Position numbers and translations under genes: made by a program | The notes under the pieces: model-generated | Database searches by the model: none | What the model saw: only the letters and a program-made list of their open reading frames with translations | What the model was told of the DNA's origin: nothing | Source: Xiphias gladius | Taxonomy: Eukaryota; Chordata; Actinopteri; Istiophoriformes; Xiphiidae | Direction of reading: 5' to 3' | Length of the DNA stretch: 64,000 nucleotides | Assembly (NCBI RefSeq): GCF_016859285.1 | Contig: NC_053406.1 | Span: forward strand, 7,371,001 to 7,435,000 | Part shown: positions 1 through 64,000 of the stretch, piece by piece | Position numbering within the stretch: the first letter of the stretch is position 1 | Layout of the letters: the number at the start of each line of letters is the position of its first letter

Positions 1-263
1 CACACACTCTGCCGGGCTGACTCCTGAGTCGTCAACCTTTGTGACAAGGCGTGACAGCTGTGTTACTTGTTGAGCTGCATTCTATTGCATTTTGCTATTA
101 AAAAGCCGTGAGAACTGCAAACTACGAAAGGATAACATGGCAACCCCCTCACACACTGTAGGTAGTCCGGCTGCCAAAAATCCAACGAGACTAGCCTAAA
201 AGCATTCAGCGAAATCAAAATTTCATTTGGCAAGAGATCTCTACACTGTCGCACTGGGCTTAC

Positions 264-1029
264 CTCATCACTGCTGGAGGAAGATGAGGAAGATGAGGAT
301 GAGGTGCCTGATTTTTTTCCCTCCTCGTGCTTTTTCTTCTTGTCCTTCTTGTCCTTCTTGTGGCCTTTGCCGCCGTGGTCCTTTGACTTATCCTTTCTGC
401 CACACTTATCCTTCTTGTCGGACTTGTCCTTACTTCCACACTTGTCCTTACTGTCGCTCTTAAAAAAAGTAAGAAATAGCCAAGGTTGACTTCGAATATA
501 GATTATCAATTTTATCTATTTAGTCTTAAGGACCGTGCTTGAGTCCAGTGATCATCACTAAATCAATGCAGAGTGAGAACTGTGCCGCAGCTGAGGAAAG
601 GCACTGGAGCCCAATTTCACTTCTCATCACCCGGAAGAGCTCTTACGCTTGTGAACTACATGAGCATCTTTGCAAGAATGTACACGGCCACGGATCCTAC
701 CTTATCCTTATCCTTGTCCTTGTTCTTGTCCTTGTTCTTGTCCTTGTCCTTGTTCTTGCTCCAGGGCAAACTAAACTCATCCTTCTGAGCCTCCTCCTTC
801 TTCACCCCCTCTCCATCCTTGTCCAAAGCTGCGAAAGAGACAGATGTGTGCAGGGTTAAAGTTTTTTCAAGTTTGAATAAAAGTGTCACCAAGAAGTAAA
901 AGCTACACGTGGAATACACTTAGCTGGAGTCCTTATTTATCAACCGAACCACATCAAACACTAACGGAGATCCCCGGCGAATGTAATCGACTTAAAAGTG
1001 ATCCTACCTGATGACAGATCGAAATCCAT
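264..1029 (-). CDS. Gene B: Lys/Asp/Ser-rich protein, 5' part only (runs off the left edge)
   Basis: Three coding exons are visible: 1008-1029 (start ATG at 1029, 22 nt, ends in phase 1), 701-828 and 264-458. All have AG/GT borders and the frame is continuous for 115 codons. The protein starts MDFDLSSALDKDGEG. It then has a short conventional stretch (EFSLPWSK), runs of NKDKDK and SKDK, and a poly-Lys segment ending in eleven serines followed by Asp-Glu. The donor after 264 means more exons lie to the left. No known domain is recognised. Highly charged Lys/Asp stretches next to a Ser cluster suggest an intrinsically disordered, possibly nuclear, protein; this is inference. The 22-nt first coding exon and the G|CT junction (Ala) match gene A exactly, so the two are probably tandem paralogues. 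Confidence 0.7.
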
Positions 1030-1260
1030 TGTGCCTCCTGTTCGTCCGCTTCTCCAAACAAAGCCGAAGCGGGGCCTGACTGGCGGCTCTTCTCGCACAC
1101 GGGAAACCCGGATCGGAACCACGCCCCCACAACCACCTCTCCCGCTCCTGGGTTAAAAGTCCGCGATTACGTAACGTCCCTGCGTCTACTGCGGGGATGG
1201 GGGGGGGGGGGGGCACGTTCAGGTGCAGGCGGAAAAACCCGAGTCAAGAATTCTCTGCAC
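1030..1260 (-). promoter_or_regulatory. Probable 5' UTR / promoter region of gene B
   Basis: This stretch lies directly upstream of the gene B start codon. It is richer in G+C and CpG than the flanks, and has an uninterrupted G run of about 14 bases around 1200-1213. Between 1260 and about 1940 I see only A/T-rich sequence with no gene. The promoter call rests on position and base composition only. Confidence 0.35.
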
Positions 1261-1937
1261 AATGCGAACCTGCACGGTGGGAAGTCTGTCAATCAAGTAC
1301 TTACTCTGTAAGTAACACTTTACTTTTTAAGTAAAAACTTTGTGTTTGAGGCACACAGTTTGTTTTTAACTTACTCAGTATAACAAGTATAACATTAAAT
1401 TTTCATCACGTATGCATGAACATATACTTATATGTCCACTTTAATGTTAACTGATCAGGGTGGAGCTATATGATGATCATATTGTTTTGCATTGCAAAAA
1501 CCATCTTCATCTTATCATTAAGTAGTTATTGAGTCCTTAAATACAATAATAGTAAAATTAAAGAAATCTTCTGAGAGTATTTCAACAGAACAAGGCGTCA
1601 CTGCTTTAGAATCAAGAAAAATGTCACTTTATACTAGAAAATCCATAAAACTAGTAGACTTCTGTTAAAACAGGTTGAAATCTGTTCAGAAATTATGGCA
1701 GATGTTTTATAGTTTTGCAGTGTTTGCGTTATGCAAGAAAGGTTCATCTAAGAAAGTAACTCAAGCAGTCAGATACATGCAGTGGAGTAAAGAATACAAT
1801 GTTTGTCTCTATGGTGGAGTGGACATATAAAGTAGCACAAAGGGGAAATACTCAAGTAAAGTACAAGTTCATTACACTCCTTGAATAGCAATGTTAAAGT
1901 ACGGAGTACGTTTTTTATCCTTAATATAGCGCACATT

Positions 1938-2049
1938 ACTGTTGTAGCTAAAAAACATTAGGCTAAGCTCCTGGCTTAGCCTAATGTTTTTTTAGCTACA
2001 ACAGTTAGCTACAACAGTAAGCCAGGCTAAGCTCCTGGCTTAGCCTAAG
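1938..2049. repeat. Fold-back inverted repeat (two nested hairpins)
   Basis: An arm of about 31 bp at 1938-1968 is followed by a 5-base loop (tcctg, 1969-1973) and its near-perfect reverse complement at 1974-2005. The only difference seen is one extra T in the T run. The core of the hairpin (ggctaagc-tcctg-gcttagcc) is repeated at about 2021-2048, joined by a repeated tagctacaacag segment. It resembles a fold-back or MITE-type element. It lies between genes A and B. Confidence 0.75.
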
Positions 2050-2625
2050 GGTGAATCTCTATAGCTCTCCATTTTTAATGTCGATAGATCGTGGGGAAAA
2101 GCCTGTACTTCTGGGATCCAATGTAGGATCCATCTAACTGATGAATGATGTTAGATAACCCTGTCATATCATTACCAGCTGAGGCACTGACTGTGATTTT
2201 AAAGGGATAGTGCGCTACAACCAAGACAAAGCATTGAAAATGTGGGAGAGGGCATCCTTATCATGGTTTAAGGCAAGGGTATGTGGGCTGTACAATAAAG
2301 CAGCCCCTTGTTCACCCCTTTTCCATGGTAAGTAGTGCTTCCAGTTGGTATTTCACAATATTTACATTGTAATTTGTGGGCTGTAATCTAAATCGTAATT
2401 AGTTACTTAAAAATAATTTAAGTAGATCATTTTTTTTCTTCTCTTTCCATTCTTATTTCCCTTTACATTCAGATGCCATGGGGAAAAATAAGTGTATGTT
2501 AGTACTTGCTCTGTACCTGAAGAAGCTGAAATTTGTGGGAGTACTTGAAGGCAGCATACGCACAATAAGTAGACAGCCTGTGAGCTTTTAGCCACTGCCA
2601 TTAGTTAAGTAATACGTTAAGCTTA

Positions 2626-2626
2626 C

Positions 2627-2667
<41 letters not shown>

Positions 2668-2720
2668 TAATAATAATAATGATAATAATAATAATAATAA
2701 TAATAATGATGATGATAATA
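2626..2720. repeat. (AAT)n microsatellite with GAT interruptions
   Basis: About 30 trinucleotide units with a few ATG/ATGATG interruptions, just beyond the 3' end of gene A. Confidence 0.9.
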
Positions 2721-2758
2721 AGCAGGCAAAAGAAACAGGACAAATAAAATTACACTGA

Positions 2759-2764
2759 TTTATT
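2759..2764 (-). terminator. Polyadenylation signal of gene A
   Basis: AATAAA on the minus strand (TTTATT on plus), about 140 nt beyond the gene A stop codon. It is the first canonical signal downstream of the last exon. Confidence 0.55.
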
Positions 2765-2904
2765 CCCCCAATATAAGAATTTGAAAATTACTCCTCCACA
2801 AATGTGTTTTTTTTTTCTTATCAATTGAAAAAAAATATCCAATGTCATGTATGACATGCTTTTTTAAAAACAGTAACATTAATAGTTTTATCTCTGGCAT
2901 GTCA

Positions 2905-5900
2905 TCATTGGTAAGGCTTGGGGCCTCTCAGTAGATCGCCTGAGGTGAGGTGGGTAGTGGAACGGGTCCCTCCATCTCCAAACCTCCTTGGGCTCGCCAT
3001 CAGGGCCTCCATGGGGCTGGCGGGTCTGCGAATGGGGGCCCTGTCTCCCATACTCAGCAAGGAGCCAGGGACAGAGGGCTTGGACACAGCTGAAGGAGGA
3101 AGAGGATCCAGCTTTACGACGGGTTTGGAGGGGAGTGACAAGAAGGAGACGACAGTAGCACCACCAGGCTTGGAGCTGCTGCCACTGGTAGCAGAGAGTC
3201 CGCAACCACCTGAACCCGAGACTTCCATTTTCGGCTCGCTGCTTTGCTCACCATCAGGGCTTCCCTGGAATGAAATCAACCACCAGCACACATGATGGAT
3301 AACCTTACAGAAGGTGAACGGACTGTGTGAGGAAAGATTATGGCAGTTTTCTTAGCTTGAGGAAATATCAGATTGACCCAAGAATGAATCAAAGCTTGTA
3401 ATCGCCCGTTATCTTTTTCACATAATTTAAGTTATGAGCGAACTTACGTTCTTCTTCGACTTGTCAGTTTCACTTCCTGATGAACCCGAACTCTGAGGTG
3501 CAAAAAGGGAACCAATAAGATTCAGTCATTTCACCTCAACAGGGAACATAATTTCAACATATTCCCATTTTGGGTGAGTCATTTACCTTTTTCTTCTTCT
3601 TTTTCTTGTCCTTCTTCTCCTTTTTGTTTTCCTTGTCACTGTCACTGGAACAATCAGCTGAACTCGATGAACTGGAGCTCGAGTCCTGCCAAATTTAAAG
3701 GATGTCAGTCATCTTTTTTTTAGAACAATGTGCACAATAATTAATTTTTGTTTAGCACATACTAAATTACCTTCTTTTTGTCCTTCTTCTTTTTCTTCTT
3801 CTTGTCTTTCTTCTTCTTTTTCTTCTTCTTGTCATCATCACTGCTAGAAGAATCTGAGTCCTTGGATGTAAATATGGTAATTGAGTTACTGGATTGCCAT
3901 TTTTACAAAAAAAGAGACATTCCAAAGTGATAATTGCTCCAGGAGTGCTTAGCACTTTTAATAGCACCAAACACAACAAATGTACATCTTTTTACCTTTT
4001 TCTTGTCTTTCTTTTTCTGCTTCTTCTTCTTATTCTTTTTCTTCTTCTTCTTTTTCTTCTTATCGTCATCACTAGAAGAATCGCTACAGGAGTCAGAAGA
4101 AGAAGAATCCTGGACAGAGAGGTATTATAATAAACATCACATTTTATTCATACAGTAGTAATTACACAGTGATGAGCTATCCTTCTGCTACTTTAATACT
4201 TTTAATACTTTTGTGAGCAGTGATTTTCCCTAATTAACCAGTAAGAGTTCATGTTTAGTCACAATACCACTATATAACCTAATGAATGCTGACATTGTGA
4301 TTCATTTGTTTCACTTTACTTTGGCCACTGACCAAAGATCATCATTAGTGTGTTTTTGCAAGAAATTTCACATAGGTGTCAGTGGTGTCAGTGGCAAGCT
4401 ACCTCATTTTCCCTTTTCCAAATGTTTCTGCATTTTGTCTTTCTCAAACTTTCTTTAAACTTTTTGGATATATTTGCCAGTTTTCCGGAGTTAAAGACTT
4501 CAAAATTTGTTCAAAATATTGTACCTCATAAAATTAACCGAAAAACCTGGAATGGAGAGCAAAAGAAGAGACGTTCTCACCCTCTTTTTCTTCTTCTTCT
4601 TATCCTTCTTCTTCTTCTTCTTCTTATCTTTCTTTTTCTTCTTTTTCTAAAGTAAAAAAAAATGTACTCATGATGATTTGTGCAGCCATTTATCTCTGTA
4701 AACTTGATTGCAGATGAATCATTTACTTAGCAGACTCTATTGTATTTGCGTGTGTCATCTCACCTTGTCATCATCACTATCAGAGGAAGAGGAGGACGAG
4801 GATGGGGAACAAGAGGAGCTATCATCAGAAGAGCTGGACTTCTACAAGTACATCAGTCAGAGTCAGTCACAGAAGTGCATCCTTGTTCTTTAAACTCAAA
4901 TAATCTCTACTTTTCACTGGTTAACTACCAGTGCAAGCTACGCAAAGAGGTCCTACTTCCTTTAGACTCACCTGTTTATGAGCATCAGGAGCATGACATT
5001 CATCCATTAAAACAAGTAACAGTAACAGAACAACAGTGGAAATGGAACCATTATTACAAGGCCACACATTAAAAGTATTCATATATATTTTTTACCTTCT
5101 TCTTCTTCTTCTTCTTCTTCTTCTTTTTCTTCTTCTTTTTGTCATCTTCACTATCAGAACAGGAGGAAGAGCTGGAATCCTGTAAAACGAAAGCAGATGA
5201 GCGAGTGATGTAATATCAATGCAATACACAACCGAACCCCTCGAAACAGCACAAGTGCAAAGAATGGAATACATAAGTGTTGTGAAGACACAAACCTTAT
5301 CCTTCTTCTTCACCTTCTTCTTCTTCTTCTTCTTTTTCTTCTTCTTTTTCTTCTTGTCATCTTCGCTGTCTGAAGAGGAGCTATCAGATGAAGAGCAGCT
5401 GGAGTCCTACAGATTAAATCAAACAGAAAAATCCACTTTTATAGCTACAAACGCTTTAAATTTTATGAGATAGAAACACTCACATTCCCATTTCAAAATT
5501 TAGAGTTTTCAATTCACTCATCCGGCAAACAGAAAAAGGTTTTTGTCTTTGATACAAATACACTAAGTTTACCGTGCACCACTACACTAAATGCAAAAAA
5601 TGTCACAGTACGATATACAACCCTATTTATACAAGGTGATTTGGAAAAGCAACACCGTCAGCAGATATAAAGACAGTTTTCACAGCTCTTTGTATACCTT
5701 TGCCTTCTTCTTCTTTTTCTTCTTCTTATCTTTTTTGTCTTCATCACTGTCTGAAGATGAGCCAGAGTCCTGTAAACACAGAAAACGATTCTGAAAAATC
5801 ACCGTGAATTTTTGATGTTGATCATCCTGTAAAATAACTGCATTATGCCATAAATATTGCATCAGTACATGGTGGTGTTAATGCACGGTAACAATCTTGA

Positions 5901-8900
5901 TTCCCATTAAAAGAGGCTACATTCTTCATTTTGTTTAAAGGGAATAGAGACTAACACATTCCCTTTTCAGCACCATCTACATAGCATAATCACCCTTTTC
6001 TTCTTCTTCTTCAGCTTCTTCTTCTTATCCTTCTCCTTGCATCCTTCTCCCTCATCATCGCTCAGGTGGCCATCCTCAATAGCGTCAGGGAATGCCTCTG
6101 CTCCCCCTGCTGCACAGGAAACGTCATTACAACCAAAACAATCACACTTTTCCAAACCCTTCACTCGCTGTTTGAGTTGTGCCTGAGTAGCACACATACC
6201 AGCCAATGCAGGGGACAGTTTGCCTTCTTCTGCTGCTTTGAGGTCTTTGGCCTTGGCCTGTCATGACAAAAGAAAGCAATGACTCCCTGTGTGTTTGTGC
6301 ATTCATGTGGAGCATGAATATAGTATGTGTGAGGGTTTCACCCACCATGTCAGCATCTTGATCCTTCTTTTGATATCTGTCAGCACAAGGTCCTGCAATC
6401 TCACCACCTGCAGAAATGCAGAAAGTCCGAATGTGCTGCATCAACACCAATAACAGCGGCAACTCTTCCTGTGAATTCCATGCAATAATCTGTGCTTTTG
6501 AGTCACCAAAAAGTGGAAACACTCACCAGCTGCTGGAAGAGCAGTAACACTGCTGAGCTCATTCTGCTCCTCACTCTGTGAAAACGCGCACACACAATCA
6601 AGCTCAGGTTCATGGTATATACTGTACCTTGTTTTCCCCTACAAATCTACATACACAGAGATACAAATGGTACATGCAAACACATAAGAACATACCCTTG
6701 TTGAAAAATCATAACCAGATCTGAGCGTACAGACTGTCTGTGTAGTAGTAAAGAATATGAATAAAGCTGATAAACAATATGAGGTGAGGTGTCGAGACAG
6801 TGAGGTACAACTACGTATCTTTACATGCCATTCTCTTGCAGGCCACCACTCATTTTCTCAGGAGGTGTGTGTACTTTTGGGTAATCCGGTTTCTACTTTG
6901 CTTCAAGGGGGATACAAGCCTTTCTATAGCCGTACGAGTTTAACGCAGATACTGTTCCCAGATACTGAATAACATAATAAAACTTAAGCCTCCTGTGTGC
7001 AGACAACAAAAAAGGAAAGTGTGACCTGACCTGAGAACCTACTACATAATTTACAGGCATTTTAAGCTTTTTAAAATACAAGAAGAGGAATTTTACCTTT
7101 TTCTTATCCTTCTCCTTCTTCTTTTTCTTGTCCTTCTTCTTCTTCTTCTTTTTCTTGTTATCTTTATCACTGTCAGAAGATGAAGAGCTGCAAACCTGTA
7201 TCAATCAAAAAACGAAAAAATATCAGTTTGCCATTCATGCAAAAATGTGTGAGACCTGCAATTTATTCTGCATCACAAATCACGCATTGCAAATTAGTCA
7301 TTGGCAAGAAAATATAAAGTAAATGTGCCTTACGGTATAACTACAAAATGTACCTTTCATGATCACCACATGATTAATTGTAATAGTAAAGTTATTACCG
7401 TAGACTTTCTGTAGAATCCTCCCAGTCTTAATTTACACAGTAAATAATAGAACTTTCAAATATAAAAACATCCGCATTACATTACCTTTTTCTTGTCTTT
7501 CTTTTTCTTCTTCTTCTTGTCCTTTTTCTTCTTTTTCTTCTTCTTCTTGTCATCTTCGCTGTCCGAAGAGGATGATGAAGAGGAGGAGCTATCTGAGGAA
7601 GAGGAGCTGGAATCCTTCAAAAGAAGAAGAAGAAACAAAATAATTAATATATTGACAATGATTATTTGTTTTTACACAGAGGTAGAACAGACAGATCAGA
7701 CATTTGATACTGTAACTGTATAGTGTTAAACATTTTTTTTTTATCTGACCTTCTTCTTCTTCTTCTTCCTCTTCTTTTTCTTCTTCTTTTCATCCTCACT
7801 GTCTGATGATGAACTGTCAGATGAAGAAGAGGACGATTCCTAGGACAGAGGAAGTAGAGTATTAAGTAATATAAAGGATAAAAGTGTCATTTATATATTA
7901 TATATCAATTTAAATATTAATTTTTCAATGTTTTCATTACATTATTTGATTCATTATGTGATGTGTGCTAGCCCATTAAAACAATTCATTATTGTTGTAT
8001 AATCTGCTGTATTATGGGTAAATTTCACATACCTTCTTTTTCTTTTTCTTTTTCTTCTTCTTCTTTTTCTTCTTCTTCTCATCCTCACTCTCTGATGATG
8101 AACTGTCAGATGAAGAAGAGGACGATTCCTAGGACAGAGGAAGTAGAGTATTAAGTAATATAAAGGATAAAAGTGTCATTTATATATTATATATTAATTT
8201 ATATATTAATGTTTCAATGTTTTCATTACATTATTTGATTCATTATGTGATGTGTGCTAGCCCATTAAAACAATTCATTATTGTTGTATAATCTGCTGTA
8301 TTATGGGTAAATTTCACATACCTTCTTTTTCTTTTTCTTCTTGTCCTTCTTCTTCTTCTTCTTTTTCTCTTTCTTCTTGTCAATCTCATCATCTGATGAG
8401 CCCAAATCCTGAAACAAACAGACAAAAATGATATAATGAGAGGTTTAGAAAGGGGCAGCATGTTCAAAATGGAAGGTCGTTTGTTTTCTCTCTCACCTGG
8501 CTCTTCTTCAGACACTCTCCAGACCCCTGTTCCATTTGGCTGTCGGAACCTGAAAACATGTAATACATTCAATTGTAAGGTTTGTGTTAATGCATGAATT
8601 AACATGCTACATACATTGTTAGTTGTGAGACATCTCTATACTCAAATATTTGATTCAGATCACATATCATCTCTGCTAGAGATAAAAAGGGAATTTATAC
8701 ACAATCGTGCAGTTCTGAATATTGCTCAATGTTATTCTGTTTATTCACAAAAACATTCCCCCCTGTTTTGAAGTAAGTTTTAAAGAAACTGACAGAAAAT
8801 AAAATCGGAATGAATATGTTTTCATGAGCTGCTGTAAACACAGAACTTTGTATTATTATTATTATTATTATTTGTCACAAATCTGCACGATAATAAATAT

Positions 8901-11900
8901 CAGAATGTGCACATCCTAGTGTGAGTGACAATGCAGCTGGTGGCCCACTCTCTTCTGTGTCACCACAGACTTAAACTGGCGTGGGAGACAATTCGATAAC
9001 TGGAAGATCTGGACAAACTGGAAGTTTCATCTCAATTCTGCAAAGGTGCCCCTTAGCAAGATAACACCTACATGCTCAACATGCAACAACTTTGTAATTG
9101 TGAATGTACAGAGCCTAACAACGCATTAACCTCTCAATACATCAACCAGTTTCACAATGCAAATGAGAAATGCTGTGTGTGTCTTACCAGAATGAGATAT
9201 GATAACACTGTCCCAGACGTACTCTTTCTCCTCATCCTTCTTCTTCTTCTTCTTCTTTTTCTTCTTTTTCTTCTTGTCATCCTGCAAGGGAACGTTGATT
9301 CTTTCATAACTGTATGTTAGATTTTTTTTTTTTAATTCTATTGTACACATGTACAAGCATGGCGGTTGTTTGCAAAGTGATTGTTACATTTGCTTAATAA
9401 AGTCTAAAGAAGATAAAGTCATCAGGATCACGGTCGGGTGTTCCCTACTAGTCATAGATTAAGAATTTTCTGCTTTTCTGATAACAAACAACCACACCTG
9501 TTACGATTACGCAGCCAAAACCAACACATGAAAAAATTATATGAACAGACTTTACATAAGACACATACAGTATTACATACTGGATACACAATTATACAGT
9601 GCTATTACTATGTAACCATGCACTTAAGACTGCACACACGCCCTCATATTTGTGATGTCTTGGAGCATTCCCAATCAAAATAAGACTAGGTAGATTCCAC
9701 ATGACTTTATTGTCATGACTTGTTGTGGTAGATACAGAAGGTGCTTCAAACATTGGCACTGGGTGTGTTCCTCTCCTGCAGAAACCACCTGCTATCAGAT
9801 CCAGGACATTACAGCCTCCGCCTAGTGTCCAGGGTGAAATGCATTGTTAATGTGTTAAGCACATTTACTTTTCAATTGTTCTGCTCCTGTGATTTTTCAT
9901 CTTAATGTTTTATAAGCATTCAGTCCCATCAGAAGTGAACCAGTGAGTGATAACGCGTTTGAAATACCAAAAAACTCTACCTTAAAGATTCTTTGACCTT
10001 TGCTGAGGTCTTTTGTCTTAAAAACTTGAGAGAGTCGCTTGCTTTTCTTGAGTTTCCTGGTTTCACCACCCACACCCTTAGAAAATGAGCAAGACATCAA
10101 TGCCATCATGGCACTTATCCCTCAGCTTGCCAAAATACATGATAAAAGCTCAGTTTTTGGATTTCTAATTACCACCAAAATTCCACTCTAAATATTCTCC
10201 AACAGCTTGTATTGTCAGCTCTGACAAACTCATATATCATCACCTAAGACAGTGACATAGTTAGAAGGGACTATCAATCCATTATGAGCTGATATGAGTC
10301 ATTTGCTTGGGGCAAATGACTTAATTTAGCAATGCTGCAGGAAGGATTAACCGCAACAAAACTGCACTGTCAAAGCATCAGATCTACGGTTTCTTTCTCT
10401 TTTGAGGGAAATATTTTGGCTTCAACTGATATAATCCTGAGAACTGGGCATCAAGCGCCAAGACCTCTCAAAATGATCAATGCAAACAACGGAATCATGA
10501 GGAAGAGGCAAGGCTCTGTGAAATCGAAAGGTGTGTGCTGACAGCAACTAGTGTCTTGACATGTTGGAGCAAGTCAGGAGAAGGAGCAATATTCTTCTAT
10601 ACAGCTGTGGGAATCCTTGGTGAGCACCTATGCCGTAACCACAACTTACCTCACTGTCACTGTCTGAAGAGCTGCTGGAAGACGAGGAAGAAGAGGAGGA
10701 AGAAGACGAAGATGATGAGGATGAGCTGGAATCCTGGTGAAAAAGAGGAAGTTATAGCTCATCTTCATGCACTCACTGAACAGGTTTATCTACATGTTCC
10801 TTTGTTGGCAAGTGCTAAATGAGAATCTAAACGAATGAGTCACTACAAACGTACTCGAGTGAGGCTCTGTCAGAGCCGCTTAGAGAAGGCACCGTAGCTT
10901 GCAGCAGAAGGGAAGGGCTACTCAAACACAAGGCAACACACAAAGGAAACTACACAGGCAACCATTTTACAAAAGAGACACACAGATGCGCGCAAACACA
11001 CGCACACACACACACACACACACCCATTCCAGCTATGTTGTAAGCCAATCAAAGCTATTGCAAAAGTGACAGTTGAGCTAAATTATAAACAAATTAATCA
11101 CATTCCTAGTTCTCTGCTGTTTGACTGACTGTTGCTAGGTGCAGCCCACACTGCACGTCCCTCCTCTGTCAGATGTCAGGACTGTGCAAACCTGATTTCT
11201 GCAAAGCAGCCTCCTATGTGTAGCTTCCAATCGAGGAAACACCCTCACAAAGCCACAAGATCAACTGATGACATGATTTCATCTTATTGGACCAACAGAC
11301 TGGGAATTTTCAAGAAAATACTCAATAATAAGAACAACATTTAATAGTGAATATTGCTTGGTTAGCGGTGAAGCTTTTTGATACACATACTTTCTTTTTC
11401 TTCTTTAGCTTCTTCTTCTTCTTGTCTTTCTTGCCAATACCCTCATCCTCGCTGTCTAAAGAGGAGAGAGAGCTGTCACATGAGTACAGCTCCTGGTGAC
11501 AGACAAAAAGAGGAAGAGCATAGATTATTTAAAGCATCCTTCACAATCTATAGAGTTCAATGTCTCGGTGGAATAAACACAACAAAACAGAGCAGATAAG
11601 CGTAACAGTAACACTTAATGTTTTCTAGTTTGATGCAGTTAATTACTTTGCAATTGTGCATTTTTATATGTATAATTTTGGATTAGCGTTATGAAATTAT
11701 ACAGTAAGTAATGGATAATAGACACATTAAGCTCCTTGAATATTTGGTGCTAAAATAAAATGGATCATTGCACTCAAATGATTGATTTGTGCTTTCTGAA
11801 TATCTCTCCTGCTCACCTTTCCATCTCCTGTCCCTAAGGGGTGTCCGGGTCGACTCTTATCTTCCGGTCCTGAAGGCTCTGCTACCTCAGCAAGGGGCTG

Positions 11901-12589
11901 CAAACCACCAGGAGGGACCGCTGCTGGCTGCTGGACACCTGCAGCGTCTGCTCCACCTGGAGCTAAACAGTGCAGGGTGACAGGATTAGAGATGTTTAGC
12001 AGACAAACACCAGTTATTCTGATCTCTCTCTTTTTTTAAAATTTAGAATCCTTATAACTCAGAAAATGAACCACCAGTATCTACAAACTTTATGGCTTTT
12101 GAAGGAACCTATTTTGACTATGCTGACTGTATCAAAACAACTAAGGGATTTGTGTGACTGCACTTCCTTACTGCCCACTTCCTTAAATAGACAGCCAGGT
12201 TAAAACATAGAGGAGCGGCAACGTAAGGTGCTAAATCAATCAAGTAGAACCTCCAGACTGATGACTTTTTGGTGACCTTTGCCATTAAGCCAGTGAACTG
12301 CCCAACTACTTCAACAATTCAGAAAAGTGCCACACCCTTAACAATACATGGAAAGATGACAACGTCTTTGTTTTGTGTAAATAGACTATATTAGTCGTGG
12401 AAACACCTCTATTAAACAGTTATAAATTGACAATTTGCTTTCTTACAAAAATGATTGTTGTCTGCTTATTAAAGAAAGAGACATGCCAAAATTTCACCAG
12501 TCACACACTCATCAAACTATAATCTAAGTAGACTAGTAAACAAATCATATTCAAGATGACAGCAAACCTTTGGAGAGAGTGGACTCCAT
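2905..12589 (-). CDS. Gene A: 25-exon Ser/Asp-acidic and poly-Lys repeat protein, 801 aa
   Basis: Coding exons in transcript order: 12568-12589 (ATG), 11817-11962, 11391-11492, 10650-10733, 9188-9281, 8497-8549, 8322-8408, 8033-8128, 7750-7839, 7486-7614, 7097-7195, 6527-6575, 6346-6407, 6200-6257, 5994-6109, 5698-5769, 5296-5406, 5096-5179, 4764-4841, 4581-4646, 3996-4109, 3771-3860, 3587-3685, 3448-3492, 2905-3264 (stop). All borders are AG/GT and the lengths sum to 2,406 nt in one frame. The N-terminus is MESTLSKAPGGADAAG. Most exons encode a Ser cluster with Asp/Glu (SSSSDSDED style, resembling CK2 sites) followed by 8-20 Lys with scattered Asp. Exon 4 has 22 consecutive Ser. The last exon (119 aa) is not repetitive and ends RGPKPYQ. 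There is no signal peptide or membrane segment. Alternating acidic-Ser and basic blocks recall NOLC1/treacle-type nucleolar proteins, but this is analogy only. The gene is not recognised. Confidence 0.8.
7790..8334 (-). repeat. 289-bp tandem duplication creating an extra gene A exon
   Basis: The segment 7790-8045 recurs at about 8079-8334 with only a few differences. Each copy holds the Ser/Asp-coding half of an exon, a whole intron (sharing the ggaagtagagtattaagtaa start and the intron end) and the beginning of the next poly-Lys stretch. The offset is 289 bp (tctgatgatg at 7802 and 8091). Both edges lie inside (CTT)n poly-Lys coding tracts. Confidence 0.9.
10999..11023. repeat. (CA)n microsatellite
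   Basis: Short CA tract in the gene A intron between exons 3 and 4. Confidence 0.8.
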
Positions 12590-14056
12590 ACGAGTCCAGA
12601 TTTCTCCTCTGTCCAGGAACCCAGTTCTCCTCTTACAGACGCACCTGTGTGTTCACTTCATGACAGAGTGTGGGTGTGTGGAGCTAGGGTTTTTATGGGT
12701 GGGGATAACAGGGAAAGTGTCAAGGAGGCCACAAAGGTTTCAAAATAAATCCCACTTTGAGAGAAAATATTTGACATTACAAAAACTGCGCCTACTACAA
12801 ACCTAATGTGCCAAGCCCGCGGTTTGAGTGATGAATGAGTCATTTTGTTGTTCTGTGAGAGACAGCTTCTAACAGACTGTACGCTATTATTTCAGACTAT
12901 TTTATGGAGTCTGTTTTATTTTGAAACCAACAACGTCTTGTTATTCTGGCCATATATGCCTTGTGGGTCCTACGCAGCTAGACTGGCTGGTTTACCTGTG
13001 CCAGCAGGTAATGCCTGTTTCAGCTGCTGGGGTGACAGGATAGTAGACCACTGCAATGTCTGCATGACTATAAAGTTTTACGACTAGTTTAACAGATCGA
13101 TACCAGCTGCAGCAATTGGTGCGCAAGAATGATCATCCATAATACCTACCCCACAAGGCCGGGGAAATAAGCTTGTTTGCCCTTGGTTAGAGCAGCTCAG
13201 GGGCAACACTGAGTCTTTATACTGGGTTGCAAAGATGAGAGTTTCTCCTTTCATGTACCACCTACAGGAGGTTCAATGAACACGGTTTTAAGCCATGTAA
13301 TGCTGTCGTGTCGCCTCCCAGAGGATACTCAGACGTATGACCACGGGGTCATATCGTACTAGTCAAACTTATATCTTCTGTTCCTTTCCAGCTTCCGTAG
13401 TTTAACAGCCGTGTGGTTAGAAATGCCAGGGTCAGCTTCTTCCGGAAATGGGAAATTTATTCTCAAAATAAAAGTAAAGCTATTACAATTCAAATTAAAA
13501 AGAGAAAATAACAAACACTGAATTGTATATATCTTCACAAAATCATACTTAAATACTTAAATAACTCATTAGATGTAGAAAAGGAGAAACTTAAGATATG
13601 AACATTGCAAATGGAGTTGATACAAAAGCTATATTTTTAACTTTCTAAGGAAAACGCTGTCTATCGTCAATGTAGTCAGCTTGACAGCTGTGTAGCGCAA
13701 AGCAGTGCAGTAGATACGGGAGTCTGCGATACTTTCTGTTACCTTTTTCCGTGTTAAATAACGGAGTCTCCCTCATTATTTTAACTCTGTAATGTAGAAC
13801 AACTAGCCAACGTTAGCTTAACTTAAAGAGGACAGTGGACACACGGCACCGTGAGGCGGTTACCTTTTTAACCGACACCCGCACATCTCACCGCTCCTCT
13901 GTTATGGGACTTTGCCAAAGAAATTTTGTTCTGGGATTATGAAAGGTCAGTTCTTTGCCTGTCGCTCCGTAGCTAGAGGACCAAAGGCAAGCCATGACAA
14001 CTAGCCAGCGTTAAATGTGGGTCCGTTCACACTTTAATGACTGACTGGTTGTCACC
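12590..14056. promoter_or_regulatory. Divergent intergenic region between gene A and tp53i13
   Basis: About 1.47 kb separates the gene A start (minus) from the tp53i13 start (plus). No exon with good borders was found here, although non-coding first exons of either gene could be present. The part nearest tp53i13 (about 13800-14056) is CpG-containing and is the likely 5' UTR/promoter of that gene. Head-to-head position only; no specific factor sites are claimed. Confidence 0.4.
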
Positions 14057-14201
14057 ATGCCGAGCCAAACGACGTCCCCGCCGCTGACAGTGACTGTCGT
14101 GGCCGCGCTGTGGGTCAGTTTGGGTCGGTGCGGTGTCTCCGATTCTCCGGGGCCAGGATGTGACAATGGAAAGGTACAATTTAATACCTATTGTGTCTGC
14201 T

Positions 14202-14269
<68 letters not shown>

Positions 14270-17200
14270 TGTCTGTGTGTCTGTGTCTGTGTCTGTGTGT
14301 GTCTGTGTCTGTCTGTCACACAGTGCTTTTAAGGATATAAGTTAAGGTCGTCAGTTATCGTTGGCATTAAAATGCACTCAACTTCAGGGTCTGTGTGTGT
14401 GTGATAGCTGTCTTTGGACAGGGACCTGCCTGCGGATGCTGGATATTGGGACTGTTCAACGTCTGCTTGGCCAGAGTCTACTCAGGTAACCATGGACACA
14501 ACAGGACCTCATCGTCATCATCTATGTTACACATTACGGCCTCACTGCCTCAGATGGGTGGGGTGTGCTGCAGTACAATGGGTGCCAGGAAGTTTAGACA
14601 ATCATGGGAAGGCAATTGCTGTGGTAAACCCTTTGCATGTAGCATCGCCAGTGGTATCAGTTCTCAAAAGAGCCTGGCTCACTTCTGATCACTGCACAGG
14701 CAGGCTAAATACAGTACAGTGGCCATTGTCCAGGTTTGTTCAGGGGTTTAACCAATGTTCACTCTCTCTCCTATCTACAGAGACCCTCTAGTACTGACAA
14801 AGTGTATGATCCTGAGGTGAGTAAACGCCTTACCAAGCAACTGCCTCTCCCCGCAACCTTTGACCCTCCAAACACTAACGTCACACGGGTTTTTCCTAAA
14901 ATCAAAGCACATCCTGATAACAGTCAGTGACACATCCACAGTTAAGTTCAAAAATGTGATGCCAAAGCATGACATGAACCAACAGCTTCACCTTGCACGA
15001 CTGCTTGATGAATGGTTGTTAAGCCAGGAATAGGGCGATAAGATCTAACCGGACTTAATTTCTTCTCGCTGCAGCCAGCCAGGCAGATCTGTATGGATAA
15101 ACCTATCTCCTACAATCACACCATTCCCAACAGGTAAGGCTATGTGGACGGACATATTATCAAGTAGGCTCAACATAGGTACCAAGTCATCGCTGGATGG
15201 TCACACACAAGTTAAAGACCGTCAGTTGTTCTGTATATAAATACAGCTGACACGTGCACAACAATGTCTTCATTGTCCCTGTCTACTGCTTTGTAATACT
15301 GCAATAAATCCACTAATCTAATTTTGTCACATATAAAAGAGCTATCAAGGATGTTAAGCAGTGTGTCCGTGTTTGTATTTGTGTGTGTTGTAGTGGAGCG
15401 TACAGACCAGTGAGGGCAGAGAGTGGAGAGTACTTGTACTGTCCTCCTCAACGGTGGCTCAATAACTTGCGCGTAAGTTGCGACATCAGACATCAGTTTT
15501 CTGCCTCTGTCTCCAGTCTCACAGCAATTTAATCACTTTATCTGCTTAGTACAGTAAATGAATAGACTTTTGTGTTCAGGGCGTCAGTGAAGACACTGAC
15601 TGTTTTTATAGTAGCTGTGGTTAGTGAGATACAGACCTGTATGTATATTCAAAACTCATGAGAATTTAACACGAACCATGAGATATTTAAAGTCTCAGTA
15701 AAACAAAAACGACTGTATTACTTTGCCTATATTAAAATATACCTACATCAATTTAACATTTAAATCATTTGAATTTTTAAAATCAGCATTGTTTTGATTG
15801 ATTATTTTATGTTGTGCCAATGGGCGTCCAAAAAATTCCAAGTAATAATACCATCCCCGTCCTCCCATCATAAAAGAGCCGCAACTGTACAACAATTTAC
15901 AAAAATTTCACAGCATAGTATAGAGGAAACATGGTATTATATTACAAAAGTCATATTTATTTTACATTAAATACCATAGTAGTTTATTTGTTGCGGCAAA
16001 CAGCTTTTGTAGAGTAGTTTCGGGGTTGTGCACAGTATAATACAGATTTTTGAATTAACAGTCCCTTCCGTACTATTCCCAATCTTGCAATCTGTTTGAA
16101 CCAGAAATGCATCAAACTGTGGAGTTAAGACACAATCAGTGTATTGTTTCCTTGCATCTTAAATTAACACAGGGCATTCAGGGAAGTAATACAGGGAAGT
16201 CTGCCAGCACTCACGTTCTACCTGTTTGGACCCTTGGTAGCAGAGCTGCAACTGCACATGGAGTTTCTTGAATATCAGGGATTTAACAAACAGTAATGGC
16301 ATGTCAGGGATTTTTATCGCACTACACCATAATGCCAGAATGTTCTGTAGATCACAGCCGGTTCAACACATTAGCTGGTGGTTGGCAGATGTATTTCTCT
16401 ACAGATGAAACCAGATATCCCCCTGTACCATCTCTGTCAGATGAAAAACGCTATGAACAGATAAGGAGGGAAAACAACATTTACATTATTTTAACCACTT
16501 ACTTTGCATCCTAAATTTTGGCGAGAACTAAATTGGTGGAAACCCTGCGGTTAATGGTAGAGGATGGGGGTAATGATAATCACATGTGTGTTTGTGTTTG
16601 TGTCGTTGTGTATTTTCCAGCATGGAGCTACTGTTTTGCTCCACCACCCCTGTGCTCCTCTCAATGAGCGTCTCCTTCTGTCTGTCCTGGCCCGCTCCTG
16701 TTTGTCAGACTACATCATTACCCCACATCCACAGCTCAGTAAACACAGGGTAGGAAACACTTTATCTCTACCTTTTAATTTGTCAATCAGTGAGATTAAA
16801 GTTAAACTGAAGCTTTTTTTTGCTTTTTTTACTGTTCACTTGTTGAAATATTTTGAACTTTGTCAAACTTTGATTATATGTCTTTGGTAGCTTTAACACT
16901 CGAGCAGGGAAAAAATAACTGAAGATGTAATTTAATCCCACTCATTTGGATCTCTTAGTTATTGACTAAGCAAAACCAGGCCTATCAGGTATCTGTTAAT
17001 CCACCTTTAAGGGTTTAACAACCTTTGTGTGGGTGTGATACTCCCCCTTTACCGTTAATAAGGACAAACTACAGACACAAAAACAAAAGATTAGATTTTC
17101 ATTATGTACGTTGAGGGAGTCTACAGTAGGTGAATTGAAGTAACTGTTAATTCATATAATGGGAAACATTGGCATAAGCAGTGCCAGAAGCCTTCTTGAT

Positions 17201-19184
17201 GACATTATAGTGTTGTTACAGTGTTACATGTAGTTCATATGAATGACTTTTGACGGCTATTACGGACCATCAGTGTACCATGACTTATTATATCAGAAGG
17301 TGAGCTTCTATTGAAGAAGGGGGGGGTGAGTGTTCACTGCTGGCTCTGTGTTCAGCCAATAGCTTTGGTGTCCTGGGGCCGCACTGTGGAGCTGTCTACC
17401 GTGGCCTCCTCAGACGTCTGTGATTGGCTGGAGGCCACAACAACCACAAGAAATAAGTTCAGCGGTGTGAACCACATCAGAGAATACAACTTGCTGTTGA
17501 CCCGGCCAGCTAAGCAGCACCGGCTGCAACACACACATCCAGAGGAACGGTCAACAAAAATGAAGGTTTGGAAACTTTACTGATGATTGTACCCATTTTG
17601 TTGACTCACATGTTAATTATCAGTCATTTTACTTGCACTGCAATAAAAGCAGCATTGAAGAGTCATCTCAGTAGTCTTGTAACTGTCCCTAAGTAACTAT
17701 TACTGTAAACCCCCAGGAGTCTCTGAAGCAATGCTGTGAGCACACCATCTCTTCTCTGCTGAATGAAGCAAAGGAGCCAGAGCTGGAGTCCAGCATGAAG
17801 AAGGAAAGTTTGAAAAAAATGGAAAAGGGAGGGAAAAGAAGACAGATTCGAGCTCCCATCACAGAAAAACAAGAGAATGTTAGGGCTGAAAACGAGAGAG
17901 ACAACACAATGCACGCATTCAAGTCTCTGACCAGCCAGACCAACAGAACCATCCTCAGAAGGAAAGGGGGTGTCCAGAATTACAACAACACACTTGGACC
18001 ATCGGCAGATTCTCTTCCAGATAACAGGACTCTCTCAGATCCGCCTGCTCCAAGGGAAGCTCCTTCTCAATCTAAGATACAAAATCTGAATCTGAGCCTT
18101 ACACCCAGGCCCACAACTCCTTTGGGTTCAAATATGTCTACAATTAGGAATGATTCTTTAGCATTTGGGGATTCTGAGTCTGAGAAAGGTTGGCTGACGA
18201 TACAGAGAGCAACACTGCAGCTCAGCCCTAAACATACTGACCCCAAAAACACACACCCCTCAGCTGACATGGATGTTCTTGCACATGGTGTGAACAGTGA
18301 ACATAACCACACTGCAAGGCCTGAAGCCCTGGCCCTAAGTTCCAAAGATGAAGGTACAGACTCAGCCAAAGAGAGAAATAAAGACTCTGCTGAACGCAGC
18401 ATGAAAGAGAACAACTCTCAAGAGAAAAACTATGCTAAACATATCACAGCAGATGGCAGGATGAAGAATAATGAAGTAGTAGATGTAAAAGAAAGAGAGT
18501 TGGAGCCTAAGCAAATACACAGTGCCACACATTCTCACCACAAAAGTGAAAACAATGGCTTTGATTCTGTTTCCAAATCCCAATCAGAGTCTCCACCCCA
18601 GCCACAACAACACCCAAACCCACATCCAGCCATTTACCTGCCTAACAGCCATGAGTGTGACAGCTGCAAGACAGGCAAACACTGTGACTGCACCAAGGCG
18701 TCGGGAGCCGAGGCCCAAGCTACCGTTGTGAATACGGGGTTGCCGAGGACCCCCAGGACGGACGAGGCGGTGTGGGCAGCAGCAGCACTGGGCTTCCTGT
18801 TGGTTCTCCTGACGCTGTCCGTCCTTCACACTCGCCTGTACCGCCACTGGAGGACCACGCCTAGTCTTTACTGGCACGACCCACGGCAGGACTACGACAG
18901 TGTGGCAGGTAAGTGGACCACACAGGGATCAATCACCAGAGAGCTGACCAGTCCTGTTTACAAGTAATCAGTTCTTCCTTGGCCCATGCCCTAATTGTGC
19001 TCTAATTTCAGTGAGGTCTTTTAAGTAGGTGCCTTTGTCTGTATTCGTAAGCAGTGTAATCTGTATGTGTCTTCTAGATGTGATCCGCAGGAGGCTGCGA
19101 ATTGCGAACAGGAGGCGGAAAAGGGGCAGGAGACAGGAGTGTGTTCTCCTGCCAAGCTCCTCCAGCTCAGATGAACTTCCGTGA
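14057..19184 (+). CDS. tp53i13: Tumor protein p53-inducible protein 13 orthologue, 668 aa
   Basis: Nine coding exons: 14057-14173, 14408-14485, 14781-14816, 15075-15133, 15394-15472, 16621-16749, 17356-17565, 17717-18908, 19078-19184. They sum to 2,007 nt in one frame, with GT-AG borders. An N-terminal hydrophobic stretch (residues about 10-25) suggests a signal peptide. Exon 6 has the family block HHPCAPLNERLLLSVLARSC, and exon 7 has the conserved LVSWGRTVEL-type segment. The C-terminus has PRTDEAVWAAAALGFLLVLL, a membrane helix at about residues 589-610, then SLYW and a basic tail (RRRLRIANRRRKRGRR). Together these match mammalian TP53I13, a single-pass membrane protein of unclear mechanism induced by p53. 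Human TP53I13 is about 390 aa. The extra length is in exon 8, a polar low-complexity region rich in Ser, Asn, His and Lys. Exon 2 was chosen over an alternative AG at 14420-14421 because only the acceptor at 14406-14407 keeps the frame open. Confidence 0.92.
14202..14269. repeat. (GT)n microsatellite
   Basis: About 34 GT units followed by an imperfect GTCT/GTGT tail to about 14318, in tp53i13 intron 1, immediately upstream of exon 2. Confidence 0.95.
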
Positions 19185-20575
19185 AAAAATGAAGGGAAAC
19201 ATCCCCAAGAATGAGCCCAAGTCTCATTGCAAGTAGAGGAGATGAAGAGCGGACTTTGTATCCCCAAAACAGAAGCGGGATATGATGAATATATCAGACC
19301 TGTCTTTTATCTGGAGCGGTCTTGTACCTACAGTATGCTGTTTATCTGACAGGGCTGGACTGGATCGCCTTTATCACAAGGGCAGAGGTCTTGCTGGATA
19401 ACCATACTGCAGCAGCTAAAGGGTGAGATAGATCCTGTGTCCAAACTGAGTGGACACAAAGTAATTTGCCAGAGGACTCATCCGTGTGGTTGCATCTGGA
19501 TTGTTACCTGCCATGACAGCATGGCTGGTATTGTTTTCAACATGTGACTCTGTCTATGTGTTTGTGTGTGTGTGTGTGTGTGTGCGCGCGCACGTGTAAT
19601 CACGGTTTTCCTGGAGACTACTACTGTAGCGGGAACTACCACAGAGGTGGTTTGGAGTAATTTGGCAGGAGATTATACGTCCGTCTGTCTGTGGACAGAT
19701 TTTGTCACCGCAATAGCATCACAGGGCCGAGGTCAAAGATGGGCGTGGTTCAACCCATGAGTACTGAGTACCCATGTAATATTGTAGTAATAACTACAGA
19801 GTACTGATTTAATAATGTACTCATTACATCAGTACTCATGGGTCAAAACGTCAACATGTTGACGCACGTCGTGATTGGTGCGATCCCGTCGCAAAGTGGT
19901 CTCTAGTTTGGGACCATTATTAATTCTGTTTCTCCTTGTGAAGGAAGCCATGAAAAGGAGAAAGAGCGCTGTACTATGAACAGCAAGACCGCAGAGGTAA
20001 ATGACTTCTTACCAGATAGTGTATACATAAAGACTAACTTAGTCTTAACTTAAACTCAGTAGTCCAAAACTACAGTCCCTATTTAACAGCCATCAAAGAA
20101 TAATTCCGAAAGAATCAAACCCTATAATTGTTGCATCAAAGAATCCAAGAGAAGCCCTCAGGTTTTATTTTGTGCAACGGAAATTTTAGGTTTTTGAATG
20201 ACTTCTCATAATACATTTGTGTGATCAGAGTCTCCTGCACAGCGCTCAGTGTATAGGGCCCCCTTTTTACACTCAATGTATTACAATCCATATTAAGTTT
20301 CCAGCTCTGGCCTTATCAAATGTTCTGCCAATGGATGGTTTTTATTGTGTCACATTTTGTCTTTGTTTTTATAAGTAGGAGTATGGTAATATCATGCTGC
20401 TTTGACCTGTGAAAGTTTAGTATGTGAAACTTTTAAGTTGCTGTTCTAAGCAACACTGCGTGCGCAGTATGCGTAGTCACTGAATGGTACGCACATGAAT
20501 CGCTGTATTTTAATGATGTTTTTAGATGGACTTTAGAGAAGGATTTACATAGACAATAAATTCGTTGATGCAAGT
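19185..20575 (+). other. 3' UTR of tp53i13
   Basis: This follows the stop at 19182-19184 with no further coding exon. The first AATAAA on the plus strand is at 20555-20560, followed by a TG-rich stretch (gttgatg..gagtgtgtgg), the usual arrangement of a cleavage site. The span also contains a short GT tract (about 19561-19585) and the palindromic element at 19753-19843. Confidence 0.5.
19753..19843. repeat. Short palindromic element, MITE-like
   Basis: A perfect 15-bp inverted pair, acccatgagtactga at 19753-19767 and its reverse complement at 19829-19843, flanks about 60 bp of A/T-rich sequence. The interior is partly self-complementary around gtac motifs. It lies in the tp53i13 3' UTR. Confidence 0.65.
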
Positions 20576-23500
20576 ATTGAGTGTGTGGACTCATGTTTGA
20601 TTTTTTCTCATATCTTATAACATCATAAGCCAGTGTTGGCCTATAAACTTTATTATAACTCTCACTTAAAGCTGGACCAATACTTGATTTCTGTGACTTA
20701 TACCAATATTGATATTTGAGAGTCTAAAAACAGATGAAAACATATTGATCTTTTTTTTGTTTGTTGTTTTTACCTAGACATTCTGATGATTCATTAAATT
20801 CTTTGTTTTCTATATTACATTTTTGCATTTCTGTCCTGCAATTTTTTTGTTACTTATTGGTCGACATACACACTGATACCAATATATTGCCTGATTTACT
20901 GTTTATTATGATGTCTTTATGGCTTTATTTAGAGACTCAGGCTCAGTGTAGAACCAGCTAAACAAAGCAGAAGAATTAATTAAGTTTGAGGGTAGAAATT
21001 TGAAAAATAATAATAAATGATATAAATATTCTTTTAATTAATAAAATTAGTAAAGAAAATCACCAAAAATGTGTCAAGTGTGTCGCTTAATATCATCATC
21101 TTGGAATTAGTTTACAAGATGCTGGGATGAGATATCAACATAGCTAGAATATTTAAAACGGAAAGAGTAAAGTATTTAAAAATTATCTGCAAAGATCAAA
21201 TTCATGCAAAAAAAAGGACATTAGGTTAATGACATGAACCAATTAAACACTGTAATTCAGGTATCAGAACTAAGTGAAATGATGCAGTTTCCAGTGACTG
21301 TAAAAGTAATGCCAGTGTTGTGTGTGAGAATTTACCAAGATGTATTAAGGATTTAATTGCTTTAGCATGAGGCAGTTCTTTCTTTTCCAAAAAAGTCCTT
21401 ACACATTAGAGAGATGTAAATACACACTTGTCCTGATTAGAGATAAGAAACTTAATGCAGACAGACCCAGGACAATTAACTTGTTTTATTATTTTATTAC
21501 AAATGTACAGCTTATGAGTTTCCATTACGATTGACCTTTTTAAGTCATTGTTTTCTCTACTTTATACAGTTTTTAACGTCTTCTGTTAAAAGATAACTCT
21601 CCCGTCACCCATCTCCCAAAGTGTAGAGCTGTGAAGAAACACAGGGACAGCAACAGTACAGGCCACAGTGCACTGCCAATGGCTGAGTATCAGAAGTGTG
21701 TGTGTATAATTCACTGGTTGCATTTTAATTGTACTTGTTGAAGGCTTGGTCCAACTGATAAGTGTTGAGGGTGTGTGTTTGATGTTGGAAAGTACGTGCT
21801 GAATTCTGGGCATGATGAAGGTGTCGAAAGTGTTTTGGACATGAACTGATGGAAGCATTTAACATTCACACTAGAGGCACCCTACGTAGTGTCCACGAAC
21901 TTGGGGAAGGAATAGGCCATGTGCGTTTTAGACCCTCCTTCCGCTGTCTTGAGATGACTGTAGTGCTAAGCCGAAGTGCGCTTCAGACTTTTCTAATTGC
22001 TCTATCCCGCATTAAACCCCTGCCTCGTGCACCTCATGTACCTGAACTAAGACCTTTGGAAGAGTGCAGCACATAATGTAGATCCTACTTCGTCCAGCTG
22101 GTGTTTGAAAATAGTGCAACTAAGAACACACCTGGATCAAACTCTTGTTCTCACTCTTCACTTTCTGTGGATTCTAATAGGATCATTAATACGTACAATA
22201 TGACTACATAAGGGGGTAATACCACAACATGACCAAACTCACAAGACTTAAAAGTATCTACAAGTACATCAGGTGTCAAGACTTAAGAGCTGAATGAAGA
22301 TTTGGCCTGAAGCTCACTTGGGCCAACAAAGAGACATAAACATCTTGCAAACATAACCCTAACATATAGCTTAATATAAAATATAACATGAAAATATATG
22401 TTCATATATATGGCTCTAGTCTAAAACTTGGGCGATCATGATAGAAGGGACAAGCTTTTCTACTGGCCCCCGTGTGTTTGTGTGTGTGCATGCGTGTGCG
22501 TGTGTGTGTGTGTGCATGTGTGTAAGTATTTCTGTCGTTTCAGCAGTCAGTACAACATCACTGTAACTCAGCCAGTCAAACAGGAGATGATGATGATGTG
22601 CAAAGGCATTCAATATCAAACAATGATACATTTCAAGAGTCTTCTGGACATGAATTGTTTTGACATGAAACAGAGAAACAACTCCATCCTCCTCCTACAA
22701 AGACGTGTGCAACTCTATGAGAGAATGAGGAACACTGAGAGTCAGACACCCCAAGTGATGATCGGGGGGAAAAGTGAAAAACAAAACACGAATAAAGTGG
22801 ACAGAGAAGTGCTGAAGGTGGCATCAATCTCTCAAAGTGTTTGGGGCTAATTTAGGTCTAATTGCTTCTTGCTGAAAGGCAGCAATACAAGAAAAAAATT
22901 GAGATGTACTGTAACTGCTGTTTGAAGGATGAGGTCATTGTTTCAGGTGAGTAAATTTAATGTGCAGAAGCCTTCTGAGCAATGAGGATTATAGAATAGG
23001 CCATCGCAAGAACAACCAACTATTAGAGCCACAAACACTTTGAGAAATGAGCTGCAGAATCATTCGAGAAAGGTTAGAGGTGTATCTAAACTAGAAGAGG
23101 ACGGTCCTCCTGGCAGCTAGCAAAGACTTTTTAGATCCCATCTGAATCCTTAATTATAGATATGACCATATTTGTTCGGCACAGTACAACAAGATTTAAA
23201 CCTACAGTAGGCTAAGTGCGCTATCTTTAAAAAAGAAAAAAAAAAAAAAAAACATCTTTGTTCCCAATGCTGTCTCCCATTAGCAGAGTTCCGAGACAGT
23301 GAGCTAGAAGTGACAACTTCCGTGGCCCAGATCAGCAGGCCGTGACAGAGAATCAGTCGGAAAACAGTGGCTGTGGGCTTGATTGTGCTTGCCACACAGT
23401 CTAAAAAGTGAAAATAATACATGGCAAAGTAAATCAAGCACACTTGAGGTGGATGAATCAATTTCAAATGCACAAATTTTCATTTTCAAATGAAAGATGT

Positions 23501-24900
23501 GATGAGTATCTCTCACCATATGTACACTCCAGGTTACTAGATCTGGTGTTTCCTACAGGTCTACTTAAAGCTTAACTGCAACATACCAGTATGTCGTATC
23601 AACTTAATTTGACTCAACATTTGTTTACATGCATGTAAATAATGGATGCTGTGTAATACAAGCACCCAGGTGCACACCAGCCATGTCAATAACATACTGC
23701 TTTAAAGCGAGACAGGGGGGTTACTCCTCATACACAAGCTGGACCAAATGGTGCGCTTGATTTTATTATCCTGCTTCGCACAGCAAAAATGAATATGGGA
23801 TTGATTCTGAGATGATTCCACTGGTTCTAATAAATGAGGCAAACTTTAAGATATATCAAGCGCAAATAGACAGCTGAGGATACATGAAGCATTCATGAGC
23901 ATTTTGATCCATGTCCTGTCATAATGACATAACCAAGGGGCTTTCGGTCTGACAGAAAATCAAAACCAAAAACAAATCTCCCATAACGCCCACCCCCCTT
24001 TGGCAACTGTTCAACCCCTTGGCCGCAGGACATATTACAACATGAAGAAAAAAAAAACCTCAACTGTCATCCAGAAACGGAGCGCTTGAGAAATGTCGAG
24101 GACCATTTCACAGGGTTTTTTTTTTTTTTTTTTTTGTGTAATATGTGTATGTGTGCATGTTTAATTAAATCCCAGTAAGAGGTTGAGCACATACTCCCAC
24201 CTGTCTCCCTATCCCACTCATTGAGAATCATATTTGAGACAAAGAAATAAACATACAAAAACAGTTAAATCAAGATGACAGTCAGTAAAAATATCAATAC
24301 AAAAAGAACAATAGGCATGATAAACAATAACAATAAATCACAATTATTCCAGTGTAAGTGTTTTGTTTTTGTAAGTCAGTAATGTTTGTCCTCAGAGGTG
24401 CAAACCACACCAATCGGCATATTCAAAAGGAAAAAAAACACAAAAAGAAGAGAGAGGAAAGAAATTAAAACATGCCAGATCATGCTGTGTACCACCAACA
24501 AGGGGGGGGGGGTAGAGTAGGATGAAGTGGCATTAGATGGATCCCAGGGGGTCCTTTGCTGCACTGGGAGTTCATCCAGTACGGGACGGGATAGGAGACA
24601 GAGAGGCCTTGTGTCTGGTTGGAGAGAGAGAGGGGCAAAGGAGCAGGCCAGAGAGGAAAGGAGAGGAGGAACGTCCTGACTTCTCACAGGACGGAGGGAT
24701 GGAGATGGTACGAAGTATGTCATGGTTGGTCGATCTACTTCCCTCTCTCGCAGCATACACTTCCTCCCTCCCCAATTAGAGTAAACAGGGAGAGGGAGGG
24801 ATGACAAGTGACAGTTGAGAATAAATAAAGCGGTAACATCTCAGGATCCAGTTCACTGTGCATCGCCACCATTGTGTTTCACACATGCTTAATCACAGTT
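20576..24900. other. Convergent 3' intergenic region between tp53i13 and git1
   Basis: No exon or RNA gene could be supported in this 4.3 kb. It contains A/T-rich unique sequence, a GT tract around 22475-22515, an A run at 23229-23252 and a T run at 24116-24136. The git1 3' UTR may extend into it: minus-strand AATAAA signals occur at 21485-21490 and 21493-21498 as well as near 24906. Confidence 0.4.
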
Positions 24901-24905
24901 AACGG

Positions 24906-24938
24906 TTTATTATACACATCTGATTCCAACTGTTTATT
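24906..24938 (-). terminator. Candidate polyadenylation signals of git1
   Basis: Two minus-strand AATAAA motifs (TTTATT on plus at 24906-24911 and 24933-24938) lie about 360-390 nt beyond the git1 stop. A TG-rich minus-strand stretch follows. Alternative signals much further on (21485-21498) cannot be excluded. Confidence 0.4.
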
Positions 24939-25295
24939 CAGGTCGCTCCTGGCTGTAGTTACCATGTTGGATCCTCGCACTCGTCCTCCCCTACTTTCAC
25001 TTCCACACTTGTGAAATTTCTCAGTTTTCAGTCCTCTGTAGTGTTTCCATTAAACAATCAGTGTTTTCATCCATTTCCTTTCCATGCATTTCCCAAACTT
25101 CTCTCTAGTTTTCCTTTCCTCATCATGCCCATCAAACTCACTCCCCCTCCCAAGGCCTCCCATCTCTAGTGTTATCATATTATCCTTCTTTCTTCCTCTC
25201 TTAGAAGCCCCTCCCATTCCTCTTAGCCCACCCATGCATTGATCTGTTCTCTCTCCCTCTTCCCTCTCCATCCATCCATCCATGCATTTGTTGGG

Positions 25296-27951
25296 TCACT
25301 GTTTCTTCTCACGAGTGGTGATGGTGACCAGTTGCTTGGCAGCCTTGGCGATGTCGTAGGCGCACTGGATGACCTGCTGAGTGAGGAGTTGGTAGTCCAC
25401 TGCAGGGGCCCCGGGCTCCGAGGGTGCCGCCTTACGGCACTCAACCTGCAACCGTGAGGCACTGGAAGCCAACAGGCGGAGGGAGCTGTGGACTGCATCC
25501 AACGCTGGGCGCTACAGAGAAATGAAGGGAATGAAAACTCAACTCACATGGTGGATGGTGCAGGATATAAACAGATGGAGAAAGATAAAGAGAGCAACAC
25601 ACAGACGAAGACGGATAAAAAGAGACACACAAAGGGAGAATTCAAACACAAGCAGAGGGAACTTACTTTGGGGAAGAGTGACGCCATCTCAGTGACAGCC
25701 GAGTGGATCTTCTCAGAACATGGAACAAAGCTAAGAAAGAGAGAAATTAATTATTTAACTTGGCAGCCAACTCAAAGACTGAGGCAATAAGGTTGTTCTT
25801 GTTGCTTTCACACCTAATCTGTTCACTTCAGTTAAAACAAACTCTGGTGCGTGTTCCCGTTTAGTTTAGTTTGGGCTGGTGTGAAACCCATTATTCGAAC
25901 TTTGGTGCAGTTTAGAGATGCAACGATTAGTCGATTAATCAAATTAACTGACAATGACATTAATAATTAAATAATCATTTTAGTAATTCTTTCTAGCTTG
26001 TGATCTCATAGTCATCTTGCATCATCCGGAAGCCATTGGTGCGACACATCACTGTAATTCAATGTGTTATTCAATAAGGAGGATCAGGTTACATTTGTCA
26101 GCCAGGATATAATGAGTAGTACTTATTCTATAGCAGATAAAATGTTTTCCATGACTCTTTTTCCATCTCTTGAGTGTGTGTCTATCACCTACCTGTCGTG
26201 TTTGAACTCCTGAGCAGCCCTGAGCAGCTCCTGGATGTTCTTCGTCACCTGCTCAGTCTTCAGTATGACATCCTCTGTGCAGGGCAGGGTGGGGTCTGGC
26301 TCCCCCGCCTCCCCGCCCCCACCTCCTCCCTCCTCAGACTCCCCGCGACCTTCCTCCTCACTGCTGCGGCCCATACTGAAAAGAAGAAAATACACTTTTA
26401 CTAATTAACACCTTGGACTAAAGCAAAGAGCTGATAGTCAAAAGACTACAAATAAAGATTGATAAACACTCGTCCTTGTGTGTACAGTGACTTGCCATGA
26501 GTCTGACCTTAGCGAGAGGTCGTATGTTTGTGTGTTGTCATAGTCACTGTCTGTGCCGCTGCCGTGCTTCTCTGGTTTAGAAATCTGGGGAGGGTAACAC
26601 AGCAACAAGATGTTCCATCATTACAGTAATCGCACACTTCACCAAACCCCCTGTGTTGTTCACTCCTGCAGAGCTTAACAGATACATCCTCCAACAAAGT
26701 TCAAGCCTTTGTTCCCATTTAAATTCGATGGTTTCCAGTGAAGTCCACAATTGCAGAGATTTTAAAAGTTGTTTAAATTAGCAGTTTTTCTGTGAATCTG
26801 ATTCATTGTAGTTGTTACTCAAAAAAATGCAAATCATGTGGGAATGTTTAAATTTGTAGGCAAAATTGAGTATAGGGGAAGACTCTATTTTTGGTTTCTG
26901 AACATCTGTAGTTCCTTTCTCACAGGATGTGAGAGATTTTCTGTGGTAGAAATGCAGGATTAGGGTCCATATTCCAAGGCCTTGCAGTATTTGCAGGAGA
27001 CTGGTTCTGACAAAATAGTGCAAGTCTATGATCTCAACTTCCTGAATGGACTGAGTGCAGGATCATGAGAGTAGGAAAATCCATCTTGTAAAACTGTAAG
27101 AACTTACCATGTATCTGCCCATCTCTGTAGATCCAGACAGATGCTGGCCTCCATATGGTGTTGGACCCCCTGTACTACCCTTCCTTACCTGTGAAAAAGG
27201 GGCAGACAGGGATGGAGAGAGGAAGAGAGAGATGGACGGATAGAGATGAGAAGAGAAAAAGATGGAGAAGGAAATGAAAGATTCACAGAAAGAAATGGAT
27301 GATGAAATAGGAAGGAAAAGGTGAGTGTGGGGACAGAGAGAAGAGATGTTTTATAAACAGCAGAAACATGAAATGAAGGAGCTAGTTGACAACTTGGCAG
27401 CTCACCCATCATCCTATCAAGATAAAATGCCTCTATAGTTATCTAAGACTTACGTTCAAAGAACACGCAGCTAAATTAACCAGTGAACAGCTACACATCA
27501 CACAGAGCACCTAAAATTGACTATACATACTATAAACTAATGCTGACCAGTATTAGAATGCATAATAAGCAGAAGTGGTGCACAGTATGAGAATCCTACT
27601 TTTGAAGACAAAATGACAAACAATGCAATGACAGACAGAATGCTTACATCCAGAGGATGCACGGCTGCACTGCAGTGACAAAAGGACAGACAGGTGAACA
27701 GACAGACAGACAGACAGAAAACAGACAGACAGGTAAATCTTTGTATGAAGAGATGGTGAACTGGACACTGACTTATTGTCCATGTAGATTTTCTATACTT
27801 CTGAGTGATTGTGTGTTTGCATACCAATGCTCGTAGATGTTGCTGTAGGTTAAACGCTACTAATACTATGACTTGACACCTGGCTCTGTCATATTAGACA
27901 TTTTACCAGGATATAAACCATTGTTTGGACATACTTTTCCATCTTTGTCCT

Positions 27952-28028
<77 letters not shown>

Positions 28029-28060
28029 GTGTGTGTGTGTGTGTGTGCGCACGCGCGCGC

Positions 28061-28093
<33 letters not shown>

Positions 28094-31000
28094 CAACTCC
28101 ACATTAAGTAGCTGTCCAGCAGTGGAAGGCCAAAAAGGGTTGAAAATGTAAAGGTCAGGGGGGGAAAGCAGGCTAGAGAGCGGGACATCAGAGGTGCTGC
28201 CAGGAAACCAAACAGATAAGAGAATCCCTTTTTCTTCCATCTTTCTCCATCAGGTCACACTTGTGCACTTCCCCCTTTATGGTGCTAAAAAGCATAAATT
28301 GAGGTCTGATTGTCCTTAGACAAACCAGTGCTACACTTTCACATTTAAATGGGGATAATACACAACTGGACCTTTCAAAGTACTGTGAACTGAGATGCAG
28401 GGAAAGACAAAGTTGCAGGGAAAATACAGAGATCAGGTTTGGACTGTCACCCATCACTCAGGCCAAAGAGAGCTAATCAGGGCCACCAAAAGGAGGCTGG
28501 GGAGTAGAAGGGGCCGGGTTGAGTTCTAACTTACGCTGGGTGTGTTGAGGGGCTGCAGGCGGGCTGCCAGGGAGTCCAGGGCTGGGGGACCATGGGCCGT
28601 GGGGCCGGGGGCCGCCCCTGGCTCGTACATTGAGAAGGCCTGGCGGTCCCTCCGGTGGGGATGGGAGTGGGGGGCGACCGAGGAGGGCACCGAAAGCCCC
28701 GGGGGTTCCGCTCCTGGCCCAAACCCACCCAGACCCCCGCCACCAATACCTCCTAGCATCACAACCCCTTGCCAGTGGCCTCCTCCTCCCCCCCCTCCTC
28801 CTCCACCAGGCCCCCCTACCCCATGGCCGGCTGCCCCCCCAGCCTGCTGGCCCCCCCGCAGGGCACTGTTCTCTGTCTGCATCCGTGTGATCTACAGGAG
28901 AGGAGGAAGGGAGCGGGGAGGGATGAGAGGATGTAGGGTGGGATGGAGGGAGGGACATGGGGAGGTTAAAGGGAAGGGAGGGGGGTGTCAACTGAATGGT
29001 CAAAAACAAGCATCCACAATCGCATGTACAATAAAAGGCTCATACAGGACTTCATATATTAACACACATCAGTACTGGGGAGGGAGGGTATGTGTGGTAA
29101 AGACACTTCAGTAAGTTACATGACGGGGCAGGGATTGGGGTTTGAGGGAAGGGGTGGAAGGAAGGCTTAATACCTGTGTATACACATATAGTTTGCTTTA
29201 GAGGGATCATAAAGTGGTAATTGTGGGTTCGCCTGCACTGATGCACTGTTGACTACCATCTCATTTGACAGTATTATTTGTTATTTGCAGTGTGTGCTCA
29301 AGTAATTGCTTGTACTACACTTTGCTTGCCTCAACTCTTCACTAAATCCTCAGCCAAGGGACAACAAGAATACATGAATGAATCATGGATCACAAAAGCT
29401 GACACTGGCAGCCACTAATGAATACATTAATACATTAAGAATCCAAATGAAGCAATGATGAACAGCAGATGAGCACTAGCAAAGCTAAAGTAAAAAAATG
29501 ATAACTAAAATGAGAACGAGTATTTGTAGCACCCTAGCTCCCACATGAGAATGACAGCTGCTTTAGTTTCTAGATAACACTGAAAGTCATCTTACAGAGA
29601 CAACAGTGGAGGATATTGACACCCTGTCAGGAAAAATACATCACCTTGCAAAGATATTAAAATAGTGACTTGTCTCTCCATCATCCTACCCTTGTTCTGT
29701 CTGAATCACTTTTATAAACCCCGTCATCTAGGCGTCATCTCCTATCTGATTTTATTCCAGTGTTTCTAAGAAACAATTTTTGCCAACCTTTCTTGCATCA
29801 TTCCATCTCTCTTCATTTTCCCCCTTTTGCTCTCCACTATTATTAAATAAGATTTTAAAACGTAAATAAATTGTAAAGTGTTTTAAGTGCCTCTCCTGCT
29901 CGGTATTTCTCAAAATTCGAAACATTGGTTGAGGTTCTGCATATGTTGATCCTCTGATCTTTTCCGCCTGATTTATCCCTAACCATTCTTTCTTTCCCTC
30001 CCCGTGCTACCTACCTCTTTTTGGAGCCGCCGGAGCTCCTCGCTCAGGTTGTTGTTGACCTTCATGAGCTGCTGCACCTTGGCTTCTGAGGAGGCCAGGG
30101 CCTTCTTCACCTCCAGGTACTCCTGCAGGGTAATGGGACCATCTGACAAGTCCGACGAGTCCATACTCTTGATTGTTGGGACATACAGGCAGGTGGAGAG
30201 AAAAAAAAAAAAAAAAAAAGATTAAAAAAATTTAAAAATTAAAAAAAAAGTGGACACAGACAGGTGGAAAGTGAAAGTGAATTTGCAAAGCTATTAGAGG
30301 ATAAAAATCCAATTTCTTAAGCCTTAATTTCCCTCATACTGTATATCTAATGTTTGCAGTTTTTTTGCAGACGTAACATGGGGATATGCAGTATGATCCA
30401 ATGCCCTTTTAGCTGGGTAAAAACAGAGCTTACTACTGTGTGAGAGAAGAGTGCTGGTCGCAGCCTGCAGGATAGTACTACAGCTGATCACAGATATTTA
30501 TACAGTAGAGCCTTAGTTTTAGTCTCAACACACTATCTGCCCCGACATACTGTGACCGTGGAGCATGCTCAAACTCAGTCCTATACCACTCCCTAACACT
30601 GAACCTTTAAGATCTTTCATACACTATTCTTCAAAGCTCCTTGTTTACAATTCATCCACCTCCTACCCAAACTATGTCTATTTTACTCTCATGTCCCATT
30701 TAATACATATATACAGTGACATACAATACCATGCCATTCTTCAATCTTACAAGCACAACAAAATAATGAATGCACATATTCAAGTGGGGAGATGGAAGTG
30801 GAGCCTCTGACTTGTGGTTTGTCAGTATTTTGCCCACTGAGCTAAATAAGTGCACAGGAAAAAGAGATAGTTACTGGTTTAGCTGTTGTTTACTCTGTCA
30901 TTTCTACCACTCCCACTCCTGCACAATTTCTCTTCTCTTTCGCTGTCTCCTCTTCCATCCCTCTACACACAGTCTCTCTGTATGAACAATGCCTCTCTGA

Positions 31001-32330
31001 CGGGGACCCTGAATAGCTGATGATGTCACTCAGGAGCTATGTGGCAGCCCTGACTGTGGCCACTCCCTGCAAAGCATGCTGGGACAAGCAGTCTTAAAGA
31101 GGAAACCATGGAAAAGCTTTCCTAGCTAATATTATCATACATTATATGAGAGGAATGGGACTGAATCGTTGAGTAAAACTGTGAGTATGTCAACATGTGT
31201 AGAGTCGTGTATTGGTAGGCTTTACCTTGAAAAAGGGTGCTGCGTATTATTAAAGCTACAGGAGTAGTAGCAGTCAAGAACTATACCTTTGCACGGTTGC
31301 TGCGTTGAGTGTTGTTATTGTTCTGGGTGGTCAGCTCACTGTCTGTGTCTTCATCAGATGCTACACTGTCATAGTCATGCTGGTCATCATCAATGCCCAG
31401 GTCCAGTGGGTCTGGCAAAGGTAAGAATGTGCTCATTTATCACAGTTCTTTCAATAACAGAGTATATCAGCCCTTCTCTTTCCTTTCATCTTTCTCTTGG
31501 GACTGCTCAAACAGATAAGACTGCTGACTGATTTTGGCCAGCTTTCTTCTCTACTTATTTCAGTTGGGGTCTCCATGCTGGTTTCAAATTAGAACCAGTT
31601 GTTGATGCAGAGGATGTAAGTCAAATGTCTGTACAGACAAAAACATACCACTTGGTCTGGCACAGATTTAACTGTAACAATAAATTCTAAAAATCCTCTT
31701 TCACTTCTTCACTAAACTGCTGAACTGGACCTGTTCATCATGTTGCTGCTTGCAGCTATAATTACAGTAGCTTCTAAAATGTTTTTAATACACTTTATAG
31801 CTATGAAAGATATTGGAAAAGTCAATAAACTGACTTGTATCTATCCATTTTTGTAACTAGGTTAAGTTCCAGTAAAATGTCCTTGTTTTTTGCTATTCTT
31901 GAGAAAGCTTTATAATTCCCTTCAGACCTCAGTCCTAATCTGTCTGTCCTTTCCTCCCAGTGTCTCACCAGTAGGGCTGCTGAGACCTTTTCCCTGCTGT
32001 CTCCTTTTGGCATCACTCAGGATATCGATGATGAGCGTGGCAAACTCTCGAGCGTTGAAACGGGCCAGCTTCTGACGGCCCTGAGAGAAGAATGAGTCAG
32101 GATTTAGGACTTGGATTATCATCTCAACACATGCACACATTGGCTTGACCGTCTAAAATTCAGTAAAAAATTCTAAACTTCTATCTAAAGTTGTGCAGTA
32201 TGCAAAAATAATCCAGCCTACAGTCAGTGCTTCACTGCCAGTGTGACTGCTGTGGTCAACTTCCATGTGCCGTGGAAAAACACAGTCACACTGAGCAGTT
32301 GCAACACACAAGCGCGCGCGCACATACATG

Positions 32331-32384
<54 letters not shown>

Positions 32385-33259
32385 TAACCTCCATCTCAAG
32401 TGTTTTCATACATTCACAAACATTAGCAATGAAACATAAACCATGCAATTACACTAGCATGCTGGCATCCATGTATGAGAATAAAAAGGTCAGTTTCCAC
32501 TTAAGTGCTAGACTGGAATTATTTCACAAAGCAATGTGCTATTCATGACACAACCCTTAGAAGACAAACAAAGATAAAAAGTTTAATTTTAAACGTGTTT
32601 CCCACCATAAATAAACTAGTTCCTAACCAATCAGGGCTGAGCAAACGTGGCAATGTGGGTGTTTTTTCTGCGTGTATACTCGTGTTAAAAGTCAATGTTT
32701 ACACTAATGAGCCACACAGATGAGGAGAAACTATGTCAAAGGACATATCGGATTTCTCTCTCATACAGAGAGTGAAGGAAAGAGGGAGGAGAGGGAGAGA
32801 GGGAGAGAGGAGATAGAGACACACACAGATGGACAACATCTTTCCCCCTTTCACACAGCTGAAGAACATCCCCTGTCAATTTCACACTCATTCTTGGCTT
32901 TCCCCCCAAAAAAACTCACTGTCTAAGATATCACAAGGTTCTATTTTTTGTGCTTGCAAGTTCTTTCACCTTGGTCTCTTCTTTTTTTCAGTATTGTCAC
33001 TGTCTTCAGGTTAAAAATGTCTAAAATTTCCTAAGTATGTGTGTATGTATGTATTTGTATCAGTATATGCATGCCACCTGTCGTTATTTTCATTGAATGA
33101 TTGTGCATGTAAGAGAGTGTGACTGTTTACCTGGTTTCGTGTGGCAGAGTATTCAGGATTGACTGGTAGGAAGGGCACTGCACTGCGTTCTGTTACCAGA
33201 GTGCTGTGGTTCTGGGTCGTAAGCCACACTGGAGACAAAAACATGAAGCAAAAAATAAG

Positions 33260-33327
<68 letters not shown>

Positions 33328-36300
33328 TTTAAGCCACAAGGTTGTCTTGGCGTGGGCAGCCAAACACCCAGTCCATCCGCCCACAGATTCATAGAGACAT
33401 AAACAAAGTACAGTAAAATTCAGTAGATTTAAAAACTGGATTCTAGCCCCTATAACGCACTGTTGTGTTCTGAGCCCACTATGTGCGGCTGAGTGTGTGT
33501 ATCCTCGCCACTTACCTGCAGTGCTTCTGTCAGAAAGCACAATTTGACTCCTACTGCTACTGAAGAAAAGGGAAAGAAGAGAAGGAAAAAAGAGAAAAAG
33601 ACAGAGCGAGAAAGAGCAGAGGAGGAGGAGAGAGACTCAAGAATTTCTGAAGCACTTCCTCACTCCAACTCTCCTCCTCCCTCCCTCACTCACTCCATTT
33701 GGCCTTCCACTTCAATAGTCATTTTCCTTTTCTCCACAGTGTCCTTCAAATTCACTCTCTGTCCTCTCAACATCTATTTTCTCTGTGAATTTCTCTCTTA
33801 TTCTCTCCCACCTTTTTCTTCTCAAAGTTCATGTGAACAATGACTTGTGGAGGTTTTATATATTTATAGATATAGATATTTCTCCCTTATAGAGGACAAC
33901 ACAGGGAAGTAAGGAGGGAGGAAACGAGGCTCACCTGCATCATTTTCTCTTCGATCCACCTCATCGTAGACATCCATCGCTAGCTCCTCAAACAGGCGAT
34001 TATTTAGCTGTCACACACAAGCAAATTGACCCCAGATATATCAACATGTATGTATTTATAATTGTACATGGCTACTGTAATAAACACAAGCGTGAAAAAC
34101 AAGAGAGAGCAGAAGAAAACAGACATGAAATCAACCTGATGTACAGTCATCTGGGCTGCAATTTTTAAGATTGTACTTGGCATGTCGTGTTATTTTCAGT
34201 CATCCATCACATTTTTCCGAAACCTTCTGTGTCATGGTCTCTGACTAAAGTTCTTCAAATGTTGATAACTGACTATCAGGTCTCCTTTTTTGGATTATTA
34301 GCTTTCTGTGAGGCTAAACATATGGCCCTGGAGAGGACACACATTATTTTAGCGTGGAAAAGAAAATCTGGCAATTACACCAACCTCCTATTTTGTCCCA
34401 TTTTGTCTATTTTATCATGCACTTTTTTACTTTACCTTAAAGGACACAAGAAAAACTGGCAAAATCCATTGTCTAAAAATTGTAAATTTGACCACACACC
34501 TGTCAGTAGAATCGTAATGTATATATACAATGAGCCATGATTTTAATCTAACACTTCAACCCAACTCACCGCTTGGAGTTTCTTCTTGGCGGCCTTGGCC
34601 AGTTCTGAGAGGTCCAGGCTAAAAACACAAATGATGACAATCAGACAGGCATCAGAAAGATACAGAGGAATAAAGATACGGAGGGGGAGGCAGGGAGGAA
34701 GATGTGGAGATTAAAGAGGAGCAAAAAGGTGAGGATTAGGAAGGGTGTTTTTCGCTAGCGAGGGGGGACAGGGAGACGGAGGGTACATTTGGGGTGGGAT
34801 GTGTTGAGTGTCAGACCGAAAGGGCTTAATACAACGGCGACTACCACATTAACCTAAAAATAATCACTTGTACAGTCCCATGGACAGGGTACATTTGTGA
34901 TTTTGCAAGCCACACCTAGATAACTAAAAATTGTAAAATATCAGCATATTTTTATGTCAGTCAAAATTGAACTTTCTTACTATATGCTGCCGTTGTGTGT
35001 TAATGAAATTTGATTACACGAATATAAAAGAGTTACATGTCAAAAGCTTTACTGCATTATTTTATTTTAAATTTTATTTGAGGTAGACTTAATTTATTTC
35101 TTGTTTTTTGTGGCCAGAAATGCTTAATAAGGATATATGCTAATACCCAATTTGAATATATGGAAACTTCTGGTGTGATTCTACTGAGCACAGCATCACC
35201 TTGTTTACTAAAGGAGCCCTCTGAACTTCTATTGCCTAACAGCCACTAGTCATCTCAAATTTTTCCCTCAGAACTAACTGTTGAAGAGGAGGTTGTCTTG
35301 TTCCAGTAAACAACAGGGAAACATACAAAAGACGGGGTAGCAGAGAGAGGATTGAAATGAAGGAAGAGATTTTGGGAAACAAAAGGAACAAGGAAAGTAA
35401 AGATACCTCTGTGTCGGGCACTTAGGACGAGCTCTGGCTCCACCAAGCGCAGCGAAATGGAGAGAACAGAAAACGAGTGAGAAAAAGGAAGAAACAGACA
35501 GAAAGAGGGGTAGAGAAGCCACATCAAAACAGCTTTAATTGTTACTGTCAAGAGGAACCATTCACCAGAACAGAACAGATGCAAGTGGAGTTAGATGGCA
35601 GCTCAGAAGCGAGACCCATTTAAGTAACAAATACATTTTGAGGTGTGCCTGGTTTAGCTGAATTACATGTACATTTTTTAATTGCACACATTTTTAAACT
35701 AATTCTTTGCCTCAGCTCAGAAAACCCAGCACTGATCAAATGTTTGAAAGAGGCTAAGCAAAATAATACTGAACTTGATTTATCATGGCCTGACTGTGCA
35801 CTTCTGCTCCTCCCAAATCAAACCTGCAGTTTAGGATTAATAAAACAAGCACACCACAAGTATGTAAATCATCAAAGGTACCTGTAATAGCTTAGATCAG
35901 CATTTAAATCAAACAGCCAGCTTTGATAGAGATGCCAAAGACCTCCTTTATCTAACTCCTTTTTTGGGTGGGGTTACATATACTATAGTGCCACCCTCTG
36001 GTCAGAACACTAAACTGTATCAGTATCAATTAATCGATGCCAGGGAGATGCAGTGAAAAGAAGCATTCACAGAAGTATAAAAAGTCAGGTAGCTGCAAAG
36101 TTCAAGGATACTAACAAAGATATTTCATGCAATCAAACCACACCAACCACACAAAACAATAACCTGAAGGCCCATACCTGTCTGCCATTTGAGGAATGAT
36201 ATAATGGCCATTCTTGTGATCTGAGGAGAGGAGAGGAGAGGAGAGGAGAGGAGAGGAGAGGAGAGGAGAGATTAACTCCCATATTTAAGGGCATGTGAGC

Positions 36301-37162
36301 TGCATGTGAACCGGTGCAGTGAGTTACCTGGACGCCGTCCACACAGGTAGAAGGCTAGCCTGTCTGTCAGCTCATACTGACACTCCACAAGCCGCTCTGC
36401 TAAGTCTATATGGCCTGCCTGCCTGGAGCACACAAAACACAGATTATACTACTTTCTTATTGTTTTTACCTTACTGAACTCTTTTTCTTTTACATTCTCA
36501 CATAGTAAGTTTGATGTGAGATTCCATTTGAATGGCAACTGTGTTATTAAAGAAATGTGTTTCCATTGTCTTGTACCTTGCATAATCCATAGGCGTACGT
36601 CCATTAATGTCAGGTGCCCCGGGGTCTGCACCATACACCACTAGCAGCTCAGCCTGCAAGATCTGGCCTGCCTTGGCTGCCACATGGAGCGGGGTAGTGC
36701 CTTTTTCCTGGAGGGGTCAGGTGCACACATAGAATCAGGACAAAAGACCTGGCATAAAGAGAACAACTGAACAGCATGGCGAATTGCTAGATGAAGTGAG
36801 TCATTTTTCCTGACCGGGTGGAAGAAGTTGGCCTGAGCACCGAGGGACAGGAGCCGAAGACATGTCTCTAAACTCCCTGTCCGCACACTTGAGTGAAGTT
36901 GCTAACAGAGAAACAAAGAGGACAGGGATAAAGGAGAAAGAGAGAAAGAGAGAAATAGAGAAATAGAGAAATAGAGAGATGGTGGTGGAAATATTAAACT
37001 TCGTGGAGAGACAAAAACAGGCAGAATCCCCTTATTAGCCCAGTGGAGCTCCAGAGCGTCAGAGATCATTATTACATCCTGCTGTGTCATTCAAAAAACT
37101 CCCTGCCAGGGGTTGTTACCAGTGAGTGTGCATGTGCGTGTGTTTGTGTGAGCAAGTGCATG

Positions 37163-37221
<59 letters not shown>

Positions 37222-40200
37222 GTACATGAGCATGCGTGTTTATGTATAAGGCCTCCACTGACATCTATAAAAGAAACATCCTTTGTGCTTACACATGCTG
37301 TTCTACATTATGGCTATGTCTGTATAGGCTAATTAACATGAACTCATAATGTCTTGCCCCTCAGCTGTGAAAGACTGAGCCCTCACCTTACTGAGGTCCT
37401 TGGTGGTGACACCATCATCATCGCGGCAGGGCAGCTTGTGCACAAAGGCCAGCATCTGGTATTTGGCTCTAATGAACTCTGACTTAGTGGGACTGCACAG
37501 GAGGAGAAGGTAAGATGGTTAACACAAATCCAGACCTCAAGGGAAAAACAGGTTAATCTAACGATAAAATGTGTTACCACAATTCCTGTCAGTTTAAAAA
37601 TTAAGTTATGCTATGCATTAAATTTTCTTCTGATAGCCACTTTGGATTCCTCTTTTTGCAAATGTCCCTCAGCAACATGAGTGTATAAAAATGTACACAA
37701 AACCTGTGTTAGCACAGGTCCCTGTGGGATTTGAAACCTGACACAAGGTAAGGTTTGCGCCTTTGTACTATGGTTTGTCCTTTCATAACCTAAAGAAGGT
37801 ACCATTCTATTTTCCATTTGATTAGACAAGTATGACACCATCTTCCATGTTCCAAGTGAAATACCATGGGGAAAAATGACACGGAATGGTATGAAAATGT
37901 ATGAATTTTGCATGAGTTGTGAACTATTTTCAAACAAGTGATTTGTATTTGAACTGAAAACCAGTTTGTTCTTTGATTTATCCTTATCCTTTTGATTCTT
38001 TGTGCTAGGTGAAAACCACAAAAAAGCCCACCTGACCTCTTATCATAAAAATGTCTTGAGTAAAGGGCTAGATACCAACAGGATTGCTCTTTCTCAGCAA
38101 GTCACAAGCATAGTCCCTTCACATTTTACTTGCTAATTATAGACATTGTTGAAAAATATAGGAATTCCCTCCCGATGGTGGAGGTAGTTGATCTCCAGAA
38201 TGAGCCAGAATTGACAGGTTATTACTGGATTCCTGCACAGTCTACAATACAGTTACTTTTAAGACATTTGGTAACTTAATTGAAATGAGCTGATTTTTTC
38301 CTACAGTTCCAATTCTCGATCTCATGACCCTCCCATAGCCATATTTCAACCAAAAAGCACTACAACGCTATGCTGGCGAAACCTATCCTGCATTTAGTTA
38401 TACACAATGCCCTATTAGAGCAGAACAAGATCAATTAGGACTGTGATCATGAGTAAGAGAAAACTGTTTAGAGGAATTAAGGAAAAACTGAATGCAACCT
38501 CCTCTTTAGTAGTGAAAATACCAATAAATGTTTGGAAAGGTTTTGTAACATTCCTGTGCATCAGACACAAAAATGTTCCCCTACAAAGGTGACAGGGGAG
38601 GGGATGTGTCATAGCGTGATAGTTCTGTGTCTCTTGAGCCCAAAGCGAGTATACTTACTGGACTTTGTCCTGGGGGTTGGGTTTCCTACGACCACTCTGC
38701 ACCTGAGCAGGGTCCAGGAGACTGTGTTCCCATATGGAGTTGGCTCCATTACTGGCTAAGGTCTGAACCATCTGAAACACACACACACAGTCGTGACTCA
38801 GTGATGGTACACCACGTACAAGAAAATTAATGCCATCACAAGAATATTGTCACTTTGCAGCCCTACTGTAAAACTCTAGGTTCTGAATTTATTGCTTTTA
38901 GAATGACCAAAAAGCTAAAAAGAAATATGCACAAACAGGGTTTGGCACTGAATTTAACAGATAGAAAAAGTGAGATGAATTAGCATCCTGTGCTGAGTCA
39001 GATTTCTGTAGTAGTCCTCACCCTCTGCGGCAGTATTTTGGGCCTCAGATACTGCATTTCCTTTACTTTTTCCAGCCCTTAGCTAGTTGTATTTCATTTT
39101 CATTTCTCAACCTTACCTGCAGTAGTGCAGGAGGCCATCCGCTGTGCCTCAGGTGCTTGACTATGGAGATATGGCGCCCTAAACTGCGATGGACCGAACA
39201 GCATTCATCACATATCAAGACTCCTCGGTTGATACTGGTCCAGCCCGGATCTGACAGACAAACAGATGGATGGTAGCACAATCTTTGTAAAAAGGTTCAG
39301 CAAGAATCTTACGTCCTTCATCACAACATTCACTTTTGTTGGGGCTGCATGAAAAACTCTCTTCATCATACAATAAACACCACAACATCCTAGCAGTCTA
39401 ATGTGCGGCCTAAATTACAGATTACTAAAACCAGACTCTATGGTGCAATTTCTCCCAGAAAGATATGTGCTCTAGCTACGGTTCCACCCTGCCCGGTCTT
39501 AATTCAAGGTTACGTCAAACATATGTTCCCTGCAGTAAAAATGTTTAATGAAATATGTGGATATCTATACACACAGAGCGACAGGCATAAAGATGAAAAA
39601 CAGCATAAAGAGTAAAGTACAATGATCCTCTATCACTAAAGATTCCAAACAGATGTATATGTCTTTTAGAATTCACAGAGGTGTAGAATTGTACAGTACA
39701 ATGCACATTAACAGCAAAGCAGGCTTGCATTTTATGGGATATGCGTCTTTATAATAAGTCAAATAGCTGTGTTAGCAAAACAGTTTTGTAATTAACTGAA
39801 TTTCTGAAGAAAATATTGAGTTAATGAAAGGTACGGGCAATTACAACAAACTGAATTTTGCAATAATAGTTCATTTTTCTTACAATCATATACAGTATTT
39901 AAATCTCAACAGTAATATTTTTAATATAGGTATTTTGTTACTATACAGTTATACGAAGAGAAAATACATGAATTATCAGCCATCTTTTGGGAATTGCTTT
40001 ACCCACACTTGGAAGATGCTATATAACAAATACCTGGCTAAAGCTGATCATACACAAACTGTATAGTCTACATGCTGGGTTGTCCTATAATTCCCCATAT
40101 CTCAGGCCTTTGTGAACTGTTACTCACTAATCAAAGAATGCATGCACAGAGCATTTGATAATATGCCACCAATGGCAAGCTCAATTGAAGGTCAAAGCCA

Positions 40201-43200
40201 AGGCAACAGAAGTCCAAGTTTTACTAAATATTACACCAATAACGTATTTAAAAATGAGAAAAATTAAACATCTGAAGATTCAAGACATTTCTATCTCTGA
40301 TAAAGGATAGATCCCTAAAATGTGTACAGTGCATTCAGTACTATTCAGACCCCTTCACTTTTTGTTGTTGCAGTCTTTTATGCTAAAAATCACAAAAGAT
40401 TATTTTTCCCCTCATCAATCTACATTCAGTACCCCATAATGACAATACAAAATCGGGATTTTAGAAATTTTTGCAACTTTATTAAAGGAAAAACTGAAAT
40501 ATTACATTACCATGCTTATTCAGACCCTTTACTCAGTACTAAGTTGAAGCACCTTTCGCAGCGATTACAGCATCGAGTCTTCTTGGGTATGATGTGACAA
40601 GCTTTGCAAACCTGGACTTGGGGGTTTTCTGCCATTCTTTTCAGCAGATCCTCTCAAGCTCTGTCAGGTTGGATGGAGCAGATAATGAGCAGTGCCTGGT
40701 TTCCTCAAGGCATGACGTTGAGAACTGAGGCCAAATTGTTGAATTCTGGTTTCATCAGACCAGAGATTCTTGTTTCTCACAGTCTGAGAGTCCTTTCGGT
40801 GCTTTTTTGCAAACTCAAAGTGGCTTTCATGCATCTTTCACCGAGGAGAGGGTACTATCTGTCTGATGGTTGTCCTTCTGGAAGTTTCTCCCATCTCCAC
40901 ACAGGATCTCTGGAGCTCAGACAGAGTGACCATCAGGTTCTTTGTCACCTCTCCTACCATGGCCCTTCTCCCCCGATTGCTCAGTTTGGCCAGGCGGCCA
41001 GCTCTAGGAAGAGTCCTGGTTGTTCCAAACTTCTTCCATGTAAGAACTGTGAAGACCAATGTGCTCTCGGGAACCTTTAATGCAGCAGATTTTTTTTTTG
41101 CAGCCTTCCACAGATCTGTGCCTCGACACAATCCTGTCTCTGAGCTCTGCAGGCAGTTCCTTTGACCTCATGGCCTGGTTTTTGCTCTGATATGCATTGT
41201 CATCTGCGAGATATAGACTGAGTTATATAGACCACTGTGTGCCTTTCCAATCATGCCCAACCAACTGAATTTACCACAGGTGGAGTCCAATCGAGGTACA
41301 GAAACATCCCAACGATGATCAACAGAAATGGGAGGCATCTGAGCCAGATTTCAAGCGTCATAGCAAACGGTCTGACTACTTATGTCAATGTCATATTTCA
41401 GTTTTTCCTCTTCAATAAATGTGCAAAAATTAATAAAATTCTGTTTTTGCTTTGTCATACTGGGGTGTTAAATATAGATTGATACGATTTTTTATTTTTA
41501 TTTTATTTTATTATAATTCTGCAACATAACAAAATGTAAAAAAGGTAAAGGGGTCTGTACACTTTTCCAAATGCTCTTACACATATGCTCTGTATGCTGT
41601 TACACATATAAACACACCAAGAAACATACTAGTTAAATAGGAATCAATGAGTGTGAATGAGATGAGGATGGGAAGGGAAGCAGCTAAGGCCAATGTCAGT
41701 CTACTGACACTAGCAGGCTCGTCACAGAGTCTGGGTCATGTTTATGCCCTCAGGACCCTGATGTGATGACGGCTCACAACTAACACAGTCTGCAATATCA
41801 AAGCAAATATATGCACACTTACATGCACTTGATGCATGCATGAATACACACACACACACACATCTACTATCTGCAGTAGCCACTCTCAGGCTGGGATAAA
41901 ACTGTCTGGGCTTAGGGTATTAATGGAGCTAAAACAGTCCATCATCAGATGAACTGACATGTTGTAACTTATTTTTCCTGCAGAAAACGTAACAGCAGAT
42001 GCAAAGCGGTTCTGATAAGAGCTATAGCCTAGTTTAGAACAGTAGCCCGTAGGCTTTAAAGGCTGGACTGCAGCAATTTAATTCCTTAATCTGTGTAATA
42101 AATATAAAAACTCCCACAGGCTATGCTATCTGGTTGGCTCACTGGATCAATATGAGGTTACACCATTAAGCTATTAGACCTGGATAAACTATTGGCAGCA
42201 GTGTATTGGCCAATTCTGCAGCATGACATAATTTAGCCTAAAGTTGGCCTAATTCGTCAATACGGCATTGACATTTGTTTTTATAACTGTCACTTAAGCC
42301 TGCATAAAAACTTATATTATATTGAGTATAAATGGTGAATTATATCATTTAAAGTCTGGAAAACTTTAAAACTGTAAATGCTACATGCATTTACATTTGA
42401 CTGGTAACTGGTAAGTTTCTACACTGACATTTATAAAAGTCTGATTCATAAATAACCATTTTAATATCCAAAAGAAACATATAGGTGTACTTAAGTGTCA
42501 ATGTCATATTTCAAGTTTTTCCTTCAATAAATGTGCAAAAATTAATAAAATTCTGTTTTTGCTTTGTCATACTGGGGTGTTAAATATAGATTGATACGAT
42601 TTTATTTTATTTTATTTTTATTTTATTTTTATTTTATTTTTATTTTATTTTTATTTTATTTTTATTTTATTTTTATTTTATTTTTATTTTATTTTTATTT
42701 TATTTTTATTTTATTTTTATTTTATTTTTATTTTATTTTTATTTTATTTTTATTTTATTTTTATTTTATTTTTATTTTATTTTTATTTTATTTTTATTTT
42801 ATTTTTATTTTATTTTTATTTTATTTTTATTTTATTTTTATTTTATTTTTATTTTATTTTTATTTTATTTTTATTTTATTTTTATTTTATTTTTATTTTA
42901 TTTTTATTTTATTTTTATTTTATTTTTATTTTATTTTTATTTTATTTTTATTTTATTTTTATTTTATTTTTATTTTATTTTTATTTTATTTTTATTTTAT
43001 TTTTATTTTATTTTTATTTTATTTTTATTTTATTTTTATTTTATTTTTATTTTATTTTTATTTTATTTTTATTTTATTTTTATTTTATTTTTATTTTATT
43101 TTTATTTTATTTTTATTTTATTTTTATTTTATTTTTATTTTATTTTTATTTTATTTTTATTTTATTTTTATTTTATTTTTATTTTATTTTTATTTTATTT

Positions 43201-45142
43201 TTATTTTATTTTTATTTTATTTTTATTTTATTTTTATTTTATTTTTATTTTATTTTTATTTTATTTTTATTTTATTTTTATTTTATTTTTATTTTATTTT
43301 TATTTTATTTTTATTTTATTTTTATTTTATTTTTATTTTATTTTTATTTTATTTTTATTTTATTTTTATTTTATTTTTATTTTATTTTTATTTTATTTTT
43401 ATTTTATTTTTATTTTATTTTTATTTTATTTTTATTTTATTTTATTATAATTCTGCAACATAACAAAATGTAAAAAAGGTAAAGGGTCTGTACACTTTTC
43501 CAAATGCTCTTACACATATGCTCTGTATGCTGTTACACATATAAACACACCAAGAAACATACTAGTTAAATAGGAATCAATGAGTGTGAATGAGATGAGG
43601 ATGGGAAGGGGAAGCAGCTAAGGCCAATGTCAGTCTACTGACACTAGCAGGCTCGTCACAGAGTCTGGGTCATGTTTATGCCCTCAGGACCCTGATGTGA
43701 TGACGGCTCACAACTAACACAGTCTGCAATATCAAAGCAAATATATGCACACTTACATGCACTTGATGCATGCATGAATACACACACACACACAACGCAC
43801 ACACACACACACTGATATCAGGGGGAGCAGCTGTGAAGAGAGCAGCTGTTGTAATGCATGTACACATGAATGAATGCAAAGAGCACGCATACACAAAAAC
43901 AAACACACACACACACACACACAAAGGGGCACTAATAACCAAGTAAACAAGTCCTTCAAACTAAACATGGGGGCATGTGAGGCTACATATGCAAGGCAGG
44001 GGCAAGGGAGGGGGATACCAAGGTTGTTTTGGCAGCACCCCCTTACCTCCCTTTCCGACAAAAACAGACTGGGAAAAGAGGTGAACATAACCTAAAAAAA
44101 TATGGATGTTCATTGCAGTAGTCATATCTATGTCATACACAACGATATGCATACTCTTATCTGGCAGGTGAACTTGAACATATTTCTTCTTTTCAACTTC
44201 ACGTTGAATCAGGTTAAATATTCCACTTTACGATGTTCAAATTAATTCGCTCCGGTAAATTCCGTGAGCGTTAGTGACTATATCATTTGAAAACTGTGAA
44301 GGATACTAAAATTACTGTTTAAAAGAGTGTGGTTCACCCAAGAAATTAGATTCTGTAAAAGTTTTTTTTTAAATAATAAATATACGTGAATTATCAAAAA
44401 TTAATATCAGGTAATATTAAAACGTCTGGCTGGTAGCTGACGCTTTAGCTGAATCAGTTTAGCAACAACTTGCCGTTTAGCAAAAGTTAGCTAGAGTAGC
44501 TAACGTCGTCGCTAGGCTAGCAACGTTAGCCAGCACTCAAACTAAAAATGCCGCAGTCATGTTGTTACAATAAAACAACGATTTTGAAATATAACAATGA
44601 AACTTTATGTTTGTTCATTAGGTTTAAGCTAAATGTTTCTTAATAGCCAGCCGTACACTGAGTCAAAATCGCCAGCTCGTTAGCCAGGCTAAGCTAACGT
44701 GTTAAGAAGTCTGTCCCGGTCAAGAAAATCAAAACAAACGTCTCTCCAAGTGGTGAGGCGACATAAATCTGACACTCACATCTTCCACTGCAGCAAACAA
44801 ACTGGTCGCCCTCACATATGGTCTCGGTCAAATAACTATACATATCTAGCAGCTCAGCTGGGTACATTGACATTTAGCCGCTACTGGCTAAGGATATTCC
44901 CCGCTATGATAACGCCTATTTTCACTGTTTATTTTGGGCCTAAGCGACGCTTGGAGGCCCTGGCCGTTTTCCTGCTTTGCGGACCCGCTGACAGGGACAG
45001 CAGCCTCGGCCCCGTGGTCCCACCAAATCGCCCTCTCGACGTATTGTTTCACTACACTGGTCTATTTTGATGTATTTTCCCCCTGCCTACCTGGCGCACT
45101 GCAGTCGGCGCAGACCTCTGTCCTTTGCAGCTTTCTTGACAT
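25296..45142 (-). CDS. git1: ARF GTPase-activating protein GIT1, 782 aa
   Basis: Twenty coding exons: 45091-45142 (ATG), 39117-39250, 38659-38771, 37387-37492, 36815-36901, 36577-36707, 36328-36422, 36178-36220, 34570-34618, 33935-34007, 33131-33228, 31969-32080, 31287-31411, 30015-30167, 28535-28891, 27108-27188, 26508-26584, 26193-26375, 25667-25730, 25296-25511 (stop). They sum to 2,349 nt in one frame. The N-terminal ArfGAP zinc finger has Cys11, Cys14, Cys31 and Cys34 with the catalytic Arg39. Ankyrin repeats follow at about residues 135-240, then the Spa2-homology domain (about 255-385). Next come an acidic DYDSVASDEDTD segment and a coiled coil from MDSSDLSDG (about 408-457). The C-terminus is the paxillin-binding FAT-like domain (TEDVILKTEQ to TTREKKQ). 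GIT1 inactivates ARF6 and scaffolds PIX/PAK at focal adhesions and synapses. GIT1 rather than GIT2 is favoured by the C-terminal wording and by its neighbours. An in-frame upstream ATG at 45370 would add 76 residues; the MSRK start is kept by family homology. Confidence 0.95.
25815..26000. repeat. Two interspersed-repeat fragments in a git1 intron
   Basis: Two adjoining segments recall widespread teleost repeats. One is the gtttagtttgggctggtgtg type at about 25815-25915. The other is the gcaacgattagtcgattaat type at about 25917-26000, which is self-complementary around tcgattaatc. Recognition is by memory of consensus wording, not by a search. Confidence 0.5.
27957..28090. repeat. (GT)n microsatellite, about 130 bp
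   Basis: The longest dinucleotide tract here, with a GCGCACGCGCGCGCGA interruption near 28047-28062. It lies in the git1 intron between exons 15 and 16. Confidence 0.95.
32307..32382. repeat. (CA)n with CGCG core, microsatellite
   Basis: GCGCGCGC-containing lead followed by about 22 CA units, in the git1 intron between exons 11 and 12. Confidence 0.9.
33261..33326. repeat. (GT)n microsatellite
   Basis: About 33 GT units starting some 35 bp upstream (in transcript order) of git1 exon 11. Confidence 0.95.
36222..36270. repeat. (GGAGA)n pentanucleotide repeat
   Basis: About ten GGAGA units directly abut the acceptor of git1 exon 8 (36178-36220). On the transcript strand this reads as (TCTCC)n, so it forms the polypyrimidine tract of the splice site. 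Confidence 0.9.
37165..37220. repeat. (CA)n microsatellite
   Basis: About 27 CA units in the git1 intron between exons 4 and 5. Confidence 0.95.
37640..37880 (-). pseudogene. Possible non-LTR retrotransposon reverse-transcriptase fragment
   Basis: On the minus strand a conceptual translation reads SYLSNQMENRM, then FQIPQGPVLTQVLCTFLY. This resembles the YLSNR...GVPQGSVLGPLLF signature of LINE reverse transcriptases. The fragment is degraded and lies in the git1 intron between exons 3 and 4. The rest of the element was not found with confidence; the match is short and could be chance. Confidence 0.4.
40325..41580 (-). mobile_element. Internally deleted Tc1/mariner transposon
   Basis: The left end reads TACAGTGCATTCAGTACTAT.. 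and the right end (about 41532-41580, ..ggggtctgtacacttttcca..) is its degenerate inverted counterpart, as in teleost Tc1-like elements of about 1.6 kb. The minus strand encodes part of the transposase DNA-binding region (about 40838-41131: WKKFGTTRTLPRAGRLAKLS and TLSELQRSCVEMGETSRRTT). The middle of the transposase is missing, with a junction near 40675, so the element is non-autonomous. It lies in git1 intron 1. Confidence 0.85.
41385..41861. repeat. Direct repeat, copy 1 (Tc1 right end plus flank)
   Basis: About 477 bp starting gtcaatgtcatatttca and ending at a short CA tract. It recurs almost unchanged at 42497-43795 apart from the expanded A/T tract. It includes the last 195 bp of the Tc1 element and about 280 bp of flank. 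Confidence 0.9.
42497..43795. repeat. Direct repeat, copy 2, carrying the expanded minisatellite
   Basis: Copy of 41385-41861, offset by 1,112 bp at its start. It shares the caataaatgtgcaaaaatta lead-in, the Tc1 right end, and the flank through gatgcatgcatgaataca. The only major difference is the A/T tract, about 30 bp in copy 1 and about 850 bp here. Confidence 0.9.
42598..43446. repeat. 11-bp A/T minisatellite, (TTTTATTTTTA)n, about 76 copies
   Basis: An almost perfect 11-bp unit alternating TTTTA and TTTTTA. Because 33 nt is three units, one plus-strand frame stays open across the whole array, giving a spurious 299-residue Phe/Ile/Leu/Tyr ORF with an 11-residue period. It lies in git1 intron 1; the transcribed strand reads (TAAAAATAAAA)n. 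Confidence 0.95.
43783..43925. repeat. Clustered (CA)n microsatellites
   Basis: Three CA tracts (about 43781-43794, 43797-43813 and 43903-43923) separated by unique sequence. Confidence 0.75.
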
Positions 45143-47056
45143 CTCGAAAAGTGACTGTAATCTAGAGGTGGATGTCGGCGATGGTGTGGTTGCTCGCCCT
45201 TTTTCCCCCCGAGCTACCGACCGACGTCTGCCGTCAACCGATGCGGCCCCTGAATCCCCGGAAGCCGGGTGGTGTGATCGGCTTTCCCGGCCAGCTGACA
45301 GTTGAATTTCCCGTTTGTTCCTGCGGTCTCTTCGCCCACGTTCACTACTGAACTCCGAGTCTAGTGACAAGTTTTGTGGACATAGTTAATCTGACTGTCT
45401 GTATGAGCCCACGTAAAGGAATATTTACTAAATCTGTTCGCCGCATTGCCTGCAACTCACCGAGAGACGGCAGCTTTCTACCTGTGAGTTTCCGCACACA
45501 CACCCAACATCTCTGCAGCCTACCTATGGAGGGGCAGGGAGGGGGCAAAAAAATCAGAAAATAATCCTGTCATTCTTTAAAAGGTGAGATGGATGTCGCA
45601 GTGAGATCAAAACGGAGAATCCTAAGTACAGAAAAGTCAATTCACCAACACGTTTAATATCCACTGACCAAAATGTTGTCAGACATTTATAAGCATGTCT
45701 TAAATGTAATTCATCCTATTGACCTATACCTACTATCATTATCTCCTTGAAACAGAATTGGTTTAATATTAACGTTTAAAGCAGATATTTTGCATCTGTG
45801 AAGTCAGCCCTTGTCAGTTAACTAGCAAATTAGTCACAGATGCGAGTCTCATATGGTCCCTTTTTGACCTCATTATGAACATACTTAAGGGCACATTCAT
45901 TTAACAAAAAGCTATTTATGTACTTATTTGTTTACAGAAGGGTTAGGTTCATTATGAGCCTTGGGAGATATCAGATAAAGATATTAAACACAGAAATAAA
46001 TGTAACATTTTCTGTGGCTGTCATTTCCTTTATTATTATTATTATTATTGTTGTTGTTATTGTAATTTTTAGTATTGTTGCTTTCTTTTATTTGTTTATG
46101 TCGTATACATAGCAACACACGATTCCAAATATTGACCGGAAAAAAAAAGAAAACCACAAAACTTCAAAACACGGATTGAATTCCACATGGGAACCTGGAT
46201 ATCCATCTTATCCTTTCTTTTTTTTTTTTGGTCGGTCGACCGGGAGCTGGAGCCAGTCCCAGCTGACATTGGGCGAGAGGCGGGGTACACCCTGGACAGG
46301 TCGACCTATCACAGGGCTGACATAGAGAGACAAAGACAATCGAAGACAAAGTTTAGATTTAAATCAAATCAAATATAACAAATTATAAATAGCACGTGTT
46401 ATGCGCTATTTATTATTTGCTTATTTATTTAGTCAAGGTGTTATGAATAAAATTCGAGTCAGGACGTATAACATAAAGTACTAAAGGTTTTGAACTTTAA
46501 TTTATTAATGCTTTTAATTTTGCCACAGCATATCACTACTATAGGATTCTCGCAGACGGTCATGCTATGTAGTTTCCCTCTAAACATTTGGATATGATTT
46601 CTGCAGTGCTCTTCCATGAGGCTGCGGAGTCTGCTTTCATGATTGGCGGAGTGTGCGCACATTTCATTGCAGCTTGTCAACGCATCTTTCTCAGTCACCA
46701 CCGGATGGGAGGAGAGGAGGAGGATAGGAGTGTTAGAGTGGGCAGGGAAGAAAGAGAGGGGGAGGCAAGAGGTGGAGGAGCGGTAGGTTAAGAAATAAAG
46801 GTGTAGCCTAATCCACGGAGACAATCAGCCGAGGGGATTCTTTCCACAAATGATTTTCACTGGGCTTAGCCGTTTATTCTAAGCAGAGTGATTAAGGAAT
46901 CATCCACTGTTCCTGACGCGTAAGGCTGCCCCTTACGCCTTTTGGTCATCACCGCCGATAAAGGATGAGAGGCTTGATTATATAGCATAAATTAATAACA
47001 AAGTATCCTTACATTCCACAGTGAAGAAAGAGGAGGAGACAAAGTATGATCCGAGG
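45143..47056. promoter_or_regulatory. Divergent git1 / ankrd13b intergenic region
   Basis: This 1.9 kb separates the git1 ATG (minus) from the ankrd13b ATG (plus). The git1-proximal part (45143-45480) is G+C- and CpG-rich and probably holds the git1 5' UTR and promoter. The middle is A/T-rich with no gene, and a repeat fragment lies at 46205-46340. Confidence 0.5.
46205..46340. repeat. Interspersed repeat fragment (retroelement-tail type)
   Basis: The wording gggcgagaggcggggtacac followed by cctggacaggtcgacc...cacagggc resembles a very common teleost interspersed repeat consensus. The family is not named with confidence. Confidence 0.55.
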
Positions 47057-47617
47057 ATGATTTCTGCCAAGAAAACTCCGGAGAAGAGTCGTTATCCTAT
47101 CCACTATTTGGTGTGGCACAACAAACACCGACAGCTGGAGAAAGAGCTTGCAACGAACGAGCAGGTGAGACAGAGAAGAGCGATCAAACACATAGATGTA
47201 GGCCCGTGTCTTTATTATAGGCGATTATACAGGCGTGTGGTTCCATAGATTTAATAGGTGGTGGTATAGATATCATCCATGGACCACATCATATAGGAGC
47301 CTGGTCAATAAATGGGAATAGTGCAGTTAATTATTATCTGAAGGGTGGAGGGAGACACTTGTAGACCATGTAATGAGACTCGAATTTAGACTATTTTCGT
47401 ATTGTCATTCATTTTTAAATCACAGGCTGACATAACAGACTTTACATCTCAAGGATCCGTGTTATTTACTGCACTGGGGCTTGAAATATTCATCATCTCA
47501 GTAATTTTCAATATGCACGGGAAGTTGTATCAGGAGTTCATTCCTGGAAAATATCCAAGTGCAAATCACTGTAATTGCTGAGTCTGATTGTGTTGTGGCG
47601 TGAAGATATATGAGTGT

Positions 47618-47706
<89 letters not shown>

Positions 47707-50700
47707 TCAGAGTCAGGGATGCTTTATGCCTGTGTGTAAGCAGCACTATTGCGTGATATACTCAAAACTGTAGGCTCTCCACCTTCCCACCTGCACCTAA
47801 ACCATTTGTGAGTGGGTAAGACAAAGCAGATGCTAAGCATGTGGGTGAACAGTTGCTAACCACCACAGTAAATACAGTAATGGAACCATTAAGGTATTGT
47901 ATTAGGTTTCCAGAGGAGATGTTTGTCATAATCAAAAGCATGGACAATTATTTTCACCCACTGGTAAAATTGGAGTACTTCAGCTTAGGGTGATGGACTC
48001 GATAATATGATAAGAATTACACTATTGTGTGTGTAAGAAAGAGAGTGACTATGCAAGAGCACGTATGCTTGTGAATTCAGTGTTTTTTTTCTTTTTTTTT
48101 TCTTTTTTGCAATTGTACTGAAGCACTTTGCCATTATATAAGAGACGCTCTGCAGGGAAGCAACTAAACAGATTTTTGAGTGTATGCATCATGCAGTGGT
48201 CTCAAAACATCACAGTTCCACACACATGTACACACACTTGCCCACGCATATTTATGCACACTTGCTTGTACATGCACGCCCTTACTTTCTTGTAGTTATA
48301 CAATCATAACCAAAGAAGCCTTCTTTTTACACCAAAATGGTCAGTAATTCTCCCAAGGGCAATTGGTTCAACACAATCTATACATTTACAGTAAGGGAGT
48401 GTGGTAGGGTCATTTACCATTTAACCCCTTGACCATAATTCTCAACTGATCACACCTCACAGTGAAGAGGCTCTAAGAACCAACTAAGATCTCTGGTGTT
48501 CAAGTCACGGCCGGAGGTAACGTACTCTATTTCATAGAAAGTGGAGCTGGAAATGAACCATGAATGCTCCAGAGGCAGAGGAGCCAACAAATCCTTTTCA
48601 AACCCTTGTAGCTTTGCCATTGTTGAATACCCGTTTTCATACCCTTCTGGCTCATCACTACAATCAAAAGAACAGATGACCTCGCCCTGGTTCTTTGGTT
48701 TAGAATTCAATATTAAATGTATAGGTTCAATGTAGACTCCTCACAAAGATCCATCTTTAACCAGTGGCTACACAAGCTGCTTGGCCATTAACTAGTTTCT
48801 TGACAACCATTGAATGAATTGCCATGAAATTTGGTACGAAGCAGACAGTCGTGGTCCCTCGGAGGTGAATCCTATAACGACCTTGATGGTCTCCTGACAT
48901 TTCGTCCAGGACCACCAACTGGACAAAATCCTAAACAGACCCAACACTTTAGCTAATTACAGGATGTCTTTAACACTAGCGACCAAGTTCCTAACTGCCT
49001 CAGCTCATCTTCAGTGTTTTACTGGACCATCTGTCAGCTTGGTCTCGCACACAGGTTACTTTGCTGCATTGTATGAAGATGCAGCATACACCCATAACGA
49101 TGGGTGTGGCCTATTACTACATTTGGATCCTGAGTTCCAAGGTGGCGCCCTTTTATGAAACTGGCCCACAGCATATATGCCAAAAGAAGTTCTTCCTCTT
49201 CTTGGATGATATATCTATGTTAGTGTCACTTTTTCTGGCACAACCAACTTCTCTAAGAATGAACTCCCATGGTGAAAAAAATTCATAATGTGAAAATTAA
49301 TAGTTGGACATGTGTCGAGGTTGAGGTATCCAGTCAACAGTTTTTCAGGCATTTTCTTTCTCATAACAACAGTCTATGCTTTGAGTCCTGTATATCTGTA
49401 TCTACTATAGGGCATCTTTGGGTTTAATAAACATTTTTACCTTATTTTTCAACATGAAAACTACACCTCTATAGTAGCATTTTTTTGTAAGTATATCATA
49501 ACTTTCAAAGCATGTATAAATAACTATTTTATAGAAAAGGCCTTTATACATAATTATACACTCCCCATCTTTTTATCCAGTAATGATATCCCGCTAATCC
49601 ATGGTTATTTAGGTGCTGTTCTTGGTAATTAAAAAAAAAGTTTAATTTATTTCTACATCTGCCTTTATGCAGAATTGTTGACCTCTCTTCTTAGCAGTTA
49701 TTAATACTCTATTGTTTTCAGTACCTCAAATGTACAACAAAATTAAATTGTAATTTGTGGGCTGCAATCTAAGGTGTTAATATAATATTAATTATTGACA
49801 TGGACTTTAGGCAAACTTTAAGTAAATTTCACATCAAGTTCTGTAAACTGAAACTTTTGTCTGTGTTTGTTTTACACTGATAGACTCAATAAATTAGTCC
49901 TGTCAACGCCATAGTCATTCTTGTATCTATAAATATTTTATGATTGCTCTTCTGGCTGTGCTATTGAACAGAGGACCTTCATATCATATCATATCGTATT
50001 GCTGTTTTTATAAACTACGCCAAAAAGACTGCCTTGTAGTTCTTTTTCCTATATTGTATGAGAACAAACAAAAATCTGTTGAGCATCTCAAGTACCAAGG
50101 TGTTCAGAGTCAAAAAAGATTTGATGCTTATCCATAGTAATGGTGAATTAATCACTTCCCTTTTACTTGTGCTCGATAAGGACATATTTTTATAATAATT
50201 CTCAATGTAGATCTACACGGCAGTCTCGACCAACTATCGTGGCAAACAAATGTCATGCTGATATATTCTGTAATGTTGTTTAACACAGTAGAACCTGTCT
50301 GAAACATGTCCTTAAATCTAGGCAAAATTCAAACCTATGCCAACCTATACCATCTATTTCAATGAATCCCCTGGCTTCTTGATGATATTGGATTTCATAG
50401 GTGCCATACTTTTTACTGGAATATAGCTTAAAACTGTTTAACACTGTAAAATTAAGCACTTACAAAGTAGAGAGCAAAGAAGAGGCAGAAATGCACAAAA
50501 TAAGACTCTTTCTATATTTCACAACAACCACTGTCCCTTGCTCTTTTCATGCCATCTCACTTTCCTAACCTGAAAACGCAGTTATCAGCTCACTCCGTTT
50601 GATGGCAGATCAGAGCAAGTTGTGAAGAGACAGGTAGTAAAATAAAGCAGGAAACGAAAGCCTCATTTCTGTCTTTTCACGTTCCCATGTCATTGTTGAA

Positions 50701-53700
50701 GAACTCCTGCTCAACCTCCTCTATAACTCTAACTAAAAACTACCTCTCGATCTCTTACTCTCTTGCTTATTGTCTTTGTGTTTGTGTGTGGGTGTATGCA
50801 CATGTAAGTGAGCATCATGGTTTTGCATGTGTTGTATAAGCCAGTGTTTTTTTTTTTTTTTTTTTTTTTTGCATAGACAAACATTTTACACCCTACATGA
50901 ATATATATTAGCTGCTACTAAACTAATAAAATAAGCGTTGCATTAGCATCAGATCCCAGAACTCATTTGACATTCAATTTATGACATACTTTAAATTATA
51001 AACTTGAGGCCCTATTTTATATGTGCAGTGCTGCTTAAACTAGGACAGCACACATACAACTTGCTTCAACCTCCAGCTTCTGTCAGTCACAAACACATGA
51101 AAACACACGCATACACGTGTGATGCTGGTGACAGGTGTCAGGATGCTTTCTGGATAACTGTGGCACTAACATGGCTCTGGTCGGTTCAACACATTTCAAC
51201 AGCCCAGGGATTTTTTTATTAGCTGCAAGCAAGTGATGGAAGTTGAAAGCTGCATGAATGAGAACAAAGTTAACTGTTATTTAAATGTAAGATGTAAATC
51301 TTTCTAGTGCTTCTAAATTGCTGACTCTAGTAAATCAGGACACCAATATTACCTTGCCAAGTATGTCCAAGCCCTAGTTGGCCTGCCTGATCACATGGAT
51401 TGACCTAGACTTATATTTGGATGCTCAGAATTGGATTATTGCTAACATGAAAATCAAGGCTACCAACCTACATTTCTAACTGACCTGCAGTGACAATATC
51501 CAGATAGGCCAAAAAAATGAAAGAAAACATGCAAGTTCAGTGAAGGTGGGGATTCTAATTATGCAAATATCAGTTCAACTGAAAATAAATATAGGATGAG
51601 GTGAATTGTGTATTGGTTTCATATCCCTCATTCCTTACATGTGTCAGTTTAGTCATAAGCTGACCTGTTTTTCGTCTACATATGATGGGCAAAGGTTTGT
51701 CGTAATTATTTAAACGTTACTTTTTACAAACACTGAACATTACTCTATTATTTTCTGATTATAGTACAAACAGTCTTCTATCAGCAGGTAAGGCAGTAAG
51801 CCCCTGAAGGAGTGAAGCCAAAATTAGGAGGCAGGTCTGGCACATTAAATCCAGTTCATGTAGTCCTTGATTGTCTAGTACTGTTTATTATAACAATATC
51901 AAGTTGTTGTTTTTGCTGGGTTTTTTTTGGATTGGATAGCCGACAGAAAGATCCTACCCACATAAACACATGTCAAACTGAAGTGAGTTCATGATCCAAT
52001 TCTAGAGTGAGCAAAGACAGAGGCAGATTCCTATTATGAGCAACAGCCATGACGGAAAAAACAGGGGGAGCAGAGCAGAGGAAGAAGAATATTAGAGAGA
52101 CATATGCATAATCCTTGTTGCACCAATATATTACAATACAGTGCATTGAGATAGTTTCTATGATATCACATGATAGGCATTAGGTTATCACATTATGGCC
52201 ATGCTGTTACAGCCCAAGTAACAAAGGCAGTGTTGTGCAGATATTGCATGATAATGTTTGTTCTCTGATGAATTCAGTTTCGCTCAGCTGTGTAGGAACA
52301 GTACATATCTGAGCTCTGCATTATGCCACAGTAAAATAAAGGTAATTTAAAGCCATCACCATATCTGAGCTTTATAAAGCCTCCTGCCCTTTGGTGAAAT
52401 GATGAGACTCATTTCATTTCACTACGTGCATGCATCAAATATCCGGCACTGTTTCTGATTGCACTGTTCTTTCCTTCCGTCACAACAGCGCGGTGGAAGG
52501 TTGGCGTGAGATGAGGCTGAAAGTATTTACTGTGGTATGGGAGTGTGGCACTCTCTGTAGGCCTCAGTGTTTGCCCAATGTTCTATAAGCAGCATGTAAC
52601 AGATTGCATGTTCGAGTGAGTGATTGGAGCAGAAATGCTGCCACAACATGCTACAGTGAAATAATTGGTACATTGGATATCAATGTTACGATGCATAGCC
52701 AGAGAGAGGGAACCGAACATAGTAACAGGAGGAGTGGTTGAATAGATGCCAGAGATACACTGCTAACCACAGAGAAAGCACATGGGGATGACTAGTGAAA
52801 TAAGAAGAATAACAAGCAGTGGATGATAAAAGAGGGGATGAGATTTCATCAGTTTTTAGCTGTTTTCACCAGAGTCATAAAACAAGGTGGATGTTAAGGA
52901 GAGAACTGACAGCCAGGTACGTAAAGATAGGTGAAATGGGAAGAGCAAGGAGGGAACATTCACTGATAGACTGAACCAAGGAGTGGGGGGCACAAACAAG
53001 GTGATGACGAGAGTGAAAACAGAGCAAAGAAAAGAGGAGAGGAGGTGGGGAGGAAATAATGACAGACATTGACCATGAACAGAATACGTCTGGGTTTGCA
53101 CAGAGACGTAAAAGCACAGTGTGATTGAAAAAGAACAGGGCCATGTAAGGAGTAATGGTCTATCTCATGACAAAGGCAGGAAATGACACAAAGCTCTCTC
53201 TTTCTCTGTTGCTGCTCTCTGTCCTCTCTGTGTCTCTGTGTCTTACCACAGCTCTCTCTGTTTCCTTCAGTGCGTGGCTTGATTATGATGCCTTCGGCAA
53301 GGTGCTAATGTTAAATCAGCATTATAAAATCTTATGCTAGGTTGCTGGCTTGAGGGAACCAAGCCATAAATTAAGGCTCTCCTGTTCATTGCCTTCACTC
53401 TAGGCCTGAATCTTTACGCCAACCATCTGCTATCTGCCTGCACCTGTCTAGTGCAAGTGTCTTCCCTCTTCCCTGCTCCCCTTGTCCTTTCAACCTTCTT
53501 CCCCCTCTCTCCTCATATTACATCCATCCACTGTATAAAGTTTTCCTTATCTGCTATTCTTTACCTCCAATCATCCATCAATCAACCCCACTCTCAACCC
53601 TCTTTCTCTTAGTGTAATGTAACCCAAGTCCTTATTGCAGCACAGCAAAGCCACAAGGAGATGCCATGGGGGCTTGGGGTCAGATTAGTTAAGTTGCTGA

Positions 53701-56439
53701 AAGCTTTTGACAGAGAAAGAGACAGAGACACAGATTGGCAGTAATAGGTACAAAGGAAAGGGTTAGTGGTGATGAAATACAGGAGAAAAATGGTAAGAAA
53801 GAAATTAAGGTGGTGAGGAATGGAAAACAGATACATAGGGAATTGGAAACACGAGATTAGAAACCAGAAGTAAAGACCCGTGCAACAGACAGGATGCGAT
53901 TACCAATGGCAGATGCAGGAGTCAAAATCATTCTGTTCATCACTCCTTGCTCTTCCTCGGAAATCATACATTTGATTCCTGTTTTACTGATCCTGTGAAA
54001 GTGCCCGCCCTCAGAATAGGCAAAATATCCCTATATCGGAATATTTTAACCACCATATTTGACTGTTTGTTTTATGCACTGTTTTACTCTTCCATGCAGT
54101 TTTGTGGGTCACCCAGCATCTCAGAAGAGGTCAACATCACCCAGGCTATGCACAGCATGGCAGCAAACGTCCTGACCTCAACCTGGGACATTGTCAATAC
54201 CTTGAACAGCTCCTGAGCCGTGTTATCATAAAGAGTCTAAAGGGTCAGATCCCATTACTTCGGTAGAGGTCAATTTGATAGCAAACATAGGGGAACATTA
54301 TCTGATGAGGTTGGTGATCCAGAATTTAGAAACAGGTTGCTTGTTGAATCAGATTTAATTATTAGGAATTCATATTTCTAAGCCACCTTTGAAAAAGTTT
54401 ATGCAGGAAAGAAAACTGTCTAGTTGGTGATTTTCCTCAACTTTATCTGCTTGCGACATCCGTTGTGCATCAGTCTAAAGTAATATTGGTGCTAGATTGG
54501 ACCATGGGTGGAAAAAGAGAGTTAAGCCTTAAAGTGAGGCTTGCAATTAACCAGTCAGTTCTCCGCCCAGTTCACACCTTTGGTCATTTGCTATGTATTC
54601 TCTAAGATCCATTGCGATCTCCCTGCTATTGCCTAGTAAAAGTACTACTAGTCTGCTATAATTGCCTATATGCCTTGAAAAGGACCAGTAGCTAGCAGAT
54701 AGATGAATGGATAGATATTTGCCTTATCCTAAAGGTTTAGAGTTTTTTTGTCACTGAAGAAGTGGTTTGGTAACTGCAACTCTTCCAGGCTGCAGTGTGT
54801 TGCGCTCTTGGCAGCTGTCTGCAGCTAAAGGTGTAGCCCTTCAAAATAGCCAAGATTAAGTATGGTCCTTTTATATTTTTGTAAACAACTTGCACTATAA
54901 GTATAGCAATGGCAAATAGAAGACCATGTATATATGGTTAGTATTTTATATTATTAAAATGCCAAAATTATTCACACCTTAATTCATTTGTATTTTAATC
55001 ATTAATTACATACCTGTACATATTTGAATTTATGTATGAATATACTTTTTTTTCTCAGATTGTTGCATAAAATTGTCTGTGTTAGATTGTAACAGTTTTT
55101 GGTGGTGGACTTGAAGGCAAACAGATGTTTTAAATACCTCCAGACCTCTGGGCTACAGTGTATAGTGCTTATGCAAGTCTATATATTTTCAAATGTGATG
55201 TAGAAAATGACCCTGAATCAATACACTGACATTTCTAAATGTATGGATTTGTCCAGCTGCTTTTCCCCTCAGTTTCAAGGTGAAATGCTAAGTATGTTAG
55301 CAACCCATTTTAGCATAACTGAGGCACTTGAGTTTATCAGCTTGCCAAGTTCAAATACCTTACATGACATAATGCAAACAAATACATTTAAAACATTGTG
55401 ATATCTGTTTAATGTGACCTGCACATCTTCCGGCACTGAAATGCTAAATGCGACAGAGAAAATTACCCTATGATTTCATTATCCACTCAGGCTGAGCCCA
55501 ACCATTTCTTTCCAGACCACTGGGTTTATCTGAGATTGCTACATAATTCACATGCTCACAGACACACACATACACACTGTGATGTTTAATTCCAATAGGT
55601 TACGCCTGCTACATTATGTGATTATTCTCTTTTATAGCATTTTCACTGTTTGCTTCATTCAAACAAAAATTTCGCTCTCTCCATCTGTGAGTGTGCTTGC
55701 ATCTTAATTAGTGTGAGGAGTGAGAATAAGTGCTCACTCTCTCTCTGTCGGCCTGCATGCATGTCTTTCCTGGTGTTTTGGTGTGGTCTGTCAGCTCACT
55801 GCAACAAACAGGTGCCAGCACCTTTAGATAAACATCAGAAAGCTCTCTCTTTGCTGCTGTTGCCATTCTGACAGGTCCATCATCATCGCATCCATTTGAG
55901 CTTTCTCTATTGCCGCCTGTGTCTTTCTGTGTCTCTGCCTATCTATCTGTAGGGATTGGGGATATGGTAAATAGACAAAGTACAGTGAAACAGAGAAACA
56001 TTAAATATGCTGGAATGTAGTTCAGCATTTTCAATTGATGATTTGATATATTTGGTCTTATTTCCACTGCTCGAATTCACAGTCCTTTAAGTGGAAAGAA
56101 GAGGAAATTAATCTTTGCTGCGTTAAGATGAGTATGAGACGTTGCAAGAGGTTATGTTATTCTTCTGCAGGGTTATCATCACCATTTGTTTTGTTCCCTC
56201 TATCATATGTGATGCAGGTTTTGTGCTGTTCTTTTATTTCTGAAGCAGTGTCATGATGAAAATGGATCATGAGTTTCATGGCAGCCTAGTGTTTATCAAA
56301 GTCTCCTCTGGATGGAGAATCACAGAGGCAAGGGGGGGGGGAGTTATTTTTACACTCCTCCCTCCCATCGCCACCTCTGCTCCTGTGTGCCCAATGCACA
56401 AACATTTTGGGGAAGCTGCTGTATACGTATATGCACAAT

Positions 56440-56482
<43 letters not shown>

Positions 56483-57175
56483 CGTGTTTGCATGAAAGAT
56501 TGATGTCGGCCTAAGTACCTGCCAAGCTGCATCAGGCCAGGCATACACTGACGGGGGGGGCAGATACCTCAGATAGAGATGCCTATCAATAATGCAACCT
56601 CCACTAAGCTCACTATTGAGGGAGGGCAAGATGGGAATGATTTTATGAAATGGAGGGATGGAAGGAGAGAATAACTAGGATAGAGTTTGATTTTAAGACT
56701 TGGGTATGGGCTAAGGAAAGACAGAGAAGAGAAAGAGGTAGGGAACACAGAGACAGAGATGAAATAAAGAGTTAATGGTGCAAAAGAATAAATTGTGATG
56801 GTAACAAAGAAAAGCAAAATAGAGGACAGAAATACAGATATGTAAGAAAAAGTCAAATAAAAAATAGTGGTGGAGGTGTTAAAGAAGTTTTAGAGTAATA
56901 AAGGAAGAAGGCACATAAGAATGGAGAAGATAAATGGAGGCTAAAAAGGGAATATGTGAATACTGTGCTTCCATTATGTCCAAATTGTATGCAAACACAT
57001 GCAGAGCTGCCACACTGATTAAAAAAAAGAAATTCTTACATCTCATTAAAAATTCAAAGTTTTCATCTCACTACAAGGAACTACACAGATCAGCAACAAT
57101 CTATAGATCTATCTATCTATCTATACCACAGATATATACACAAACACACACACCCACCCAAAGACACACACATAC

Positions 57176-57207
<32 letters not shown>

Positions 57208-59033
57208 ATATATATATATATGTATGTATGTATATATATATATATATATATACACACACATACACACAAGGAGTACAGACTCTCACTGAGGAAATCATGC
57301 AACATTATAACGTAGCTTTCTTTCTGTGGTTGAACAACAGAATGGACAAACTGCATTGCAGTTTCTGCATACTAATGACAATGTCATCTGTATTCCGTAG
57401 AAAAAGCAATATGTTAGATGCTAGTTCTAAAAGGAAGTCGATTAGCTAATTGAAATGGCCACACTCCCCCATCTCTGCAGTAGCAGCAACAACACAATTT
57501 TAATTATTATATAATTACGGCGTCTGATATGGATTATGATTATATTATTATTTTGCATTTGGGGAAATAAGCTTAGTCGCATTCTATCCAAGAGTTACAT
57601 AAGAAGATTGATATCACTCTCATGTCTGTATTGTAAATATGCAGCTGTAGTGTAGTTTAAACAAACGAGAAATAACATGTTAATAAGTGAGCTTGAGAGG
57701 TACTGGTAGGTGAATTTTATTTATTTGAAACAGAACCAGGCTAGCTGTTTCCCTCTGTTTCCAGTCTTTTTGCTAAGCTAAGCTAACTGGCTACTGGCTG
57801 TATATTTAGCAACATGCATGAAAGTGGTATCAGTCTTCTTATCTAATTCTTGGGAAGAAAGCAAAATTTCCCAAACTGTTTTAACTATTCTTTTAACTCT
57901 CCAGTGAATTGTGAATTTTATTTTACAAGATAGCTTCAGCTTAAAAAACCTATGAGTTATATACTGTGTGAGTATATGACTGTCCAGGATCAGAAATAAT
58001 GTGTGGTTTTATCTGCTTACAATTAGAAATATTAGATACTTTACTTTACTGTTACAGGTGTTCTTCTTATAATGAGAAAACTTTTATTGTCATGAGATAC
58101 TTCTTTTCCATTTTAACAAAATTGAGTTTTGTCCTAATGGAGAAAAGGTTTTTAGTTTCGTCGTACTTGGCTTTTTTTTTGCTGAAGGCATGTTGACATT
58201 TTATAGTAGGAAAAGCAGAGGTGTAAATAATAAAATCAATAATGCCTGAAATCCATTTAGCTGGCATTGTAAATGGTAGGTCACTGTAACAATGTTATGT
58301 ATTACTTGGACACTTGAATAGAACAGAGCCATCGTTAATGTCATTAGTTATAACCATTAACACCTGTGCTTTTCCTACAATGGCAAGTTAAAATGTCTGC
58401 TGCGGAAAAGGCCTATCAGATACATTGTCATTAATTCAATACATCCTTCAATTTACATCAAAATGTTAAAAATAAAATTCATGTTTGCTTTGGAAAGGAA
58501 TTTAATTTAGCGCTCTGCTAGATGTACTCTGTCTGTAGTAAAGATAAGAAACATCTGTTATCAAACTTTGCCAAAATTCAGTTGTTATAATACATTAAAC
58601 CAATTCTTCAGCCAATTAGCCAGTTTCATATTTCAGTAACTGGTAAAAGTTGTTGTCCGAACATTTTTCAAAATCTTCATCTAGCCAGAAATGTTCTACC
58701 GCACATAATGCGTTAGCATCCATGTGTCACGCCCTCCACCATGGAGGGACTTTATGTGACCACAGTATGCCCTCTGCTGTGATTTCATTATCCAGTGAAG
58801 AGTGAGAGCCAAGCGACGTGGATGACATAATGTCCCTACTGTAACTACCGAGCCAAGTCAAACAAGGCTAATAAGACTGCCCCGTGTGTGTATGTGTGTG
58901 CAAGAGAGAGTGTATGGCCCATTAGCTCTAAAGAACTATCTCCTCCAGAGTTCCTGTTTTGCTAATGGGAGAGGAGAACTCAGAGTGTTCTTTATCATGA
59001 TTTAGTTCTCGCTTTATGTGTATGTGTGAGTGA

Positions 59034-59071
<38 letters not shown>

Positions 59072-62000
59072 TTGAGTGCATGCTTTATTTTTCAACCGAA
59101 TATTGCTCACATGTGAATGAGTAAGTATGTCAGCATGTCTGCAGGTCACTGTGTAGCGCAGGGAGGACATAGTTCTGAGTGGACTTAAGTGGTGCTGCTA
59201 TGTCATTGTTAAGCGTGTGTGTGTGCCGCTAATGTTACTGTGTTGCTATTAAGCACATCGTAATGCTCGATTAACCGCTGCTTGCCCACACATCCCCTCC
59301 TTTTGTCCATCAATAAAGTTCGTACTGTTTTGAATTTAATCTAGAGCTCACAGTGTAAATTATAAGTATCTACATGCTCTTTTCCCTCCGACTGCCGTCT
59401 GTCACCTTATACAATTTCTCCCTGTCCCGGCTACTTCTGATGCAAATTGGACCAAATGAACAGAAGCAAATCACTGAGGCTGCTGTTTGAGACTGTCACT
59501 GTTTTCTGATAGCGCTGCAAGGTGTCATCACAGCAAATTTCTCACATACTGGCCCGTGTTGATTTGAAAATGTGAAAGGGGGGTATGTGCCGTACTGCAG
59601 TGTTGGTTACCCATCATAAGTAAGGACAACTGGTGATGGAGAGGTTGCTGAGTTAAAAATATCAATCAACATTGGAGATGCCTGGCGCCTTGAAACATCT
59701 GTTTGCCTTTGAGCAATGCATTAAAAAGTCCAGGGCTGACAGTGAAGGTGCTGAGAAACTCCTTGGTGAGAATATATGTGTGGAAGCAGGTTTATGATGC
59801 TCTCACTTAACAAGTTCTGACTTTGAATAATGTCAGAAAGAAAGAATAAGGCTAACAGTGAAACATCAAGAAGCTGGTGTGCACTCGATAACATTTCAGG
59901 GTTTAATTTGTCATACTTATTTGGACTGACTTGCATTGACCAAGAAAATGGATGTAGTAAATAACACTGTGTGCCTAGTGGTATAATGCATCACAGAGAA
60001 GTGCTATAGGAAAAAATGTAGCCAAGGAGGCAGGTAATATATTCTCCTGTTCTTGCTTTTTTTAAGACAGGAGCTACATAAGTTGGGGAGAAGGGAACTG
60101 AAGCTACACTTCAGTGGATTATTCTGTTGTCACCCTGTCTTCCTGTGTTATATAGTGTACATACTGTTTTCTGGCTGCATCCTGTACTCTCCCCAACCTG
60201 TCTTCCCACTTTCTCTTTCACTTTGCAATAACCCCACTGCCATCCTTTCTTGACTTTCCCTCCCTCTCTTTCTGTCTCCTCACACGTCACCACGTATTTC
60301 TGTTTATCCTCACCCTTCTTAGCATCCCTCTTTCAACATTCTCCCCCTCTCCTCTCCAGCTCCCCTTGTATCTTTTTGCCGCATTTCAACCACTCACCCT
60401 CAGCTCTTGTATTCAGAGTAATTGAAATGGAGTACAGCTGTAAAATAAGCTTTAACTGATAATCACCAACATTACAAGCAGCCACTTAAAGGGGGAGCAA
60501 TGGGATGAAGTGACAGCTGTGAGACAGTACAAGTGCCATCAGAAGACAAAAATGAAAGGAGAGCCAATGGCTCTTTTTTCTCTTCCGGCCCTTCTGTCTC
60601 TTCATCCTTCTTTACCATCAGCTTATTCAAGTCTCTCTGTTGCTCCCTTTTTTTCTACCTTTCAAGTGCTTACGACATATGTGAAGGCTTTCTTTCCAAA
60701 ATACCACACCCATTTTGGGGGAAACGTTTTCCAAGGCTTACTATTAATATTCAGTCGTAGGTTTTACCTCTCTGACTCATGTTATTTAAATGATGGACAC
60801 CTTATTTTAGAGTTAAAAATTCCTCCTGCGACTTCTCATTTATGCTGCCTAAACACGTTTTCTGCATGCACACACATTCCCACACAGCACTTCATCCTAT
60901 ACCTGGAGTCCGTTCACTATGTAGTGCACACAAAGAAAGCTGACTGCTCGCTTTCTTCCCCTGCGTTGCTATGACACTCCATACCTCTGTTCCCCAGCCT
61001 CCATGGCCCCTGAGGGACACCCCCATGTTGTTGTCTCCTTCAGCTCCCCTCTCCTCCCTTATGTCTTTCTCTTTCTGTTCTCTTTCCTCACCTCTCCCCG
61101 TATCTCTGTTTCCCTTAGCCGTTATTTGCAACAGCAGTCTGTCGCTCTTTTCTTTTTCCCTCTCTCTCCATCTTTGTAACATGTTACAGTTGTTGCTGAC
61201 AGGCAGTTTCTTACAATAGAAATTTCTCTACCCACATTATTTGTGTCTGTCTCTGCCTCTTACTCTTTCTCTTCAGGGCTGCTTTTGAAAGCGCTGTGCA
61301 GAGCAGAGAGTTGTTAACCAGAGAGTTGAGAGTTCTTGTGTGTGTGAGGCTTTTTATGTGTATCTTTGTGTCTGTATTTGCATTCATACCCTTCTCTGTG
61401 TTTGTGTGGTTTTTCTCATTTCACTTGCACATAGGAGAAACACAACGCTGCAGTAGCTGACTGATAATGTAACTGCCAAGTCTTTCTGACTGTGTTCTGT
61501 TTTTCAGAGCGTAATAGTTAACCTGTGTTCGACAGTAGCTGCCATTCATTTCTATTATGATATTTTACTCTGAGCACGGGGAACATTCTGGACAGCTTCT
61601 GCTTATTGAGTTGCACTTTTTTTTGTTTGGTCTATTCTCATTTGCTTAAAAATGAATCTTCAATGAATTTCCTCCCTGTCCATTGCTTCGATATAAGGAT
61701 TTATGTGGATCAATAAGTGCTCAGACCTTCCCCCCAGTATCCACTTGCTCAACTATACAGTATTTCTGATAAATTGTTCGTGCTGATATTATATACACAC
61801 TATGAAAAAAAACAACTAAACCACTCACAGAGTTCTCCAAACGGTCTCATTTCTTCTTCTTAAGGTATTTATTATAATGCTGTTTCTAAGCCATGCCTCT
61901 TAATTAGAATTCAAGCCTGCAACTGATTGACAGAACTGACCTTGGATCAGCCTACACCTTGGGTAAGTGGCTGTCAGCAGCTCTGTTTAAGTGGATGGTA

Positions 62001-63923
62001 GATCTGAGATCAGTGTTGTAAAAGTTGCTGAATTTGAAGGATCACACTAGAGAAAGAGGCAACAAAACAGTGGTGGATTGACCAGCCTGGGGAATAGACA
62101 GAGAGAGGGATGTGCAGTTTCATGCAGAGCAATATAGCTAGCAGCTGATTTAATCAAATGATTTGTAAAGAGAGATGACATCTCATTATGTGTACCAGCT
62201 CCATAGCTCATGTAGTGATAAACAGGTTGTAAGTAATGTGGGCACCGTTGCTGTTTGACACGGCAACACTTGCTGCATCGACTGATTCTTGCTGATCAAT
62301 TAAGACACGTTCCTCTGTCTATATGACACTGCAGAATGGGTGGCAGATGGTGCCAATAACCAGTGACTCATCCAGTAATTTTTTTCAACATACCTGGACT
62401 GGCATGCCTATAAATACATGTGAAGACCTTCAATAAACCAGTTCTTTCCAACCTTGTTTCATTATTTGGCTCACATATCTGTGATGTATATAAATCAGAT
62501 GATACATGGCATGCTATGTATTTGTTGGAGTGGACGTTTTCCCCTTGGCATAATGCCTACAATCCAGTAACGCTTTCTAATTTCAAAGAAGTACCTTATG
62601 AGCCTTATAGCTGTCGCCACGATTTCAGTCTTTATGCTAAGCTAATGGCCGATTCAAATGCTGGCCCTAGCTACATATTTAGCTTACAGACATCTACTCA
62701 TCAAACACTGCTCAAGAAAGCAAACAAGTGTTCTTCCAAAGATGACAAACAATTTCTTGACGTGAAAAAACATGTTGCAGGGCTCAAAATTTCACACACA
62801 CGATTTTTCAAAAACTTGGCCTGGCATGGCTTAATAACACCCTTTTTCCCTTTATTTGTTTGTTTCAAAGATGCACCAAAAGCCAGAGACATCAATACGT
62901 TAGTATTCTGAGCATCTAAAATGATCTGTAGCTGTCTTCGAAATATCTTTTGGTATGTCTGAAAGGGTTTTAAAAGCCGACTGCAATAATTATTTTTAAT
63001 TCAGGGCATTAGACCAAGGGTATGATTGATATAAAAGATTAACACTAATGTAATATGGCTGTCAAATGAGGTCTTGTTGACATGGTTCTAAATACAGAGT
63101 TGAGCTGAAAGCTGAAGTGACGTCTCAAGCATTAATTATGCTTTTTTCGTTCAGCAGTGCTTTTCAGACTAAAACAGTTACACGTGGTCAGAAGAGGAAA
63201 AAACATGCATGTCACACAGAGGCTGTAGGTTTTATTCTTTGCTGACACAGCATGTAGAGGAGAGTGCTGCTTATTTACTATACCTGCTCACATTTCCCTG
63301 GCAGGATTCAGACTAGCAACCTTCTCTGAACCTCAGACGAACTGTATGTTCCAAGTTTTAAAGACTAGCAGACAGAAGGCTACATAACAAAAGCACTAGG
63401 TATGGAGACCTGGTTCAAAAAGCGGTTCAGTGCTGCCTATGTTTAGCTAAACCCATTCCATCCCAGCCAAGGAAATAATGGGATACAGGAATGCAGCACC
63501 CAGCCATGTTGGAGTGGTGACAGATCAATTAGCACATGTCACTGTCCCTCTCACCATCTCTATTGTCATTGTCAAAGTTTTCATATTATATTTTTTTGTC
63601 CCTCTTCCCCCTCTATCTGAGCAAGTAGAGTACTACAATGGCACACAATTAACCCCGATTTCCTCTCCTCCTACTTAATTTCTTTCTATCTGCTCTTCTT
63701 TCCTTTTTGTTTGTTCCCCTCCGTTATACTCTCCCCTCTCTATGACTCAAAATTTCTCTTCCCTTTTTCTCCTCTGCTTCCATCCAGACTGATTTAGAGT
63801 CTCTGGACCCTCGTGGTCGGACTCCTCTCCATCTGGCTGTCACACTGGGCTACCTGGAGTGCACCAGGGTCCTGCTGCAGCATGGAGCTGACGTTAGCAA
63901 GGAGAACCGTAATGGATGGACAG
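47057..63923 (+). CDS. ankrd13b: Ankyrin repeat domain-containing protein 13B, first two coding exons (runs off the right edge)
   Basis: Exon 1 is 47057-47164 and exon 2 is 63788-63923, joined in phase 0, with the second ending in phase 1 at a GTGAGT donor. The protein starts [20 protein letters not shown], continues as [16 protein letters not shown], and then has an ankyrin repeat ([20 protein letters not shown]...[14 protein letters not shown]). This closely follows human ANKRD13B ([37 protein letters not shown]). The paralogues ANKRD13A, C and D are similar, but the position next to git1 favours 13B. ANKRD13 proteins carry C-terminal ubiquitin-interacting motifs and control internalisation of ubiquitinated receptors; that part lies outside the window. 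Intron 1 is 16.6 kb. Confidence 0.9.
47620..47703. repeat. (GT)n microsatellite
   Basis: About 40 GT units within ankrd13b intron 1, 450 bp after exon 1. Confidence 0.95.
48795..48960. repeat. Interspersed repeat fragment
   Basis: Contains attgccatgaaatttggtac and the following ggaggtgaatcctataacga wording, typical of a widespread unclassified teleost repeat. The edges are approximate. Confidence 0.5.
50846..50871. repeat. Poly-T tract
   Basis: Uninterrupted run of about 26 T. Confidence 0.9.
56447..56480. repeat. (GT)n microsatellite
   Basis: About 16 GT units in ankrd13b intron 1. Confidence 0.9.
57105..57270. repeat. Compound microsatellite (TATC, CA, TATG, TA)
   Basis: Successive short arrays: atctatctatct, cacaca, (ATGT)n at about 57182-57205, (TA)n, ATGT again, (TA)n to about 57251, then cacacaca. 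Confidence 0.9.
57735..57875 (+). repeat. Interspersed repeat, copy 1 (gctaagctaagctaactggc type)
   Basis: The wording ccaggctagctgtttccctc, then gctaagctaagctaactggc and atatttagcaacatgcatga, ending near gaagaaagcaaaatttccca, matches a very common teleost repeat. A diverged second copy in the same orientation is at 62595-62735. Confidence 0.6.
59037..59068. repeat. (GT)n microsatellite
   Basis: About 15 GT units in ankrd13b intron 1. Confidence 0.9.
62595..62735 (+). repeat. Interspersed repeat, copy 2
   Basis: Shares the order cagtctttatgctaagctaa, ctggcc.tagc, catatttagcttacagacat and aagaaagcaaac with the element at 57735-57875, in the same orientation but more diverged. Confidence 0.55.
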
Positions 63924-64000
63924 GTGAGTGTGTGAGTGTGTACTTGTTCTTCTATGATTGTGAGGACCAGTTTGAGCTATAAAATCTTATGGAGTGAGGA

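Follow-up and report, generated by a model that had tools for sequence, protein, structure and literature searches.

The window, the whole 64,000-nucleotide stretch of DNA analysed here, carries on its minus strand what looks, from its sequence, like a real protein-coding gene of 25–26 exons. The explanation that we favor, at a probability of about 0.5, is that this gene codes for an intracellular, disordered block polyampholyte built of diblocks of CK2-phosphorylatable acidic serine and polylysine, which would self-coacervate with a valency set by module number, and whose modules would have multiplied through unequal recombination of AAG tracts. We infer that the product is expressed, used by CK2 and able to condense; by analogy, its location would be nuclear or nucleolar.

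A single open frame through 26 exons

An exon-by-exon rebuild on the minus strand, from 12589 to 2905, joined 26 exons into one open frame of 2502 nt (833 codons) that runs from an ATG at 12589 to a TGA at 2905 without internal stops, and all 25 introns of this model have GT–AG borders (Table 1). The coherent gene with serial in-frame modules proposed in the sequence-only reading is thus recovered, but its count of 25 exons and 801 residues has to be corrected, as the rebuilt model contains one 96-nt exon more. Most simply, the exon absent from the earlier model is exon 5; exon 9 is likewise 96 nt long and thus an alternative.

Ranked with a splice-site matrix, the donors used fall within the top 17% of the 656 GTs of the region and the acceptors within the top 16% of its 829 AGs. 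The weakest borders are the donors of exons 1, 17 and 18 and the acceptors of exons 7, 20 and 23. A scan for missed exons, restricted to intron segments of 30–400 nt whose length is a multiple of three and which do not adjoin an intron end, yielded none that we adopted; it returned a single in-phase Ser/Lys-rich candidate, 19 codons long, plus a pair of overlapping 64–66-codon stretches that lack this Ser/Lys richness. Codon preference, trained on 653 codons, discriminated the unique exons poorly and is not counted as support: it was weak or ambiguous in non-module exons, exons 13, 14 and 15 were outscored by another sense frame, and the last exon scored 7.8 against 8.0 for an antisense frame with five stops. 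Upstream, a second CATAAAA occurs at 12906.

Table 1. Features of the gene and its surroundings (positions in the window)
Feature	Position	Strand	Remarks
TATA-like box CATAAAA	12691..12697	-	108 nt 5' of ATG; putative function
Exon 1	12568..12589	-	MESTLSK; 22 nt; end phase 1; weak donor
Exon 2	11817..11962	-	unique (APGGADAAG...)
Exon 3	11391..11492	-	first acidic-Ser/poly-Lys module
Exon 4	10650..10733	-	half module, Ser block alone
Exon 5	9981..10076	-	96 nt; middling borders; possibly optional
Exon 6	9188..9281	-	poly-Lys half module and unique end; phase 0 to 1
Exon 7	8497..8549	-	unique; phase 1 to 0
Exon 8	8322..8408	-	module
Exon 9	8033..8128	-	module; recent duplicate of exon 10
Exon 10	7750..7839	-	module; recent duplicate of exon 9
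Tandem duplication, 289-bp unit	7751..8369	-	breakpoints in poly-Lys tracts of exons 8, 9, 10
Exon 11	7486..7614	-	module; 129 nt
Exon 12	7097..7195	-	module
Exon 13	6527..6575	-	unique; phase 0 to 1
Exon 14	6346..6407	-	unique; phase 1 to 0
Exon 15	6200..6257	-	unique; phase 0 to 1
Exon 16	5994..6109	-	phase 1 to 0; similar to exon 2 start and exon 3 end
Exon 17	5698..5769	-	module
Exon 18	5296..5406	-	module
Exon 19	5096..5179	-	module
Exon 20	4764..4841	-	split module, Ser-acidic half
Exon 21	4581..4646	-	split module, poly-Lys half
Exon 22	3996..4109	-	module
Exon 23	3771..3860	-	module
Exon 24	3587..3685	-	module
Exon 25	3448..3492	-	degenerate module; 45 nt
Exon 26	2905..3264	-	unique C-terminus; 119 codons and TGA; predicted mostly coil (low-confidence model)
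AATAAA poly(A) signal	2759..2764	-	about 140 nt 3' of stop
Left neighbour gene (L010)	1029-264	-	4 exons; 116 aa

Module exons and charge pattern

By hand count on the model, 13 exons (3, 8–12, 16–19 and 22–24) hold a complete module, a Ser-acidic block plus a poly-Lys block, where stricter text patterns give 11 or 12. Two further modules are each spread over two exons (20 and 21; 4 and 6, with exon 5 in between), and exon 25 is counted as degenerate. As described earlier, module exons are mostly short and symmetric: 16 of the 18 exons with Ser-acidic or poly-Lys blocks begin and end in phase 0 and measure 45–129 nt, the exceptions being exons 6 and 16. The alternation of acidic-Ser with basic blocks also stands: phosphorylated or not, the product has a window-charge variance that none of 1000 shuffles reached.

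Lysine accounts for 260 of the 833 residues, Lys blocks occupy 15 exons, and the Ser runs mix codon classes (TCN 103, AGY 28). The product has 57 S/T-x-x-D/E sites; under a hierarchical rule 140 of its 198 Ser/Thr are CK2-phosphorylatable in silico, which is a maximum and not an observation. Its computed net charge is +133 unphosphorylated and −147 at maximal CK2 phosphorylation, and the number of alternating charge blocks, which depends on the chosen window (25) and threshold (5), is 17 when phosphorylated in silico and 8 without.

We propose that each module exon supplies one diblock, a hierarchically CK2-phosphorylatable acidic Ser cluster plus a poly-Lys block. Unphosphorylated, the protein would be a polycation fit for binding to RNA, polyphosphate or nucleolar partners; maximal CK2 phosphorylation would convert it to a strongly alternating polyampholyte apt to self-coacervate, a behavior that has been measured for treacle. 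Module number would then determine valency. If the gene is expressed, its natural alleles and splice forms, rather than designed proteins, could show how module number sets condensate behavior.

A recent in-frame exon duplication

A whole exon was recently copied in frame together with its intron, giving exons 9 and 10. The duplicate copies differ at 13 of 330 sites and introns 8 and 9 at 3 of 193; with its breakpoints in Lys tracts, this would be, if the gene is expressed, a tangible example of exon birth driven by a coding repeat. The earlier proposal that modules can be gained, lost or skipped is borne out in its first part, gain, by this one event. It is the only duplication young enough for its breakpoints to be visible.

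According to our proposal, modules would multiply by unequal recombination between the in-frame AAG (Lys) tracts of adjacent exons. Each event would insert one exon with one intron and would keep the frame because the introns between module exons are in phase 0. Unequal exchange may be the general route of module growth. A wider version, which we regard as tentative and rather unlikely, is that of a lineage-restricted gene whose AAG tracts play a dual role, as cationic sticky blocks in the protein and as recombination sites in the DNA for frame-safe gain and loss of modules. The valency of a nuclear condensate, tuned by CK2, polyphosphate or pyrophosphate, would then change by whole exons from one species or individual to another, providing a natural module-number series.

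Searches for relatives

A Pfam scan of the whole 833-aa product returned no family at its cut-off, in agreement with the earlier failure to assign one. Up to E 10, SR-25 was the one family listed, far below cut-off, and LisH, Treacle and SRP40_C gave no match, with the proviso that HMMER filters may lose weak low-complexity matches. Six families came up for the N-terminal 199 aa, none at cut-off (best SRP-alpha_N, E 0.005), and the last exon and an exon 13–17 fragment each gave no Pfam match. In the 691-Mb genome, at the sensitivity used, the queried gene parts, exon 2 among them, matched this locus alone, bar one weak match of the last exon. That match (contig C21, E 0.075) lies beside stretches that by eye look STAT-like and coding, and was taken as chance, as was the only PDB sequence match to the last exon (E 0.077). 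AlphaFold2, run on the last exon as a single sequence, gave a mean pLDDT of 60.8 and a lone 6-residue helix; this is compatible with disorder but, lacking an alignment, is weak evidence.

Literal motif strings were not found in open-access papers, and searches of that literature on in-frame exon duplication, Lys/Ser-rich teleost genes and GIT1/TP53I13/teleost gave nothing firm on a prior description. We can say no more than that we did not meet the gene in the open-access literature searched.

The product could also be a basic structural protein, either germ-line or cytoskeletal, with repeats that serve bulk charge and not condensation. Its Lys/Ser/Asp composition would suit a cylicin-like protein and the TATA-like box would fit tissue-restricted expression, but the lack of any Pfam family at cut-off speaks against this reading, which we consider unlikely.

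Evidence for coding

A simple pattern found 16 Lys-codon tracts in 15 exons of the gene span, two of them in exon 22. All 16 open to a model donor at most 39 nt away (8 directly), 15 of them at a codon boundary, the lone exception being that of exon 6, which ends in phase 1. This goes beyond chance, but the count is partly circular because the model was assembled around Lys tracts. Searching both strands of the rest of the 64 kb with a slightly stricter pattern, we found three A-rich runs and, in the left neighbour gene, a single tract.

Signs of selection, as on a translated message, favor coding. Within the Lys blocks, codon position 3 takes 67 of 100 departures from AAG. Among single-step changes, 47 of 56 (15 exons) fall at position 3, compared to 62 of 112 in 20 AAG control tracts (Fisher p 2.7e-4), a moderate excess (84% vs 55%). 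Gene and control tracts were extended by a common rule from seeds of 2 and 8 AAG units, respectively. For contig C1 of the same genome 22 distinct AAG sites were listed, and the first 20 served as controls; some of these controls contain poly-A, AAC or CAG stretches, and their non-coding status is assumed. Because they too show an excess at the G position, these measured controls replaced a one-third null (p 6.5e-12), which was dropped. AAA-AAA occurs once in 192 adjacent Lys pairs, against 5.7 expected from a within-run shuffle (p 0.0026) or 7.7 from a global one (p 0.0009), and the longest A run is 6 nt despite the abundance of lysine.

These data also bear on the alternative that the span is a gene in decay, or merely AAG/CTT microsatellites that happen to be bordered by splice sites. 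Such a reading would suit the low complexity of the sequence, the frequency of AAG tracts in the genome (overlapping pattern matches: 1104 forward, 670 reverse) and the G-position bias of the controls, but it is made improbable by the single frame through 26 exons, the opening of Lys tracts to donors, the position-3 excess over AAG controls, the scarcity of AAA-AAA pairs and the presence of a poly(A) signal and a TATA-like box.

Comparison with known systems

Triadin and junctin are Lys-rich proteins with many small exons, but the present product shows no transmembrane helix in a Kyte–Doolittle scan (19-residue windows). The same scan found no signal peptide-like hydrophobic stretch (best 19-residue mean 0.94, if exon 1 is right), which argues against a secreted or mineral-binding phosphoprotein. 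The phosphorylatable Ser/Asp-rich repeats do resemble those of starmaker and DSPP; poly-Lys blocks are not known as a feature of such proteins, and we consider this origin highly improbable.

PASK motifs, found in polyphosphate binders, are defined as windows of 20 residues that are at least 75% D/E/S/K and include one Lys or more (PMC12345225). Such windows (461 of 814) cover 545 of the 833 residues; the motif denotes a compositional class, not a family. The Lys blocks also recall the disordered poly-Lys domains of JMJD6 substrates, tied to condensates and nucleolar targeting, and Liat1, whose polylysine region targets it to the nucleolus, as told in PMC9371714; here, in contrast, they recur in 15 exons and most are joined to an acidic Ser block.

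The closest likeness is in plan, as had been suggested. The 11 central repeats of treacle (TCOF1) correspond to exons 6A–16 (PMC9133508). Its S/E-rich block and linker are described as a strong diblock ampholyte, and the defect in condensation is also seen when charge is scrambled (PMC11996177). NOLC1 (Nopp140) and TCOF1 are the most pyrophosphorylated human-cell proteins found, in acidic CK2-consensus regions (PMC11427299). The present product shares with treacle the alternating acidic Ser-rich and basic blocks, CK2 sites, disorder and repeats that are each a diblock ampholyte, about one per exon in both genes, and with NOLC1 the CK2-type acidic Ser clusters, pyrophosphorylated in NOLC1, that alternate with basic blocks. 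It differs from treacle in lacking LisH, a Treacle family match and the Lys-rich C-terminal tail used for localisation (no Lys run occurs in the 119 aa of the last exon), in basic blocks that are nearly pure Lys and in length (833 vs 1488 residues), and from NOLC1 in lacking SRP40_C (PF05022) and in the poly-Lys nature of its basic blocks. Its locus is the GIT1 neighbourhood, which differs from those of human TCOF1 and NOLC1. That it is a fish orthologue of either, drifted past recognition, is therefore barely credible in spite of the shared chemistry and the repeat-per-exon layout, since neither the Pfam scan up to E 10 nor the locus fits. The best reading is that the product would work like treacle or NOLC1 but, with no LisH, Treacle or SRP40_C match, is not assigned to either family; if expressed, it would be an extreme, nearly pure form of their design, with most charge diblocks each on its own in-frame exon.

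The left neighbour gene

The left neighbour was considered as a candidate paralogue. In genome queries the N-terminus of the 26-exon gene matched that gene alone, with no match to the neighbour at E up to 1, and the left neighbour query matched the neighbour alone. At 4 exons and 116 aa against 26 exons and 833 aa, the neighbour is far smaller. It lies on the same strand, starts with a 22-nt exon ending in phase 1 and a second exon running from phase 1 to 0, and has a phase 0-0 third exon with Lys-rich and poly-Ser parts, as in the larger gene.

A single frame of repeated Ser-acidic and poly-Lys exons

Exon-by-exon rebuilding of the focal gene gave 26 exons, numbered from the ATG, with GT-AG introns and a single 833-codon frame that closes with TGA. 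The sequence-only reading had proposed 25 exons and 801 residues; its exon chain holds, apart from one missing 96-nt exon, most simply exon 5. The borders of exon 5 are middling, several other exons being no better, and exon 5 may be optional, since without it the exon 4 Ser block runs straight into the poly-Lys block that exon 6 carries.

Using a simple pattern, 16 Lys-codon tracts were found in the focal span, within 15 exons. All 16 are open as far as a model donor no more than 39 nt away (8 directly, 15 at a codon boundary), a count that is partly circular because the model was built around those tracts. Outside that span, a slightly stricter pattern picked up three A-rich runs in the window plus a single Lys tract, which belongs to the left neighbour gene. 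In the focal tracts, 47 of 56 single-step changes away from AAG fall at codon position 3; the figure is 62 of 112 for 20 AAG tracts sampled from this genome (Fisher p 2.7e-4). Both TCN (103) and AGY (28) codons occur in the Ser runs. AAA-AAA pairs are rare, at 1 of 192 adjacent pairs against 5.7 expected from within-run shuffling (p 0.0026) or 7.7 from global shuffling (p 0.0009), and the longest A run in the coding sequence is at most 6 nt despite 260 Lys residues. Since ribosomes are reported to stall on A-runs (PMC7295572), we read this scarcity as selection on a translated message. Codon preference is ambiguous in the unique exons, which counts against coding. On these sequence features, the locus is likely a real, unusual gene, and we put the probability that it is coding at about 0.85.

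The genome, probably that of a teleost (691 Mb, 1298 contigs; the window is 7371001-7435000 of contig C7), was searched at E up to 1. All matches to the N-terminal part (5 of 5), the middle exons (3 of 3) and one module (7 of 7) lay inside the focal gene. The last exon gave two matches, one in the gene and another (E 0.075) put down to chance. These searches scored best candidates only, with some queries shortened, so matches elsewhere may have been missed.

A candidate phosphorylation-switched scaffold

The sequence-only reading had assigned the gene to no family, and indeed no Pfam family reached its cut-off with the whole product (SR-25 scored 18.4 bits against 40); fragments gave sub-threshold matches only. 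Although the product resembles treacle and NOLC1 in design, we do not file it with them because LisH, Treacle and SRP40_C had no Pfam match in it.

The predicted 833-residue product is 31% Lys, 22% Ser and 17% Asp plus Glu, with PASK windows covering 545 residues and no hydrophobic segment. Its computed net charge is +133, with 8 alternating charge blocks, when unphosphorylated and -147, with 17 blocks, at maximal CK2 phosphorylation (140 of 198 Ser/Thr, all sites permitted under a hierarchical CK2 rule), bearing out the earlier proposal of alternating acidic and basic blocks. In both states, charge-window variance exceeded the maximum of 1000 shuffles. The central repeats of treacle have been called diblock ampholytes, and a condensation-defective phenotype is reproduced when their charges are scrambled (PMC11996177); NOLC1 and TCOF1 are reported to carry pyrophosphorylation on their acidic Ser stretches (PMC11427299). 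JMJD6 substrates are reported to include Lys-rich disordered regions, and Liat1 to reach the nucleolus via a polylysine region (PMC9371714). The favoured reading, with roughly an even chance, is that the focal product would be a phosphorylation-switched scaffold of the treacle/NOLC1 kind, its cellular place and partners being presumed.

Module multiplication

Two 330-bp segments match at 96%. The duplicated unit takes in the end of a poly-Lys tract, a complete intron and the first, Ser-acidic portion of the following exon; introns 8 and 9 (193 bp each) differ at 3 sites. Homology stops within the exon 10 Lys tract, upstream of its donor. Unequal exchange between AAG tracts of adjacent exons would produce such an endpoint, and the frame would be kept, given phase 0 introns and a register common to the tracts. 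The remaining seven listed self-matches lie within exons or extend scarcely beyond their borders, so these copies would be older or of different origin. Exon 16 looks like the opening of exon 2 (14 of 16 nt) joined to the end of exon 3 (SDDEGEGCKEKDKKKKLKKKKK versus SEDEGIGKKDK-KKKKLKKKKK). The likeness, whose score is inflated by Lys content, is a hint that the 5' part was duplicated internally at an earlier time.

Neighbourhood

Features of the window and of locus L072
Feature	Position	Strand	Remarks
Focal gene	12589-2905	minus
Exon 5	9981-10076	minus
Duplicated segments	7751-8080; 8040-8369
TATA-like boxes	108 nt upstream of focal ATG; 12906
AATAAA	~140 nt downstream of focal stop
Left neighbour gene	264-1029 (locus L010, ~9393)	minus	4 exons, 116 aa; Lys/Asp-rich, poly-Ser end
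Plus-strand gene, starting near 14057	~14057-19000	plus	N-terminus signal-peptide-like by eye, MPSQTTSPPLTVTVVAALWVSLG
GIT1	25299-32152	minus	right of focal gene; Pfam GIT1_C, GIT_CC, GIT_SHD
11-bp minisatellite	42599-43443
Ankyrin-repeat exon	63.7 kb	plus
L072 open stretch	4556-5446 of L072	plus	297 codons

A GIT1 orthologue, judged from sequence matches, anchors the neighbourhood: all three PDB matches of its C-terminal exon are GIT1 (~4e-32). More GIT exons were seen by eye up to 36.9 kb; Pfam gave no match for them. The plus-strand gene has a 424-codon open stretch and no Pfam match; by position and recall alone, we take it as a TP53I13 candidate. The left neighbour's first exon, like focal exon 1, is 22 nt long with a phase-1 end, and a genome search with a query drawn from this neighbour matched the neighbour alone; it is possibly a tandem relative of the focal gene.

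Separately, the purine-rich, Glu/Asp/Lys-rich L072 stretch is dissimilar to the focal modules, and its other frames hold overlapping low-complexity open stretches. The minisatellite (ATTTTATTTTT) has about 77 copies matching at 99%.
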